Position numbers and translations under genes: made by a program. A DNA stretch of 64,000 bases. It comes from Gymnopus androsaceus JB14. Lineage: Eukaryota; Basidiomycota; Agaricomycetes; Agaricales; Omphalotaceae. The DNA lies in NCBI GenBank assembly GCA_009733575.1, contig ML769570.1:1-64000 (forward strand). Reading direction: 5' to 3'. The notes below the pieces were generated by a model. That model was not told the origin of the DNA. It did no database searches and saw nothing but the letters and a program-made list of their open reading frames with translations. Shown piece by piece: positions 1-64,000 of the stretch (position 1 is the stretch's first letter; every line of letters starts with the position of its first letter).

Positions 1-137
1 AACGCCTCTATAGACTGCTTGATGAAAGGCATCGGCGTTGAATGCTGCCCGTCCATTTTTATTGCATTTCTTTTCTCTTAGAGCGCCGCAGTTTGGGTTC
101 TTTTGAAGAATTGAGTGCACAAGAGCTCCTTGGAACT

Positions 138-215
138 AGTTCTTTCAAAGGTGCACTTCGCTGTTGAATTTATTGTGCGGTTCGTTTGGAAGGGTGTAGC
201 CCGAGTACATTTTAT
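138..215 (+). repeat. Short dispersed repeat, about 78 bp (first occurrence)
   Basis: Bases 138-215 recur at 2370-2452 with only a few differences, and at the matching places in copy B (near 23718 and 25942). The shared stretch runs from ctagttctttcaaagg to cccgagtacattta. Function unknown; it predates the segmental duplication because both copies carry both occurrences. Confidence 0.8.
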
Positions 216-600
216 GGCCTCTGAGTCGTCGCATTCTTGGCACTTTGATCGACTCATCATCAAACGTTGGTGTGAGTCACTCCAGCTACTGGAATCGAGT
301 CTACATACCATATTCCACTTATAATCGCAGAATATCAGCGAAAGCTTCACTATATTTCCAAAAACAGTTCCATAGATGTACAAAATCATTCAAAATACGT
401 CCTCTTCTGCAGCTTTGTAGTTTTATTTCGGTTTTATTCTTTTTTTCCCCCTCTATTTTCTCAAGGACTCAGGATTAACCCTTGTAACTGTAGTAAAACC
501 TGTGTCCCTGAAAATCCATCAGCACTAGCTTAGGCATGACTACTAGTTAGCCGGGATGCAATGGATGTTGTACTCACATGACACTGCTTAACACCTCGCT

Positions 601-993
601 TTAGATGCAATGAGTGCATGAAAAGGATGCAATTGAGGTCCCCGTGTCAACATGGATACACCCATCCAATTCAGTGTCCTCAAAGAGGAAAGATTCACCT
701 CCGCAGTTGGCATCTTCAAAGAACGTTGTACAGAATGGCACCTCGGGGAAATCTTGAATCTATAACGTGTATATGAACCAAGTAAGTAACAAATCACCCA
801 TAATTGTCGTTGAGATGTCACTGACCGCGAAAGAGTGTTGATTGGCGAAGCTGTGGCAGCTGCCATCGCAAGGGACATTATTGCCTTCACTTCCGTCGCA
901 TGTAGTTCCACTCCAAGCAATGAAATCTTGGGCAGCACTGTTTGCGATCATGTACAGAGCAGTGAAAAGGGTGGCAGTGGCTGAGATGTGCAT
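601..993 (-). CDS. Small secreted cysteine-rich protein (copy A)
   Basis: Two exons, 993-826 and 759-601, are joined by a 66-bp intron (donor GTCAGT, acceptor ATAG) and give a 108-residue protein. The start chosen is the ATG at 993, which begins a signal peptide (MHISATATLFTALYMIANSA) with likely cleavage before AQDF. The mature part has nine cysteines, arranged roughly as one, a C-4-C pair, then C, C, C and a terminal CTHC. No family was recognised; size, signal peptide and cysteine content fit fungal small secreted proteins, some of which are effectors or defence peptides. The second copy at 24176-24558 is frameshifted, so this is the only intact version here. Confidence 0.65.
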
Positions 994-1831
994 TGTGAAA
1001 ACTTGAACTGTGCAGCGAGCTCTGAAGAGATGCATATTGCCTTAGGGTGGTATTTATACCTGAAATTGAAAATAATACTGTTCACAGCGTGAGCTGTGAC
1101 ATGGTGAATAAACGGTCGAAATGAGTAGCTGAGAGCCGATGTTACATCTCTAAAAGTTTGAAAGCCGTAATTTTTTAACAGTGAAGAGGATCAAATTTCA
1201 GCTCGGAAGAGGTATCGCTCCCTTAGTACTGAGCTGTATCCTACCTATCTCCTGCCCAGAAATATCTTCGCCCTTGGATAAATCAGAAGTCGATCACCTC
1301 GGGCTCATCATTCCTAACTCCAAGGATATCTTTACCACTTCGATAAATCAGAAATCGAGTACTTCGGGTTCATGATCAACTCCAGCCCGCGATGAATCCA
1401 AAGAAGCCCAAAATGATCTCCGACGGCGTCGCCAGTAACCCGAAAACTCAGAGACTTTAGCTCTAGCAACTTCTACCATTGCTTCATTGAGAACTATTCT
1501 CGCATCATTCTATCCTAACTGACCTTTCAAGAAGTTCTCAAAAAGATATAGTTTTTATTTCGTCCGAAGATTCAAGATTGCGGATGTTTCTATTTCAAGG
1601 GATATGAAACAACTCCGAAATATCGAAAAATCTTACAATCACTTCTTTCAACTTTGAGGTTGCTGGTCGGATATGCCCCGCAATGGCACCGGATCTACAG
1701 TAATGTCAAACCAGGTTCTAAATCCGAAGTTGAGCTTCAGTGTCTAAGGCGGATGATCCAAATATGACTTCACTGGTGGTCACTTAAGACCTAGGAGTGG
1801 CACTGAGGTCCCTCATATAAAAATAGTGTAA

Positions 1832-2075
1832 TGTAGACTAGTTCTCACTGGAGGCAATATGGACCGTTACATTATGTGCAATAACTTCTCAATGGCCCCC
1901 CAGCAGCTCAGGTGGGTTCGCATTTTCGTATTCCCGCTACCCCCGAAAGTACTGTGTGTTTCGTTGTAGACTAGTCTCATGGACCATTACATTCTTCCAA
2001 ATAACTTCCCAATGGTCCCGCAACAACTCCGGTGGGTTCACATTCTCGTATTCCGGGTGCCTCCAAAATATACTG
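1832..2075 (+). repeat. Tandem pair of about 120-bp units
   Basis: Two adjacent related units begin at gtagactagt (1832 and 1967) and carry an ATGGACC start-like stretch 120 bp apart (1859 and 1979). Conceptual translations are alike (MDRYIMCNNFSMAPQQLRWV and MDHYILPNNFPMVPQQLRWV), which suggests a fragment of a former coding exon that was duplicated. The pair is also present in copy B (about 25407-25640). Confidence 0.6.
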
Positions 2076-2144
2076 GCAGAAGAAAGGATGTCAAATCCCT
2101 GGAGTTCGGCACAGTACAAGCTGCATATTCATCAAGTCATAACG

Positions 2145-2360
2145 TAGAGAAGCCCTCCTACGATATAATTGTCACGAAATCCGAATTGTCAGAAACCCAG
2201 GATTCGCCGCCCGCGTTCTTCGAAACATCATGCTTGCATCATGCCCAGCTCCTGCTGCATTGATAGCGCTAGCGGAGACCCACTGGCACTAGAACTCGGA
2301 GGAGTAGAAATACACTGTCGAGGAGTCCACATCCCAGTCGAAGTAATATCGACGGTTCTG
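2145..2360 (-). repeat. Inverted copy of the F-box gene 3' exon end
   Basis: The reverse complement of about 5000-5190, the end of the F-box coding exon and just beyond it, is found here with about 90% identity by eye. It lies in opposite orientation about 1.1 kb upstream of the F-box start. Copy B has the same fragment at about 25730-25925, so it was present before the segment duplicated. Confidence 0.75.
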
Positions 2361-2783
2361 AATTTATCACTAGTTCTTTCAAAGGTGCACTTTGCTGTTG
2401 AATTTATTGTGCGGTTCGTTTGGAAGGGTGTATCCCGAGTACATTTATGGCCTACTGTCTACATGGAACTATGCACTTGAATACATTGGAGCTTGGTTCA
2501 GTGTTGCGGTGGGCATCGAGATAACACTGACAACCCTAGGTAGTGTATATAGTGTATATCATGTAGAGGACATGTATTGATTAGTTTGGCACTTGTGGTG
2601 GGGCAACGATCTACAGCAGCGTCTCCATATTGAGGCAACTGTGAGCTCGTAGTTGTCTTGCCCTAGATGTACTAGTGCCGCACTGGGATAATCTCCAGAA
2701 CTGATCCGCCGGCGTTCAGCACTTGGCGTAATAAAACCTTCCTTCCTTCCCAGACTTGTATTACGGTTAATAATATATCATAG

Positions 2784-2872
2784 ATACTCGGCATCTGGAA
2801 AAGTAACCGAGATTTTTTTGCTGGACCGTCTAAGTATATAAAAATCCGGTTACTTTTCCAGATGCCGAGTAT
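2784..2872. mobile_element. 89-bp hairpin (MITE-like) element, copy A
   Basis: Perfect 26-bp inverted repeats (2784-2809 and 2847-2872, beginning ATACTCGGCATCTGG) flank a 37-bp AT-rich spacer. The structure resembles a very small MITE or a cruciform-forming repeat. No clear target duplication is visible. The copy-B counterpart at 29277-29368 has a slightly altered right arm. Confidence 0.6.
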
Positions 2873-3430
2873 ACGGGCTGTCCTCGCCGGACCACAGTAC
2901 ACCCGTTGTATACGGATGGGTATCAAGCTGAAACACGCTGCAGGGAACGTAGTGAATGGTAGCATATAGGTAGAGAATAAAATCGAGGTGAGAGATATGT
3001 GCGCTTTCATTGTCAAAGGAAGCAAGTTCAACAAACAAAATCGCGCTTATCATCGCGCACGAGCGCTTGTCATCTGAGTGTCCAACCTTCTAGCAGGTAG
3101 AAGTTCTTGCTCTTTCTATTCTTCTTCGACAGGCTCTTATGGATCTTCGAAGTGACTTTTTCACTTCAGAAGTTCATCTACAGTATCGCAGGGGAAAGAT
3201 GCCCGCATCTTCGCCTCAACTTTGCCTTATTCCAGGTAGTCCACACCATTTTGGTCCTTCGTCTTTGCGGAGGCGTATACATCGTAGCATACGGTAGCGA
3301 ACTTGTCGGAACTTCTGCCAAAGGCACTTGTATCGTTCAGTATGTCCAAAATATATCTGCTCGTAGGTATAATATCTTCCAACACACGTACTTGTAGGTT
3401 CTCACTCATGCACACCTGATTCTCTCTCGG

Positions 3431-5165
3431 ATGATGGTCATGTCCACTAATCTCCCTAGTGAACTTTTGAATCTCATATTCAAGTTCCTGTCCGACACCC
3501 CTGCTGCTTTGAAGGCGTGTTCACTTGTATCAAGGACCTGGCGTGCAGCTGCAGCAACCTTCTTGTTTTCTTCACTTTCTTTCCTGTGCTCCATAGACCA
3601 GCCGATCCCAGACCTTGTTCACTCTAAACTCAAACGTCAGTTTGGACTGGCATATGGTATGCTTCCTGTGTATTGGAAAAGATTTCCTCTATACGAGACA
3701 GATACACATTGCATCTGCAATCGTTACAAGGATCGCACTGCACAGGCATTCTATTACAGCGGAGCTACTTCAGCTCATATCACTTGTAGTGTTGCTGAAC
3801 TGACATTAAAATTCTGCAGAAGCAGCAGCTCCGAGGCAGTTTATCGTGGTCCTCACTCACTGCAACTCTACCCCGATGCCAACATCTCGTCCCTCCTTCG
3901 ACTCGTAGATGAACTCTCTTTTACTCATCTTCGATTCCTCATCATTGACTGCGCGCCTCAGGTGCTCTACTTTTTAAAATCCTCAGAGCCTTTCGGTGGG
4001 ATTCTCTCCTCCACTGGTAACTCTCTGGAGGAACTCACTTTCAGTGGTATCGAGTCGATGCAGAGTTCGGACCTCAAAAGGATGCTGAATAAACACGCAT
4101 TTTCGTGTAGGCGCTTTCCTCGTCTGCGACGGCTTGCCTTGCAGGGGCACCTGGGAACAGAGGTTCCCCCAGAACATTTGCATGGTGGACAAAAAATGAG
4201 CTGCTCTCTCGAGCTCAGGCGTGAACGTTCGACTACCTTTGGAGCAACGTCTGTCTCTGTCGACGTGTCATATTCCTACTGGGATAGTCCACGAGTCGAG
4301 CGCCCTTCGCAGGCCGATGGGTTCGCAAAGTTCGAGATTTCGAATTGGTGCTGCTTTAGTGGGCTTTGTAGTGAATCTAAACCCAGCGGAACTGGATCCT
4401 TGGCCGATGGTATGAGCCTTGGATCCATCGTTAAATGGTCGCTCCCCACCATAGAATCCGTGCTGGGTGCGTTACAGACCGACACTCTAGGTCAATTCGC
4501 GCAGGTGATAGAGATGAAGGTCTCAGCTGAATCGGCGCCCAATAATGGTCTGTACATTGATTATTCCTGAATGATGCTTCAACTCATTTTTCTTCTGTCG
4601 TTCAGTTGCTGGGCCAAAGCTACTTGCGTATATAACACAGACGTTTCCTCGAGTTTCCTCGCTGGCGTTGTGTTTCAGCACAGTAGCCGATATCGGACAA
4701 GTTATTCACCTTGATGACCAAGAAGAAAAATATCCTTGTTCAGCTATCCTTGTTGAACACCTAGCTGCGCTCGGCAAGCTGCGAACGCTCAAGTTTTTGC
4801 TCTCACACAACGCAGCAGCTACGATCGCTTCCTGCCTGACCTATTCTCAGAATACCATCAGTACCACTGCAGATTTCGAGTCTCTCATTCCTCAGAACCA
4901 ACACCGACAAGTCATTTCGGAACTCGACAAATTGTTTGCAGAGCTCTATTTCGTCGGTCCAAAGCTACCAAATCTACAAGGAGCTATCTTGGAAGTTGAT
5001 ATTACTTCGACTGGGATGTGGACTCCTCAACAGCGTATTTCTACTCCTCCGAGTTCTAGTGCCAGTGGGTCTCCGCTAGCGCTATCGATGCAGCAGGAGC
5101 TAGGCATGATGTTTCGAAGAACACGGGCGGCGAGTCCTGATTTTCTGACAATCCGGATTTTGTGA
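3431..5165 (+). CDS. F-box protein (copy A, intact)
   Basis: Exons 3431-4547 and 4606-5165, joined by a 58-bp intron (donor GTCTGT, acceptor TTCAG), give an open frame of 558 codons. The F-box is at the N-terminus, about residues 7-45 (LPSELLNLIFKFL, then LKACSLVSRTW). Its expected role is to bind Skp1 in an SCF ubiquitin ligase, with the leucine-rich remainder choosing the substrate. If the intron is not used, the first exon ends at a stop at 4568-4570 (379 residues). Splicing keeps the frame and gives a smooth join (NN-V-AGPKLLAYI), so I prefer it. Three ATGs lie in the first ten codons and the first is used here. Copy B is destroyed by an insertion. Confidence 0.7.
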
Positions 5166-6340
5166 CAATTGTATCGTAGGAGAGCCTCGTGCATGTCCCG
5201 GCTGGAGCAGAGAAGGCTTTTTCGCGGAAATCGGGAAGGTAATCTCCACTACTTATTGATTCTTCCGACTCGGAGCGGTCGGATTTGTTTTCGGGACTTA
5301 TTGGAATCGCCTGATGCTTTCACAGCGATTCGTCTGACGAATTGGGCCGAGGATTGAAATCGGTGAATAAACTAAAGAGTGTTTGGAGAGATCGATTTTC
5401 CGAGCCATGCGGTCGGATCTTTTCGCCATAGACAAGTTTGGCACATTTGAGTCGACGGCCTATGGATCATATAATGAATGTGAGGTTAAACCATGCTGAG
5501 CTAAATACTGCACCGACAGTGACAGCGCGGATTAAGCCAAGGGCTAAAATGCATCTTGAAGCTCCAAAATCAATAATGACTATGAACGCGCCGAGGTACT
5601 TACTACAAGGGGAACTTGACCGCACGGGTTTAAGGGTGTGTTGCCCTACTCTCGCTTTTAAACATTGCGTACCGGAGCCTTGATCAGAGCACGTAGTCGA
5701 TGTGTAGTACCATAGATAGGATGAAGTATTACGAGTGACGCGCTCAGGCCGGGTGTCCAGTGGACTGGCTCATCGCTGGAGAATGGCACATTTATGGCCT
5801 TTCCTTTATTTCGACAAGACTGAGCTTAGCGAAGAGCAAGGGCTCGATCAGATTAAGGTGAGGGGGGGAGGTCGAACTCTTCAAGTGAGTGATTCGATAC
5901 GAGTTTCGCGGCTCAGGCAAACGAGGGCATCAAAGGGCAGATCTATCATAAAGCAATACTTCCTCGAGTTCAGCTCTTGAATATCCAAAAGGCCATTTAA
6001 CCTTTTATTTGATAGAGACTTGCTCTGAAATCCCAAGGATGCTTTTCGCTTTCTTATTGGTGAAAGCGAGGTGAAAGAAATGGCGAACAGTGAAATGCCG
6101 GTGCCGGCACTTTTTTCCTCTTTCACTTCAAGTCAGTTTCTAAGAAATCGAACAGCATTTTGTGGCATCCTACTCTTCCTGTGCACCATATAAAAGGATT
6201 TAAGATCGTCTTTGAACTCTAGTCCACAACGATTCCTACCCTGAAGAAATGATTATTGCTGGAATTGCGGAAATTTTGCCTCAGTGATTACTCAAACGTG
6301 TTGTATTCTGGCATAGTCTCGCGGGGGGGGGTTGGAATTT
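5166..6340. other. Intergenic, no recognised gene
   Basis: Short open frames only, none with a recognisable domain. A TATA-like ATATAAAAGG lies near 6188, upstream of the decayed F-box fragment. Confidence 0.5.
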
Positions 6341-6429
6341 CTAATTGTTCCTTCTGGATTCTAGCGAATCCTGCTGTCGAGTGATTGAACTTGGACAAGA
6401 TGAGATGGTGCGAAAATTTGCAGTTGATC

Positions 6430-7095
6430 TCAGCTTTTGTTACATCTTTTCTTTCGTTTCAGTCAGCTGCTTGTCTATAACGCATACGTTTCCTCGAGTT
6501 TCCTGGTTCACCCTTCAGTACCATGGTCGATATCGGACAACTTACTCAGAAACAAATCAGACTTGCTCAACTATCTTACTTGAATACTTTGCCTCGGCCT
6601 ACACAATGCGGGTCGGACTCGATGTGCCTTGAATGGAAGTAGATTTTCGAGGAGCGCTGGCAGTGACTACAACTTTGAGGGAGGTTCGAACGCCGCTGCG
6701 GTACTTCACGAGCGGTGGAATAATATATACTGGTCTCAATCCTCTAGACGCTGAAATTGCCCCGGCATTCGCCCTTCAGTATCGACGTAGCTTCAGAGCA
6801 TCCCTGCGTTTGATGCCTGACTCCACTTATGTCCTCGTCAGGCTCGCCTCCCTCCGTTTCCTATCTTTCGGGGACTTTTCTATGCGCGAGATCCCTAGCA
6901 CTATGGGACCATATATATCGATTGTCAGAATCTGACCAGAGAAGGAGAATGAACACCATCCAGCGCTCTGCTATACGCGTCTTGCGGTTCGACGCGTCGG
7001 ACTTTCACGTGGCAATTTCCGCTCCGCACACACATCTCCGCTCGACCCTTCCGACGCGATGGATCAACATGGCGGCAGGAATTAGAATTTAGACA
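6430..7095 (+). pseudogene. Decayed F-box-family 3' fragment
   Basis: The stretch from 6430 to about 6600 is visibly related to 4590-4760, the splice acceptor and second exon of the neighbouring F-box gene (shared acgtttcctcgagtttcct and gatatcggacaa). Downstream frames (6633-6935 and 6829-7092) hold pieces such as LASLRFLSFGDF and IQRSAIRVLRFDASDFHVAI that look like leucine-rich F-box-associated sequence, but they are cut by stops and have no F-box. I read it as a truncated, decayed paralogue. Confidence 0.55.
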
Positions 7096-7330
7096 TGATC
7101 ATCTTTCCGGGGAGCTCCTCTTTGCTCCAACTCCTAATATCTTGGCCCCACATACACCACCATACGCCTGATCCATTTTTGGCGGAGGAGCGCTGAAGCG
7201 AGTGTCCACCTTAACTACCACATTTTAAGCGACTTGGAAACGCATTCAACTCTCGGAGTGTCCTAATTCGAAGCTCCAATTTGCTCCATGATGGTTCAAG
7301 TTGAACCCTGAGGCCTGGGGTTGGTCGAGG

Positions 7331-7339
7331 GTATATAAG
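7331..7339 (+). promoter_or_regulatory. TATA box of the repeat-protein gene
   Basis: GTATATAAG lies about 160 bp before the ATG at 7495. It is followed by a pyrimidine-rich leader (ctctctacttttctcccgg), a common arrangement for highly expressed fungal secreted-protein genes. Confidence 0.5.
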
Positions 7340-7494
7340 ATATCGTTCTTGCGATTATGCTCTCTACTTTTCTCCCGGATCCTATTTCGTTCGCCTCTTC
7401 AGGTCGTCACATTCATTCCTTCCTCCTTCGCTGTAACGCAAGAACTTCTGTCATTACCTCTCCCCATCCCTACATCTAACTGTAACTCGACAAG

Positions 7495-8725
7495 ATGCAT
7501 TCAAGTGCTCTCTTAAACCTTCTCTCCATCGCGCTTGCGCTCTCCGGCTCAGCTGTAGCCATCCCTCATGTAAGTTGCAGTCCATTGTAGTTTATTGAAA
7601 ACACGTTCGAACGTCTTTTCTTTTCAGATCCGAAGACAGGAATCTTCGAACTCATCCTCCGGCCTCGTTGGAGGTCTAACTGATACTGCCACTGGTATCG
7701 TCGATGGCGCTGTCGACACCGTCGGTGATGTCGTAGACAGTGTCGGATCAACTGTAGATGGACTCACTGGCCTGAAGCGTGACGGCTTGGTTGGCGGACT
7801 CACATCTACTGCTACTGGTATCGTTGACGGTACTGTCGACACCGTTGGCAATGTTGTAGACGGCGTTGGATCGACTGTAGATGGACTCACCGGCTTGAAG
7901 CGCGACGGCTTGGTTGGCGGCCTCACATCTACTGTTACTGGTATCGTCAATGGTACTGTTGACACTGTAGGAGATGTTGTAGACAGTGTCGGATCAACTG
8001 TAGATGGACTTACTGGCCTCAAGCGCGACGGCTTGGTTGGTGGAGTTGCATCTACTGCTACTGGTATCGTCGACGGTGCTGTCGACACCGTTGGAAATGT
8101 TGTAGACGGAGTTGGATCGACTGTCGATGGCCTCACTGGACTCAAAATTCGCGCTGATAACACTTCTTCATCAACCGCTGCTTCTTCGTCAACATCTACT
8201 TCTACGGCAACCTCTACTTCCTCTTCGTTGACCTCTACTTCTTCGTCAACCCCTGTTGGCCTTGTGGGTGGGTTGACCGATACTGCCACTGGCATCGTAG
8301 AGGGCGCAGTTACAACCGTTGGCGATGTTGTAGACGCTGTCGGATCGACTGTAGATGGTCTTACTGGCCTCAAGCGCGATGGATTGGTTGGCGGAGTTAC
8401 TTCCACTGCTACCGGCATTGTTGACGGTGCTGTTAACACGGTCGGCGACGTAGTTGACGGCGTTGGATCGACCGTGGGTGGTCTTACTGGCCTCAAACGC
8501 GATGGGCTTGTCGGCGGTGTTGCGTCTACTGCTACTGGTATCGTCGATGGTGCTGTTAACACAGTCGGCGGCGTAGTTGACAGTGTTGGGTCAACCGTGG
8601 ATGGTCTTACTGGCTTGAAGCGCGACGGGCTCGTCGGTGGTGTTACATCCACTGCCACTGGTGTTGTCATGGTGCTGTTGATACGGTCGGCGGCGTGGTT
8701 GACAGTGTTGGATCGAACTGGTTGA
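7495..8725 (+). CDS. Secreted tandem-repeat protein with KR (Kex2-type) punctuation
   Basis: Exon 1 (7495-7569) encodes a signal peptide (MHSSALLNLLSIALALSGSA), followed by a 58-bp intron and an exon from 7628. The mature part starts with a dibasic RR, then has eight copies of a 41-residue unit (DGLVGG..., ...STVDGLTGLKR). Most end in LKR, a classic Kex2 cleavage site. A Ser/Thr-rich spacer of about 45 residues separates units 1-4 from 5-8. Cleavage would release near-identical 39-41-residue glycine/valine-rich peptides. This architecture is known from fungal Kex2-processed repeat proteins such as repellents and some RiPP precursors, but the sequence itself is not one I recognise. The last unit is frameshifted (one base missing after GTTGTC near 8668, two extra near 8715), so the frame closes at 8725. 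The older end, LRMHRRSAKSAQRLL, lies after a second intron (about 8751-8802). Confidence 0.8.
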
Positions 8726-8745
8726 TGGCCTAACGGGTTTGAAAC
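7655..8745 (+). repeat. 123-bp tandem coding repeats (8 units)
   Basis: Eight 123-bp units encode the KR-punctuated peptide. Four are before and four after a Ser/Thr-rich spacer (about 8155-8260). Units differ mainly at synonymous sites and at a few residues (D/N, S/G), as expected of repeats that exchange sequence. Confidence 0.85.
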
Positions 8746-8809
8746 TCAGGTATGTTTTCTTTCGAATTTAGTTAGATGTCACGACTAATGTTTTATTTAC
8801 AGGATGCAC

Positions 8810-9597
8810 CGTAGGAGTGCCAAATCTGCGCAGAGACTGCTCTAAACACGTTTGCTCTTCCCTATCCACCTAATCATCTCTTTTTTACTGCTACTGCTAC
8901 TGTGCCCTCCTACCAGCTCCTCTCACTTTCGTTCACGATATCCACCATCTGCTCTTCAAAATTTGAAATTCTTGTATACCTAGTTCCGCTTTCCCAAACC
9001 TTGTAATACTCACCACTTACGTGCTACGCCGGGTTTTGCAAATCTAGTGTAGTGTAGTAAAAGAAAGTCATTTTTTGACTGTGTATATACCATCATTGCA
9101 TTCGATACCTTTACTTGTTACTAGCCAGCTACTTGACCATTTGTCTACAATGACAATTATTTCACGTTCGCCTTACACGTTTGTCTACTTCATAAATTGA
9201 GTTTGCCTCTAAGCATTGCTGTTTCGTCTGACTCTGAGAGTCACTGGTCCTTTTACTTTGGAGAGACACGAGCCATTTCAACAGCGAGAATTTTTCGAGA
9301 CGGCCCAATGAATTTTTGAATCTCACATTCAGGCGGAAAGTTTTGAAGAGACAGCGAAATCCTCTAGCTCTAACTTGGAGCCTGAAACCTCGAAATCTCG
9401 AGAACCCTTTCACAAGCTTAAATCTCGAGACCCATCCACGACTCGGATGCTAACTATTCTTCGCTTCCTTTAACCACTTCATCAAAGCATCAAAGTAATA
9501 TTCAATGTATAAGGCTTCGCACAAAGTGTTACTGTAAAAGGAAAATTATTGGCGTTAGAAGGACATCATGTGAACTACATCCAGGACAAGAATAAAT
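8810..9597. other. Intergenic between convergent genes
   Basis: 3' flanks of the repeat-protein gene and of the reductase gene. I see no gene or repeat. Confidence 0.5.
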
Positions 9598-10962
9598 CTA
9601 GTTCGTTCCCAATTGTCTCTCCAACTCCAACAGACTATCCACCGTTTGAAGCACCGTCTCTTCCAAGTCCAACCCCTTCACTCCAAGAGTATCCATAGCC
9701 AAACTCGAATCAATCCTCGAAATCGTCTTTCCTTCCAACGGATCTACTTCCGGAATCGACGGAAGGCGGTCAGCGAGCTCTGGCCTTGCCTTCGCAATGA
9801 TCTTCAGAATCTGATGGATCGTTGCCGGACCCTTGGAAAACAGAACACGCTTCCCCACTACGGATTCTGATTCCAAGGCTTTGACGTGAATTTTGGCTGT
9901 AGAAACAACATCACAAAAAGTGGGGACCGAATCCGGAGGAGTCTCTTTTGAGCCATTGATCAACGAGTAAATGCCTAAGTTGGAAGTGTTGAGGGATTTT
10001 AAGGATGAGATGGGGTGGATGACGGGGCCGTAGACCAACGTGGCTGTTTATGCGACAATGTGAGTCCGAGTGAAGCAAAAAAAAAAAAAAAAAGAAGTAA
10101 AAGGAGGAGAACGCACGATTAATTGTAGTCAACTTTAACTCAGGGTGCTCTTTCGCGAAATCCCATGCAGCCAGCTCGGCAAATTTCTTGGATGCGAGGT
10201 AAACGACGAAACCGGGCAATTGTCCGCTAGAGGCTTGTTCATAGGTGACTGGAAGCCTGAAGATGAAATATGAGCTACGTCCAGGTTGATCCTATGCAGA
10301 AAAGCTTACCAGTCCTCTGGTCCGTAGGTCACATCAGCGAAAAGCACTACACAACTTTAGTAAAATCGCTTCTGGCTAGCTCTAGCAGCTTTCTACTCAC
10401 TTTCCGGTTTATTGGGTACAGCGCCTACGGAGGAGGTCACAACAACGCGTTTAATTCCAGCTGCTTGTGCTGCTCGTAAAACAGTCAAAGTCCCTTCGAT
10501 TGCAGGTTCCAGGAGGTCTTTCTTGGGGTCGTTCACAGACAAAACGAATGGCGAAGCGGAGTGGATGATAGCAGTAACATCTGAATACTGTTGCGGTTTC
10601 TCAGATAGTTAGGGTATGGAATACAAAAGCAAGTCACCTTTCAGAGCTTCCAGTGTAATCGCTTTGAATTAGGTCGGGAACGATTGCAGTCTCGAACTTT
10701 TCGGAAGGAAAGACCTTCTTCAAATCTTCAGCCTTTGCTGAGGATCGAACAGTTCTGACGAAACACATCAATAAAGGCTCGATGTCATATATCATATGTG
10801 TTGGTGTTGAAAATTAACATACCCTCGCACCACGAAAACCACTGTCCAATGCTTCCTTCACAATGTGAGCTCCAAGGAAACCGTTTGCTCCTGTAACCTG
10901 GAATGAGGTTAGTTATTTGTAAAAGAGAGGAGAAGAATAGGACGAACAAGAATACGAGACAT
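9598..10962 (-). CDS. NAD(P)-dependent epimerase/reductase, dihydroflavonol-reductase-like
   Basis: A several-exon minus-strand gene of the extended short-chain dehydrogenase family (dihydroflavonol-4-reductase / Gre2 / carbonyl-reductase type). The first exon is 15 bp (MSRIL); exon 2 supplies the nucleotide-binding VTGANGFLGAHIV. An exon near 10430-10590 carries DVTAIIHSASPF and VVVTSSVGAV, and near 10170-10200 is the catalytic YLASKKFAE (Tyr-x3-Lys). The last exon encodes VYGPVIHP and the C-terminal domain, ending LERQLGTN. The family reduces aldehydes or ketones with NADPH in the cytosol; the substrate cannot be read. Two places (an extra G near 10830 and a shift near 10650) break the frame between recognisable segments, so the gene is either recently damaged or carries indel errors. 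Confidence 0.75.
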
Positions 10963-11502
10963 GAGAGATGAGAGACTGTAGATATGAATTTGAGACTTGA
11001 GTTTGTACAGTTTTCGACTTGACAGTGCTCGTATTTAAGCATCTTGAAGAAGTAATGGCTCGGTAAATAGAAGTACGGACCCCGAAGTGGATGACATACC
11101 TCTTCTTCAGAGCCGATAGTGGACCATTTCTTCACTGTTCAGATCTGATAAATCAGCATTCTATCGCCGAGGAGACACCGAAGCCGAATTCTTCCTCTGA
11201 TCCGTCACGCTACGGACGTGGAACGACGCGTAGAACGGCTTGTATTTTTTAGAGATCGGATATGACTTGTGTCATGCATAAGCGTCAGTCACGCTGTCAT
11301 TGGATGAGGGTACTGGGCTCGACAGCGATATAGAACCGAGGACTATTTGCATGAACATGAGTCCGATGTCGATCGGGCTACTTTTCTGGCGCCTATAGTC
11401 ACCTCCCCGACCGCGATGCGGGACTGGAATTGAATGGCTGGTAATGTACCGGGGTTCAACCAATATCGGGTTCGCTTTGCTCACCCAATTAATTCCCACT
11501 GA
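10963..11502. other. Promoter side of the reductase gene; otherwise empty
   Basis: Upstream of the minus-strand reductase gene. Frames such as 11272-11499 show no recognisable domain. Confidence 0.4.
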
Positions 11503-11890
11503 TCAGTGATAGGTGTGCATAAGTAGTTTCAGTGCAGGTGGGGTACTCTGGATGTTTGAAAATCCTGTTGTTTGTAGGCATATCATGAGCGGAGTATTGA
11601 CTGAGCGGTCCAAATAGTGTTGGAGGGTAGATATAACGCCGCCCTCAGGCTGCGCATCCGATACCATTGTATCAAGGGTGATTTCAAGTCTTAAATGAGA
11701 CCATAAACTAGGTGTGGCCAGAGCCAGTGACTTCCATCGTGTGAATATAGCACTGATAGCAAGAGTTGGAGACAATGACAGGTAAGGTTAATTCCATGGC
11801 TTGTTCCTTATCCAATGGCCAAGTGTATTCTTCCAAGAAGTTGTCCGTGCAGGAAAGCTCGAATATGGTGCATACGGTTTCATTGGGAAT
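11503..11890 (-). pseudogene. F-box-protein N-terminal fragment
   Basis: The minus strand carries IPNETVCTIFELSC (an F-box-like start, about 11890-11850) and, in another frame, LSPTLAISAIFTRWKSLALA then TPSLWSHLRLEI (11775-11690). This is the usual basidiomycete F-box pattern of a cysteine-containing hit followed by W(K/R)SLALATPSLW. The frame changes between the two parts and the rest of the gene is missing, so it is a relic. Confidence 0.5.
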
Positions 11891-12170
11891 TTTTAGGAAA
11901 GGTGAAAGAAGCGACTCCTGCGGTTTGTAGTGGTGTAAGTAAACTCAAATTCGTACTCGAATCATAAACCATATTGCTTGAAGCAGTTCCGCTGTCAGAA
12001 ACGTAAAATTTGCTCGAGATGGAGCACTGCATACCTCAGGATTCGAGTAAATTGGTGAACGGTGAACAATGAGTAACTGAGTTAAAGGTGAAGCAGCAAG
12101 CTAGTCCAGTGATAGGCGCGCAAGCGCCTCGGAGTTGGATCAATCACATGTCAAGACTAAGCGCGCGTGC

Positions 12171-12183
12171 ACATATATATAAG
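12171..12183 (+). promoter_or_regulatory. TATA-like box before the first NLR gene
   Basis: CATATATATAAGC about 55 bp before the putative ATG at 12234. Confidence 0.4.
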
Positions 12184-12233
12184 CTTAGTGGAAATAATCT
12201 GCGTTATTCTCCCACCGCATACTAGACTCTAGT

Positions 12234-15200
12234 ATGAGCGATGAACTCTCTCAAAACGCTATGTACGTATAAATTGATATAATCCAAGTGGTGGAAACTG
12301 AACTACACTGGAAGGTGGCATTCTGCCGTTAATGAAACCAGGTGGGTAATGATTAGACAACTACGTTGTTTTCCTATATATGACAATGATCTTCATCAAG
12401 CATGTTTAAAGGAGCCCACAATTTCGAAGTAAAGAATGGCCAATTTGTTATGGGAAACATCACAAATTATCATGTTATGTGTAAGTCAAATGTTGTATTA
12501 TTTAATGTTAAATGACCAACTGATGCTGTACTACTTACTCTGTTGAAGCAAATGATTCAACCACCGTAATCCGTGATTGGCTCAAAACACCTGATTGCTC
12601 AGTCAATTTTCAGACAGCTGTTGACAAGAAAACAGGTGGTACTGGCCAGTGGCTTTTGAATCATCCCAAGTATAAGAATTGGATAGAAGATTCCAGTGTG
12701 TTATGGATTCAGGGCAAAGGTACTAAGAGATGACTTCTTGCTAATTATTCCAGGTGGCTCACGTTGCACTTTATAGCTGGATCAGGAAAAACTTTTTTGG
12801 CGTAGGTTTATTCATAAACACCACAGATTGTTAATGAAATCTTTTTATAGGACTACTATGATTGAAAATCTTCACAAAAACACCATCAGGGATGTGTGGT
12901 ATCATTACTTTGATATCCGTGATAATACTACGTTGAAATCAACATACCGAGGTCTCTTGTTATCTCTTTTGCAACAGGTAGGATCCAATGCATATGGAAT
13001 CCACTCTGAGCTTGGAAATCTCTATCATAAATGCAAGCAGGGCCTGTCAGTTTCACAGCCCACAAACATGGAGCTAGAGGATGTCCTGAAAAACATATTT
13101 CACAGTGTTAGGCTTGGATATGTGATACTGGATGCTACGGATGAATGCCAAGAGAAACACAAGGTTTTCAAATGGTTGAATGACATTGGAAGCATTGGCA
13201 ATCTTCATATTGCCATCACAAGCCGTGATCACATTGGGGTGAATGCAACTAGAACTTCCCAGCAAATTTTCCTGGGAACAGAGAGCTCAGGGGTTGAAGA
13301 AGATATAGCTCTGCATCTTGACAGGGAAATAATCAATTATGGATTCAATGAAAAATTGCAAGAGCAGGTAAAAGAATCCCTGATAGCACAAGCTCAAGGC
13401 CAGTGAGTTGTTTCTAGAAATACTTTGAGGGATAACTTTTGATTAATTTAACTCAGGTTTCGCTGGGTAGACTGTCAACTCCAAAGGCTAAGTCAATGTG
13501 GCTCTCCCAAGTCTGTTCGGAAAGCTTTGCAAAAGTTACCAAAGGATTTGGAAGAGACATATACATTGGCTGTGCAAAAGGCTCTTGAAAGTGACAATGC
13601 AGAAAATGCTCATCATGTTCTTCTTTGGCTCACTTATGCATTTGAGCCACTGAACACTAGACAAATAGGTGTAATTCTGGCCATTGATTTGGAGGCAGAG
13701 CAAGTTGAGGAAGAGACACAAATGGATTTGAAGTTGGATGTAATCCTTGACTCTAGTCTTGTTGCTGTGGATCAAAACAACATGGTGCAGCTTGCACATG
13801 CATCTGTGAAAGAATTTTTGATCAATAGACACAGTATTGGACATTCATTCAAAATTAACATGGAGCTTGCTCATGAGAAAATAGCACAAACATGTCTCAT
13901 CTACTTGCTACAATTTTTGGAGTGTAATGACTATTTTAAACGTAGATCCGTTTGGCAGAAATCAACTTTGTTTGGTGATTATGCAGTATTCCAATGGCAC
14001 TCTCATGCAAGGATAGTGGAAGAAGTAAACCAAGATAGTGCAGTCACAAGATTGACTGAAATGTTATTTCAGAATCACTTATTAAGAGCCTGGATGGCTA
14101 GGTACATTGAGAATCATGATGCTGATTCTCTTGTTGAACCACTATATTGGGCTACAGTATTAGGTTTAGTAAAAAGTGCAGAGCTGCTATTGGCAAAAGG
14201 AGCCAATGTGAATGCACAAGGGGATCAAGGGGGTGGAAATGAGAATGCCCTGTACAGAGCATCCACCAATGGCCATGAAGGCATTGTCAAACTTCTCTTG
14301 GACAAGGGGGCTAATGTGAATGCTGAAGGGGGTAGAACCTATGGGTCTGCTCTTCAAGCAGCTGCTGCTAATGGTCATGAGACCATTGTCAAACTTACCT
14401 TACAAAAGGGAGCTGATGTGAATGCTCCTACAGGAATGTTTGGACATGCCCTTCATGCTGCTGCAGCCAATGGTCATGAAGCTGTTGTCAAGCTGCTCTT
14501 GGAACAGGGGGCAGATGTAAATGCTCAAGGGGGTGAATATGGGAATGCACTTCAAGCAGCTGCATATGATGGTCATGAAGCCATTGTCAAGCTACTCTTG
14601 GAGAAGGGGGCTAATGTGAATGCAGAAGGGGGTCGACGCTATGCCCTTCAGGTAGCTGCAGCAAATAATAATGAAGTCATTGTCAAGCTTCTTTTGGAAA
14701 ATGGTGCTGATGTGACTGCTCAGGGGGGAGTATATGGGAATGCCCTTCAGGCAGCTGCACGTAATCATGACAAAGCAATTGTACAACTTCTCTGGGAAAA
14801 GGGAGCTGATGTGAATGCTCAAGGAGGACACTATGGGAATGCCCTTCAGGCAGCTGCAGCCAAGGGTCATAAAGACATTGTTAATTTTCTCTTGCACAAG
14901 GGGGCTGATTTACATGCACAAGGGGGTACATATCAGAATACCCTTCAGGCAGCTGCATACAAAGGTCGTGAAGACATTGTTAAGCATCTTGTGCATTGGG
15001 GTTTTGATGTGAATGCTCAGGGATTTCATGGGAGTGCATTAGTGGCAGCTGGATTGGAAGGACATAGAGCCATTGTTGAATTTCTTTTGACAAAGGGTGC
15101 CAATGTAAATGCTCAGGGTGGTAAATATGGCAATGCCCTTCAGGCAGCTGCATTCAAAGGCCATGAAGCCATTGTCACACTTTTCTTGCAATGGGGTGCT

Positions 15201-16001
15201 GATGTAAATGCTCAAGGTGGGCACTATGGGAATGCCCTTCAGGCAGCTGCAACTAAGGGTCATAAACACATTGTCAATTTTCTCTTGCAGGAGGAGGCTG
15301 ATGTAAATGCTCAGGGTGGTGAATATGGGAATGCCCTTCAGGCAGCTGCATACAATGGCCATGAAGCCATTGTTAAGCGCCTTGTGCATTGGGATGCTGA
15401 TGTAAATGCTCAGGACAATGAACATGGGAATGCCCTTCAGGCAGCTGCATACAAAGGTTATAAAACCATTGTTTGCTTTCTTTTGACAAAAGATGTTGAT
15501 GTAAATGCTCAAGGTGGTAAATATGGGAATGCCCTTCAGGCAGCTGCATATGAAGGTTATGAAGCTATTGTCATGCTTCTCTTGCAATGGGGTGCTGATG
15601 TAAATGCTCAGGGTGGTAAATATGGGAATGCCCTTCAGGCAGCTGCATATGAAGGTTATGAAGCCATTGTCATGCTTCTGTTGCAATGGGGTGCTGATGT
15701 AAATGCTCAGGGTGGTGAATATGGGAATGCCCTTCAGGCAGCTGCTGCTACATACTATAAAGGCTATGAAGCCATTGTCATGCTTCTCATGCAATGGGGT
15801 GCTAATGTAAATGCCCAGGGTGGTAAATATGGGAATGCCCTCCAGGCAGCTGCATATAAAGGTCATGAAGCCATTGTCGCACTTCTCTTGCAATGGGGTG
15901 CTGATGTAAATGCTCAGGGTGGTGAATATGGGAATGCCCTTCAGACTGCTGCATACAAAGGTCATGAAGCCATTGTCATGCTGTTGGAACATCAAAGGTA
16001 A
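12234..16001 (+). CDS. NACHT-ankyrin NLR-like protein 1 (3' end cut by a solo LTR)
   Basis: Exons 12234-12262, 12401-12480, 12549-12719, 12777-12801, 12851-13402 and 13457-16001 join in frame. The order is a short N-terminus with the basidiomycete-type MFKGAHNFEVKNGQF, a linker ending VLWIQG, Walker A KAGSGKTFLA split across exons 3-4, a Walker B-like YVILDATDEC, a winged-helix-like FRWVDCQL...LPKDLEETY region, then about 18 ankyrin repeats of 33 residues (consensus GADVNAQGGxYGNALQAAAY). Fungal STAND proteins of this layout act as NOD-like receptors: the repeats sense, and the NTPase oligomerises to trigger death or conflict responses. No classical effector domain is visible at the N-terminus. 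The last repeat is interrupted by a solo LTR that supplies the stop at 15999-16001; a further repeat survives beyond it. Confidence 0.85.
14155..15981 (+). repeat. 99-bp ankyrin-coding tandem repeats
   Basis: About 18 units of 99 bp. The later ones (15100-15980) are nearly identical over most of their length, including GGGAATGCCCTTCAGGCAGC in unit after unit, while a few codons vary. High internal conservation of this kind is known for rapidly evolving fungal NLR repeat domains. Confidence 0.85.
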
Positions 16002-16349
16002 TGTTACTATCACTCTATACATGGAACACTTTCTCATAGTCTCCACTTGTTTGTATCACCACCCCATGTACTCCACATCTATTGTCTTGCAGACTCCACT
16101 CAGTCTCTTGTTGTATCCACCTACTATCTTGCAGTACCTACTTTACCATATGCACAGTAGCCACAGACATTCACACAGTAGCCACTTGCCTGATATACTG
16201 TATCATTTGTACATAGGGCTGTATATAATAAGCCTGGGTACTATACCTTGTAATACCACCATTGTCCCCCATTGATCTGTGTGATTGTTCTACTAAGTCC
16301 TGTGTGGACTTACTGCTGCTACTTCCTATTTAGGAATGTAACTTTAATA
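15982..16349 (+). mobile_element. Solo LTR, 368 bp, inside the NLR ankyrin array
   Basis: The ankyrin unit is interrupted between CATGC (15977-15981) and a second CATGC (16350-16354), a 5-bp target duplication. The inserted 368 bp begin TGTTGGAAC, a typical retrotransposon LTR start, and contain a TATA-like GTATATAATAAG. The 3' end reads TTAATA with CA supplied by the duplication. No coding internal region is present, so a solo LTR left by recombination is the simplest reading. Confidence 0.65.
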
Positions 16350-16354
16350 CATGC

Positions 16355-16470
16355 TTCTCTTGCAGTGGGATGCTGATGTAAATGCTCAAGGAAATAAATA
16401 TTGGAATGCTATTCAAACCACTGAAACAAATGGCCATGAAGCTCTTGTCAGGTTTCTTTTGGAATGGTGA
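16355..16470 (+). pseudogene. Ankyrin-repeat remnant downstream of the solo LTR
   Basis: In frame with itself this reads LLLQWDADVNAQGNKYWN, then IQTTETNGHEALVRFLLEW and a TGA. It is the continuation of the repeat cut by the LTR plus the natural end of the array. Confidence 0.75.
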
Positions 16471-16758
16471 TCCTCATAACCTATTTAATTTATGTAAAGC
16501 AATTTTCTTTGTCATTAACATTGACTCGATTATCATACATCATAAAGGTGACTTTTGTAATCAGTACATATAGTATAGTATGGAATAATACTGGTAGCTG
16601 TGCTAGGATTATGTTTGCATCCAAGGCTCTAATCTCAAATGTTATACCCACCCCCCGCAGCGAGTTTCAAAGATATTCAGATCTTCAAGGATGATTCATT
16701 GCAATCCACTATCAATTCAAGACGTTAAATTGCGGTACGAGTACAGATATTTAACTTG

Positions 16759-17811
16759 TTAGGTAAGGCATTGCGAATAGTACGCATTGGCAGCAACGCA
16801 TCTGTAGGGAGAGACGCAGGTGGTCGGGCCAGTGTATCCAATTCTAGAAAAACAAAGCAAATTTTTGAAAAACCGAAGCATTAAAGAAATAAAACAGCTT
16901 ACCCTCCACACTGACCCCATTCTGCAACTGTGCCGGCACCAGTGCCAGTACCGGTGCCAGTACCAGTACCAGTACCAGTGCCAGTGCCAGTAGTTCCGCC
17001 ACCACCGCTGATGGCAGCGTTCAACTTGTTTTTGACAAATGTGAGCGCGACGGCGCCATATTCGGTGGCGTAGCCTTGATGCGTATTCGCGTTGTTGCCG
17101 TTGCAGCAATAGGGATCACTCGAGTCACAGTAAGACTGGATGTTACTCGCGAATGGGCATGAGAAGCCGGCCGGACGGGGAGCAAACTAGTATGAGATCT
17201 GATCAGTGTAATTCCAATGCAAAAGAAGGGAGGTATCTTACTCCTTGCGCTGTGCAGGTCCCGACTAGGTAAGACTCACCATGAGTCCAGCGCGGGTCAC
17301 CCATGAAGATAGCGGCCTTGATTTGCTTTTGAGCATTAGCACTCAAAGGACTTGCAGTGCTCGATATGCCCTCGTTGGTGTCACCGCCTGCGCAGTACGC
17401 ATCATCAAAGATTTGTCCACCCTTCAGTATGATCAATTTCTCGTTTGAAGAACAAAAAAATTTTACGAACCTGGGAATATCCGACTAGGACGAGAAATGT
17501 GTTGGGCACTGCGAATTGAAGTTGTTGACCTGGCTAGCAACTGCCGCGACCCCATCAATGACCGACTGGGCGTAGCTAACGTCTCCACAGGAAGCTTGTC
17601 CACCACATGCAGGATAGACGATTGCTTCAGCGGTTGAACCGGGATAAGCAGCGAGGATCGAGTTGACCACGGCAAGAGAAGTCCCATAAGGGTCTGATTG
17701 AGGTAAAGTCGTCTCGCGTGCGCCAAAGATATGAACCTGAGGGCATTGGCTCACGACGAGCGTCGGAGCCAGGAGAAGGACGAGCGATGCAGTAAAAGTA
17801 AAGGCAGACAT
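16759..17811 (-). CDS. CE5 esterase (acetylxylan esterase/cutinase family) with CBM1
   Basis: Exons 17811-17471, 17421-17242, 17186-16903 and 16843-16759. A signal peptide (MSAFTFTASLVLLLAPTLVV) leads into QCPQVHIFGARETT, then the nucleophile motif GYSQ|GGQ at the exon 1-2 border and the acid/base region DPYCCNGNNANTHQGY. These are the Ser-Asp-His triad of carbohydrate esterase family 5. A Gly-Thr linker and a fungal cellulose-binding module (WGQCGG...GPTTCV...YYSQCL) close the protein. The CBM1 and the close match to AXE-type motifs favour acetylxylan esterase, secreted for plant cell-wall breakdown. One base is missing in CCC near 17504 (CP-NTFLVLVGYS), shifting the frame just before the active site: a sequence error or a recent loss. 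Confidence 0.85.
16936..16996 (-). repeat. 6-bp microsatellite encoding the Gly-Thr linker
   Basis: Repeated (A/G)CCAGT hexamers encode alternating Gly-Thr in the linker between the CE5 domain and CBM1. Slippage here would change the linker length without shifting the frame. Confidence 0.7.
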
Positions 17812-19688
17812 TGCCAGAGAGAAATAGCACGAATAACAAACACATTATTCTGCACATTTTATGGAACTCTGGAGGGTAAAAAGTACCGGGATGACCGTCA
17901 TCAGCTGCACATCTCTCGATGTCGCCCCAAGGTGCGCCAAGAAGCGATTAAACAACGGTAATCTTCCGCTGACAGTGACAGAGCGATTTAACTCCCCGAA
18001 TCATCCAGATCAAAATCGCCGAAGACAGAGGCTCCGATATAGGGGTATTTTTTGAAAGACGTCTGAAATAAAGAAGATTGACCGTATATCGTATATCGTA
18101 GTATCGAGAGATCGTGAATGTCGTTGAAAGCTTGCTGGAGTAACTTGGGTATTTTTTCGGATATTCTAAACAGAGCTCATGACTAGGGACTGGGTCAAGG
18201 TCAATTTCAAGGCATTTGATGAAATTCTTTGAGCTAGGCGTGTTCCATTTATTGTGATTAGTAGGTAATTCGCTGGAACTTAGAACTTACGGATTGATCG
18301 CGTTCAACGGTCCCGGGCAGAGCTGTCCGAGTCGAGGTTCAAGAGAGCATTCAATTCTGAAGAAACCGCCCCGGAGTTCCAATGTGAGGGTTATTATGGT
18401 TCGTTGAAGGCCCGGAGCGCTTATTATACCTCGTGGCAAGTAGAAACCCTAGAATAGGACCTTTGCCGCGTTTCAGGACCCCAGAATCTCCTCTCTATCA
18501 AAAGTTTCTAATACTGTAGTAAAAGAAAACGATTAAGTATTGAGGAAGCCTGAGGTCTAACGGACTATATGTCGGGTGATGTATATATCCTGATGTGTGT
18601 AGCCGCTGGATCATGGGAGGAGATGGAGAAGGATAGCCAGCGCGGGAAGGAGGCGATGGCAATGAGTTGGCCGGGTTCTTGTGAAGAGTGGAACGTCAAT
18701 GCCATTTCACCTAAAGTCGGAAATAGGAAGACACACACCGAGTCTTGATGCAAAGACGCCTTCACAAATCATGCCATATGCCTTGGCCACGCAGCATGAT
18801 ATACATATCTGCGATGGCTTCCTGTGCTGGAAAGACGGTAACGGTGTTGATAAGATAGAAAAAACCACATACCGAGCCTTTGCATAAAGATGATATCTGG
18901 TTCAATCCGGCGTCGACCATGTATTGCGGTACTGCGAAGCACAAAGTTGATATAGTGTGCGAGCGCAAAAAGATATTTACATGCCATCATGGCCACCGAA
19001 TGATTCCAAAATGGTCTACGAAGCTTCAAACAATCTATATCCCACCCTGCCCATGATCTTTGCTGCTTCTGTCGCATGGAGACACACGTCTACCAGTCGA
19101 CTTTCAATTTGAAGGAAGAAACTGAGACAGAACCCATAACGGCGATTAAAACAAAAATCAAGACGCGGCTGGCACTGGTTCTGGATGCGGGTCATCCTCC
19201 TCCATACTGATTAAGGCTTCGGAGACGCGAAAATTGCTTGAGATTTGCTGTAAAAGAAGAATAGATATTTAACGTGGAGAAATACGACGCGACAGACTGT
19301 TACAGTTCCAGTTCGTTCCAATCATAGTCGGTTCTGCGGACTGGGCACGTGAAAACTGGCCGAATTTACGTGCCTACCATCCATCTATCATGATGAGTCT
19401 ATGGCGAGCCGAAGGGCTTGAAACAAATCTCCTGGCTTCCCAACTGATTAGTCCCGCAGTCGACGACCGCCATTCAACCATCAACTCAGTCAACGGCTAT
19501 GAAGATCGGTGGAATCTTACAGCTCTTGCACACTCCTGGGTTTCGTGAACTCATTGAATACTTACAGTACTCCCAGCAAAAAGCGGTAGGCCCTTTACTC
19601 AATGGATGAAAGCTGTTGAATCTTGGGCCATGCAGCTTGCTATTTGAACTGGCACTGGCAGCCTTCAAACTTCTCCCAATCCGTAACG
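17812..19688. other. 1.9-kb stretch without a recognisable gene
   Basis: Upstream regions of the CE5 gene and of the surface-protein gene. Minus-strand frames (for example 18769-19077) have no start context or domain I can support. There are no repeats shared with the rest of the window. Confidence 0.4.
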
Positions 19689-20414
19689 ATGTTGGCCCCT
19701 TCTTGCTTTACATTAATCGTCCTTCTCTGTTACGCAAGACTTTGCTATGGGGGCAAAGAAGTATCGCCTCCTTCAACCTTTGAGTATCTCCTGGTCCCCC
19801 CATCGCCTTCCAGTGTTCTTTTCGAAAGCTCTGTTCCTGCAGGCGTAGTGTATTCTTCCATTCCAGAAGGAGTTGGAATCATAGTAAACGTTACTTATAC
19901 CTGTCCAAATGGAACCACCTCTCCCGGAATTGTAGTCAACTGGCCATTTAGCTGTCCATCTGGTGATGGTGGAGGATGGAGCTATATTATTGCAGACCAA
20001 CAGGGAAAGTGCGTTATCCAATCTCATTTCATCGACTGTCGATTGACTTTCTTCTAATTTAGCTATACAATTCGCTACAATATAACCCATGGAGTATCCT
20101 CCGACCCATCTCAAGCGAATGCGACATACTGCGGTCCTGAGCAGTACTCATTCCAGTCGTGGACTCTAAACTCGACATTCACCGTACAGTCACCAGAACT
20201 ATTCGGAGGCGGCCCTGACTCCAGTTTCACTGAGCCCACAATAACACCGGTGAGGTTGGTGTCGGCGCTGCCCACCACACCGACAGGGAGTGTGCCAGTG
20301 AAGAACTCTGGATGGCGACTCGGAAGCAGCTTTGGATCGCAGAGTGTACAAGTCGGAAATCTATTATTTACATCTTGTCTGATCCTTTGCCATTTCCTGA
20401 TTGCTGTACTTTGA
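19689..20414 (+). CDS. Secreted, N-glycosylated surface protein, function unknown
   Basis: Exons 19689-20008 and 20063-20414 join in frame (intron GTGCGT...TTTAG) into 223 residues. The start MLAPSCFTLIVLLCYARLCY is a signal peptide. The ectodomain has N-glycosylation sequons (NVT, NGT, NIT, NAT, NST) and cysteines in CPNGTTSP, SCPSGDGG and ATYCGPE. The end is a hydrophobic stretch (LLFTSCLILCHFLIAVL) that could be a GPI signal or a membrane anchor. No family was recognised. An alternative intron starting at GTGAGG near 20252 could replace the last third, so the C-terminus is uncertain. Confidence 0.5.
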
Positions 20415-20869
20415 CCTCCACATAAATTACAATTGATAGACATTTTGAGCTGACGTTGAAGACGGGGAAGACTCGTTCGCGGTAGTTTCAGTTTCGGTAG
20501 TCCTGAAGATAAAGCAGAGCAGGAGGAGGAAGTCTCTGTCCCAGAATACCGTCACAATTGTCTCCAGCGGCCACACTCGAGGAGGATGCTTCCATAGTTG
20601 GCAGAAAGTAGTAAAGGTAAAGAGTTGAAATAGTCAATCCTTCGCAGCAAGGAAGTAAATTCACCATTCCGATATTCCTCTGGCACCGTACTTCCCGTAC
20701 CAAGGGTGCACTATCTTTCTCGGTTTGTGGTTCTTTTTCTTTGAACTATGGCTAACCGAGGCTCCTGCTTCTTCGTCACCGCGAGTGCTTTTTTAAACCT
20801 CAGTGGCGCCATCCAAGTCTGTAAAAACTTCTCCATATATTCAAGATCATCCGCAAATAATTATATTCT

Positions 20870-21165
20870 CCGAAGGCTGAAGCTGAAGCTGGCAACAAGG
20901 ACGGAAAGCAGCAAGAAATTGGTCGAACTGGAATTCTAGCTTCGGTGAGCAACCTTCAATCTTTCCGATTTTTCTGTCCTCGTCACTGTTCCTTATAGTC
21001 ATTGAACTCTTTAAAACTATTATATACAGGGTGGCAAAGGCTGTAGGATATATTGTGGCCCACACCTCTGTCTCCTCTTGGATTCATTTATTGGGGTGTT
21101 TGTTGGTATTGTTTTGGGACGATTTTAGGGTAGGTGGTTGTGGGTGGTTGTGGCACTCGTGTTAT
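20870..21165 (+). pseudogene. Decayed partial copy of the adjacent membrane-protein gene
   Basis: CTAGCTTCGGTGAG (20937), the stretch aactctttaaaactattatatac then gggtggcaaagg (21005-21040), and a later gtgtttgttggtattg...gggacg segment match the exon-intron junction, second exon and last transmembrane region of the gene at 21354-22110. The middle is deleted and the frame is lost. Confidence 0.6.
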
Positions 21166-21353
21166 TGTTTGTCAAATCTCCGGATATTACTGCTCCTCGT
21201 ACTCCTGATACTGAGATATAGTTTGGGTCTTGGTAGTCTACCAAAAAATTAGTTTCCCGCAAATGAAACTTTGTGCGTCATCAGGAGGTGTGCGGAAGTA
21301 TACCTACACCTTTTAGCCCCCTTTTCTTCGATCTCTTTCTTTTCATAACCGCC

Positions 21354-22110
21354 ATGTCTGAGAGCTCATCCACGCATAGTGATTATGCTCCACTCCCTTC
21401 ATACGATGAAGCTGCTCCAGACCTCGAGCAACAAGGGGTCGAACTCACGGAGAGCGGCAAGGGACCTGCTGAACCAAAGAAGGACTGGCCCTATGATCTA
21501 GCTTCGGTGAGAATAAACATTCAAATATTTCTATCCTACTCTTAATATATTCATCTTTGTTCATTAGAGCCGATATGAGCCCTTCAAAACTATCGTATAC
21601 ACCCTTATTGCGGCGGGGTGGCAAAGCCTCGTTCTCTTTGGCATAGGATGCACCCTCCCTTGGGAAATCTTTGGCGACCCCTCACCGGCGCACCCGAAAC
21701 AACCCCTTACCGACACCCCGCCTAATATCGATGTTGGCCTCCTCCCACTAGCAGTGAGGTTGGCCATTACAGGCGCAATTAGCGGAGCAGCAATGCTCTT
21801 GATGATGCGCATCTCCGCTCTAGTTCGAAAATCATACGGACTAAAGTATGAAGCCAAACTGACAGATTCCGATGTAGCCTTCCTTTTAATAATCGAATAC
21901 CTGGTAGGATCCGCCTTCTTGAATTTGTTTGTTGGCGTGTTTGTTGGGATTGGGTTTGGGACGGTTCTGGGATGTTCCTTTCTTGCACTTGTCTTCGCGG
22001 GGATTGTGGCGCTCGGTATGTGCTTACTTGTCTATAAACCATGTTTCTCCGTAGAAATAGCAGGAACCCCAGCCCCTATTGTTATTGTTACCAGTCCAGC
22101 GGCCCAGTAG
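21354..22110 (+). CDS. Small multi-pass membrane protein
   Basis: Exons 21354-21506 and 21568-22110 give 231 residues. The cytosolic N-terminus contains SDYAPLPSYDEAAP, a Pro-rich PxY-like stretch of the kind bound by WW-domain ubiquitin ligases. About four hydrophobic segments follow (around IVYTLIAAGWQSLVLFGIGC, LAITGAISGAAMLLMM, and two in the VGSAFLNLFVGVFVG...LVFAGIVALG region). No known family was recognised. A 39-bp in-frame GT-AG segment near 22016-22054 may be a further intron. A decayed partial copy lies directly upstream, so the locus duplicated in tandem. Confidence 0.6.
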
Positions 22111-23450
22111 TTTTAGCGCCTATTTCATTTCTTTCCCGCGCCCCGCATTGCTTCCGACTTGTCACTTCGTTTCCTCATTCATCTAGAATGACCTCTTCAG
22201 AATATTACGCATATATGGTGGAACTTCCTAAAACACAGGATGCTCTAGAGAAGCCAGAAGAGTGGAACAAGCAGTGGGAAACTCTCGTTTCTTCGAAAAG
22301 GCTGTCTCCTGCGTTTTCTCTCGAAAATGACTGCCTTAAATATAGTTTGAAAGCCAATGGTCTCCCTATCCGCAGATTCATAGTTCCAACTTCTCTCCAG
22401 CACTCTTGATATGCGGTTGCGTCTGTCTGTATTCACGCTACAGGATTTTGATGCCAAATGGATAGCGGCGTCAGTGGCTACAAGGAGAACCCACGCATTA
22501 GTTGGAATCTCGGAGGCATGTTCTGGTGCTCGCAATTTGAATGATTCTAGAATGCTCACAGGAGACATTCTGACCTTGAATCACCTCAGCCTCGACGGAA
22601 ATATTCTTATCGATTTGTGGAAAAGCATCATTGTAGCCAATGGTGACCCAGCTGCGACTACTCTCCAGAGCTTCCCTGGTAAATCCTGGGAGGCATTTCT
22701 TAAATCACAAGAGAATCGACCTTCCGATAAACTGAGAGAAAACGTTCTCGGTGAAATGAAGGCTTTACGCACGAAATTGATTTGTCAGTAACTTGTCTCT
22801 TGCCCACTTATAACGGACTGAACATTAATATTTACTTTCTCTAGACTACGTTGTTTGGTTCACCTCCTACTCCTTCTTGGGCATCCCTCGCCCAGCAATC
22901 ATGGTACGAAAAAATCACGGCATCAATCGTAATCGTACAGATGCACAAAAAGAGCGGTCCAAGCTTGCAAAGGAGATTCGAAAGATGACTTTGGGTAATG
23001 CGACGGCGAAGCAGATTTGCAGAGAGGACAGAGCTGCTGGCTTGGAGCGCATGAGTACCCGAATGGAACAGTGTCAGCATTGCTTGAGGGGGCAATTGCC
23101 TGAGGAGAAATTTCAACGCTGTAGCCGGTGCTGGGATAAACTGCAGAGGAGTGTCTACTACTGTTCCAAGTTTGTGTTCTATCCTTGTTCGACTTTCTCC
23201 AGTTAACCGATAGTTTCCAGAGATCGTCAGGTTGCCGCGTACAAGCCTACTCATAAGGCTATATGTGGAAAAGTCCTTGATGTCAAGACTGCGACGGCGG
23301 CTGCCGCATCCTCAGTATCGCCCGCCAAAGCGCCCGGAGGACGCTGAGCTCCTTCTGTAGCAAGTTTACGTTCTTGCTCCCGTAATCCTTGTTTGTATCA
23401 TATATGTAAGCTTCACTCTAAAGTGTTTCTTTGTATAAATGTTTTAAAGG
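22111..23450 (+). repeat. MYND-gene duplication, copy 1
   Basis: 22111-about 23450 matches 37926-about 39290, including about 75 bp of promoter (from tagttttagcgcctatt) and the 3' flank through gtataaatgttt. Together with the F-box segment it marks a duplicated module. Confidence 0.9.
22188..23347 (+). pseudogene. MYND zinc-finger protein (copy 1, frameshifted)
   Basis: Same exon structure as the intact copy at 38012-39166, but two bases are missing in a TCTC run near 22360 (ggtctccc against ggtctctccc). The frame therefore ends at 22409 (NGLPIRRFIV...). The remaining exons still encode the MYND finger (CQHCLRGQLPEEKFQRCSRC...YYCSK) and the C-terminal HKAICGK. I read it as recently disabled. 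Confidence 0.75.
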
Positions 23451-23580
23451 CCCGCCTTCTCTCCCCTTTTGAACTTTCTGAATACCCACTTTCCTCCTCA
23501 TTGCGCATCCCCAGTTGTGACCATGCTCAATTGCACCGCGCCAGCCTTCCTGCTGAGCAGCGGCAACAGCTCAAGCGATT
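23348..23580. other. 3' flank of MYND copy 1, up to the start of copy B
   Basis: Homologous to the flank of MYND copy 2 for about 100 bp, then unique until the F-box segment restarts at 23581. Confidence 0.5.
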
Positions 23581-24175
23581 AACGCCTCTATAGACTGCTT
23601 GATGAAAGGCATCGGCGTTGAATGCTGCCCGTCCATTTTTATTGCATTTCTTTTCTCTTAGAGCGCCGCAGTTTGGGTTCTTTTGAAGAATTGAGTGCAC
23701 AAGAGCTCCTTGGAACTAGTTCTTTCAAAGGTGCACTTCGCTGTTGAATTTATTGTGCGGTTCGTTTGGAAGGGTGTAGCCCGAGTACATTTTATGGCCT
23801 CTGAGTCGTCGCATTCTTGGCACTTTGATCGACTCATCATCAAACGTTGGTGTGAGTCACTCCAGCTACTGGAATCGAGTCTACATACCATATTCCACTT
23901 ATAATCGCAGAATATCAGCGAAAGCTTCACTATATTTCCAAAACAGTTCCATAGATGTACAAAATCATTCAAAATACGTCCTCTTCTGCAGCTTTGTAGT
24001 TTTATTTTGGTTTTATTCATTTTTTTCCCTCTCTTTTCTCAAGGACTCAGGATGAGCCCTTGTAACTGTAGTAAAACCTGTGTCCCTGAGAATCCATCAG
24101 CACTAGCTTAGGCATGACTAGTTAGCCGGGATGCAATGGATATTGTACTCACATGACACTGCTGAACACCTCGCT

Positions 24176-24558
24176 TTAGGGGCAACCAGAGCATGAAAAG
24201 GATGCAATTGAGGTCCCCGTGTCAACATGGATACACCCATCCGATTCATTGTCCTCAAAGAGGAAAGATTCACCTCCGCAGTTGGCATCTTCAAAGAACG
24301 TTGTACAGAATTCCGCGTCGGGGATGGCAATCTATAACGTATATATGAACAAGTAAGTAGCAAATCACCAACAATTGTTGTTGAGATTCAACTGACCTCG
24401 AAAGAGTGTCGATTGGCGAAGCTGTGGCAGCTGCCATCGCAAAGGACATTATTGCCTTCACTACCGTCGCACGTAGTTCCACTCCAAGCAATGAAATCTT
24501 GGGCAGCACTGTTTGCGATCATGTACAGAGCAGTGAAAAGGTGGCAGTGGCTGAGATG
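24176..24558 (-). pseudogene. Small secreted cysteine-rich protein (copy B, frameshifted)
   Basis: Second copy of the gene at 601-993. Intron and cysteine pattern are kept, but one base is missing from a C-run in the signal-peptide region (ACCTTTT against ACCCTTTT in copy A), so the frame from the normal ATG closes after 14 codons. The C-terminus also differs: it ends CSGCP rather than CTHCI. An internal ATG could restart translation only without a signal peptide. It is either a pseudogene or a single-base sequence error. Confidence 0.6.
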
Positions 24559-27283
24559 TGCATTGTGAAAACTTGGACTGTGCAGCGAGCTCTGAAGAGA
24601 TGCATATTGCCTTAGGGTGGTATTTATACCTGAAATTGAAAATAATACTGTTCACAGCGTGAGCTGTGACATGGTGAATAAACGGTCGAAATAAGTAGCT
24701 GAGAGCCGATGTTACATCTCTAAAAGTTTGAAAGCCGTAATTTTTTAACAGTGAAGAGGATCAAATTTCAGCTCGGAAGAGGTATCGCTCCCTTAGTACT
24801 GAGCTGTATCCTACCTATCTCCTGTCCAGAAATATCTTCGCCCTTGGATAAATCAGAAGTCGATCACCTCGGGTTCATCATTCCTAACTCCAAGGATATC
24901 TTTGCCACTTCGATAAATCAGAAATCGAGTACTTCGGGTTCATGATCAACTCCAGCCCGCGATGAATCCAAAGAAGCCCAAAATGATCTCCGACGGCGTC
25001 GCCAGTAACCCGAAAACTCAGAGACTTTAGCTCTAGCAACTTCTACCATTGCTTCATTGAGAACTATTCTCGCATCATTCTATCCTAACTGACCTTTCAA
25101 GTTCTCAAAAAGATACAGTTTTTATTTCGTCCGAAGATTCAAGATTGCGGATGTTTCTATTTGTGATATGAAACAACTCCGAAATATCGAAAAATCTTTC
25201 AATCACTTCTTTCAACTTTGAGGTTGCTGGTCGGATATGCCCCGCAATGGCACCGGATCTACAGTTATGTCAAACCAGGTTCCTTCCTAAATCCGAAGTT
25301 GAGCTTCAGTGTCTAAGGCGGATGATCCAAATATGACTTCACTGGTGGTCACTTAAGACCTAGGAGTGGCACTGAGGTCCCTCATATAAAAATAGTGTAA
25401 TGTAGACTAGTTTTTCACTGGAGGCAATATGGACCGTTACATTATGTGCAATAACTTCTCAATGGCCCCCCAGCAGCTCAGGTGGGTTCGCATTTTCGTA
25501 TTCCCGCTACCCCCGAAAGTACTGTGTGTTTCGTTGTAGACTAGTCTCATGGACCATTACATTCTTCCAAATAACTTCCCAATGGTCCCGCAACAACTCC
25601 GGTGGGTTCACATTCTCGTATTCCGGCTGCCTTCAAAATATACTGGCAGGTTAATTGAGAAGAAAGAACGTCAAATCCCTGGACCAGTTCGGCACAGTAA
25701 AAGCTTCATACTCCTCGACTCATAGCATAGAGAAGCTCTCTTACGATACAATTGTCACGAAATCCGAATTGTCAGAAACCCAGGATTCGCCGCCCATGTT
25801 CTTCGAAACATCATGCCCAGCTCCTGCTGCATCCATAGCGCTAGCGGAGACCCGCTGGCACTAGAGCTCGGAGGAGTAGAAATATGTCGAGGGGTCCATA
25901 TCCCAGTCGGGGTAATATCGACGGTTCTGAATTTATCACTAGTTCTTTCAAAGGTGCACTTTGCTGTTGAATTTATTGTGCGGTTCGTTTGGAAGGGTGT
26001 ATCCCGAGTACATTTATAGCCTACCGTCTACATGGAATTATGCACTTGAATACATTGGAGCTTGGTTCAGTGTTGTGGTGGGCATCAAGATAATACTTAC
26101 AACCCTAGGTAGTGTATATAGTGTATATCATCAGGACATGTATTAATTAGTTTGGCATTTGTGGTGGGGCAACGATCTACAGCAGCGTCTCCATATAAGG
26201 CAACTCTGAGCTCGTAGTTGTCTTGCCCCAGATGGGGATGAAAGGACTAGTGCCGCACTGGGATAATCTCCGGAACTGATCCGGCGTTCAGCACTTGGCG
26301 TGATAAAACCTTCCTACGGTTTGATAATAGGCCCATGTCCTAAGTCTGTGGATTTGACAAAAAATTCAAGTTTTTCAAGTGTCAAAAAAGGGAAAAAAGA
26401 AAGAGAAAAGAGGGAGTTTATTAAGCTATACCTCGATGTATTGCACTAGTTTTTAGGGTCCGATATACTTTGTATCTCATATAACTTGCATGTCCCAAGT
26501 GAAATCAAGATGATTTCAAGTCGCCGGGCCTACCCGCTTTGAATGGATATGACCCAAGTTCCGATATGGAATTATCCCCGAATAACCTTAGGACCTAGCC
26601 AATGGTTTTCAAGATTTTACAAATCGGCAGCGGCAGGAAATTAGCGCTAAAGGCTTTATAAGCGCTGCCTGGCACTGGTTTCGAATCTCACACGGTTTGC
26701 TCACGGAAACTTATTTTTAAAATAAGTTTGTGTTCAAATTTCTTCAAAGTTTCTTCATAGAGGGCTCATTTTGAAGCATAGATATACGCTACTTATAACA
26801 ATTCGATCCCAAAGCCTTCATTCTAAAAAGTCAACTTCCGCAACCCTTGCTAAAGTGCTAAACTGTGCTATGAGGAAGTCCGAAGGTATCCTGTTTCTCT
26901 GTAAGTTTTCACTTAAATTTCTCCGAATGAGCTCGTTTTAAAGCGTAAAATATACCCTGCTGGTGCTATATTAACTGCTCAAGCTTCTCTCTGAAAGCTG
27001 CATCCCTAGACCCTTTGCAAGTTTGGGAGGAAGTATGCCCTTTTTCAGTGAGTTGTGGTTCAAATATAATCATTGAGGACCATTTATGAAGCGTAGATGT
27101 ACATTTTTAATGTGGATTTCATGCACTGACACTTAATTTACATACCCAATCTTCAGACCACTTACGAGTTGCACTATGTACCGTTATCCATAAGAGACAA
27201 ATAAGAGAGGTAAACATTTTCTTGGTGGGAATATCACTCAATGGTTTTGTCAAGGACTTGTTTTATACATCAGACTCTATGTA

Positions 27284-28878
27284 CACTCGCGGCCAAAACT
27301 GATGAACCCCCCGTTTTCGGAAATTTTATTCCCACGGCTCCAAAATTCATTGCTCCTCATCGTTCTGGCTTGTAGTACAGTGGATTGAACTCTTGTACCT
27401 CCGCTTTTTCATAGCCTAGGTAGTAAATACATACATCCGGTGAAATACCAAATTCCAGAGGTTGAAAGACCCAAAACTCCGCCAAGGAAGCATGAAATTA
27501 CGTCTGACCCCATAACAACCTTCAACCATGTTTGCAACGCTACGAGATCCTCACAAACAGCCCAAAGACTACACCAAATGCACACCTACAAAAGTCCGTG
27601 CCATCCTGATCTATCGTGATGATGAACAGATGTCTTGGAACCAGATTCTCGCCCAGCCTTTATTTGCGGAGACCTCCATATCAAAAAAGACAATTAAAAA
27701 GCACTATCGTGATGCGAAAGCACACGACGATGATTGCTATTGGACTGGGAAGAAGGCAGAACCTGGTGGGAGGCCTCGAAAAATCAGCAAAACCACTTTA
27801 GAGGAGGTTACGAACCAGTTCGACACAGGAGAATTGCGTGATGGAGCACATGCACAACGTCACTGCTTTCCTGATGTTTCTGAGCGCACAGTCTGCCGAA
27901 ACCTTTGCGAAGTTGGTTTTGAGGGTTTCGTGCAGCCAAGAAAGCCCTTATTGAAGCCGGAGCATATTGTTGGCCGCCGTGTTTGGTGGAACAATCATCT
28001 TGCTTGGGAGTCTCCGGAGATTTTCAACCAAAACATGATCATCTTCTCAGATGAGAAAAAGTTCAAGCTCGAGCATTCAGATGGGCGGCAATACTGTTGA
28101 AGGAGGAGAGGAGAAGGCCGATTAGATGTCCATTGTGTCCAGAAAAGAACTTCGCATGGGGCTGGAAAGGGAAAAGATAAGGGAAGTGTGCTTGTTTGGG
28201 CTTGTATTGGACCTTGGGGTGCTGGACCCATTGTACGGCTGACAGGGCTGGTGAATTCCGACCAGTATATTGAAGTTCTCGAGGCCAACTTACTCCCCTT
28301 CCTTGCTATACTTCCGCCTCGCCACCCCAATAATTTCTTCTTCCAGCAGGACAACGACCGTAAACACACATCCAAAAAGACCACAGCATGGCTCACCGAG
28401 CACCATACTCCAACTCTCCCTTGGCCTGCCAACTCTCCCGACCTCTCACCCATTGAGAACACTTGGCATGAAGTCCAGCGCCGTGTCCGCCTAAAATGCC
28501 CAGATCTCCTTGATTCCGACCAGTATTTTGAGGTTATAAAGGCTGAATGGCAGTCAGAGGACTTCCAGGGATATGTCCGGCACCTGTATCAATCCTTCCC
28601 TCGATGTCTTGTTGCTCTGCGCGAGAACAACTTCTCATGGATTGGTTATTGAGAGTTTGTAGATTTTTGGCACATTTCGAAGTTTTTCTTGGGTTTTCTT
28701 GGTGACAATCATGTATTGTATATAGATAAGAGTATTGTACAAAATTTCTGTACAAAAAGATGATGAATTCTGGCCACTGCACCTGCCAGCGAAGCGGACA
28801 ACGAGAAACGACGAGGTCTGGGAGCCGTGGGAATAAAATTTCCGAAAACGGGGGGTTCATCAGTTTTGGCTGCGAGTG
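27284..28878 (+). mobile_element. Tc1/mariner-family transposon, 1595 bp
   Basis: About 60-bp inverted ends (CACTCGCGGCCAAAACTGAT at the left, the mirror at the right with one early mismatch) are flanked by TA duplications (27282-27283, 28879-28880). Size, TA target and the internal transposase are typical of Tc1-like elements. It sits inside the 2.9-kb TIR element. Confidence 0.9.
27528..28652 (+). pseudogene. Tc1-like DDE transposase with one nonsense codon
   Basis: One frame of 375 codons including the terminator, broken only by a TGA at 28098-28100 after HSDGRQYC, where relatives commonly have Trp (TGG). The N-terminal part has helix-turn-helix-like sequence (ISKKTIKKHY). The catalytic acids are visible in IIFSDEKKF, FFQQDNDRKHTS and SPDLSPIENTWHE, the DD34E pattern. 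The family cuts and pastes at TA sites. A single G-to-A change explains the stop, so the insertion is young. Confidence 0.85.
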
Positions 28879-29276
28879 TATACTAATTCTACCTCAAAGA
28901 ACCATTTTCTCAATGCATGTCAAGTGAAACTGAGGTTGGGTAGTATACTTCAAGTATACTTATTGCTATATTTAAGATTACATGCAAGTTACAAGTGACA
29001 TAAAGCAGCATAAGGATGTATTAGAATGTACAATGCTCCAGCCAGGATTTTACACCCCAGTTTGGGAGGATTGCTTAGACTACTTATCAGTAATTTCGCG
29101 TGAGGAATTAAGTGCATGCGTGAACTATCTAATCTAATTCAAGGCCAACGGCATCATTCCGATTTTAGCTTATCTCGGAGGAAAGCGGCGATGTCAGCAG
29201 ATATACGTCATCAATCAAGTCCTAAGGTACTTAGGCATCCACAGATGTGGGATATGGGCCTAATAATACATCATAG

Positions 29277-29368
29277 ATACTCGGCATCTGGAAAAGTAAC
29301 CGAATTTTTTTTGCTGGGCCGTCTAAGTATATCAAAATCCGGTTACTACTGTTCCAGATGCCGAGTAT
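29277..29368. mobile_element. 92-bp hairpin (MITE-like) element, copy B
   Basis: Counterpart of 2784-2872. The left arm is unchanged over 26 bp; the right arm has changed (TACTACTGTTCC for TACTTTTCC), so the hairpin is now imperfect. Confidence 0.55.
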
Positions 29369-29766
29369 ACGGGCTCACCTGTCCTCGCTGACCCAGCGTA
29401 GTAGAAAATCTATGATACACCCGTTGTATACGGATGGGTATCAAGCTGAAACATGCCGCAGGAAACGCAGTGAATCGTAGCATATAGGTAGAGAATAAAA
29501 TCGAGGTGTCAAAGGAGGCAAGTTCAACAAACAAAATCGCTTAGTAATAGTATGTACGCTTATCATCGTGTACGAGCGCTTGTCATCTGAGTGTTCAACC
29601 TTCTAGCAGGTAGAAGTTCTTGCTCTTTCTATTCTTCTTCGATAGGCTCTTATGGATCTTCGAAGTAACTTTTTCACTTCAGAAGTTCATCTACAGTATC
29701 GCAGGGGAAAGATGCGCGCATCTTCGCCTCAAGTTTGCCTTATTCCAGGTAGTCCACACCATTTTG

Positions 29767-30200
29767 GAGGCCCCCAGAAACTCCCCCTAACTCTTGTCCG
29801 GCCAAGCGGCCTCAAGTACGCTATGATTTTGGTCTCAAATACGCTATTTCGGACAGGGACGGTCACGTGAATTCGAAAAAAATCGCGAAAAAATCAAAAT
29901 AAAACCCAAAATAATCCTGAGCGAGCCCTACTGGCCTCTGTACACTTTCAAGAGACGGGAACACGTTCTTCAGCGCTTTAGCGCTTCCACAGTCCTTCAT
30001 GCTTCATGCTTCTTTAGCCAAGATACCTTACATTTTTTCGGTTCGGCCCTCGCGCGCGAACCTAAAGTACGCTATATGGGATGGCAGGGAAGCAAGTTTT
30101 TTGGCCTCAAATACGCTAAAATAGGACAGGAAAATCGTCAAAATCGCGACCTAAAATACGCTATTCCGGACAAAGGTTAGCGGTAGTTTCTGGGGGCCTC
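29767..30200. mobile_element. 434-bp non-autonomous TIR element with five internal direct repeats
   Basis: Begins GAGGCCCCCAGAAACT and ends with its inverse; similarity of the ends continues for about 35 bp to TTGTCCGG. ATTTTG is duplicated at both sides (29761-29766, 30201-30206), and copy A has the single uninterrupted site near 3241-3250. Inside are five same-strand copies of a motif near CTCAAATACGCTA (about 29811, 29834, 30061, 30105, 30150), some followed by GGACAGG. It has no coding capacity. Confidence 0.8.
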
Positions 30201-30890
30201 ATTTTGGTCCTTCATCTTTGCGGAGGCGTATACATTGTAGCATACGGTAGCGAACTTGTCGGAACTTCTGCCAAAGGCACTTGTATCGTATAGTATGTCC
30301 GAAATATATCTGCTCGTAGGTATAATATCTTCCAACACACGTACTTGTAGGTTCTCACTCATGCCCACCTGATTCTCTCTCGGATGATGGTCATGTCCAC
30401 CAATCTTCCTAGTGAACTTTTGAATCTCATATTCAAGTTCCTGTCTGACACCCCTGCTGCTTTGAAGGCGTGTTCACTTGTATCAAGGACCTGGCATGCA
30501 GCTGCAGCAATGTTCCTGTTCTCTTCTCTTTCTTTCCTGTGCTCCATAGACCAGCCGAATCCAGACCTTGTTCACTCTAAACTCAAACGTCAGTTTGGAC
30601 TGGCATATGGTATTCTTCCTGTGTATTGGAAAATATTTTCTCTACACGAGACAGATACACATTGCATCTGCAATCGTTACAAGGATCGCACTGCACAGGC
30701 ATTCTATTACAGCGGAGCTTCTTCAACCCATATCACTTGTAGTGTTGCTGAACTGACATTAAAATTCTGCAGAAGCAGCAGCTCCGAGGCAGTTTATCGT
30801 GGTCCTCACTCACTGCAACTCTACCCCGATGCCAACATCTCGTCCCTCCTTCGACTCGTAGATGAACTCTCTTTTACTCATCTTTGATTC

Positions 30891-31067
30891 TAGGCCTGAA
30901 GCTGACCCCTCTATGAGGTTGCCGTTATAAAATGAGGATCCTCGATAGAGGGGCCTGTAAAGCGGAAGCAAAATTTGGCGGAGACTTTTTAAGCCCGATA
31001 TATTCTCTAAGGATTTCCTAAACGGGATCGGTCCGTTAGGACCGTTTGGGCGCCAATGTAGAATTAC
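30891..31067 (+). repeat. Left terminal inverted repeat of the 6.0-kb element
   Basis: Contains a hairpin (arms 30906-30918 and 30940-30953), a conserved central block (ggcctgtaaagcggaagc onward) and a palindrome CGGTCCGTTAGGACCG at 31029-31044. Confidence 0.9.
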
Positions 31068-31144
31068 TTGTACACTTACTTCGACGCGTCGCGTCGACTC
31101 ATTTTCTTGTACATGACACGTTCAAACGCGACTATTTTCATTCG

Positions 31145-34100
31145 ATGGATCCAGAAAAATTGTTTGGCGAGTTTGCTTTGACGAATTACACGTATGAAAG
31201 CTCTGGAGAAGGAGGAACATCCCAGATGACATTGGATTTTGGTCGTCCGAAGCAGAAGAGAAATAGGAAGAAGAGGAAGGATTTGGAACCCACATTCAAA
31301 GTCCCTGATTATCCTCAGAATCTCACTACACCTCCGAGTCTTTCAATTCCATCTTCATCATCATCGATGCGCGTGCCGCAAATGCAACAATCAGATCTTG
31401 CCACATCCACTCTTCCTCATTTAACTCTGCTTCCACCTATATCAGATCTTGATCTTGACGAGCCGTTTGCCTCTCCAGATCAACATAGACGACCTCGAGA
31501 TCATCAAACTGCTCTTGGCCTTTTTACCAACTCTCCTTATTCTACCCCTTTGGGCACACTTCCAACGTCGAAAAATCTTTCCTGGAGTCCGGAAACTCCT
31601 GGTTTAATATCTCCATCCGACTTTGACTCCATCAGCTCACCCAAAACTACACTTTCAACACCCCAATCAGTGTCACGGTCATCTCGCTCGGGCTGGAATA
31701 TTATTGGTCCAAATGATTTTGATGGTGACGGCTATGTTAAGCCTCAGGTCCATCATCGTCGCCGTAACCAAGCTACTATCAAGGAGGATAGGCTTTCCCA
31801 GACTAAAGCAGCTCTCAAGGCTCTCGATGAGCTGGGTATTTCACTGTTTGAAGTTGTCGAGACAGTCCTTGACCCTCAGCACTCTGAGTTCTTTCAGACT
31901 CAGCGAAACGCATTCTTTCGACATAACTCGGCTGTCATACCACGTATTCTTACCTCCATATTTGATGATCAAACAGGCTACCAAAGCTTTGTCAACTGGT
32001 TACCCGAAAACTTTATTCGAGACCAATTCTGTCACCAGATATCTCGCCAGATGGAGGCCGCAAAACCATTCTCTCACATGAATACGCAGACATTCTCTGT
32101 TGAATTTTTGGAAAAGTATGATCTTCGGAGGAACGTCGTGTTATATGCAGAGAAGAATCTTGGTGACTGGATGTATGCGCTGAAAGCAGCGACAGGGTGC
32201 CTCAAGTCGCAAAAGAAAGAAACTGAAACTGAACTAGTGAGTGTAGTCTCTCATTCTATTCATTTCTCATTGCATTTCTACAGGGTCATCTGATTTTGAC
32301 ATGCCAGGTAATGAACTTTTGCTCATTGCAGTGCTCGCAGCTTCAGTACCTACTGGGAATGTTTGCCTGGTCAACCGGAACATCTGTACGGACCATACAG
32401 GTACTTGATGCAGCCAGTCTTTCTGTCTCACACCCAACCATATTCAAGACCATTGATTTCGTTGCTGGTCAGTCTGTTGACTATGCCCGTTCTTTGTCCT
32501 TTGATTCTCATATCTTTACCTACGACAACATGGACATGTCTGGCTCCGAACATGTTGAACAGACAAAGGATGCAGTCAGCAAGGTTAGATCTGGCTGTTT
32601 TTCACTCCTCTACGAGGCCAATGGGGTCAAAGAGCATCAGCACATGCTTCTGGAACCAATCCTTCAGAATCTGCGTAGAGCAATTCCTCTACAACTCTCG
32701 GAAGTTCAGCCAACTCGGGTCCAATTATCATCGTATCTTCACCAAATGCTAGTAAATATTATTCACTTCCTAGGCCGGCGTCACAAGATGTTTGCTCATT
32801 TACTCTTGGATCCTGAGCTTCAGCATAAGCCACGCCGCCAGTCACCGCCAAATACAAAAACTAGGTTTATTCCACTTCGTACTACCACTATAGAAGAGAA
32901 ATCTGTCAAGGGTAATCTCGAAAACCATGATGATTTCTATACTCGTCAGATGGGTCGTGATCCGATGGATCCAGAACTATCAAAATGGGCTGTCCCATCA
33001 TTCAACGACCAACTAACCAACTCACGAATGCGCAGCTGTGTCATTGCTCGACAGGGTGATCTGAACCCTTGGCTCCGGCGGTTGATCTTCCAGCTTGGCA
33101 TCGCTATTTTTCATATGCTAATGAATCTAATCTGGGGATTACGGATAAAGTACTATGGTACTCGCGATGCTCCAGGAAGTCTAGTCTATTTTTTCACATT
33201 GATGGACAAGAAACATTTGGCTGGGGAGAAACCAGATTATTACGCACTTTCCCATGCACTACTACAGATCCTCGACGGAATCCTTCTTGCTGGCTGGAGG
33301 AAAGAATGTGGATACAGTTCTCTCGAAGAGTTTGCAGCTTCGGATCCTCAGCCTGAAGAGCTTAAAGCTATCGCTTCACGTATCCTCCACAACTATTGCA
33401 CTCCATTACCAGAAAATTGCAAACAAGTATCCATTTTCCCAGCAGCCGCAAAGGTGGCTGTTCCAGCACCGCCGCCACCACCTACACCTGTATCCCAGTC
33501 TACGCCTACAGCTAAACCCATATCAAAAAAAAAATCTAAATCTAAACCTGAACCCGAGCCATCCGAACCGGAGGACGTATGCCATCGCAATCTGCGCTTA
33601 TTAGCTCGGGATCTTCTTGTCATTGCAGAAGTTACCGCAGCCATTCCTCGTGGTGACTTTGGTTAAATTGAGGATCTACTCCCCAACCTTGCTTGCATGT
33701 TTCGCAGTGTCGGCTCAAACAAGTATGCTGTCAAGATTATAACATTGCTCTACAATCTCAAACATGTATGGCCTCCCAAATTCGCGTTTGTACCATTTGT
33801 TCTATTCAGTTGCCAATTTCACTCATGTTCAGACAGCGACATTATGAGAGATAATCACCTTGTCAACATTTCTGGCATTCCCGATCACTTTATGGCAATC
33901 GACATGAACATTGAACACCATATTGGATATGTGAAGGTATGTGTACTGCTCTCATGAACAAGTTTTCTATTCAGCTCCCTACTTATAGAGTACATACGCA
34001 ACAAAAGGGTTGTATGCTGACTGGGACCATCTCAGCAGTGTCTCTGCTGCAATTGTTCACATCCAGGAAGGTAAGAAGAAGGTCGGGAAGATGGTGGATA

Positions 34101-34417
34101 CCTCATACCAGAGGAAGTCTGGCTTGGCAGTCAATACTGATGATTTGGTATGGGAGGTTGTATGGGCTATTGAACGGGAAGGACTACTTGATAATGATGT
34201 GGAACGGAAGACAGATAGGCCGCTTGCCCGAGCAACCGATTCACTAGTTGATGGGTCTCACAAACTAAAAGTAACAGTTGCAGCACTCAACAGACGGACA
34301 AATAAGCTCTGGGGAAGTGGACTTGCTACGGTGGAAGATGAGGATGAAGACGAAATAGCTCCAATGCAATGGGGAGCAGATTCAGGTGAAGAGGAGAGTG
34401 GCGAAAAAGATAAATAA
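31145..34417 (+). CDS. DUF6589 protein, putative transposase (one internal stop)
   Basis: Exons 31145-32236, 32284-33785, 33837-33936 and 33989-34417 join in frame, about 1040 residues. The ATG at 31145 (MDPEKLFGEF) was chosen because the upstream in-frame ATG lies inside the TIR. The N-terminal third is low-complexity. The DUF6589 region follows, with LLGMFAWSTGTSVRTIQVLD, FTYDNMDMSGSEHVEQ, IFHMLMNLIWGL, FRSVGSNKYAVKIITLLYNL, IMRDNHLVNISGIPDHFMAI and IEHHIGYVKSTYATKG, and an acidic tail. An in-frame TAA at 33664-33666 (RGDFG|IEDLL) is the only break. The conserved D in YDN and the His/Asn patch could be catalytic, but the biochemistry of DUF6589 is unknown to me. It lies tail-to-tail with the helicase gene. 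Confidence 0.8.
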
Positions 34418-34422
34418 AAATG

Positions 34423-36674
34423 CTATTTCTTACTATTACGAGACTGTTTACTTTTACTTTTACGGGGCTTGTTAATTCGAACGGGATATGCAGTATCAAA
34501 ATCTCTAATCACCTCAAAAACTTTTGTTGCCCATAATTCTGCAAAATCTCCATCCGCCTGCTCGTTCACTGCATTGACAACGTCCTTGGGAGACTTGAAG
34601 TTGATCGGGTGTATTGAGCAAAGACTTGCGATGTTTGCGTCGCTGATAATGAGATGCTCGGGCCAGACATCATGCAATGGATCCTGTTCATGCTCAGCGT
34701 AGCGCCACCTCAGCAAGTGTTCTACCAAAGGTTTCCGATGCTCTCCTTTTCGCTTCTTGCTGGAATAGTCTGTAGGAGCATCCTTGTCGTTATCATCCAC
34801 TTCATCCACTTCCGAGTCCATATCATCATCATCTCCCTCCAAATCATCCCTCTTGCGCTTGAGACCTGGCGAGTGATCTTTCCAAATCGGTCCAGGAAGA
34901 TGTTCCTGAAGGCATAACGGTTTAGCATGAGCACATCCGTCACAGCACCATGCATTGTAGTCAAGTCCTAAAAAAACTGTCAATCAACCCATAAACTTGA
35001 AAAGCGAAAGGAATACCTACGGGTAGATGAACGATTACAAAAGTATTCTGCTCGATATTCACGAACACAGGGGGCCAGAATGCTCTCGAGCCCAGAACGT
35101 GAAAGTCGTTCACGTTTATTTGAGCCCTTCTTCAACATCGTCCGCGGTTGGTTGGGATCATCAGAAAAGGTGGTATTCTTGTTGTCAAATTCTTCGATTT
35201 TGATGTCGAGTACCCATGGTTCATATAGGATGAGATGAAGTGCACCGAGTCCATCACGACCGCCACGTCCTTTACGCTGTTCATCATCTGTAGGTTCAAC
35301 AACACCCACGTTAGCGGTGATACGAACGTCTGGATGGTCGATTCCCTAGCTCTCTCATCAGTGGGAGATTTATGCGTACATTTGAAAAACAAATGTACCG
35401 TTGATTCACCAGATGTAGCACAAAGGATGCGGCAGGGTCCATCTGGCTCTGTGAATTCCTGGTGAACTATATCAAGATACGTTGAGGACATGTCACTGTA
35501 GTAATGGCATGCAAAATTGGTTCCTTGGAATTGCGGGGGAGCATTCTGATTTATGAACTTTGCAGCAATCCGTGCAAGAGTTGAATTATCAAAGAATATG
35601 AGGACGCGAGGCTGGTCGTGAAGGGTGCCGTTAGGTGGGAAGGGAGTTCGAATGAAGCAAAGATAATTCTCCAGGGTTTGAAAGCTTCCTACGACACAGT
35701 GTCGCGCGTAAATAATATCGGCGCGATTGACACAGTGATTAATGAGTGAATAATCGGCCCCGATTAGCATTTCAATGGTCTTCTGAACATGAGGAGGGCA
35801 GGTTGCTGTAAAACCGTGAAAGTATACAGTTTTGGGAGACGCATTTTGAGCTCCGACAGGCGTCCCCAAGAAGGTCGGAAAGGTGGAATGCCAAACCGCT
35901 CCATGCCAGCATAGTGGACGAAATGGATTTCATCGATGTTCAAATGTGCAATACGATGGGTAAAGGAATGATCACGGAGGAGGAGAGCGAATCGGCTATG
36001 GTGCCCTTCAGCTGACTTGAATAACTGTTCAGCCGTTACAATGAGATGGCGTGCGGTTCCAATTTGCGAAGAATTCTTGTGGCCATTGTGAATTCGGTCC
36101 TACGACAATGTTAGATTAGATTCAAGAATATATATCTAGATCATACCCTCCAAAACTCCTTCTTTTTTGGGGTATCGTGGTTTATTGAAATAGTCGGAAT
36201 CTGATACTTTGTAAGGAAGGTTTCTACCTAGATAATTACAACTGTTAGTAAACCCCATGAATAAATGATAGTACAAAGACATACCTGTGTAACCTGAAGC
36301 CGTTTGAGAGGTGATATCGTTATAAAAATCTTGTTAGACGTTGACTTCTCCAACAATATCAACAACGCCATAATGTGTGTTTTCCCGAAACCTGTTGTCG
36401 CGACAACCAATGAATTCCGCTCAATTGAGGCAATTGCAGCCCTCAACTGCAGCTCCTTGGGAGTCTCCTTTCCTCTAGTTGCGTAATAGACAAGTATGCA
36501 CAGTTTCAAGGCGATGATCTGCTTGGATTCCGCGAGGGTGAGGATGTACATGAGAGGTGCCTTGCCTCCATTTCCATGTTGCATTACGGAGAATTCACAA
36601 CAGAGGGTATCAAAGGAGGCATCCCTGATTAGATCCATTGCTTCAGAGCAAGTAAGCGGATATATTAGAGCCAT
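34423..36674 (-). CDS. RecQ-like superfamily-2 DNA helicase of the element (frameshifted)
   Basis: Exons 36674-36285, 36227-36147, 36099-35399, 35345-35021 and 34967-34423. Motif I is VVATTGFGKTH. Motif II is LNIDEIHFVHYAG followed by FRPSWGRLSEL, as in RecQ. Motif III is HGFTATCPPHV and motif V RILCATSGEST-GIDHPDVR across an intron. Motif VI is EQRKGRGGRDG. After these come Cys residues (CVREYRAEYFC, then WCCDGC) like the RecQ zinc-binding subdomain. The C-terminal part is acidic, then Lys-rich. One base is missing near 35835 (LPK|TVYFHGF), so this copy is shifted. The start at 36674 lies just inside the right TIR. Role inferred: unwinding during transposition. Confidence 0.8.
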
Positions 36675-36721
36675 GCGTCACCGCCTGCGCGACGCGTCGA
36701 GGAAGTAAAAAACTACAAGTT

Positions 36722-36898
36722 GTAATTCTACATTGGCGCCCGATCGGTCCTATCGGACCGATCCCATTTAGGAAATCCTTAAAAGATATAACGGGCTTAA
36801 AAAGTCTCCGCCAAAATTTGCTTCCGCTTTACAGGCCCCTCAAGCGAGGATTCTTGCGAAACAACGACAGCCTCCTTGAGGGGACTGCTTTAGGCCTA
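36722..36898 (-). repeat. Right terminal inverted repeat of the 6.0-kb element
   Basis: Mirror of the left TIR. The hairpin arms are 36836-36849 and 36871-36883. The palindrome at 36741-36763 is longer here (CGATCGGTCC...GGACCGATC). Confidence 0.9.
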
Positions 36899-37612
36899 CT
36901 TCGATTCCTCATCATTGACTGCGCGCCTCAGGTGCTCTACTTTTTAAAATCCTCAGAGCCTTTCGGTGGGACTCTCTCCTCCACTGGTAACTCTCTGGAA
37001 GAACTCACTTTCAGTGGTATCGAGTCGATGCAGAGTTCGGACCTCAAAAGGATGCTGAATAAACACGCATTTTCGTGTAGGCGCTTTCCGCGTCTGCGAC
37101 GGCTTGTCTTGCAGGGGCTTCTGGGAACGGAGGTTCCCCCAGAACATTCTCATGGTGGACGAAAGGTGAGCTGCTCTCTCGAGCTCAGGCGTGAACGTTC
37201 GACTACCTTTGGAGCAACGTCTGTCTCTGTCGACGTGTCATATTCCTACTGGGATAGTCTACAAGTCGAGCGCCCTTCGCAGGCCGATGGGTTCGCAAGG
37301 TTCGAGATTTCGAATTGGTGCTGCTTTAGTGGGCTTTGTAGTGAATCTAAACCCAACGGAACTGGATCCTTGGCCGATGTTATGAGCCTTGGGTCCATTG
37401 TTAAATGGTCGCTCCCCACCATAGGATCCGTGCTGGGTGCGTTACAGACCCACACTCTAGGTCAATTCGCGCAGGTGATAGAGATAAAGGTCTCAGGGAG
37501 CTTCTGCTGCGCCAAACTGGTCCAGAGGATACGACATCGTGTCTTGTGCGGAGTGACAACAGGCGTGATGGGTTTCGAGATAATTTCCGGAGTTTCTAGG
37601 GTGCCTCAATAG

Positions 37613-37925
37613 ATTTTTCCATTTATTACTGCATCGCAATCTACGCTCGTTAACCTGGGCATACTAGTGCATAGTAACACTCCTCACATGGGTCTCCCGC
37701 TACTCAGAAATAAATCGCAAACAAATCGCAATGGTCAGCATCTCGCAAAGTACTAGATAAAAACATATCCAACCCTAGCCGACTTCAGAACAACTAGATG
37801 TCTCTCTCGGAAGAAGTAGCAACCATATTTAGAGACACGGTTTCCAATTGGGACCTCTCGGATGCGATGTCCCGAGTACTAGATTACTAGATTATAATCT
37901 TAATCTATCGTAGTCGATAAACGCT
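37613..37925. other. Unique filler between the truncated F-box copy B and MYND copy 2
   Basis: No homology to the rest of the window was noticed. It replaces the roughly 17.6 kb that separate the F-box and MYND genes of the first unit. Confidence 0.5.
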
Positions 37926-39290
37926 CAGCGGAGTAGTTTTAGCGCCTATTGCATTTTTCCCACACCCCACATTGTTTCCGACTTGTCACTTCGTTTTCTA
38001 ATTCATCTAATATGGCAGAATATATCGCGTATACAGTGGAACTTCCTAAAACCCAGGATGCTCTAGAGAAGCCAGAAGAATGGAACAAACAGTGGGAAAC
38101 TCTTGTTTCTTCGAAAAGGCTGTCTCCTGCGCTTTCTCTCGAAAATGGATGGCAGCAATATAGTTTGAAAGCCAATGGTCTCTCCCTATCCGCAGATCTA
38201 TATTTCGAACTTCTCTCCAGCACTCTTGATCTGCGGTTGCGTCTGTCTGTATTCACGCTACAACATCTTGATGCCAAATGGATGGCGGCGTCAGTGGCTA
38301 CAAGGAGAACGCACGCACTAGTTGGAATCTCGGAAGCATGTTCTGTTGCCCGCAATTTGAATGATTCTAGAATGCTCACAGGGGACATTCTGACCTTGAA
38401 TCATCTCAGCCTTGACGGAAAGATTCTTATCGATTTGTGGAAAAGCATCATTATACCCAACGGTGACCCAGCTGCGGCTACTCTCCAGAGTTTCCCTGGT
38501 AAATCCTGGGAGGCATTTCTTAAATCAGAAGAGAATCGGCCTTCCAATAAACTGAGAGAAAACATCCTCGGTGAAATGAAAGTTTTACGCACAAAATTGA
38601 TTTGTCAGTTTTGTCTCTTGCCCATTTATAACGGACTGAACATTAATATCTACTTTCTCTAGACTACGTTGTTTGGTTCACCTCCTACTCCTTCCTGGGC
38701 ATCCCTCGACCACCGATCATGGTACGAAAAAATCACGGCACCACTCGTAATCGTACAGATGCACAAAAAGAGTGGTCCAAGCTTGAAAAGGAGTTGCGAA
38801 AGATGTCTTTGGGTAATGCGACGGCGAAACAGATTTGCAGAGAGGACAGAGCTGCCGTCTTGGATCGTATGAATGGCCGCAGGGAACAGTGTCAGCACTG
38901 CTTGAGGGGGCAATTACCTGAGGAGAAATTTCAACGCTGTGGCCGCTGCTGGGACAAACTGCAGAGGAGCGTCTACTACTGTTCCAAGTTTGTGTTTATC
39001 CTCTTGTTCAACTGTCTCCAGTTAACCAATAATTTCCAGAGATTGTCAGGTTGCCGCGTACAAACCCACTCATAAGGCTATATGTGGGAAGGTCCTCGAT
39101 GTCAAGACTGCGACGGCGGCTGCCGCATCCTCAGTATCGCCAGCCAAAGCGCCTGGAGGACGCTGAGCTCCTTCTGTAGCAAGTTTACGTTCTTGCTCCT
39201 ATAATCCTTTTGTGTATTATATGTGTAATCTTTGCTCTGTAGTGTTTCTTGTATAAATGTTAGGATTCTAAAGGTCCGTCCGTCTTCCCT
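37926..39290 (+). repeat. MYND-gene duplication, copy 2
   Basis: Matches 22111-about 23450 over promoter, gene and 3' flank. Confidence 0.9.
38012..39166 (+). CDS. MYND zinc-finger protein (copy 2, intact)
   Basis: Exons 38012-38603, 38663-38987 and 39040-39166 join in frame into 347 residues. Introns are GTCAGT...TCTAG and GTTTGT...TCCAG. The N-terminal 200 residues (MAEYIAYTVELPKTQDALEK...) have no family I recognise. The MYND finger lies near residues 270-325 with CQHCL, CGRCW, YYCSKDCQ and HKAIC, the zinc ligands of a protein-interaction domain. The tail is Ala/Ser-rich and ends APGGR. Upstream lies the duplicated F-box segment; copy 1 at 22188 is broken, so this is the functional version. 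Confidence 0.85.
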
Positions 39291-39400
39291 CCAGTCGGCC
39301 TTAATCCTCTCGCTGCGGATTGAACATAATTTCTTCAATCTATTCAAATATTCTGTAAGAGGTATAGTGCAAAAATATCCTGGTCGGTACGATGGTAGTA

Positions 39401-40892
39401 TCATCGGTTTCCCAGACCACTAAGACGGTAAGCAATCTGGCGCTTGAATACAGGAATACGGGAAAGCATACGTAGAACCCACACTGGCCAATTCAACAAG
39501 TGCGGTTGCATCACAAAGTCAGTCGTGCCCACCATGACTTTTGTGAGCTTGATATTACCCAAACCGCGCATCCGTCTCAATGCTGCGTAACTCTCCAGAG
39601 CAGTTGTGTCTTCTTCGTCGTGCGGCTGTCGTTCCTCCCTCTTCCGTATGTGCTCTGTCAAAATAGGACCAAGACCGGTCGCATCTCGCAGTCCCAGATT
39701 CATCCCTTGACCACCATTGGGCGGATGTATGTGGGCGGCGTCACCTACAAGAAAGACACTTCCGCCATGGACACGTTTAAAGAAAACATCGGCAATGGCA
39801 GACTGTATTCGGTAACGTGTAGACCAATGTACTTTGGTGATATGTATCGGATTGGGATTGACATTGGGGTCCGAAGATAGACGGATTGGCGCGTACTCGT
39901 CGATGTTAGCCTGGAGAAACTCTAGTGAAGGTTGGGAAGGTGGTTCTCCAAGCGCGCGCGGGACATTGAAACCGATTCGATACACAGTTTCGGACGAGTT
40001 GTATAGCATTTCGCCGATAACAGGTTTTCCCAAAGGCATGAGCACAAACATTCCGGCCTTTGATACAGTTAAGGAAACGCCCTTTGGAAAGACATTATCT
40101 TGGGAGAGGGAGAGGTCTGCCAGCACCTAAGCTCAGGTAAGTAAGTACACTCGATATGAAAAAAAAAACCAGTACCATCTGTCCAACTCTATCATTTGTA
40201 GAATCTTCAAAAGATTGACCATCTGGATCGGAAAAGTTGATTCCTGATAACTGCCGGACCTGCAAGCAACATGTTTCAATAAGTATCAAGTCCGTTTGTT
40301 GAATCAATTGAACTTACTGTGGATCTAGCTCCATCGGCTCCTACAACATAATCGCACCGAACTACCTCTCCGGACTCGAACAGAACATCCGTCCCTATTC
40401 CGTACGCACTATCTTTCATCCCCACGACGCGAAAAGGCCTGACCACCTTGACACCCAATTCATTCAACCTCTCCTCGAGCACATTCTCAGTAGCGGTTTG
40501 TGCGAGCATGAGAGCGAAAGGGAACTTGGTATGAGAGGAGATGTAGGAGAAGTCGGTCCTGAGGATACTGGAGGTTCTATCACCGAGTGCCCAGTCGGTT
40601 CCCTTGATCCCTAATTCGACCAGCTTGGAAGCACAGTCGTATGTGTCCAATGCCTGCATTGAACGAAGCAGTTAAGCTGAGGATTCAAGACAGAACACAA
40701 ACTTCTTACCTCAAGAGTAGCTGCGTGTATGGCTATGGCCCTGGAAGTATTTGTGCCCTTTTCTGCACCATCCACGACAAGGAGCTTGGATGACTCAAGT
40801 CCATTACAGACGAGAGAGATTGCGGTAGCAAGTCCGGTAGGGCCTGCTCCCACGACGAGGACTTGAGTTTCTGCTGGGAGTAAAGCTGACAT
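39401..40892 (-). CDS. FAD-dependent aromatic-type monooxygenase
   Basis: Exons 40892-40710, 40653-40318, 40259-40176 and 40126-39401 join without error into 442 residues. The start MSALLPAETQ is followed by the dinucleotide-binding GAGPTGLATA. YVVGADGARST is the DG motif and VGDAAHIHPPNGGQGMNLGL the GD motif that contacts the FAD ribityl. This is the PHBH/phenol-hydroxylase fold: NAD(P)H-driven hydroxylation of an aromatic or polyketide substrate in the cytosol. It is shorter than many fungal relatives of about 550-600 residues, ending soon after the FAD domain and lacking the thioredoxin-like C-terminus. The neighbours do not form an evident pathway cluster, so the substrate is open. Confidence 0.88.
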
Positions 40893-41589
40893 GCTTGAGT
40901 TGGTGAGCCCATGCCACAAATACTCACGTATATACGCTGGAAGGAATTGAATGAGGACTTATCCACCTGCTATTGCAAGGCACTGTCGGAAGAGAACCGG
41001 AAGTACTCGACGGTGAAGCATTGCAAGACCTGTAGTGAATGAATGGTGAGGAGACGCAATGAGTTTACTAGATCTGGGAATAAAATATTAGTACTTTATT
41101 ATTTTCTGACTGCAAGATCAGTTCGGAAGTGAATCGGAGGTAAATTAGGAGGGGCTGGGCATTGTAACTGTTTCTGTACGATTCATTTTCGGTAGAATGA
41201 GTAATCTACATTGGAATGATTTTTCCATTTATCCGTATGAGAGACTGCGAAAAGCACATACGTATCCAACATCTCTTACAGTCGACGTGCTGGTATTATA
41301 TTCGGCGAGTCAGTTGCAATCGGCGAATGAGGTACAATATGTGTTGTACAATGTTTTATTCATGCACATGTTGTCACTAAATGTTCTCATGTTGTCACTA
41401 AATGTTCTACTGGCCGAGAATTATTGCCTACTTTTGGTCACTGCAGTAATATATAAATAAAGTTGATATTGCTTCGAGACAGACAAAACTCACGAGTCGA
41501 CTCCTTGTCTGTGTAAGCTAGCTCTTCGCCTCGATAAAGCCATATCCTTGTTTTTTTTCTTTTGTTAATTTCGGCACTACTAGGAACAT
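40893..41589. other. Promoter region of the monooxygenase; no gene
   Basis: Holds only a 2 x 21-bp direct repeat (atgttgtcactaaatgttct, about 41368-41409). Confidence 0.5.
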
Positions 41590-43547
41590 TCAATTCGAGC
41601 CGTACTGAGCATCAAAGATCGGATCGTTGAAAATCCCACCATACAGCAATGCTTCATCGATATGAGCTTCAGAGGTCAAGTCATCTGCATCCCCCATGAA
41701 TATGGGTGCTCTGAAGACACGCACGCTCGTTCGCTCGACTTCACTACTAGCCGAGGGTAGTAAAGAGCCAACGTCCAAGTCCATGCGAACCCCAAGAGAT
41801 ACGCCATCTTCGTCCTTAATGTCACTTCTCCGAAAAAAGGACGGATCCTGCACGAACTCGTCATAGACGGCTCTGCGCCTGTCAGCGAGTTGTACATCAA
41901 GACGTTTCAAGCTTTCCGCCCCAGTGTCCAAGCGGCCTATGAGGAAGTCTGTGGTGATAAACGATAAATCATCTTTAGAGAGCCCTCCACTTCGGAGAGA
42001 CAGTTCTTGCACCTTCGGACATGGCGAAGATGAAAGCGAAGGACAGAGTATGAAGCCTGACGATGTAGACCGAGGATCGACTAGCCGTCTGTATACGGGC
42101 ATCGCTGGTGGAGGTAACATTGCATGGATTGCATCCATGGGCCTGGGCATCGCATTGAATTTGAGAGACTGTAGATGGGGTAGGGAAGTAAATACTCTGC
42201 GAAGGGCGTCTGTCTCTGCTCTAACTCCAGTGAGGATGAGTTTCTGGAGGGCAGGGAAAGGCGACGAGGATTCTTGAGCAAAGGACGCACGTGAGCACGA
42301 CGACGGGTGATTAAGATCGTAGCCTGCAGCAAGTAGCAGAACCTCATCGGCTTCGATATCATCAACCTCACCGGGATGCGTTGCATCCTCCAGTGAGAGT
42401 TGTCGTATATTGGGAGCATGGATGAATGTCAGCATATCGCAACCTTCAGGTGCTGATCTGAACCCGATCGTCAGTTCCTCCAGTAGTGGAAGAGAAACCG
42501 GGACAATACTCTTGTTGATAATATGAGCACCGGTCTTGAGCGACAGGTTTTTGTCTTCAGAGACGAATCCTGAGCCGTTGACGACGAGTGATCTCAGCTC
42601 TGGACAGGCGCAAAGCACATCCCGGAAAACTGAGTATGTTGGTCGGACATCCAGGGAATGCGACGAGAGCTCAAGAGAGGTAAGGGAAGGCTGTAAGAGG
42701 CGTGATAAATTCGACCACTCCACATGTACACCACGAAGAGTTAAATGTCGTAGTCGGGGAAGAAGCCGATGGCACTCTGGTGGTTCAAGAAACCCTGCAG
42801 AGCTGAACAGCTCCGGTGATTTCATGCTCGAAGGTTGGAACTGGGGAGAATGACTGATATAATCGTTGCACCGCATGAGAGTAAATGACTCTAGGAGAGG
42901 AGCACCCCGAGTCATCAGTGGTTCGTTCAGCATGCCCAATGCAGTATACATCGGTGCCCATGTATCCGTGAGGATGTCTATGGATCGCCAACGAGACAAA
43001 TGAGGGAGCAAAAGGGTGAGATATGCTCGCATGTCGTTTACTGAAAAAGGCGGAATATAATCGCAAAAGTCAGACGTTGCTGCTATCCTAGAAAAAAATA
43101 AATGAGTTTCCGTAAAGACTATCCCAATAGTATGGCTTACTCGTGTTCGCAAAATTCCCAATCGGCATCGCGAGCATCGAGGAGAATATTCAAAGAACAT
43201 TTCCTCGAAAGGGAAAGATACGAAGTGATATGGGACAGATTAAGACTCTTCGACTGGTCCGCAATGTCTGTTTGCACTGAGCCTACCGTGATGCAGATAC
43301 TCGTCCACAGAGCTGCAGTGCCAAGAGCGACAGACCTCCAGTGTCGACAAACAGCAGAGTACGTCAAAGGCGTCTTCACGCTGTCAGCATTGAAAGGCGG
43401 AAGTTCCTGTGGCTCCCTTCCATCTTCAAGAGCGTCTGGAAGTGAATGGGTGCCGAGAACAAAGATATACGAGAGTAGCTCGACCGGAAGAGAGTAGATT
43501 GGAGGCTGGGGAGCGAAACGCATAGCGCTTGTCTCTTTCAACTTCAA
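41590..43547 (-). CDS. F-box/leucine-rich-repeat protein
   Basis: Exons 43547-43141 and 43087-41590 (intron GTAAGC...TCTAG) give 634 residues in frame. The F-box is near residues 16-80 (IYSLPVELLSYIFVLG, then YSAVCRHWRSVALGTAALW). Scattered leucine-rich segments follow (LPRLRHLTLRGVHV, LTSLELSSHSL, LEELTIGF, LQKLILTGV, LQSLKFNAM, VQELSLRSGGL). This is the common basidiomycete F-box family, expected to recruit substrates to an SCF ubiquitin ligase. It is not closely related to the duplicated F-box gene of this window. Confidence 0.85.
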
Positions 43548-44519
43548 GGTTCGGAGCAGATGTGGGCGTTCTAGCAGATCCGGTATTTATTGAGCGGCCA
43601 GAAATATGAAAGATGTGAAACGAACTCACCAACCTGGTAAGTATGCAAGAGTCTCTTTGTTCTGTGTGATTATTTTGAAAGCGTAGTGATGCAATAAGAT
43701 CATATCGGGACCATGCGACAGTTCTTATTGTTTCTTTGTTTCCAGCTATTCAACGAAAAACAAAAAGAACTGGGTCAAAGGCGAACTTCCGTGGCGTTCA
43801 TAGCAAGCTAGAAGCAAGTTGGGCTAAAAACGGTGGTGGAGGTTAGAAAGATACGATGGGCCGTGGGCTTTTTAGAGGATTTTGAGAGTGAGAAAGAGAA
43901 CGTCCTATTGACTGAGTCAACGGGACTCAAAGCTTCATTAGTACAGCTTCCCAAAAGGAATGAACAAAGAACAACTCAAAATAGGCGATCAACTATCAAT
44001 CTGTAGATGTGATTTTCACACGCAAGCTCTGAACGGACGCTTAGGCCCGCGCGACAAAGAGCTTTGAAGTTCAAACACAAGGTAACGTCCCAATTCAGCC
44101 TCAGGACCGAACCGACAAAGTGTGTAAAGCCGCCCTCACATCAGAACGTTTCCCTGGGCACAAAGTAGTACCTACCGCCAAAATCGCAAGAGCCCAGACC
44201 TAGTTCCTAACAGCTAACAGCAGAGCAAGGAGACGCACAGGGAGACAGACGTGCACATGAAAAAAGTCCAAGCAAGTGAGTATATTGGCGAGTACATAAA
44301 TAACTAGAAGTTATATCGACAGCGGCGGATACAGTCCATATCCGTACATCAGACTAAAATGATACAATGAGAGCAATTCGAGAGGACAAAGCAATGTTTA
44401 GAATTGGACGGACGCGGGTCCGTTGGAGGGATATGAAATCACATCACATATCACATATCACATCTCCCGAGTCCCGACTTACTTACGCGCCTTGTCTTCT
44501 CTCTTGTCTTCTCTTGTTA
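43548..44519. other. Intergenic, nothing recognised
   Basis: Between the 5' end of the F-box/LRR gene and the 3' end of the transcription-factor gene. No open frame or repeat of note. Confidence 0.5.
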
Positions 44520-47500
44520 CTACGGCGAAGCGACACTGAGCTTGTTGAATCCAGGGCTGCCACTGTTATTCACTTGTCCAATATCAATGACGGGTGTCGC
44601 AGCCTGTTGCGAGCGTATAAACTCTGGGGTGAACATTTGCGCTACGTCGACCCCGCCGTCGCCAAACATCGCCATCATATCAACATGCGACAAGTACAAC
44701 TGGGAGTTTAAATCCAGCCCGACAGAACCAGACGGGTCCAGGAACGACTGAGTGGACACTGGCTGGCTGTCAGCGCCATTGCTCCCGAATTGTGTGTTGG
44801 TGGGAGACGCTACTCCGTTCGATGTAGAGCTGACGCCTTGGAATGATGTCGATTTTGGAGGGTCCGCGAAAAAATCTGATGGAGAGAAAGCCTCTGGACT
44901 GCTGTTATCGTGATGTGAGGGTGAATCTCCGCTTTGGCTTCCCCTAGTAACAGATGATAATGTCTTTTTACGGACTGGTCTAATCCAGGCAGGACGTTGA
45001 TCATTTTGAGCGTTATCTTGCCTGCTGGTTTCAAGAGGAATTTGCGTTACTAGATATAAATACAGTCAGTATTCGACCAAGAGCAAATGCATAGGTCAGC
45101 TTACAACGACAGAACTCCTCCAGAAGATCTCCAGACCGAAGGCCACAGACATAACGTCCGCTGAATCTGCGTAGAAGAGCAACACACGAACGAAGCGCAT
45201 CGAGGCCAGGTGAGATAAGTGGCTGCATTACCTCGGACTTGCAATTTAGCAAGATGGCCACCAACGTCCTACCAGCTTGCGTTAGCTGATGAATAACGTG
45301 AACTCCATCTATATACAAAGAGAAATTTAAGGAAAATCAAGTAACGAGAATAAATAGGCAACTTGCAGTAGGTCATCAAGCCCTTGCCAGCGATATGCAC
45401 ATGCGCTGCAATAATCAGTAGAGCAGATTTGTGCGCAGACATCATAGCATCTCTCTCTTCCGTACTTTGATTCTGTTTCTGGTCTTCGTCCCCATTCATC
45501 CTCTCGGCTACCCGCAGCGTGAACCGATGTCGATAAATGAGCATCCGTACAAAGTGTTCCGCACAATAAAGCCTTTGAGCCTGTGTAAGCCGAATAGTAT
45601 CTTCACTAGCAAGAGTTTCCGCCGAATGAGCCCAGAAAGGGGGAATATTCCTATTGACCTCATCCAACAACGACTCCTCGTCACGCAACTCGCTGATGAG
45701 CTTCATCCCCGACAGCATCGCAGTAGCCCGAGCGAGGAAGGGCGAAGAAGGTTGTCGAAGTGGTGGAACATCCAGTACGGATTCCAGAACGATCATAATC
45801 CTCAAAGCACATACGAATGCGCTCATCCGAGACTCCGTCCCAGGAGGTGGCACACCTAGGTTTTCTTTGGTGATATACTCGTCATCGACCGCCGCCGGCT
45901 CCGCCACATCGCAGTCTCTGAGGCGAATTATTGGAGGTCGGCCGAAATGCGCACTGAGCTGTTTGTCCCAGAGATAGACACACCAGAAGGTGCGCTTTCG
46001 GACCTCATCTTCGATAGGGTCAAACAAATCATAGGTATCTGCTGACCGATGTAATCCAGCGTCGATGGAGACAGTCACAGCCTCCGAGAGAAGGGCTGCT
46101 GCTCTAGACAGTCGGCCAAGCCCAACGGCGTACACCGCAGCGAGAAGGTCAGCCTGAATGGTGTAGAGTGTAGGTTGGTCAGCAATTGGCAGCGTGCGAA
46201 GGCGTCCCAGCAATTCAAACCAATGCGTCCCAGCTGATATCCCGTCTGTAGGATTGGCGCGGACGCGGGGATCGTCCATATGTCTCGAAGCTAAACAACA
46301 GATAGCAACGATAAAGGCGGCGAATCCTGGTTCACCCCATTTCTGCGGATTTCCGTAATCCTAATAAAATGAGATGTGTTAGAGTTGGAGGGAAAGCGGA
46401 ACACCAATGGCAATCGTACCGATAGAAAACTGGGAACGTGCAGGAAGGGAAGAATGTAGTATGACGTGGAGAGATAACACTGGACCAGACTAAACGAAGA
46501 AGGTTAGTCTGGAAAAGCAGCTAGAACGGAAAAAGACAGAACCTGTCCATCAAGTCTGGAGGAATGACAGAGGTAATCATCCTCCAAAGGGTCTGAGGAT
46601 TTACGTCTGTCCTACGAAGACTACGGTTTGGGAACCATTCTGAATTTACAGCAGATGATCCTGAAGTAGAAGTTTTCGGAGAAGCAGAGCTACTTGTCGA
46701 TTGTGCCAGCTCCTCTGGTGTCTTTCGTTCAATCAAAATGTCAAGCAGAGGAAGCCCAGAAGTTTCCCCTTGCCATCTAGTATAGCCTTCATCGTCAAAA
46801 TAGAGGTATGACGCAGTGAGAGAGAGTTTCGACGCTTCTTCCGCAAGCTGTTCAGGACTGGGCGCACTTTGAGAGTTGTAGAAACTACCCATGAATGTCT
46901 GGAACGGTGTCGATGGACTTGCTTGCTGCTTTTCGTCCGGTTTTAATTCGGGAGTGAAGTGCGTGGAAGGATTGGTAAGAGGAAAGACATGCAATGACGG
47001 GGGTGGAATCCCGGAAGGGAAGGTGGGAGGAAACATGAATGGAGTGGCGGTAGAAGAAGGACTTGCATGATCGGCGGATTGTGGGGGATTGAGCGCGGGG
47101 CTTCCGCCTGCTGCGAAAACCGCCGGTGGAATGGCTTGGATTAGGGTCTCGAGATGATGCATGCGGTCTTCGAGAGTTGCTGTACGCCTGCAATATCGTA
47201 TTACATTATCGTTACAAAGAGCTTGGTGATGAAACGTACTTGGATTTATGAGGATGCGTCCTTTTCCCTGGTTCCTCAAAAGTGCAAGCGGAGCTCGCTG
47301 ATAAACAAGCCTGGCATGGATGACCTTCATCGCACTTGATTCTCCGACGTCTAGAGCAGCATAGAGTTCAAATTTCTGTAGATATTGGAGAGAAATGAGC
47401 TCAAACCTGCATCTATCACACGCCCTGTAATGAATGACATCGTAAGTAACCGAGACATACAACTAGCAAGTAGAATTTACCGGCTTAGTTTGAACCTTCT

Positions 47501-47566
47501 CTCTTTCAGAATGGAGGAGCTTGCCTGCTGTTCAGCGGCAGTATCAGCAGTAGTAACCGGAGGCAT
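44520..47566 (-). CDS. Zn2Cys6 transcription factor with fungal-specific middle domain
   Basis: A multi-exon gene starting [14 protein letters not shown] at 47566. The binuclear zinc cluster is split by two introns: [30 protein letters not shown], spacing C-2-C-6-C-5-C-2-C-6-C. A short coiled region follows ([16 protein letters not shown]), then a Ser/Pro-rich linker and a large fungal_trans-type domain (45269-46279; [53 protein letters not shown]). The C-terminus is Ser/Asn-rich and ends NKLSVASP. Nuclear regulator binding CGG-type half sites. The domain order and the FGRPPIIR signature resemble the xylanolytic-activator-type group, but the target genes cannot be told from position. Confidence 0.88.
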
Positions 47567-48372
47567 GGCCGTTCAAAGTCAACTAGGAGTATGTATGAAC
47601 GTCAGGAATCAAAAATATCCTCCTTTAGTTTTTGAGTTGATCGTGGTGACAAATCCTTGACGGTGACTTCCGCAAAAATAGCTGGCTAGAATTGAATGGG
47701 GCCTGAAGGGAACCACCTGAGAGACGATCCTTGAGCTCTGTGGAAGTGATAACAACAAAAGAGGTTGAGTCATGGGTGAACAATCAACATTACGGGCGCC
47801 AATCGCAATCCTTCCCGCTTTCGGACAAATGCAGAGGCTTTCCAGAGACTTTATTTCATTAACTATGTAGTAGATGTATCGCATCGTAGGTCAGGTATAA
47901 GCAGGCAGCGCACATTGTACGTACAGAGAATAACAATAAAAGCTAAGTATGCATAGTCCATTCCGTGAAAAAAAAAGGAGAGAGGGTGTGATAATGAATA
48001 AGATAATGGACTAAGACGAAAACCACTATGTAAAAAGATAAGTAGCGCTTTGTAATTCAAAAGAGAGCCAGAAAGGAGCAAGGCAAATAAAATAAAATAC
48101 ATCTCTACGATTTCAACGAAACCAACCAACCCGAATTATACACACAAAACCACCTACATAGCCATACCACCTTGCCACGACACTTCAGACACTCTTGATA
48201 CCCGTCCATCCTCATCGTACTGAGAATATTGAGAGTACTGCGATTGCCTGACAGTCTCTGCATCAACATCATCTCCGTATTGGTACTGGGCAGGATAGCT
48301 TGAGGGAGCTAACGTTTGTTGATGCCAAACGCTTGATGAGGCAACGGAGAGCCCTCCGCCGTGACATAGTCG
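47567..48372. other. Intergenic between the regulator and the flippase gene
   Basis: Promoter of the regulator and 3' flank of the flippase gene. It contains AT-rich sequence and no gene I can support. Confidence 0.5.
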
Positions 48373-51300
48373 TCAGTGTGCTGTCGCATACGAAGCCGCA
48401 CTCGCTGAACGGGACTGCGCATGGCTAAAGTCGCTTGGACTACCTAACGGCGGACTGCGTACCCGCATCTCGAACGACCCAGGACTTGTCGGCGGTGGAT
48501 GTGATCCACCCCCGCTCAGCCGTCTAGTCAATTCGCCAACAGCTCCCGGCAGCGATAGCGAATGTGGTGGTGATCTCGGTTGTGGCGGGTGTGAGGGAAG
48601 GGGTACATTCGGTGTTTGTGGAATCGTCCTCATGGTCACTACACTCGATCTCCGACTGGGCGGTGTACTTGTAACCGTTCCGTCAGCGTACTTGTATTTG
48701 GGTGATGGTAAAGGCGAAGGGGGAGGAATTTCTGATGCGGAGTAGTACGAGGCTCTTGACGGTCCATCTCCTGGCGCTGAAGGCGGCGCCAAATCATCTG
48801 CTCTAGATCTGGATCTCGCATAGGCATACTGTGCTGGCGTCATCTCTTCAGCAATACCATCTAACGGAGGCGTATCCAAATATGTTTGTCTTCCCATAGG
48901 CGTATGCGTTCCAGGACTAGACGACAGAGCCAGGTTCGTAATTGTGCTGTGAAAACTCTGATGCAGAACGATTGTGGTCCTTGTCGAACATGGGGGCAGC
49001 TTCGAGCGCACTGAGACTGAGCTCCTTTTTGCTACCCTTCGTTTCCCTTGCGATGTCCAATACCCAGTTGATCCTTGAGGTCACCTTTCACCCACATCTC
49101 TCGAACAATATCCTTGTCTAGCGGGTAATACGATGAATTGATGAACTTGACGATGTATCGAGGAGCTGCAAATGAGGACAGTCAAAAACGGTAAGATACC
49201 AAGACAAAGATAAAACCCACCAAGCGCTACGGCAGCAGAGAATATCACCGTAGTCCAGAAGGTAAGCTCTCCGAACAGGATGATGACTTCGTCGATGAAA
49301 TCCGCGCTGAAGAAGAACGAATACACTGTGATCCATAACAACATCACTATCGTCGAGCCGAACACAACGATCCAGGTGATGACCGTCCAGCTATACGAAA
49401 TCACATCAGCAAACAAACGGCTTCAAAACTCCTCATCACGCACTAGTTCGTATTAATCCCAACATAGGTGTTGGCCGCAAGAATAGCTGCCACCGAAGCC
49501 GTCGTACCAAAGTCCGAAAGGGACTCGATACTCTTGCCGTTCCACGACACAGCAATCCCCAGCGTCCAAACCAAATACGGAATGAAGAAGACTACAGCCG
49601 ACTGATACAAGCCATCGCCCATATATATAGCCAGAACTTGGCTCGGGTGTATTCAAGACCGCGGATTCCTCGAACATAGAGTTGCGGGAAAGCGAGAGCT
49701 GCTTTGGCGTTGATGTCTTGGTCAAAGGCTGCAACCGTAGTCAGACTCGGAATCAAAGAACGAAAGAATGATAAATGACTTGCCTCCCATGACGATGACA
49801 GGTAAGGATGTGAATACAAGGTTGTACAGTAGAATGAATGTATATTGGTACAGATATGTTGCATCGAAGCTAGAATAAAGCCCTCATTAGTAAAACAAAT
49901 CCACCCAAAGAGAATACAACGCACTTGTTGAACGGGAGGAACCAAAACATGACAAAAGTCCAGATAACGTTCTTGTAGAAAAAGTTGCTATGCATGTCCG
50001 CAACACGCTGATACGACCAACGCCCATGCACCAGGAGGAGCTTTGTTAAGAATCGGAATTGACCAAACGCGTAATCCGCAGACATGGCTGCTTGTGAACC
50101 TTCTAGACCGAAAAGTCCACAACCGATATTCGCCTCCTGGATCATGGCGACGTCGTTGGCTCCATCCCCGATAGACAATGTCATAGGCATTGCGTCCTTC
50201 CTTGACCTACACATACGAATCGAGTTAATTAACCACAAGTTGTAATATATAAACAACTTACCAGCTTAACCGTCAACGCTTTCTGTGCCGGTGACACTCG
50301 ACAACAGACAACAGTCTCGCACTGTGTACCGAGATTGAGGAAAAGAGGCTTGAGCTCGGGTGTAAGGGCATGTCGAAGAGTGTCTCCGATCAATGACCAC
50401 AGCAAAGGAAGCTCGAGCACCAGGCATGAATCCGCGCTTACGAGGATCCCATGAAGGAGGACCAAGAACCGAAGCGATCTTGTTCAACCCCGCCTCGATC
50501 TGCGCTCGCGCCTTCTCAGCAGTCTCCGCAGAGAGAATCATCACATCCATCTCCTGCTTGAGCAGATTACAGCTGTACCCAATCTCGATGGCTGTTTGCA
50601 ACTTGTCACCTGTATCGAAAGCGTCAGTAGCTATTCAACACGAAAGACATCACAACGCTTACCAGTCAAAATCCACAACTTGATTCCAGCCCGATGCAGC
50701 GTCTCGATAGCCTCCGGAACCCCTCCTGCAACTTGTCTTCCAACGCCGTAGCACCCAGAATCTGAAGCGAATGCTCAATAAGCTCATTCGCCTTGTCAAT
50801 CTCCTCATCCCGATTCTCAATCGCATTCGTCGCAGCATCATACGTCCGCGACCAATTCAGATACTCCTCCTCCTCCAACGGCCTATACGCAATACAACAG
50901 CGTCCTCAACCCCCATTCGCAAACGCCTCCATATCCTTGCTCGTCTGCTCCTTCAAATATGGATCATGATCTTTCGCCAGCCTCTCGTAAATCACACTAT
51001 CCGCCCCTTTCGTGTACAGCACCAGCTTCCCGTCTGGATTGCGCACGACCACACTCATCCTCTTCCTCGTACTGTTGAATTCGAGCATCTTGAGTATCGT
51101 ATACCGTTCCTTCTGACCCATCACCTCGATATCCATACCGTCCTTTCCCTTGTTGATGAACGGGAACCCAACATCCCTAGCAGCAGCCACTAGGCCGCCT
51201 CATCGGGAGACTCCGCCTTGTATTCCAGACGATACGGATCCCTATCCGGCTCTGGCTTATCCGCCAACACCGAATGACATACCGCCAGCGCGCGGAAAAA

Positions 51301-53658
51301 CGCCACGAGATGCCCCTCTGCGCACTCTGCCTATCCGTCAAATCCTGCGCCAACTTGGCGACACCAACGTCAGCTTTTCTGGCTGCAAATACCGATTTTT
51401 AAACGACCTCTCCATGGCGTTGAGCATCTGCTGTTTGAGACTTGAGAGCTTCTCATTAAGCTCCTCGGAATTGAGCATGTCAGTGTTACCATCTCGAGTG
51501 GCGGCTCCGCGCTGAGCTTCGGTTACACCTTCACCGTAAATGACACCGTGGACGGAACATTTTTGGAATTCCATGACGTTTCTGGGTGAGGGTACCGGTC
51601 TTGTCGGAGAAGATGTATTCGATTTGGCCGAGGTCGTCTGAGATGTTCCAGGTTTTGGGGACGCAGGGGTGTCGTAGGGTTGGTAGTACATGTCGATGTC
51701 CTGGGAGATGAAGTAGGCTTGGATGGTTTCACGAATTCGATGGAGATGTATAGGGAGATGGGGACGATGTTTTGGAATGCGATGAGGCAGGACCTATATA
51801 ACGATGAGTGAAATGGAGTTGGTGAAGAAGAAGGAACATACACAAATGTGACGAGCGCATTGAGGACATGAGAGTCTGCCGCGTCGACGTCAATCTCGAA
51901 AACTCGGCACTAGTCCCCGTCTTGGCATCCCATAGACCATTGAAGATGGCTCCAATCGTACACATGATTACTAGGATAAGGAAATTGATGATGCACATTG
52001 AAGTTGGTTTCCCTCTCGATTTTGCTACGCTTCGTTGGCGTGTCACCTCCATTGAGCATAATCTTCGTGTCAGCGCCCGTGAAAACGACCAAGCCGACGA
52101 TCCAAGCCGCATTCCGGATAGCACAACCGCGAAGGAGCAGTTCGTTTATCGACACGGATTCCTGTTTCCGTTCCCCTGCGGCGGGATCCTTGCAACGAAG
52201 AACACCATGGTAGAGATACAAGCTCTGGTGTGGTGGTTCAGAGTCTAGATAGAATGAACATCGCTTGATATCCTCCTCGGAAGTGATACCCATGGTAGCC
52301 TTTACAGACGACCGTGGTTTAAGATTCGTCTCTCCGTCCAAGTTTTTGGTCTCGAGATAACATGCCATCCGGATCCGAAGTCGCCAACACAGCATCTGCA
52401 GGAACCTGTTCGTTGTCCCTGAGCAGGACGATATCCCCAGCCTCCAGCTTCTTCCATAGAGTCCGTTCCCATGTGGCCGAGCCTGAAATGTGCTTCCTGT
52501 AGCACTACACACTAGTCGAATGCGAATGCTGGCTCTGAACATAGTTGGACATGGATCCCATGCCACTTTGTTGAAGTTTCGGAGAATGAAGGAGTCGAAG
52601 CGTCCCCAGGTGGATAACTGTGCGAGTCGACGCTCATGATATCGTCAAGCCGTTTGCCTCCGGCACCATGATTAGAAAGGTCGAAGCTGCTAGCCGAATA
52701 GTCGGTAAGCTGATTCTGGACGTGTTAGTTCGATTGAGTGTTGTTCGCATCACGGCACCGGCTTCGCTGGCTTCCCGCTCGCGCAGCTTCCGCACACCTT
52801 TGGTGAGTTGGCCTGGAGCTGGTACACCCAAGAGTTTATCAAGCCATGAGCGAGGATCCTTGGCAAGATTGACGTTGTGCCAAGAACCGCCTATGCGGGT
52901 GACGGCAGAGGTGTTGACTTGTTCGTCGAGGGTAGAACGACGATAGTCTTCGATAGCGTCTTTGAGAGCTGTAACGAAGATAATGAAGGCTAGGGGAAGG
53001 ACGGATATGGCGCCGGAGGCTGCACCGAATACAGGAAACACTGTACAGAATGTATAAGAGCAGTAACAAAATCCATATTTCCAGACGCACGTTGTACAAC
53101 AGCAAGGACCAGGAATAATATGTTAGCAGCACTGCGGAGATATTTTTAGTTCAAAGTAGGGAGATAAAGCTGAGAGACGCACCGACGAAACTGTTCAAAG
53201 AGATTCTTGGGTATGAAGGTGACAATTGTATATTCTTTAAAAGGAGCGTTAGCGCAAGACGCTTGCAGCAAGAATAAACGCAACTCACTGGTTGTCCGGA
53301 CTTTATTCCGCTCATACATGACAATAGGCTCCCCATTCTGGTCTAGCTCAGAATGAGAGAGTGGGTGATTGACATAGACATTCCTCCGGACTCCAGGGAT
53401 TTCAGTCGAAGGAGTATTATTATTACTTGTTGTATCTGAGGACCGAGCCCGTTTCTTCTCGGAATTACTTCTGCCAAACAAACCTCTACGCCGTCTAGAT
53501 TTCCTTCTCTCCGTTTTGGCCTCCGTTCGCATAGATACTTCGAGGGCAGAGGCAGCAGTTCTGACGGTTCTGAGGCGAAGTTCTGGATCGATACCATCGT
53601 CTTCTTCGTCATCGCTGTCTGAATGCCTCGAGGTCACAGAACGTTTTAGGAAAGACAT
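48373..53658 (-). CDS. P4-type ATPase, phospholipid flippase (many frame breaks)
   Basis: Start [20 protein letters not shown] at 53658; C-terminal Ser/Pro-rich tail ends SAASYATAH. Ordered family landmarks: YERNKVRTT and [35 protein letters not shown]; the actuator [12 protein letters not shown]; the phosphorylation site [10 protein letters not shown] (about 51592-51606); [15 protein letters not shown]; and the last membrane segments before [17 protein letters not shown]. These place it with Dnf/Drs2-type flippases that move aminophospholipids to the cytosolic leaflet with a Cdc50 partner. Between about 50180 and 52363 at least nine one-base gains or losses shift the frame (near 50184, 50387, 50719, 50895, 50912, 51580, 51665, 51726, 52358). 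Either the gene is decaying or this part of the assembly is poor. Confidence 0.85.
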
Positions 53659-55207
53659 AATTTAGCAGAGGGTATCCGGAGCGGTCAGACCGAGAACCAG
53701 CACGGTGAAGAAAAAGGTAAAAGAGTGAAATAGCTGGATTCTGGGCGGTGGTAGTAGCTCAAGATGTATGGCTTATGTCATTCAAATCAGCATCAGCGGC
53801 AAACGATTTTAGCTCCTAACTACCATCTCCATTTCATTGGCTCGTTCAATCTTTCGGCTTATATAGTGAAGCCGGGTAAAGCTTCAGTTTATTTAGCATG
53901 AAATCGTAGCTTTTGACCTTCAAGCTCAAAGCCAGGAGCCGCAGCTTGCGCAGCGCGCAACGTCCTACTGGGTGGCAACTGTCCCGAATCCCAATTATGT
54001 CCTGATACAGTAAAGATCATCTTATTGGAAGCCTCCGAGTCGGGCTATGATATTGATAGACCAATCATGATACATGATTCATCCCTCATCGCGTCCAGCC
54101 TCAGCTTCAGCTTCCATCCCGGGACCGGTTTTATTCTAATGCCAGTACTAGTGCGTGAGTATAGTATTTCCGCTGGTCCGTACAGCCGTATAGTTTGCTC
54201 TTATCGACCAGGTTCATTCGTCTAGGCCGAATATCATGAGTATCATTTCCTTGCCTTTGACACGCGGCGTGTTCCCCCTCGAATCATCAACCTTCAACGC
54301 TCGCGCTGTTGATTGAGACTCTTTGACTCAATGACAATGACAGTGACGAAGCCGGTTGGCTTGCTTAGTAGCCAAGCATGAGGTCAGTTTATTAGCACTC
54401 TTGGGCGCTCTTGGGCTCTTGGCCATGCATGCCATGCCGTCGCCGAGCAATTGACAATGTTAAATGACTGCGCGCGCTGAGTGCTTCAACGTCAGACGAC
54501 CCCTATGTATTTCTATGCTTGTCGTGATTGCGAGATCCCGAACATCCCTCCAGCTTCGGCGCAGATTCATTCATTCATTCATTCCTATTCAAGCTTCCCT
54601 AGTTCTGATAATTAAACAGCACGCGCATGGCATTGGCAGTTCCAGTCCGATTCCATGTCCCATGTCAGTATCGCGCTCATGGTCACGGTTACATGGATCC
54701 GAGGCTCAAGCATACACCAGCCAGATCCAAATTCGTTGACCGATGACTCGGATATACGGTTCGGTTCGGGGAAGGAGGAATGGAGGAATCAATGAAGGAT
54801 TCGGAAGAATCGCAATACTCGAAGGTTTCCCCATCCCCTAGCTCCCCTTCCCACCCACGATTGAGACTGACCGTTTGAACATCCGCATTACCGGAATTCA
54901 CTGTGGAGCCCGAAGATTTTACATGGCCACGCAAAAATCCATTGGAAACTGGAGTACTCGGATTCGGAGATTCGTAGGCCTCTGCCCGTAGGCGTCGTCG
55001 CAGTCTCGACGAATCAGTATTCGCTCTCACAGCTTTCATACTTGGATTGCAGTTGTCGTTTCCAGTAAGTTCCTCCCGAGATTAGTACTATGGGCGCTAT
55101 CTGAATCGCCGGCCTAGATCGCATATTATCCGCTTATCGTGAATTAATAAGACATTTCTGATTGGTTCAGGAATACATTAGGTATCAGGTGATCAGAGTC
55201 CAGCTCG
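53659..55207. other. Upstream region of the flippase; one possible small ORF
   Basis: Apart from the minus-strand frame at 54689-55039 I see only a short (ATTC)n run near 54568-54583. Confidence 0.4.
54689..55039 (-). CDS. Hypothetical 116-residue protein
   Basis: Open frame MKAVRANTDSSRLRRRLRAE..., basic at the start, then Ser/Pro/Asn-rich, ending AGVCLSLGSM. No signal peptide, domain or paralogue was seen. It could be a real small gene or chance in an intergenic stretch. Confidence 0.25.
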   Translation of the reverse strand: MKAVRANTDSSRLRRRLRAEAYESPNPSTPVSNGFLRGHVKSSGSTVNSGNADVQTVSLNRGWEGELGDGETFEYCDSSESFIDSSIPPSPNRTVYPSHRSTNLDLAGVCLSLGSM

Positions 55208-55216
55208 GTATATAAG
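55208..55216 (+). promoter_or_regulatory. TATA box of the second NLR gene
   Basis: GTATATAAG lies 35-43 bp before the ATG at 55251. Confidence 0.5.
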
Positions 55217-55250
55217 AAGGGCTGCTTTATTGATTTTGCCCATCACGCTG

Positions 55251-58200
55251 ATGGCAACGCCTCCAAGCATGTTCTTCGATGCTCATGATTTTTACATGGA
55301 CCTTGCGAGTTTTCAAAATGTACAAAACGTTCATAATCGTTGTAAGCATGTTCTTAATCATTTGCCCACATTAAACCTAAAGAAACATTGGAATCAAGAT
55401 GGCCCTGAAAGGATGCGTAAGTAGATACCCACATATTCTTCCTTGGATATGCTGATATTGATGTTTATAATTAGCTGTGGATGAGCAAGAGCTGGTGGAG
55501 ATTATCAAATGGATGAGTCCTGTCAATGTATCTCAAAGCCTTGATTTTTTCCTGGGCAAGAGGACACTTAAAACAGGTAGATGGTTCCTGGAGGGAGACA
55601 AATTCAACGAATGGAAAAATGGACCTAATTCATTGCTTTGGCTGCAAGGAAATGGTGAGCTTGCTACTTAATAAGGAAGACTATACTCATCTTCATAATA
55701 TCCCTAGTTGGTGCTGGAAAAAGTGTTCTTGTGTATGAGCTCATTCAGTTTTGTCTTTTTCTGCTCAATGATCCATCTACTTCTACAGATCTGCAATTAT
55801 TGATCACATCCAGAAAATGGATGGCTCTGATAACCATCTTATTGCTTTTTACCATTTCAATTTCAGACAGGCTTCTGGGCAAAGTTTTAAGAGTCTCATA
55901 GCCTCTCTTTTGCATTGTCTTCTTGCAAGTCACAGAAGACAAGAGATCTTACCAAGTATTAAGAAATTATACAACAAGCATAAACTATTGAAGAGCAGTC
56001 CTCCTGATAATGAATGGACTGCAGTATTCAAGGAGGCTATTTCAACTCTCACCAACACACCTTTATTTGTGGTTGTTGATGCCTTGGATGAAATGGATAT
56101 TAAGGCATTCGGCCCTTTCTATCATCTTTTGCAGCAACTCCATGCAATGTCTCAGGGGAATGTGCATGTGCTTATTGCCAGCCGTCCTGAAATTCCATAT
56201 GAGGGTGGCTTGAAGGAGCTCTGTCTTCAGAGTATTGGCATTGTCACCATGGATAAAGTGGAAATTAATGCAGATGTGGGGATATTCTTGGAATATACAA
56301 TGCAGAATCATCAAGAATTCAAAGGGCGCAAAGATGCTCAAAAGAGTGAGATTCAGGAGTACTTAACGGCCCATGCCAATGGAATGTAAGTTCTATGTAG
56401 ATTTTTTTCTAAATATGTCCTTTAATTGTTTTAATAGGTTCCGCTGGGTTGATTGTCAACTGTCTGTAGTTCAGAGATACAAAATACCCAAACAAGTTCG
56501 GGCAGCCTTAGCTGAACTGCCTGCCACTTTAGATGAAACATATCTTTGTGCTCTTGAAAGGGTGGAACATTTTAGTATAGAAGATACCAAACACATCTTG
56601 AAGTGGCTGTGCTTTTCAAAGGAGCCTCTGACATTGAAAGCACTTGCAGAGGTGGTTGCATTTGAAGAAGTTGATGGGAAGTTTGAATTTTTAGAGGAAA
56701 ATCGACCTGATACTCCTAGTCAAATTCTATCCCAAGTAGCCACTCTGGTTTATATGAGCTCCGAAAACATATTGGAATTGGCACATGTGTCTGTAAGGGA
56801 TTTTCTGATATCTGAACATTTGAAAACCCATGCAGACCCCTTACTGAGGCAGTTTCACATCAGCAAAGATCTGGCTCATGGTTTCATAGCACAATGTTGC
56901 ATGGGATATTTGCATCAGTTTCAGAATGAGCAGGTGAATATTCCTGAAACAAAAGAAGCCTATCCATTGGCTGAATATGCTGCAAGGAGCTGGTTCAAAC
57001 ACACAAATGAAATTCCAGAGAATGGTAAAATCTGGGACATTGCCTATCAATTCCTTACTTTGGGAAAATATGTATACCTGAATCTGCTTGAATTGGCAGA
57101 CTTTGAAAAGGATGAGGAGAATATTTGGACAAGACCAAAGCTACTATACTATGCTTCCAAATGTGGTTTGAAAAGTGTTGTGATAAAGCTAATAAGACAA
57201 GGAAAGAAGATTGATGTAAAAGGGGGAAGATGGGGATCTGCCTTAGTTGCAGCACTATCGAATGGTCACTTCAGTATTGCAAATTTCCTCTTGGAAGAGG
57301 GCATTGATGTGAATATTAGTGGGTTTAAGAATCTTACTGCTCTTTGCTTGGCTGCCTGGTTTGGTAATGTAGAAACCACATCATTGTTGATCAAGAGCAA
57401 GGCAAGTATGAATGTGCAAGATGAGGATGGATTCACTGCAGTGGGATTGGCTGCAGAAAATGGGCATATGGAAGTAGTTGAGCTCCTGGTCGAGTCAGGG
57501 GCAGATATTCATCTTGCAAGCCAGAAGAAACAAACTCCCTTGATCAGTGCAGCAGAAAATGGTCAATCAGAAATTGTCTCTTTGCTCTTACGGAAAGGGG
57601 CCCATATTGATGCACAGGATGAAAATAATGACAGTGCTCTGCACTGGGCATCTCGGAAAGGACACACACAAGTAGCTAAGCTCTTGATTGATTCAGGAGC
57701 AGATATTCATCTTCAAGGCCCTGGGAAACAAACTCCCTTGATCATTGCAGCAGCAAAGGGTCAAATGGAAATTGTCTCTCTGCTCTTAGAAAAAGGAGGC
57801 CATATTAATGTTCAGGATGAAAATAATGATAGTGCTCTGCACTGGGCATCTCGGAAAGGACACATACAAGTGGTCAAGATCCTGGTTGATTCTGGTGTAA
57901 ATATCCATGTGGAAGGCTCTGTGAAACAAACTCCCTTGATCAGTGCAGCAGCAAATGATCAATTGGAAGTTGTCTTTCTGCTCTTAGAAAAAGGGGCCCA
58001 TATTGATGCACGGGATGAAAATAATGACAGTGCTCTGCACTGGGCATCTGGGAAAGGACAGACACAAGTAGCTAAGCTCTTGATTGATTTGGGAGCAGAT
58101 ATTCATCTCAAAGGCCCTGGGAAACAAACTCCCTTGATCATTGCAGCAGCAAATGGTCAAATGGAGATAGTCTCTCTGCTCTTAGAAAAAGGGGCCCATA

Positions 58201-59910
58201 TTAATGCACAAGATGAAGCTATGGCTAGTGCTCTGCACTGGGCATCTGAGAAAGGACACACACAAGTAGCTAAGCTCTTGATTGATTCTGGTGCAAATAT
58301 CCATCTGGAAGCCCCTTTGAAAAAAACTCCCTTGATCATTGCAGCAGTGAATGGTCAATTGAAAACTGTCACTCTGCTCTTAGAAAAAGGGGCCCATATT
58401 GATGTACAAGATGAGGGGAATGAAAGTGCTCTGCACTGGGCATTTTGGAAAGGACACACACAAGTAGCTAAGTTCTTGATTGATTCAGGAGCAGATATTC
58501 ACCTGGAAGGCTATATGAAACAGACTCCCTTGATCACTGCAGCAGTGAATGGTCAATTGGAAATTGTCTCTCTGCTCTTAGATAAAGGAGCCCACATTGA
58601 TGCACAGGATAAAAATAAAGATACTGCCCTGCACTGTGCATCCTACGATGGACACATACAAGTAGCTAAGCTCTTGGTTGCTTCTGGTGCAAATATCCAT
58701 CTTGAAGGCTTCAAAAAACGAACTCCCTTGATCACTGCAGCAGCAAATGGTCAATTGGAAATTGTCTCTCTGCTCTTAGAAAAAGGAGCCCGCATTGATG
58801 CACAGGATGAAAATAATGACAGTGCTCTGCACTTGGCATCCTACAGTGGACACATACAAGTAGCTAAGCTCTTGATTGATTCTGGTGCAAATATCCATCT
58901 GGAAGGCCCTGGGAAACAAACTCCCTTGATCATTGCAGCAGCATATGGTCAAATGGAGATAGTCTCTCTGCTCTTAGAAAAAGGGGCCCATATTATTGCA
59001 CAAGATGAAGCTATGGCTAGTGCTCTGCACTGGGCATCTTGGAAAGGACACACACAAGTAGCTAAGCTCTTGATTGATTCTGGTGCAAATATCCATCTGG
59101 AAGGCCCTTTGAAAAAAACTCCCTTGATCATTGCAGCAGTAAATGGTCAATTGAAAATTGTCACTCTGCTCTTAGATAAAGGAGCCCATATTGATGCACA
59201 GGATGAAAATAATGACAGTGCTCTGCACTTGGCATCTGAGAATGGACACACACAAGTAGCTAAGCTCTTGATTGATTTTTGGTGCAAATATCCATCGTGA
59301 AGGCCGTGTGAAACAAACTCCCTTGATCAGTGCAGCAGCAAATGATCAATTGGAAGTTGTCTCTCTGCTCTTAGAAAAAGGGGCCCATATTGATGCACGG
59401 GATGAAAATAATGACAGTGCTCTGCACTTGGCATCTGAGAACGGACACACACAAGTAGCTAAGCTCTTGATTGATTCTGGTGCAAATATCCATCTGGAAG
59501 GCTCTGTGAAAAAAACTCCCTTGATCAGTGCAGCAGTAAATGATCAATTGGAAGTTGTCTCTCTGCTCTTAGAAAAAGGGGCCCATATGGATGCACAGGA
59601 TGAAAATAATGATAGTGCTCTGCACTGTGCATCTTGGAAAGGACACATACAAGTAGCTAAGCTCTTGATTGATTCTGGTGCAAATATCCATCTTGTAGGC
59701 TTTGGGAAACAAACTCCCTTGATCAGTGCAGCAGAAGAAGGCCAGTTGGAAATTGTCTCTCTGCTTTTAGATCAAGGAGCCCATATTGACGTTCAGGATG
59801 AAGATAATGCTACTGCTCTGCACTTTGCATCTCAGAATGGGCATGTACAAGTTGCTAAGCTCTTGGTTGATTCTGGTGCAGATATTCACCTGGGAAACAC
59901 ACCCCCTTAA
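55251..59910 (+). CDS. NACHT-ankyrin NLR-like protein 2 (frameshifted near the 3' end)
   Basis: Exons 55251-55416, 55475-55654, 55708-55732, 55789-56385 and 56438 onward. A short N-terminus (MATPPSMFFDAHDFYMDLAS) is followed by a helical linker, Walker A NVGAGKSVLV across introns, Walker B PLFVVVDALDEMD, and VHVLIASRPEI. Then comes a winged-helix-like region (FRWVDCQL, LPATLDETY, WLCFSKEPLTLKAL). More than 20 ankyrin repeats, alternating two types, run from about 57190 on. Intron positions match NLR 1, so the two are related. One extra T near 59278 (gatttttgg for gattctgg) closes the frame at 59300. The repeats continue in another frame to 59910, where the end is again ragged. Confidence 0.85.
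57480..59890 (+). repeat. 198-bp higher-order ankyrin repeats
   Basis: About 12 units of 198 bp, each coding two 33-residue ankyrin repeats of different type: one with KQTPLIxAAxxGQxEIVSLL, the other with DENNDSALHWAS. Neighbouring and distant units share long identical blocks such as caaactcccttgatca. Confidence 0.85.
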
Positions 59911-60292
59911 TCACTGCATCAAGTAAATGTTCAATTATAAGCCTGGTGAGTTCCTATATAATGAATACCTCCTCTGTACTGAATCCTGACTATTCTAGTT
60001 AAACTTAAGAAGTGTACTGATACTTCAATAGCCATTTCTGACCAGATCAAACTCTTCCTTTCAATAGCCCATTTGGTACTACTAAAATATATAGTTTCTG
60101 TTGAAGTAAATGTAGTGTTGAAGTTGTATTGAAGCAAGAAAACTTAGCACTCGATTTACTTATCCTGAAAAATGTATTTAATTTTGCTGTTATTGAAAGA
60201 ATGTCTGACCCATCAGTTTTCAAACTAAATGACAAGCAAAATGAAATCATATATTTTAACCATGTTTCAACTTTCAGTTGTATGAATAAAAG
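59911..60292. other. AT-rich spacer downstream of NLR 2
   Basis: No gene. It ends in GAATAAAAG, the left copy of the 9-bp duplication flanking the next element. Confidence 0.5.
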
Positions 60293-60994
60293 GGATAATT
60301 CTATTCGACAACCCCGTTGAAGGGGTTGTCAGGATCTAACAACCCTCAAAACTCCGGCGGAGCGGTGACTGTTACATCGGTGCTCAACTGGGTCACATCC
60401 ATTTGCTGCATACCCATTGTGCCATACCGTACGTTGCACCATAGAAATGTGCGCGCCACCGTTGAGTGGACTGCATTGTAGTCATTAGGTCAGAACTCTA
60501 CACTACCTGAATGCTTGTTGCTGTACATGGAACCACCGTGACTACCTACTGAACTTGTAGACTGCATCCTCGACAATCTCTATTCTGATACTCCTACTCT
60601 TCCCAACTGCATCCTTGTTGGAAGGGCTTGGGCTCACTCTTCGCAGCGTGCCATCTTCCGACAAATTGTTCTCAAACCGCCGCCTTGTAAATTCGGGAGT
60701 TTGAGGAAGGGCGCAGGGACAAGCTAGATACTGCTATAGCCGATTTCACTCATCGCCTCTCCAATGTGATCAGTCTATCGTACTGTTTTGTCTACTGGGC
60801 CACCCTTTCACCTCTGCTTTGCATTGTGGAAGGAAGAAGAAGAAGAAGCGCCAGGTGCCACTCAGCGTGGTAGATCATGGTTACCCCAAGTTCCCATCCA
60901 CGGACATTGACCGGCGTGACCGGCGATCACGAGATATCAAAGGGTTGTTCGAGGGGTTGTTAAAAGTCAATGGGGTTGTTCAGTAGAATAATCC
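60293..60994. mobile_element. 702-bp TIR element carrying an F-box gene fragment (Pack-MULE-like)
   Basis: The ends are imperfect inverted repeats of about 28 bp (GGATAATTCTATTCGACAACCCC at the left, the mirror at the right). They are flanked by a perfect 9-bp duplication GAATAAAAG (60284-60292, 60995-61003), the size expected of Mutator-like elements. Next to each end are more ACAACCCC/GGGGTTGT repeats. The interior is GC-richer than its surroundings and holds an F-box-like coding fragment. No transposase is present. Confidence 0.75.
60548..60690 (+). pseudogene. Captured F-box fragment
   Basis: The frame reads ELVDCILDNLYSDTPTLPNC followed by ILVGRAWAHSSQRAIFRQIV, the usual F-box pattern with a Trp after (C)LVxRAW. 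It is surrounded by transposon sequence, has no start codon and runs into stops. Confidence 0.55.
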
Positions 60995-61003
60995 GAATAA
61001 AAG

Positions 61004-61271
61004 CTTCAAAAAGTCATCTCGCAGATTTTCGTAAGATACGCGCAGAACAGTTTCGTCTAGCGTCACGTGCAGTCTCTCAACTTATGAAGCCATGTCAGAG
61101 ATTTATTTTTGCCCTTATAAGGCGCCTGTCATTATAACGGCATTGTCACGGCATCCTAACGGCAAGATAAGCCAATTATATTACTATGATAAGATATTTG
61201 CTAGTTGTTTTCGTTCCGAATCGTTCGTTCATCGTGCAGCGCACTCTACGGCCAACGTCCGCTCTGCAGCG
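61004..61271. other. Possible 5' region of the Plavaka element
   Basis: No gene. The transposon left end may lie here, but I could not match it because the right end is beyond the window. Confidence 0.35.
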
Positions 61272-64000
61272 ATGGCCAAAAGCTATGTCAATCCTTCTGG
61301 AACTATTACCAAAGCATGTCAGTATTGTCGCGGCAGTCAAAAGCCGCGTGGTTTAATATCTCATGAACGCACATGCAAAAAGCGACATGGTAAAGATTTA
61401 GATACAACCTTGGCATACAGGTCCAAAAAGTTACAAGACAAAGTTGAAAGTAAGATGATCCTATCCAGCTTAATAATGCCAGCTTAACTTTCGGGAACTG
61501 ACAGAGATCGGAATCATTCCATCGAAACCTCAATTCCATCTTCATTCAACTTCTCCTGACTTCGGAAATGCACAGATATGGCCAGATAATGATGGGGAAA
61601 TCTCTATTGGAGGTGCGGACAGTCATTTTTAATGCATTTCTACTAGTAACTTACATTCAGAGCTATTAGATGATTATCAAGATGATTTAGCACACTCTCA
61701 TGACTTGAGAGACAATGATATTAAAACAGAATATCATCCCAATAGTGGAAAGGAGGCTACCATTCAACACTTTGATGACTACTGTACCATTTCGATCGAG
61801 AGTTCATTGATTCTGAAATTTTTGACCAAAAAAAATACAAAAGAAATCTGAAAAATCAAGAAAAAATTAAAACCGCATTTGGATTTTTTCGGGGATGACG
61901 CATGACTGAACTCTCGATCGAAATGTTACAGTATGCAGCTGATGAAGCACCGCATGCATGACTACCACCTGAAACTAATCCATGGCTCCCTTTCCAGACT
62001 TAGACTGATTTTGAAGTTGCAGCACTGGCACTTGAATGTTTAATGAATAAACAGCAAACAAACACACTCATTCAACTCATTTGTCATGTTCAACAAGGCT
62101 TTGACCAATGTACTCTGAAGAACTATGATGAGCTACAGGAGATGTGGGATTCAGCAGCTGAAAAGTCTACAAAGGTTTGCTTGCAATTTCTTAATTCTTG
62201 TTAGATAAGTTAACAACTAGATCCTAGTTTGTGCAAGAAGAAATCAAAGTTCCATATCGTGAACAAATTGAATCATTTGATCTCTTCTACCGTCCTCTTT
62301 GGGACTGGGTCCGGGAATTGCTGTTAGATCCAAATGTGGTATCAAAGATGGAGTGGCATGCTCAACGTCAATTCCGCTTTGATGAAGCAAATGGTAAATG
62401 GAAGCGGTTTATCAGTGAACCATGGACTGCAAATCGATGGTGGAAAATACAGGTAAGTTCAACTTGTTACCTTGATGTATATTATTAACAACATGCAGGA
62501 TACCCTTCCAGCTAATGCAGTGCCACTCTGCATTATCTTTTATGCAGATAAAAGTAAACTTTCATCATTTGGGACAGCAAAGGGCTATCCTGTGATTGCC
62601 TGCTTGGCAAATCTTCCTATCGATATCCGGAATGGTGTTGGTGCAGGTGGTGGATGTGTTGTTGGCTGGTACCCTATTGTGAGCTGATCACTAATCTCAC
62701 TGCTTCCTGTTATCTGAAAACCTCATTTTTCAGGTTCCAGAAGACTCAGAATGCAGTGGGAAAACAGACTTTGTTGACTTCAAATGCATTGTTTGGCATG
62801 AGTCTGCATCAAAGATCTTGGACTCATTGGTTGAATATTCTCAGACAGGCTATCATATGAGTTGCAGTGATCATGTTAAGCGCCTGTTGTACCCTTTAAT
62901 CTTCTTCAAAACTGCAGATTTTGAAGAACAGTGGGTGTATCAGTGTTCCAGTGTTTCTCTCCCTTACACTAATTTCAGATGTGTTATGTGTCTTACTCGA
63001 GGACTTGGAGGTTTGTGCCCATGCACCCGTTGTTTGATACCAAAAGCCAACTTGGCAAAGTATACAATTGCTGAGCTACGGACACCTCAACTTGCCATTG
63101 AGATATTGGCTCGGGCCAATGCTGATTCAACCAGTGCTGAGAAAGAAGAAATCCTCAAAGAACATAGTTTGTGTCCAGTATTTGTATGCACCTCTGCATT
63201 GAAATGGGTACTTCTGCTGATGTGCAATCTGTAGAATGCATTTCTTAAACTTGCAAATGGTGATCCCTACTAGTCAGTCACATTTGATGATCTTCATTTT
63301 CAAGATGGTGGACTATGGGGAGATCATCTATTTGTTCAAGGAAAAGCATGAATTCTCAATCTTCCAAACCACCGTGCATTATCTACTAAAGTTGATCAAC
63401 GGTATTCTTGCAATTATTTCAGTCTACATACATTATAACTAATCTACATTCAGGTTCAAGGATTTCTCAAGATGGCGCAATATTCACCACTTTGCTGATG
63501 GTGTTTTTAAACTGTCATTTAATGATGGTTCAAAGCATCATGATATCTCAAAGGTAAATGGTTCCATTTCAATGAATTATGAAGCTCATCAGATATTATC
63601 AGACTTTCCTTTATAATGCTCATGATACCCTTCGAGAAGAAAACGATAAAGCAGGATATCAGTTACTAAAAGTCTTCCGTGTGTACATCAACATACTTAT
63701 GTATTCTGGTCTCGAAATTCAGTCAAGTGATACAATGTCAGCTGGACGAATAGCTGTCAAGCAAATATTTGAAGCCCTCGAGGTATCTTTTTTCTCATCC
63801 TTTTATATATTTACTTATATCCACCTATTTACTTGCCAGAAATATGATTCACTGGATGATGATTTCAACAAGTCCTGGGCCTTCATCAAACTGCATTACC
63901 ACCTGGATCTTTTTGATGACATACAGGACAAGGGTATTCTACATGGATTAAGTACAAGACCAAATGAAAAACTTCATGGGCCCCTCCGTAAAATTTATCT
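61272..64000 (+). pseudogene. Plavaka-type (KDZ superfamily) transposase, decayed and partial
   Basis: From MAKSYVNPSGTITKACQYCR (an N-terminal zinc-finger-like CxxC...HERTC) through many short exons. These include PYREQIESFDLFYRPLWDWV, DTLPANAVPLCIIFYADKSK, FGTAKGYPVIACLANLPIDI, VVGWYPIV, VDFKCIVWHESASKIL, CVMCLTRGLGGLCPCTRCLI, GDPYQSVTFDDLHFQDGGLW and RPNEKLHGPLRKIYL at the edge. This order is the Plavaka signature of basidiomycete KDZ transposons. The gene is broken by a 150-bp MITE (61782-61931) and by stops near 61958 and 62001, and it continues past the window. KDZ elements in these fungi are known to associate with TET/JBP dioxygenase genes; none is visible here. Confidence 0.85.
61782..61931. 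mobile_element. 150-bp MITE with TA duplication inside the Plavaka gene
   Basis: The ends match as 25-bp inverted repeats beginning CTGTAMCATTTCGATCG, with one difference, and are flanked by TA on both sides (61780-61781, 61932-61933). Removing it joins CACTTTGATGAC-TA-TGCAGCTGATGAAG, which restores the Plavaka reading. TA target and size fit a Tc1/mariner-type MITE. Confidence 0.8.

Follow-up and report, generated by a model that had tools for sequence, protein, structure and literature searches.

Several groups of DNA transposons share individual traits with the element described here. Helitrons possess neither terminal inverted repeats (TIRs) nor target duplications and depend on an HUH nuclease, Mutator-like elements carry long TIRs and produce duplications of about 9 bp, and hAT and P elements produce 8-bp duplications and are not known to have a helicase partner. 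The nuclease of AcademX elements is XPG, and the primary paper on AcademH, a part of the Academ superfamily, is reportedly that of Kojima (2020, Mob DNA 11:15). One citing paper assigns AcademX a nuclease and duplications of 3 or 4 bp, and AcademH, the helicase-encoding Academ lineage, duplications of 9 or 10 bp (PMC10045372); another places AcademH, at low copy number, in Basidiomycota, Ascomycota and Mucoromycota (PMC10799480). Kolobok elements have TTAA duplications and RR...YY ends, and KolobokH is a fungal Kolobok lineage with a RecQ helicase (PMC9587614).

Here we analyse a window of 64,000 nt from Gymnopus androsaceus JB14 (contig ML769570.1, positions 1 to 64,000), which very probably contains a decayed copy of an AcademH-type DNA transposon with two genes. 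The element type was very probably already known, as AcademH; what is added here is DUF6589 as the likely transposase and a set of matched hairpins near the ends, with covarying arms, which are possibly a new feature.

Boundaries of the element and its empty site

The element and its target are delimited by the following features:
30882..30890, no strand: left target-duplication copy, CTTTGATTC, with one C-to-T change relative to the right copy and the empty site
30891..31067, + strand: left TIR, starting TAGGCCT
36722..36898, - strand: right TIR, ending AGGCCTA
36899..36907, no strand: right target-duplication copy, CTTCGATTC
3929..3937, no strand: uninterrupted target, CTTCGATTC, in single copy, in segmental copy A and inside a 379-aa ORF (3431-4570)

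The inverted ends are 177 nt each and 85% complementary, the 9-bp target duplication has one mismatch, and the sequences flanking the element match segmental copy A at 96.4% (691 bp) and 96.3% (598 bp). The uninterrupted target lies within the 379-aa ORF, whose counterpart in copy B carries an F-box. The two genes of the element converge, the DUF6589 stop codon (34415-34417) and that of the helicase on the other strand (34423-34425) lying 5 bp apart. All these elements of the preliminary description, namely the TIRs, the duplication, the convergent genes and the empty site, were confirmed.

The search of the genome with the TIRs that it had proposed gave at least 42 matches to the left end, and 9-bp duplications at 10 of 10 family-1 insertions with two correctly facing ends (12 more were single ends, on which no judgement was possible, and the misfacing L033 pair and a second haplotype, L008, were excluded); the ends and the duplication are therefore beyond chance. 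In a second, diverged DUF6589/RecQ family, 9-bp duplications were seen at two of the four insertions read, further facing end pairs being present in the genome, and both families have TAG...CTA ends. Derivatives devoid of most of one or both genes retain the same ends and the same duplications. Empty sites were sought for six junctions, with 40 of 188 candidates scored: none was found for C43, C33 and C253, the junction-spanning matches of C667 and C82 are paralogous repeats (92% and 91%) and weaker than that of C212, and the flank of C212 is itself repetitive. The ends of C4 and C176 were sought and could not be fixed. At locus C136 (L050), picked for its long frame, no TIRs were found; a small element flanked by an 8-bp duplication has inserted into it.

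The RecQ-like helicase and its pairing with DUF6589

The coding features of the element are:
31145..32236, + strand: candidate DUF6589 transposase gene, exon 1 (splice sites chosen by visual inspection; this exon alone matches no family)
32284..33936, + strand: exon 2, with D at 32524-32526, D at 33007-33009, TAA at 33664-33666 and Lys at 33733-33735
33989..34417, + strand: exon 3, with a weak PF20231 match
34423..36674, - strand: RecQ-like helicase gene, in pieces 36674-36285, 36227-36147, one from 36099, one from 35345 and a last one that stops at 34423 (some of the inner splice sites being provisional)

The DUF6589 frame contains an in-frame stop at 33664-33666 and, at 33733-33735, a Lys in place of the catalytic Glu seen in sibling copies, and the helicase has a frameshift near 35830-35838, within the piece starting at 36099. 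Because of these three lesions the window copy is dead and no longer able to move itself. Among its relatives, a DUF6589 protein of 1046 aa from Stygiomarasmius scandens is uninterrupted. Read through the frameshift, the helicase matches Helicase_C (6.6e-9) and DEAD (9.7e-9) in Pfam, and with an E cut-off of 0.01 it matches 11 PDB sequences, belonging to BLM, RecQ, WRN and RecQ4; by sequence, the partner of DUF6589 is a RecQ-type helicase.

The host genome contains 115 DUF6589-matching stretches in 59 clusters, a fragment designated C90 lying outside both counts. As the preliminary description had anticipated, pairing with a RecQ-like gene in opposite orientation is regular: a helicase lies within 6 kb in 36 of the 59 clusters, and on the same strand in none. 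In the other 23 clusters no helicase was found nearby, and these count against both the AcademH assignment and an undescribed superfamily.

DUF6589 as a likely transposase

Two pieces of the DUF6589 gene match PF20231 in Pfam (E 1.3e-48 and 1.6e-17), and a third, C-terminal piece falls below the cut-off (E 0.008). The predicted structure (pLDDT 93) has an RNase-H core with D, D and E at the canonical places and a helical insertion. It was built on alignment A3, comprising 100 of the 130 proteins found, the remaining 30, for the most part short sequences or near-duplicates, being omitted by choice; it supersedes an 11-sequence model that was too poor (pLDDT 51.7). A protein search with the first alignment recovered two proteins. 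Its closest solved folds are Hermes, the P element, Tn5, Transib and RAG1, a list on which absence of a family does not amount to exclusion, and the comparison with RNase-H-fold transposases that had been suggested supports the earlier proposal. Against PDB sequences the 11-row profile gave no match at E up to 1 and the 100-row profile just two glucosidase matches (E 1.7), and NCBIfam gave none for the three proteins searched. The predicted fold, the conserved D-D-E and the association with the ends and duplications make DUF6589 the likely transposase, as the preliminary description had supposed.

That DUF6589 is instead cargo, with the ends moved by another transposase, for example a Mutator-like or hAT enzyme, is most improbable. 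The long TIRs and 9-bp duplications do recall Mutator-like elements, but DUF6589 itself has the predicted DDE fold and triad, the two diverged DUF6589 families share TAG...CTA ends and 9-bp duplications, and Pfam found no other transposase in eight pieces of the element, in agreement with the earlier account. The present element differs from the Mutator-like ones in its helicase partner, and no Mutator transposase match was found by Pfam; a distant relationship may nevertheless exist. The best structural matches, hAT (Hermes) and the P element, share the RNase-H core and a helical insertion ahead of the final catalytic residue, at 7-11% identity across the aligned parts. Pfam found no hAT or P-element match, and the 9-bp duplications and helicase seen here differ from the 8-bp duplications and absence of a helicase partner there; hAT membership was accordingly rejected despite the similar fold. 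A Helitron is contradicted by the TIRs, the target duplication and the Pfam result.

If DUF6589, which is a large family without a label in the genomes of mushrooms, is a DDE transposase, many genes now called unknown would leave the gene counts, and part of the helicase richness of these genomes would gain a simple cause.

Placement among described lineages

AcademX was rejected: the duplications here are 9 bp, no XPG match was found in the pieces given to Pfam, and all 11 XPG_I matches in the genome (one of them, C620, at a 411-aa ORF) are more than 6 kb away from any DUF6589 match. KolobokH shares the fungal host and the RecQ helicase (PMC9587614), but TTAA duplications and RR...YY ends contrast with the 9-bp duplications lacking TTAA and the TAG...CTA ends seen here, and this identity is extremely improbable.

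The descriptions of AcademH in citing papers agree with the present element in having a helicase beside a DDE-type transposase (here 36 of 59 clusters, the DDD/E character being indicated by the predicted fold and triad), in duplication length (9 bp at all ten family-1 insertions, against 9 or 10 bp) and in the inclusion of Basidiomycota among the hosts (PMC10045372, PMC10799480). Membership rests on the helicase and the duplications. This leaves some room for the undescribed superfamily of the preliminary description, in which DUF6589 would be unrelated to Academ and the helicase partner and 9-bp duplications convergent; in the literature searched, no paper named DUF6589, and for PF20231 there was only an unrelated optics paper. 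We nevertheless consider this distinctly unlikely, and the claim of novelty is not supported, the helicase, the duplication length and the basidiomycete host being already attributed to AcademH (PMC10045372, PMC10799480).

Hairpins near the ends and a possible mechanism

Each end of the window copy contains a potential hairpin:
30906..30957, + strand: left-end hairpin with a 13-bp stem, from an alignment of 24 ends and its fold
36832..36883, - strand: right-end hairpin, which keeps the stem of the left end while its arms differ from it by paired substitutions

The alignment comprises 24 of 29 distinct ends (33 collected), omitting the truncated L036 end, the two fused L037 ends, the second L034 end (a near copy) and the second L006 end, with one G fewer in the stem. 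In transposition, DUF6589 would bind the ends, cut, and join them to the target at positions staggered by 9 bp, a gap that repair would convert into the duplication. The RecQ helicase would work with it, most likely by opening or restructuring either the ends with their hairpins or the intermediates that remain after cutting, and the deleted derivatives would be mobilised in trans. The covarying hairpins are compatible with the single-stranded or replicative step suggested earlier, without demonstrating one. A more specific and rather unlikely scheme is that RecQ melts the ends, each extrudes a hairpin recognised as a folded single strand, and DUF6589 cuts with reference to it, making this a DDE transposon that uses structured single-stranded ends; if true, it would explain why a helicase is carried and why the arms covary. 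The matched hairpins make a helicase role in a DDE transposon directly testable.

It is a serious possibility, short of probable, that the covariation is unselected, arising as templated replication errors self-correct palindromes or as relatedness of the ends inflates the signal. Mutation is known to correct quasi-palindromes, and 31 of 500 shuffled sets reached the observed three pairs changed on both sides. Covariation contributes little to the consensus fold (-0.45 of -18.55), and the fold of the C601 left end is no better than that of shuffled sequences (z -0.99). Against this, the stems of family 1 lie about 15 nt from the terminus, as do those in family 2 ends of the left type, whose arm sequences are different.

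Structure and insertion site of the window element

The host genome of 83 Mb is assembled in 934 contigs, with the window lying on contig C188. The element found here is 6008 bp long and is flanked by the 9-bp duplication copies CTTTGATTC and CTTCGATTC. The target CTTCGATTC is present once in segmental copy A (3929-3937), where the flanks are 96.4% and 96.3% identical and a 379-aa ORF (3431-4570) remains open across the site. In copy B the insertion has broken the same gene, an F-box gene at 30384-30887 (F-box-like, E 1.7e-8), and shortened the ORF to 167 aa. The anatomy given in the preliminary description, namely 177-nt terminal inverted repeats (TIRs), a 9-bp duplication, convergent genes with stops 5 bp apart and an empty target in copy A, is therefore confirmed.

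Features of the window (exon borders are proposed splice sites, from GT/AG and frame)
30891-31067 and 36722-36898, inverted repeats of the element, 177 nt each, 85% complementary
31145-32236, 32284-33936 and 33989-34417, three exons of the DUF6589 gene
33664-33666, in-frame TAA in the DUF6589 gene
33733-33735, Lys codon in the DUF6589 gene
near 35830-35838, frameshift in the helicase gene
1-4526 versus 23581-37496, segmental duplication, about 85-96% identity, piece by piece
22361-23431 versus 38181-39250, segmental duplication, 91-93% identity
7661-8680, tandem array, 123-bp units
14347-16035, tandem array, 99-bp-step units
57300-59976, tandem array, 198-bp units, 13 copies

Given the TAA, the helicase frameshift and the Lys, where siblings on C613, C242 and C239 have Glu, the window copy is taken as inactive on its sequence; the C101 sibling has Lys too at the equivalent position. 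Ungapped comparison of the two TIRs of a copy, covering 8 copies (2 more need gaps), gave 84-92% identity in the window, C43, C374, C657, C667 and C82 copies and 98-100% in those of C253 and C33. Divergence between a copy's TIRs is not a simple clock.

Pairing of DUF6589 with a RecQ-like helicase

With its frameshift bridged, the window helicase matched the Helicase_C (6.6e-9) and DEAD (9.7e-9) domains and 11 PDB sequences, among BLM, RecQ, WRN and RecQ4, and is by these similarities a predicted RecQ-like enzyme. Across the host genome, 115 DUF6589 stretches formed 59 clusters, and a first set of helicase matches formed 67. At least 32 of the 59 had a helicase at most 6 kb away (about 0.7 expected by chance), in 28 convergent, 4 divergent and no same-strand pairs; 35 of the 67 helicase clusters had no DUF6589 cluster inside 6 kb. 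Extra Helicase_C matches contributed 4 further convergent pairs versus about 0.9 expected, raising the total to at least 36 of 59, none same-strand, a lower bound because the helicase searches score the best candidates only. The earlier expectation that DUF6589 genes regularly have a RecQ-like gene in opposite orientation is supported by these pairs. At 23 clusters no helicase was found among the best-scoring candidates of the genome search, and some DUF6589 loci may well lack one.

On C101 (locus L029), a 1-kb inverted repeat (89%; 2976-3978 and 8085-9070) encloses a DUF6589/helicase pair. Weaker matches to an XPG-like nuclease occur in the host genome (G000) on C64, C221, C620, C684, C310 and C821, 4 of the 6 with internal stops, and none of these lies near DUF6589.

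Ends, target duplications and deleted derivatives

In family 1, to which the window element belongs, all 10 insertions with two correctly facing ends bear 9-bp duplications (C188, C43, C374, C212, C657, C667, C82, C33, C253 and C142), 2 of them with a single mismatch; C643, the second haplotype of C657, is counted as one insertion with it, and a wrongly facing pair (C33:41500-42800) and 12 single ends are left out. The duplications abut TAGG...CCTA from outside, one C657 end reading TAGGTTT. For the C212 copy, the exact uninterrupted target is found on C515 (99% over 294 bp).

Several copies are deleted: in that of C667 much of the helicase remains but the DUF6589 gene is reduced to its start, and in that of C82 just the outer parts of both genes are left. 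Their shared ends and duplications, together with the near-identity of the 971-bp copies (99.1-99.4% between insertions, 100% between haplotypes C657 and C643), argue that deleted copies were mobilised in trans, some of them recently. A 108-bp mini-element (L037, C142:912-1019) consists of two fused ends with the 9-bp duplication GGTTTCCTT, and is possibly near the minimal movable unit.

Family 2, a second, diverged DUF6589/RecQ family (C141, C601 and C13), has divergent genes and ends TAGGCTCG...CGAGTCTA. Duplications were looked for at C72, C26, C141 and C601. Each of the C72 and C26 derivatives is bordered by a perfect 9-bp duplication (ATTCAAGCA, GAATAAACC), but none was found by eye at the full-length C141 and C601 elements. 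On C136 (L050), a small element at 2985-3710 with the 8-bp duplication ATCTGCTG is inserted in a separate DUF6589 locus.

Hairpins at the ends

Alignment of 24 of the 29 distinct family-1 ends revealed a 13-bp stem beginning 15 nt from the terminus. Over the stem and three outer pairs, 96.1% of cells are paired, dropping to 63% or less when the partner is slid along, and 13 cells, spread over 3 pairs, are changed on both sides. Among 500 shuffles, none attained as much pairing, as many changed cells or as high a covariation score as the real alignment, but 31 had at least as many pairs altered in both arms; kinship among the ends weakens this test. The stability of the consensus fold comes chiefly from energy (covariation term -0.45 of -18.55). 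Family-2 left-type ends of C141, C72, C26 and C601 have arms CCGTTCTCCGA/TCGGAGAACGG; those of C13, CCGCTTCCAGA/TCTGGAAGCGG, differ at 4 positions, all matched. Of the 11 ends whose folds were scored against shuffles, 10 gave z-scores between -2.1 and -4.4 and one, the C601 left end, gave -0.99. The C142 mini-element, read by eye, keeps of each stem the outer arm alone, so movement may not strictly depend on a complete stem at both ends, even though the two halves of this element are able to pair.

Mechanism and affinities

The proposal that DUF6589 is the transposase is supported by a DDE fold in the structural model and by its association with the ends and 9-bp duplications; the sequence also shows same-ended derivatives and helicase linkage. 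Such an enzyme would cut at the TAG ends and transfer strands with a 9-bp stagger, while the helicase might act on the ends or on repair intermediates; movement could be by cut-and-paste or by copying, the evidence favouring neither.

The further proposal of an undescribed superfamily is not supported, as PMC10045372 already describes AcademH, a helicase-encoding Academ lineage with 9 or 10 bp duplications. The helicase and 9-bp duplications of family 1 resemble AcademH as so described, unlike AcademX, a nuclease-encoding lineage with 3 or 4 bp duplications (PMC10045372). A RecQ helicase is also carried by KolobokH, yet Kolobok duplications are TTAA (PMC9587614), against 9 bp in family 1. DEAD and Helicase_C domains are assigned jointly to AcademH, KolobokH or Helitron in PMC10799480, which also has AcademH as low-copy in Basidiomycota, Ascomycota and Mucoromycota. 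The most likely assignment of the element is thus AcademH, on the strength of its helicase and duplications as compared with these papers' descriptions. The novelty is reduced accordingly; the interest rests on reading a very large, unlabelled DUF6589 family as transposase, and on covarying hairpins beside a helicase. Putative nonautonomous Academ elements are reported in PMC8290104 to be widespread in Marasmius oreades, and the DUF6589 protein matches include one from Marasmius (P0058).
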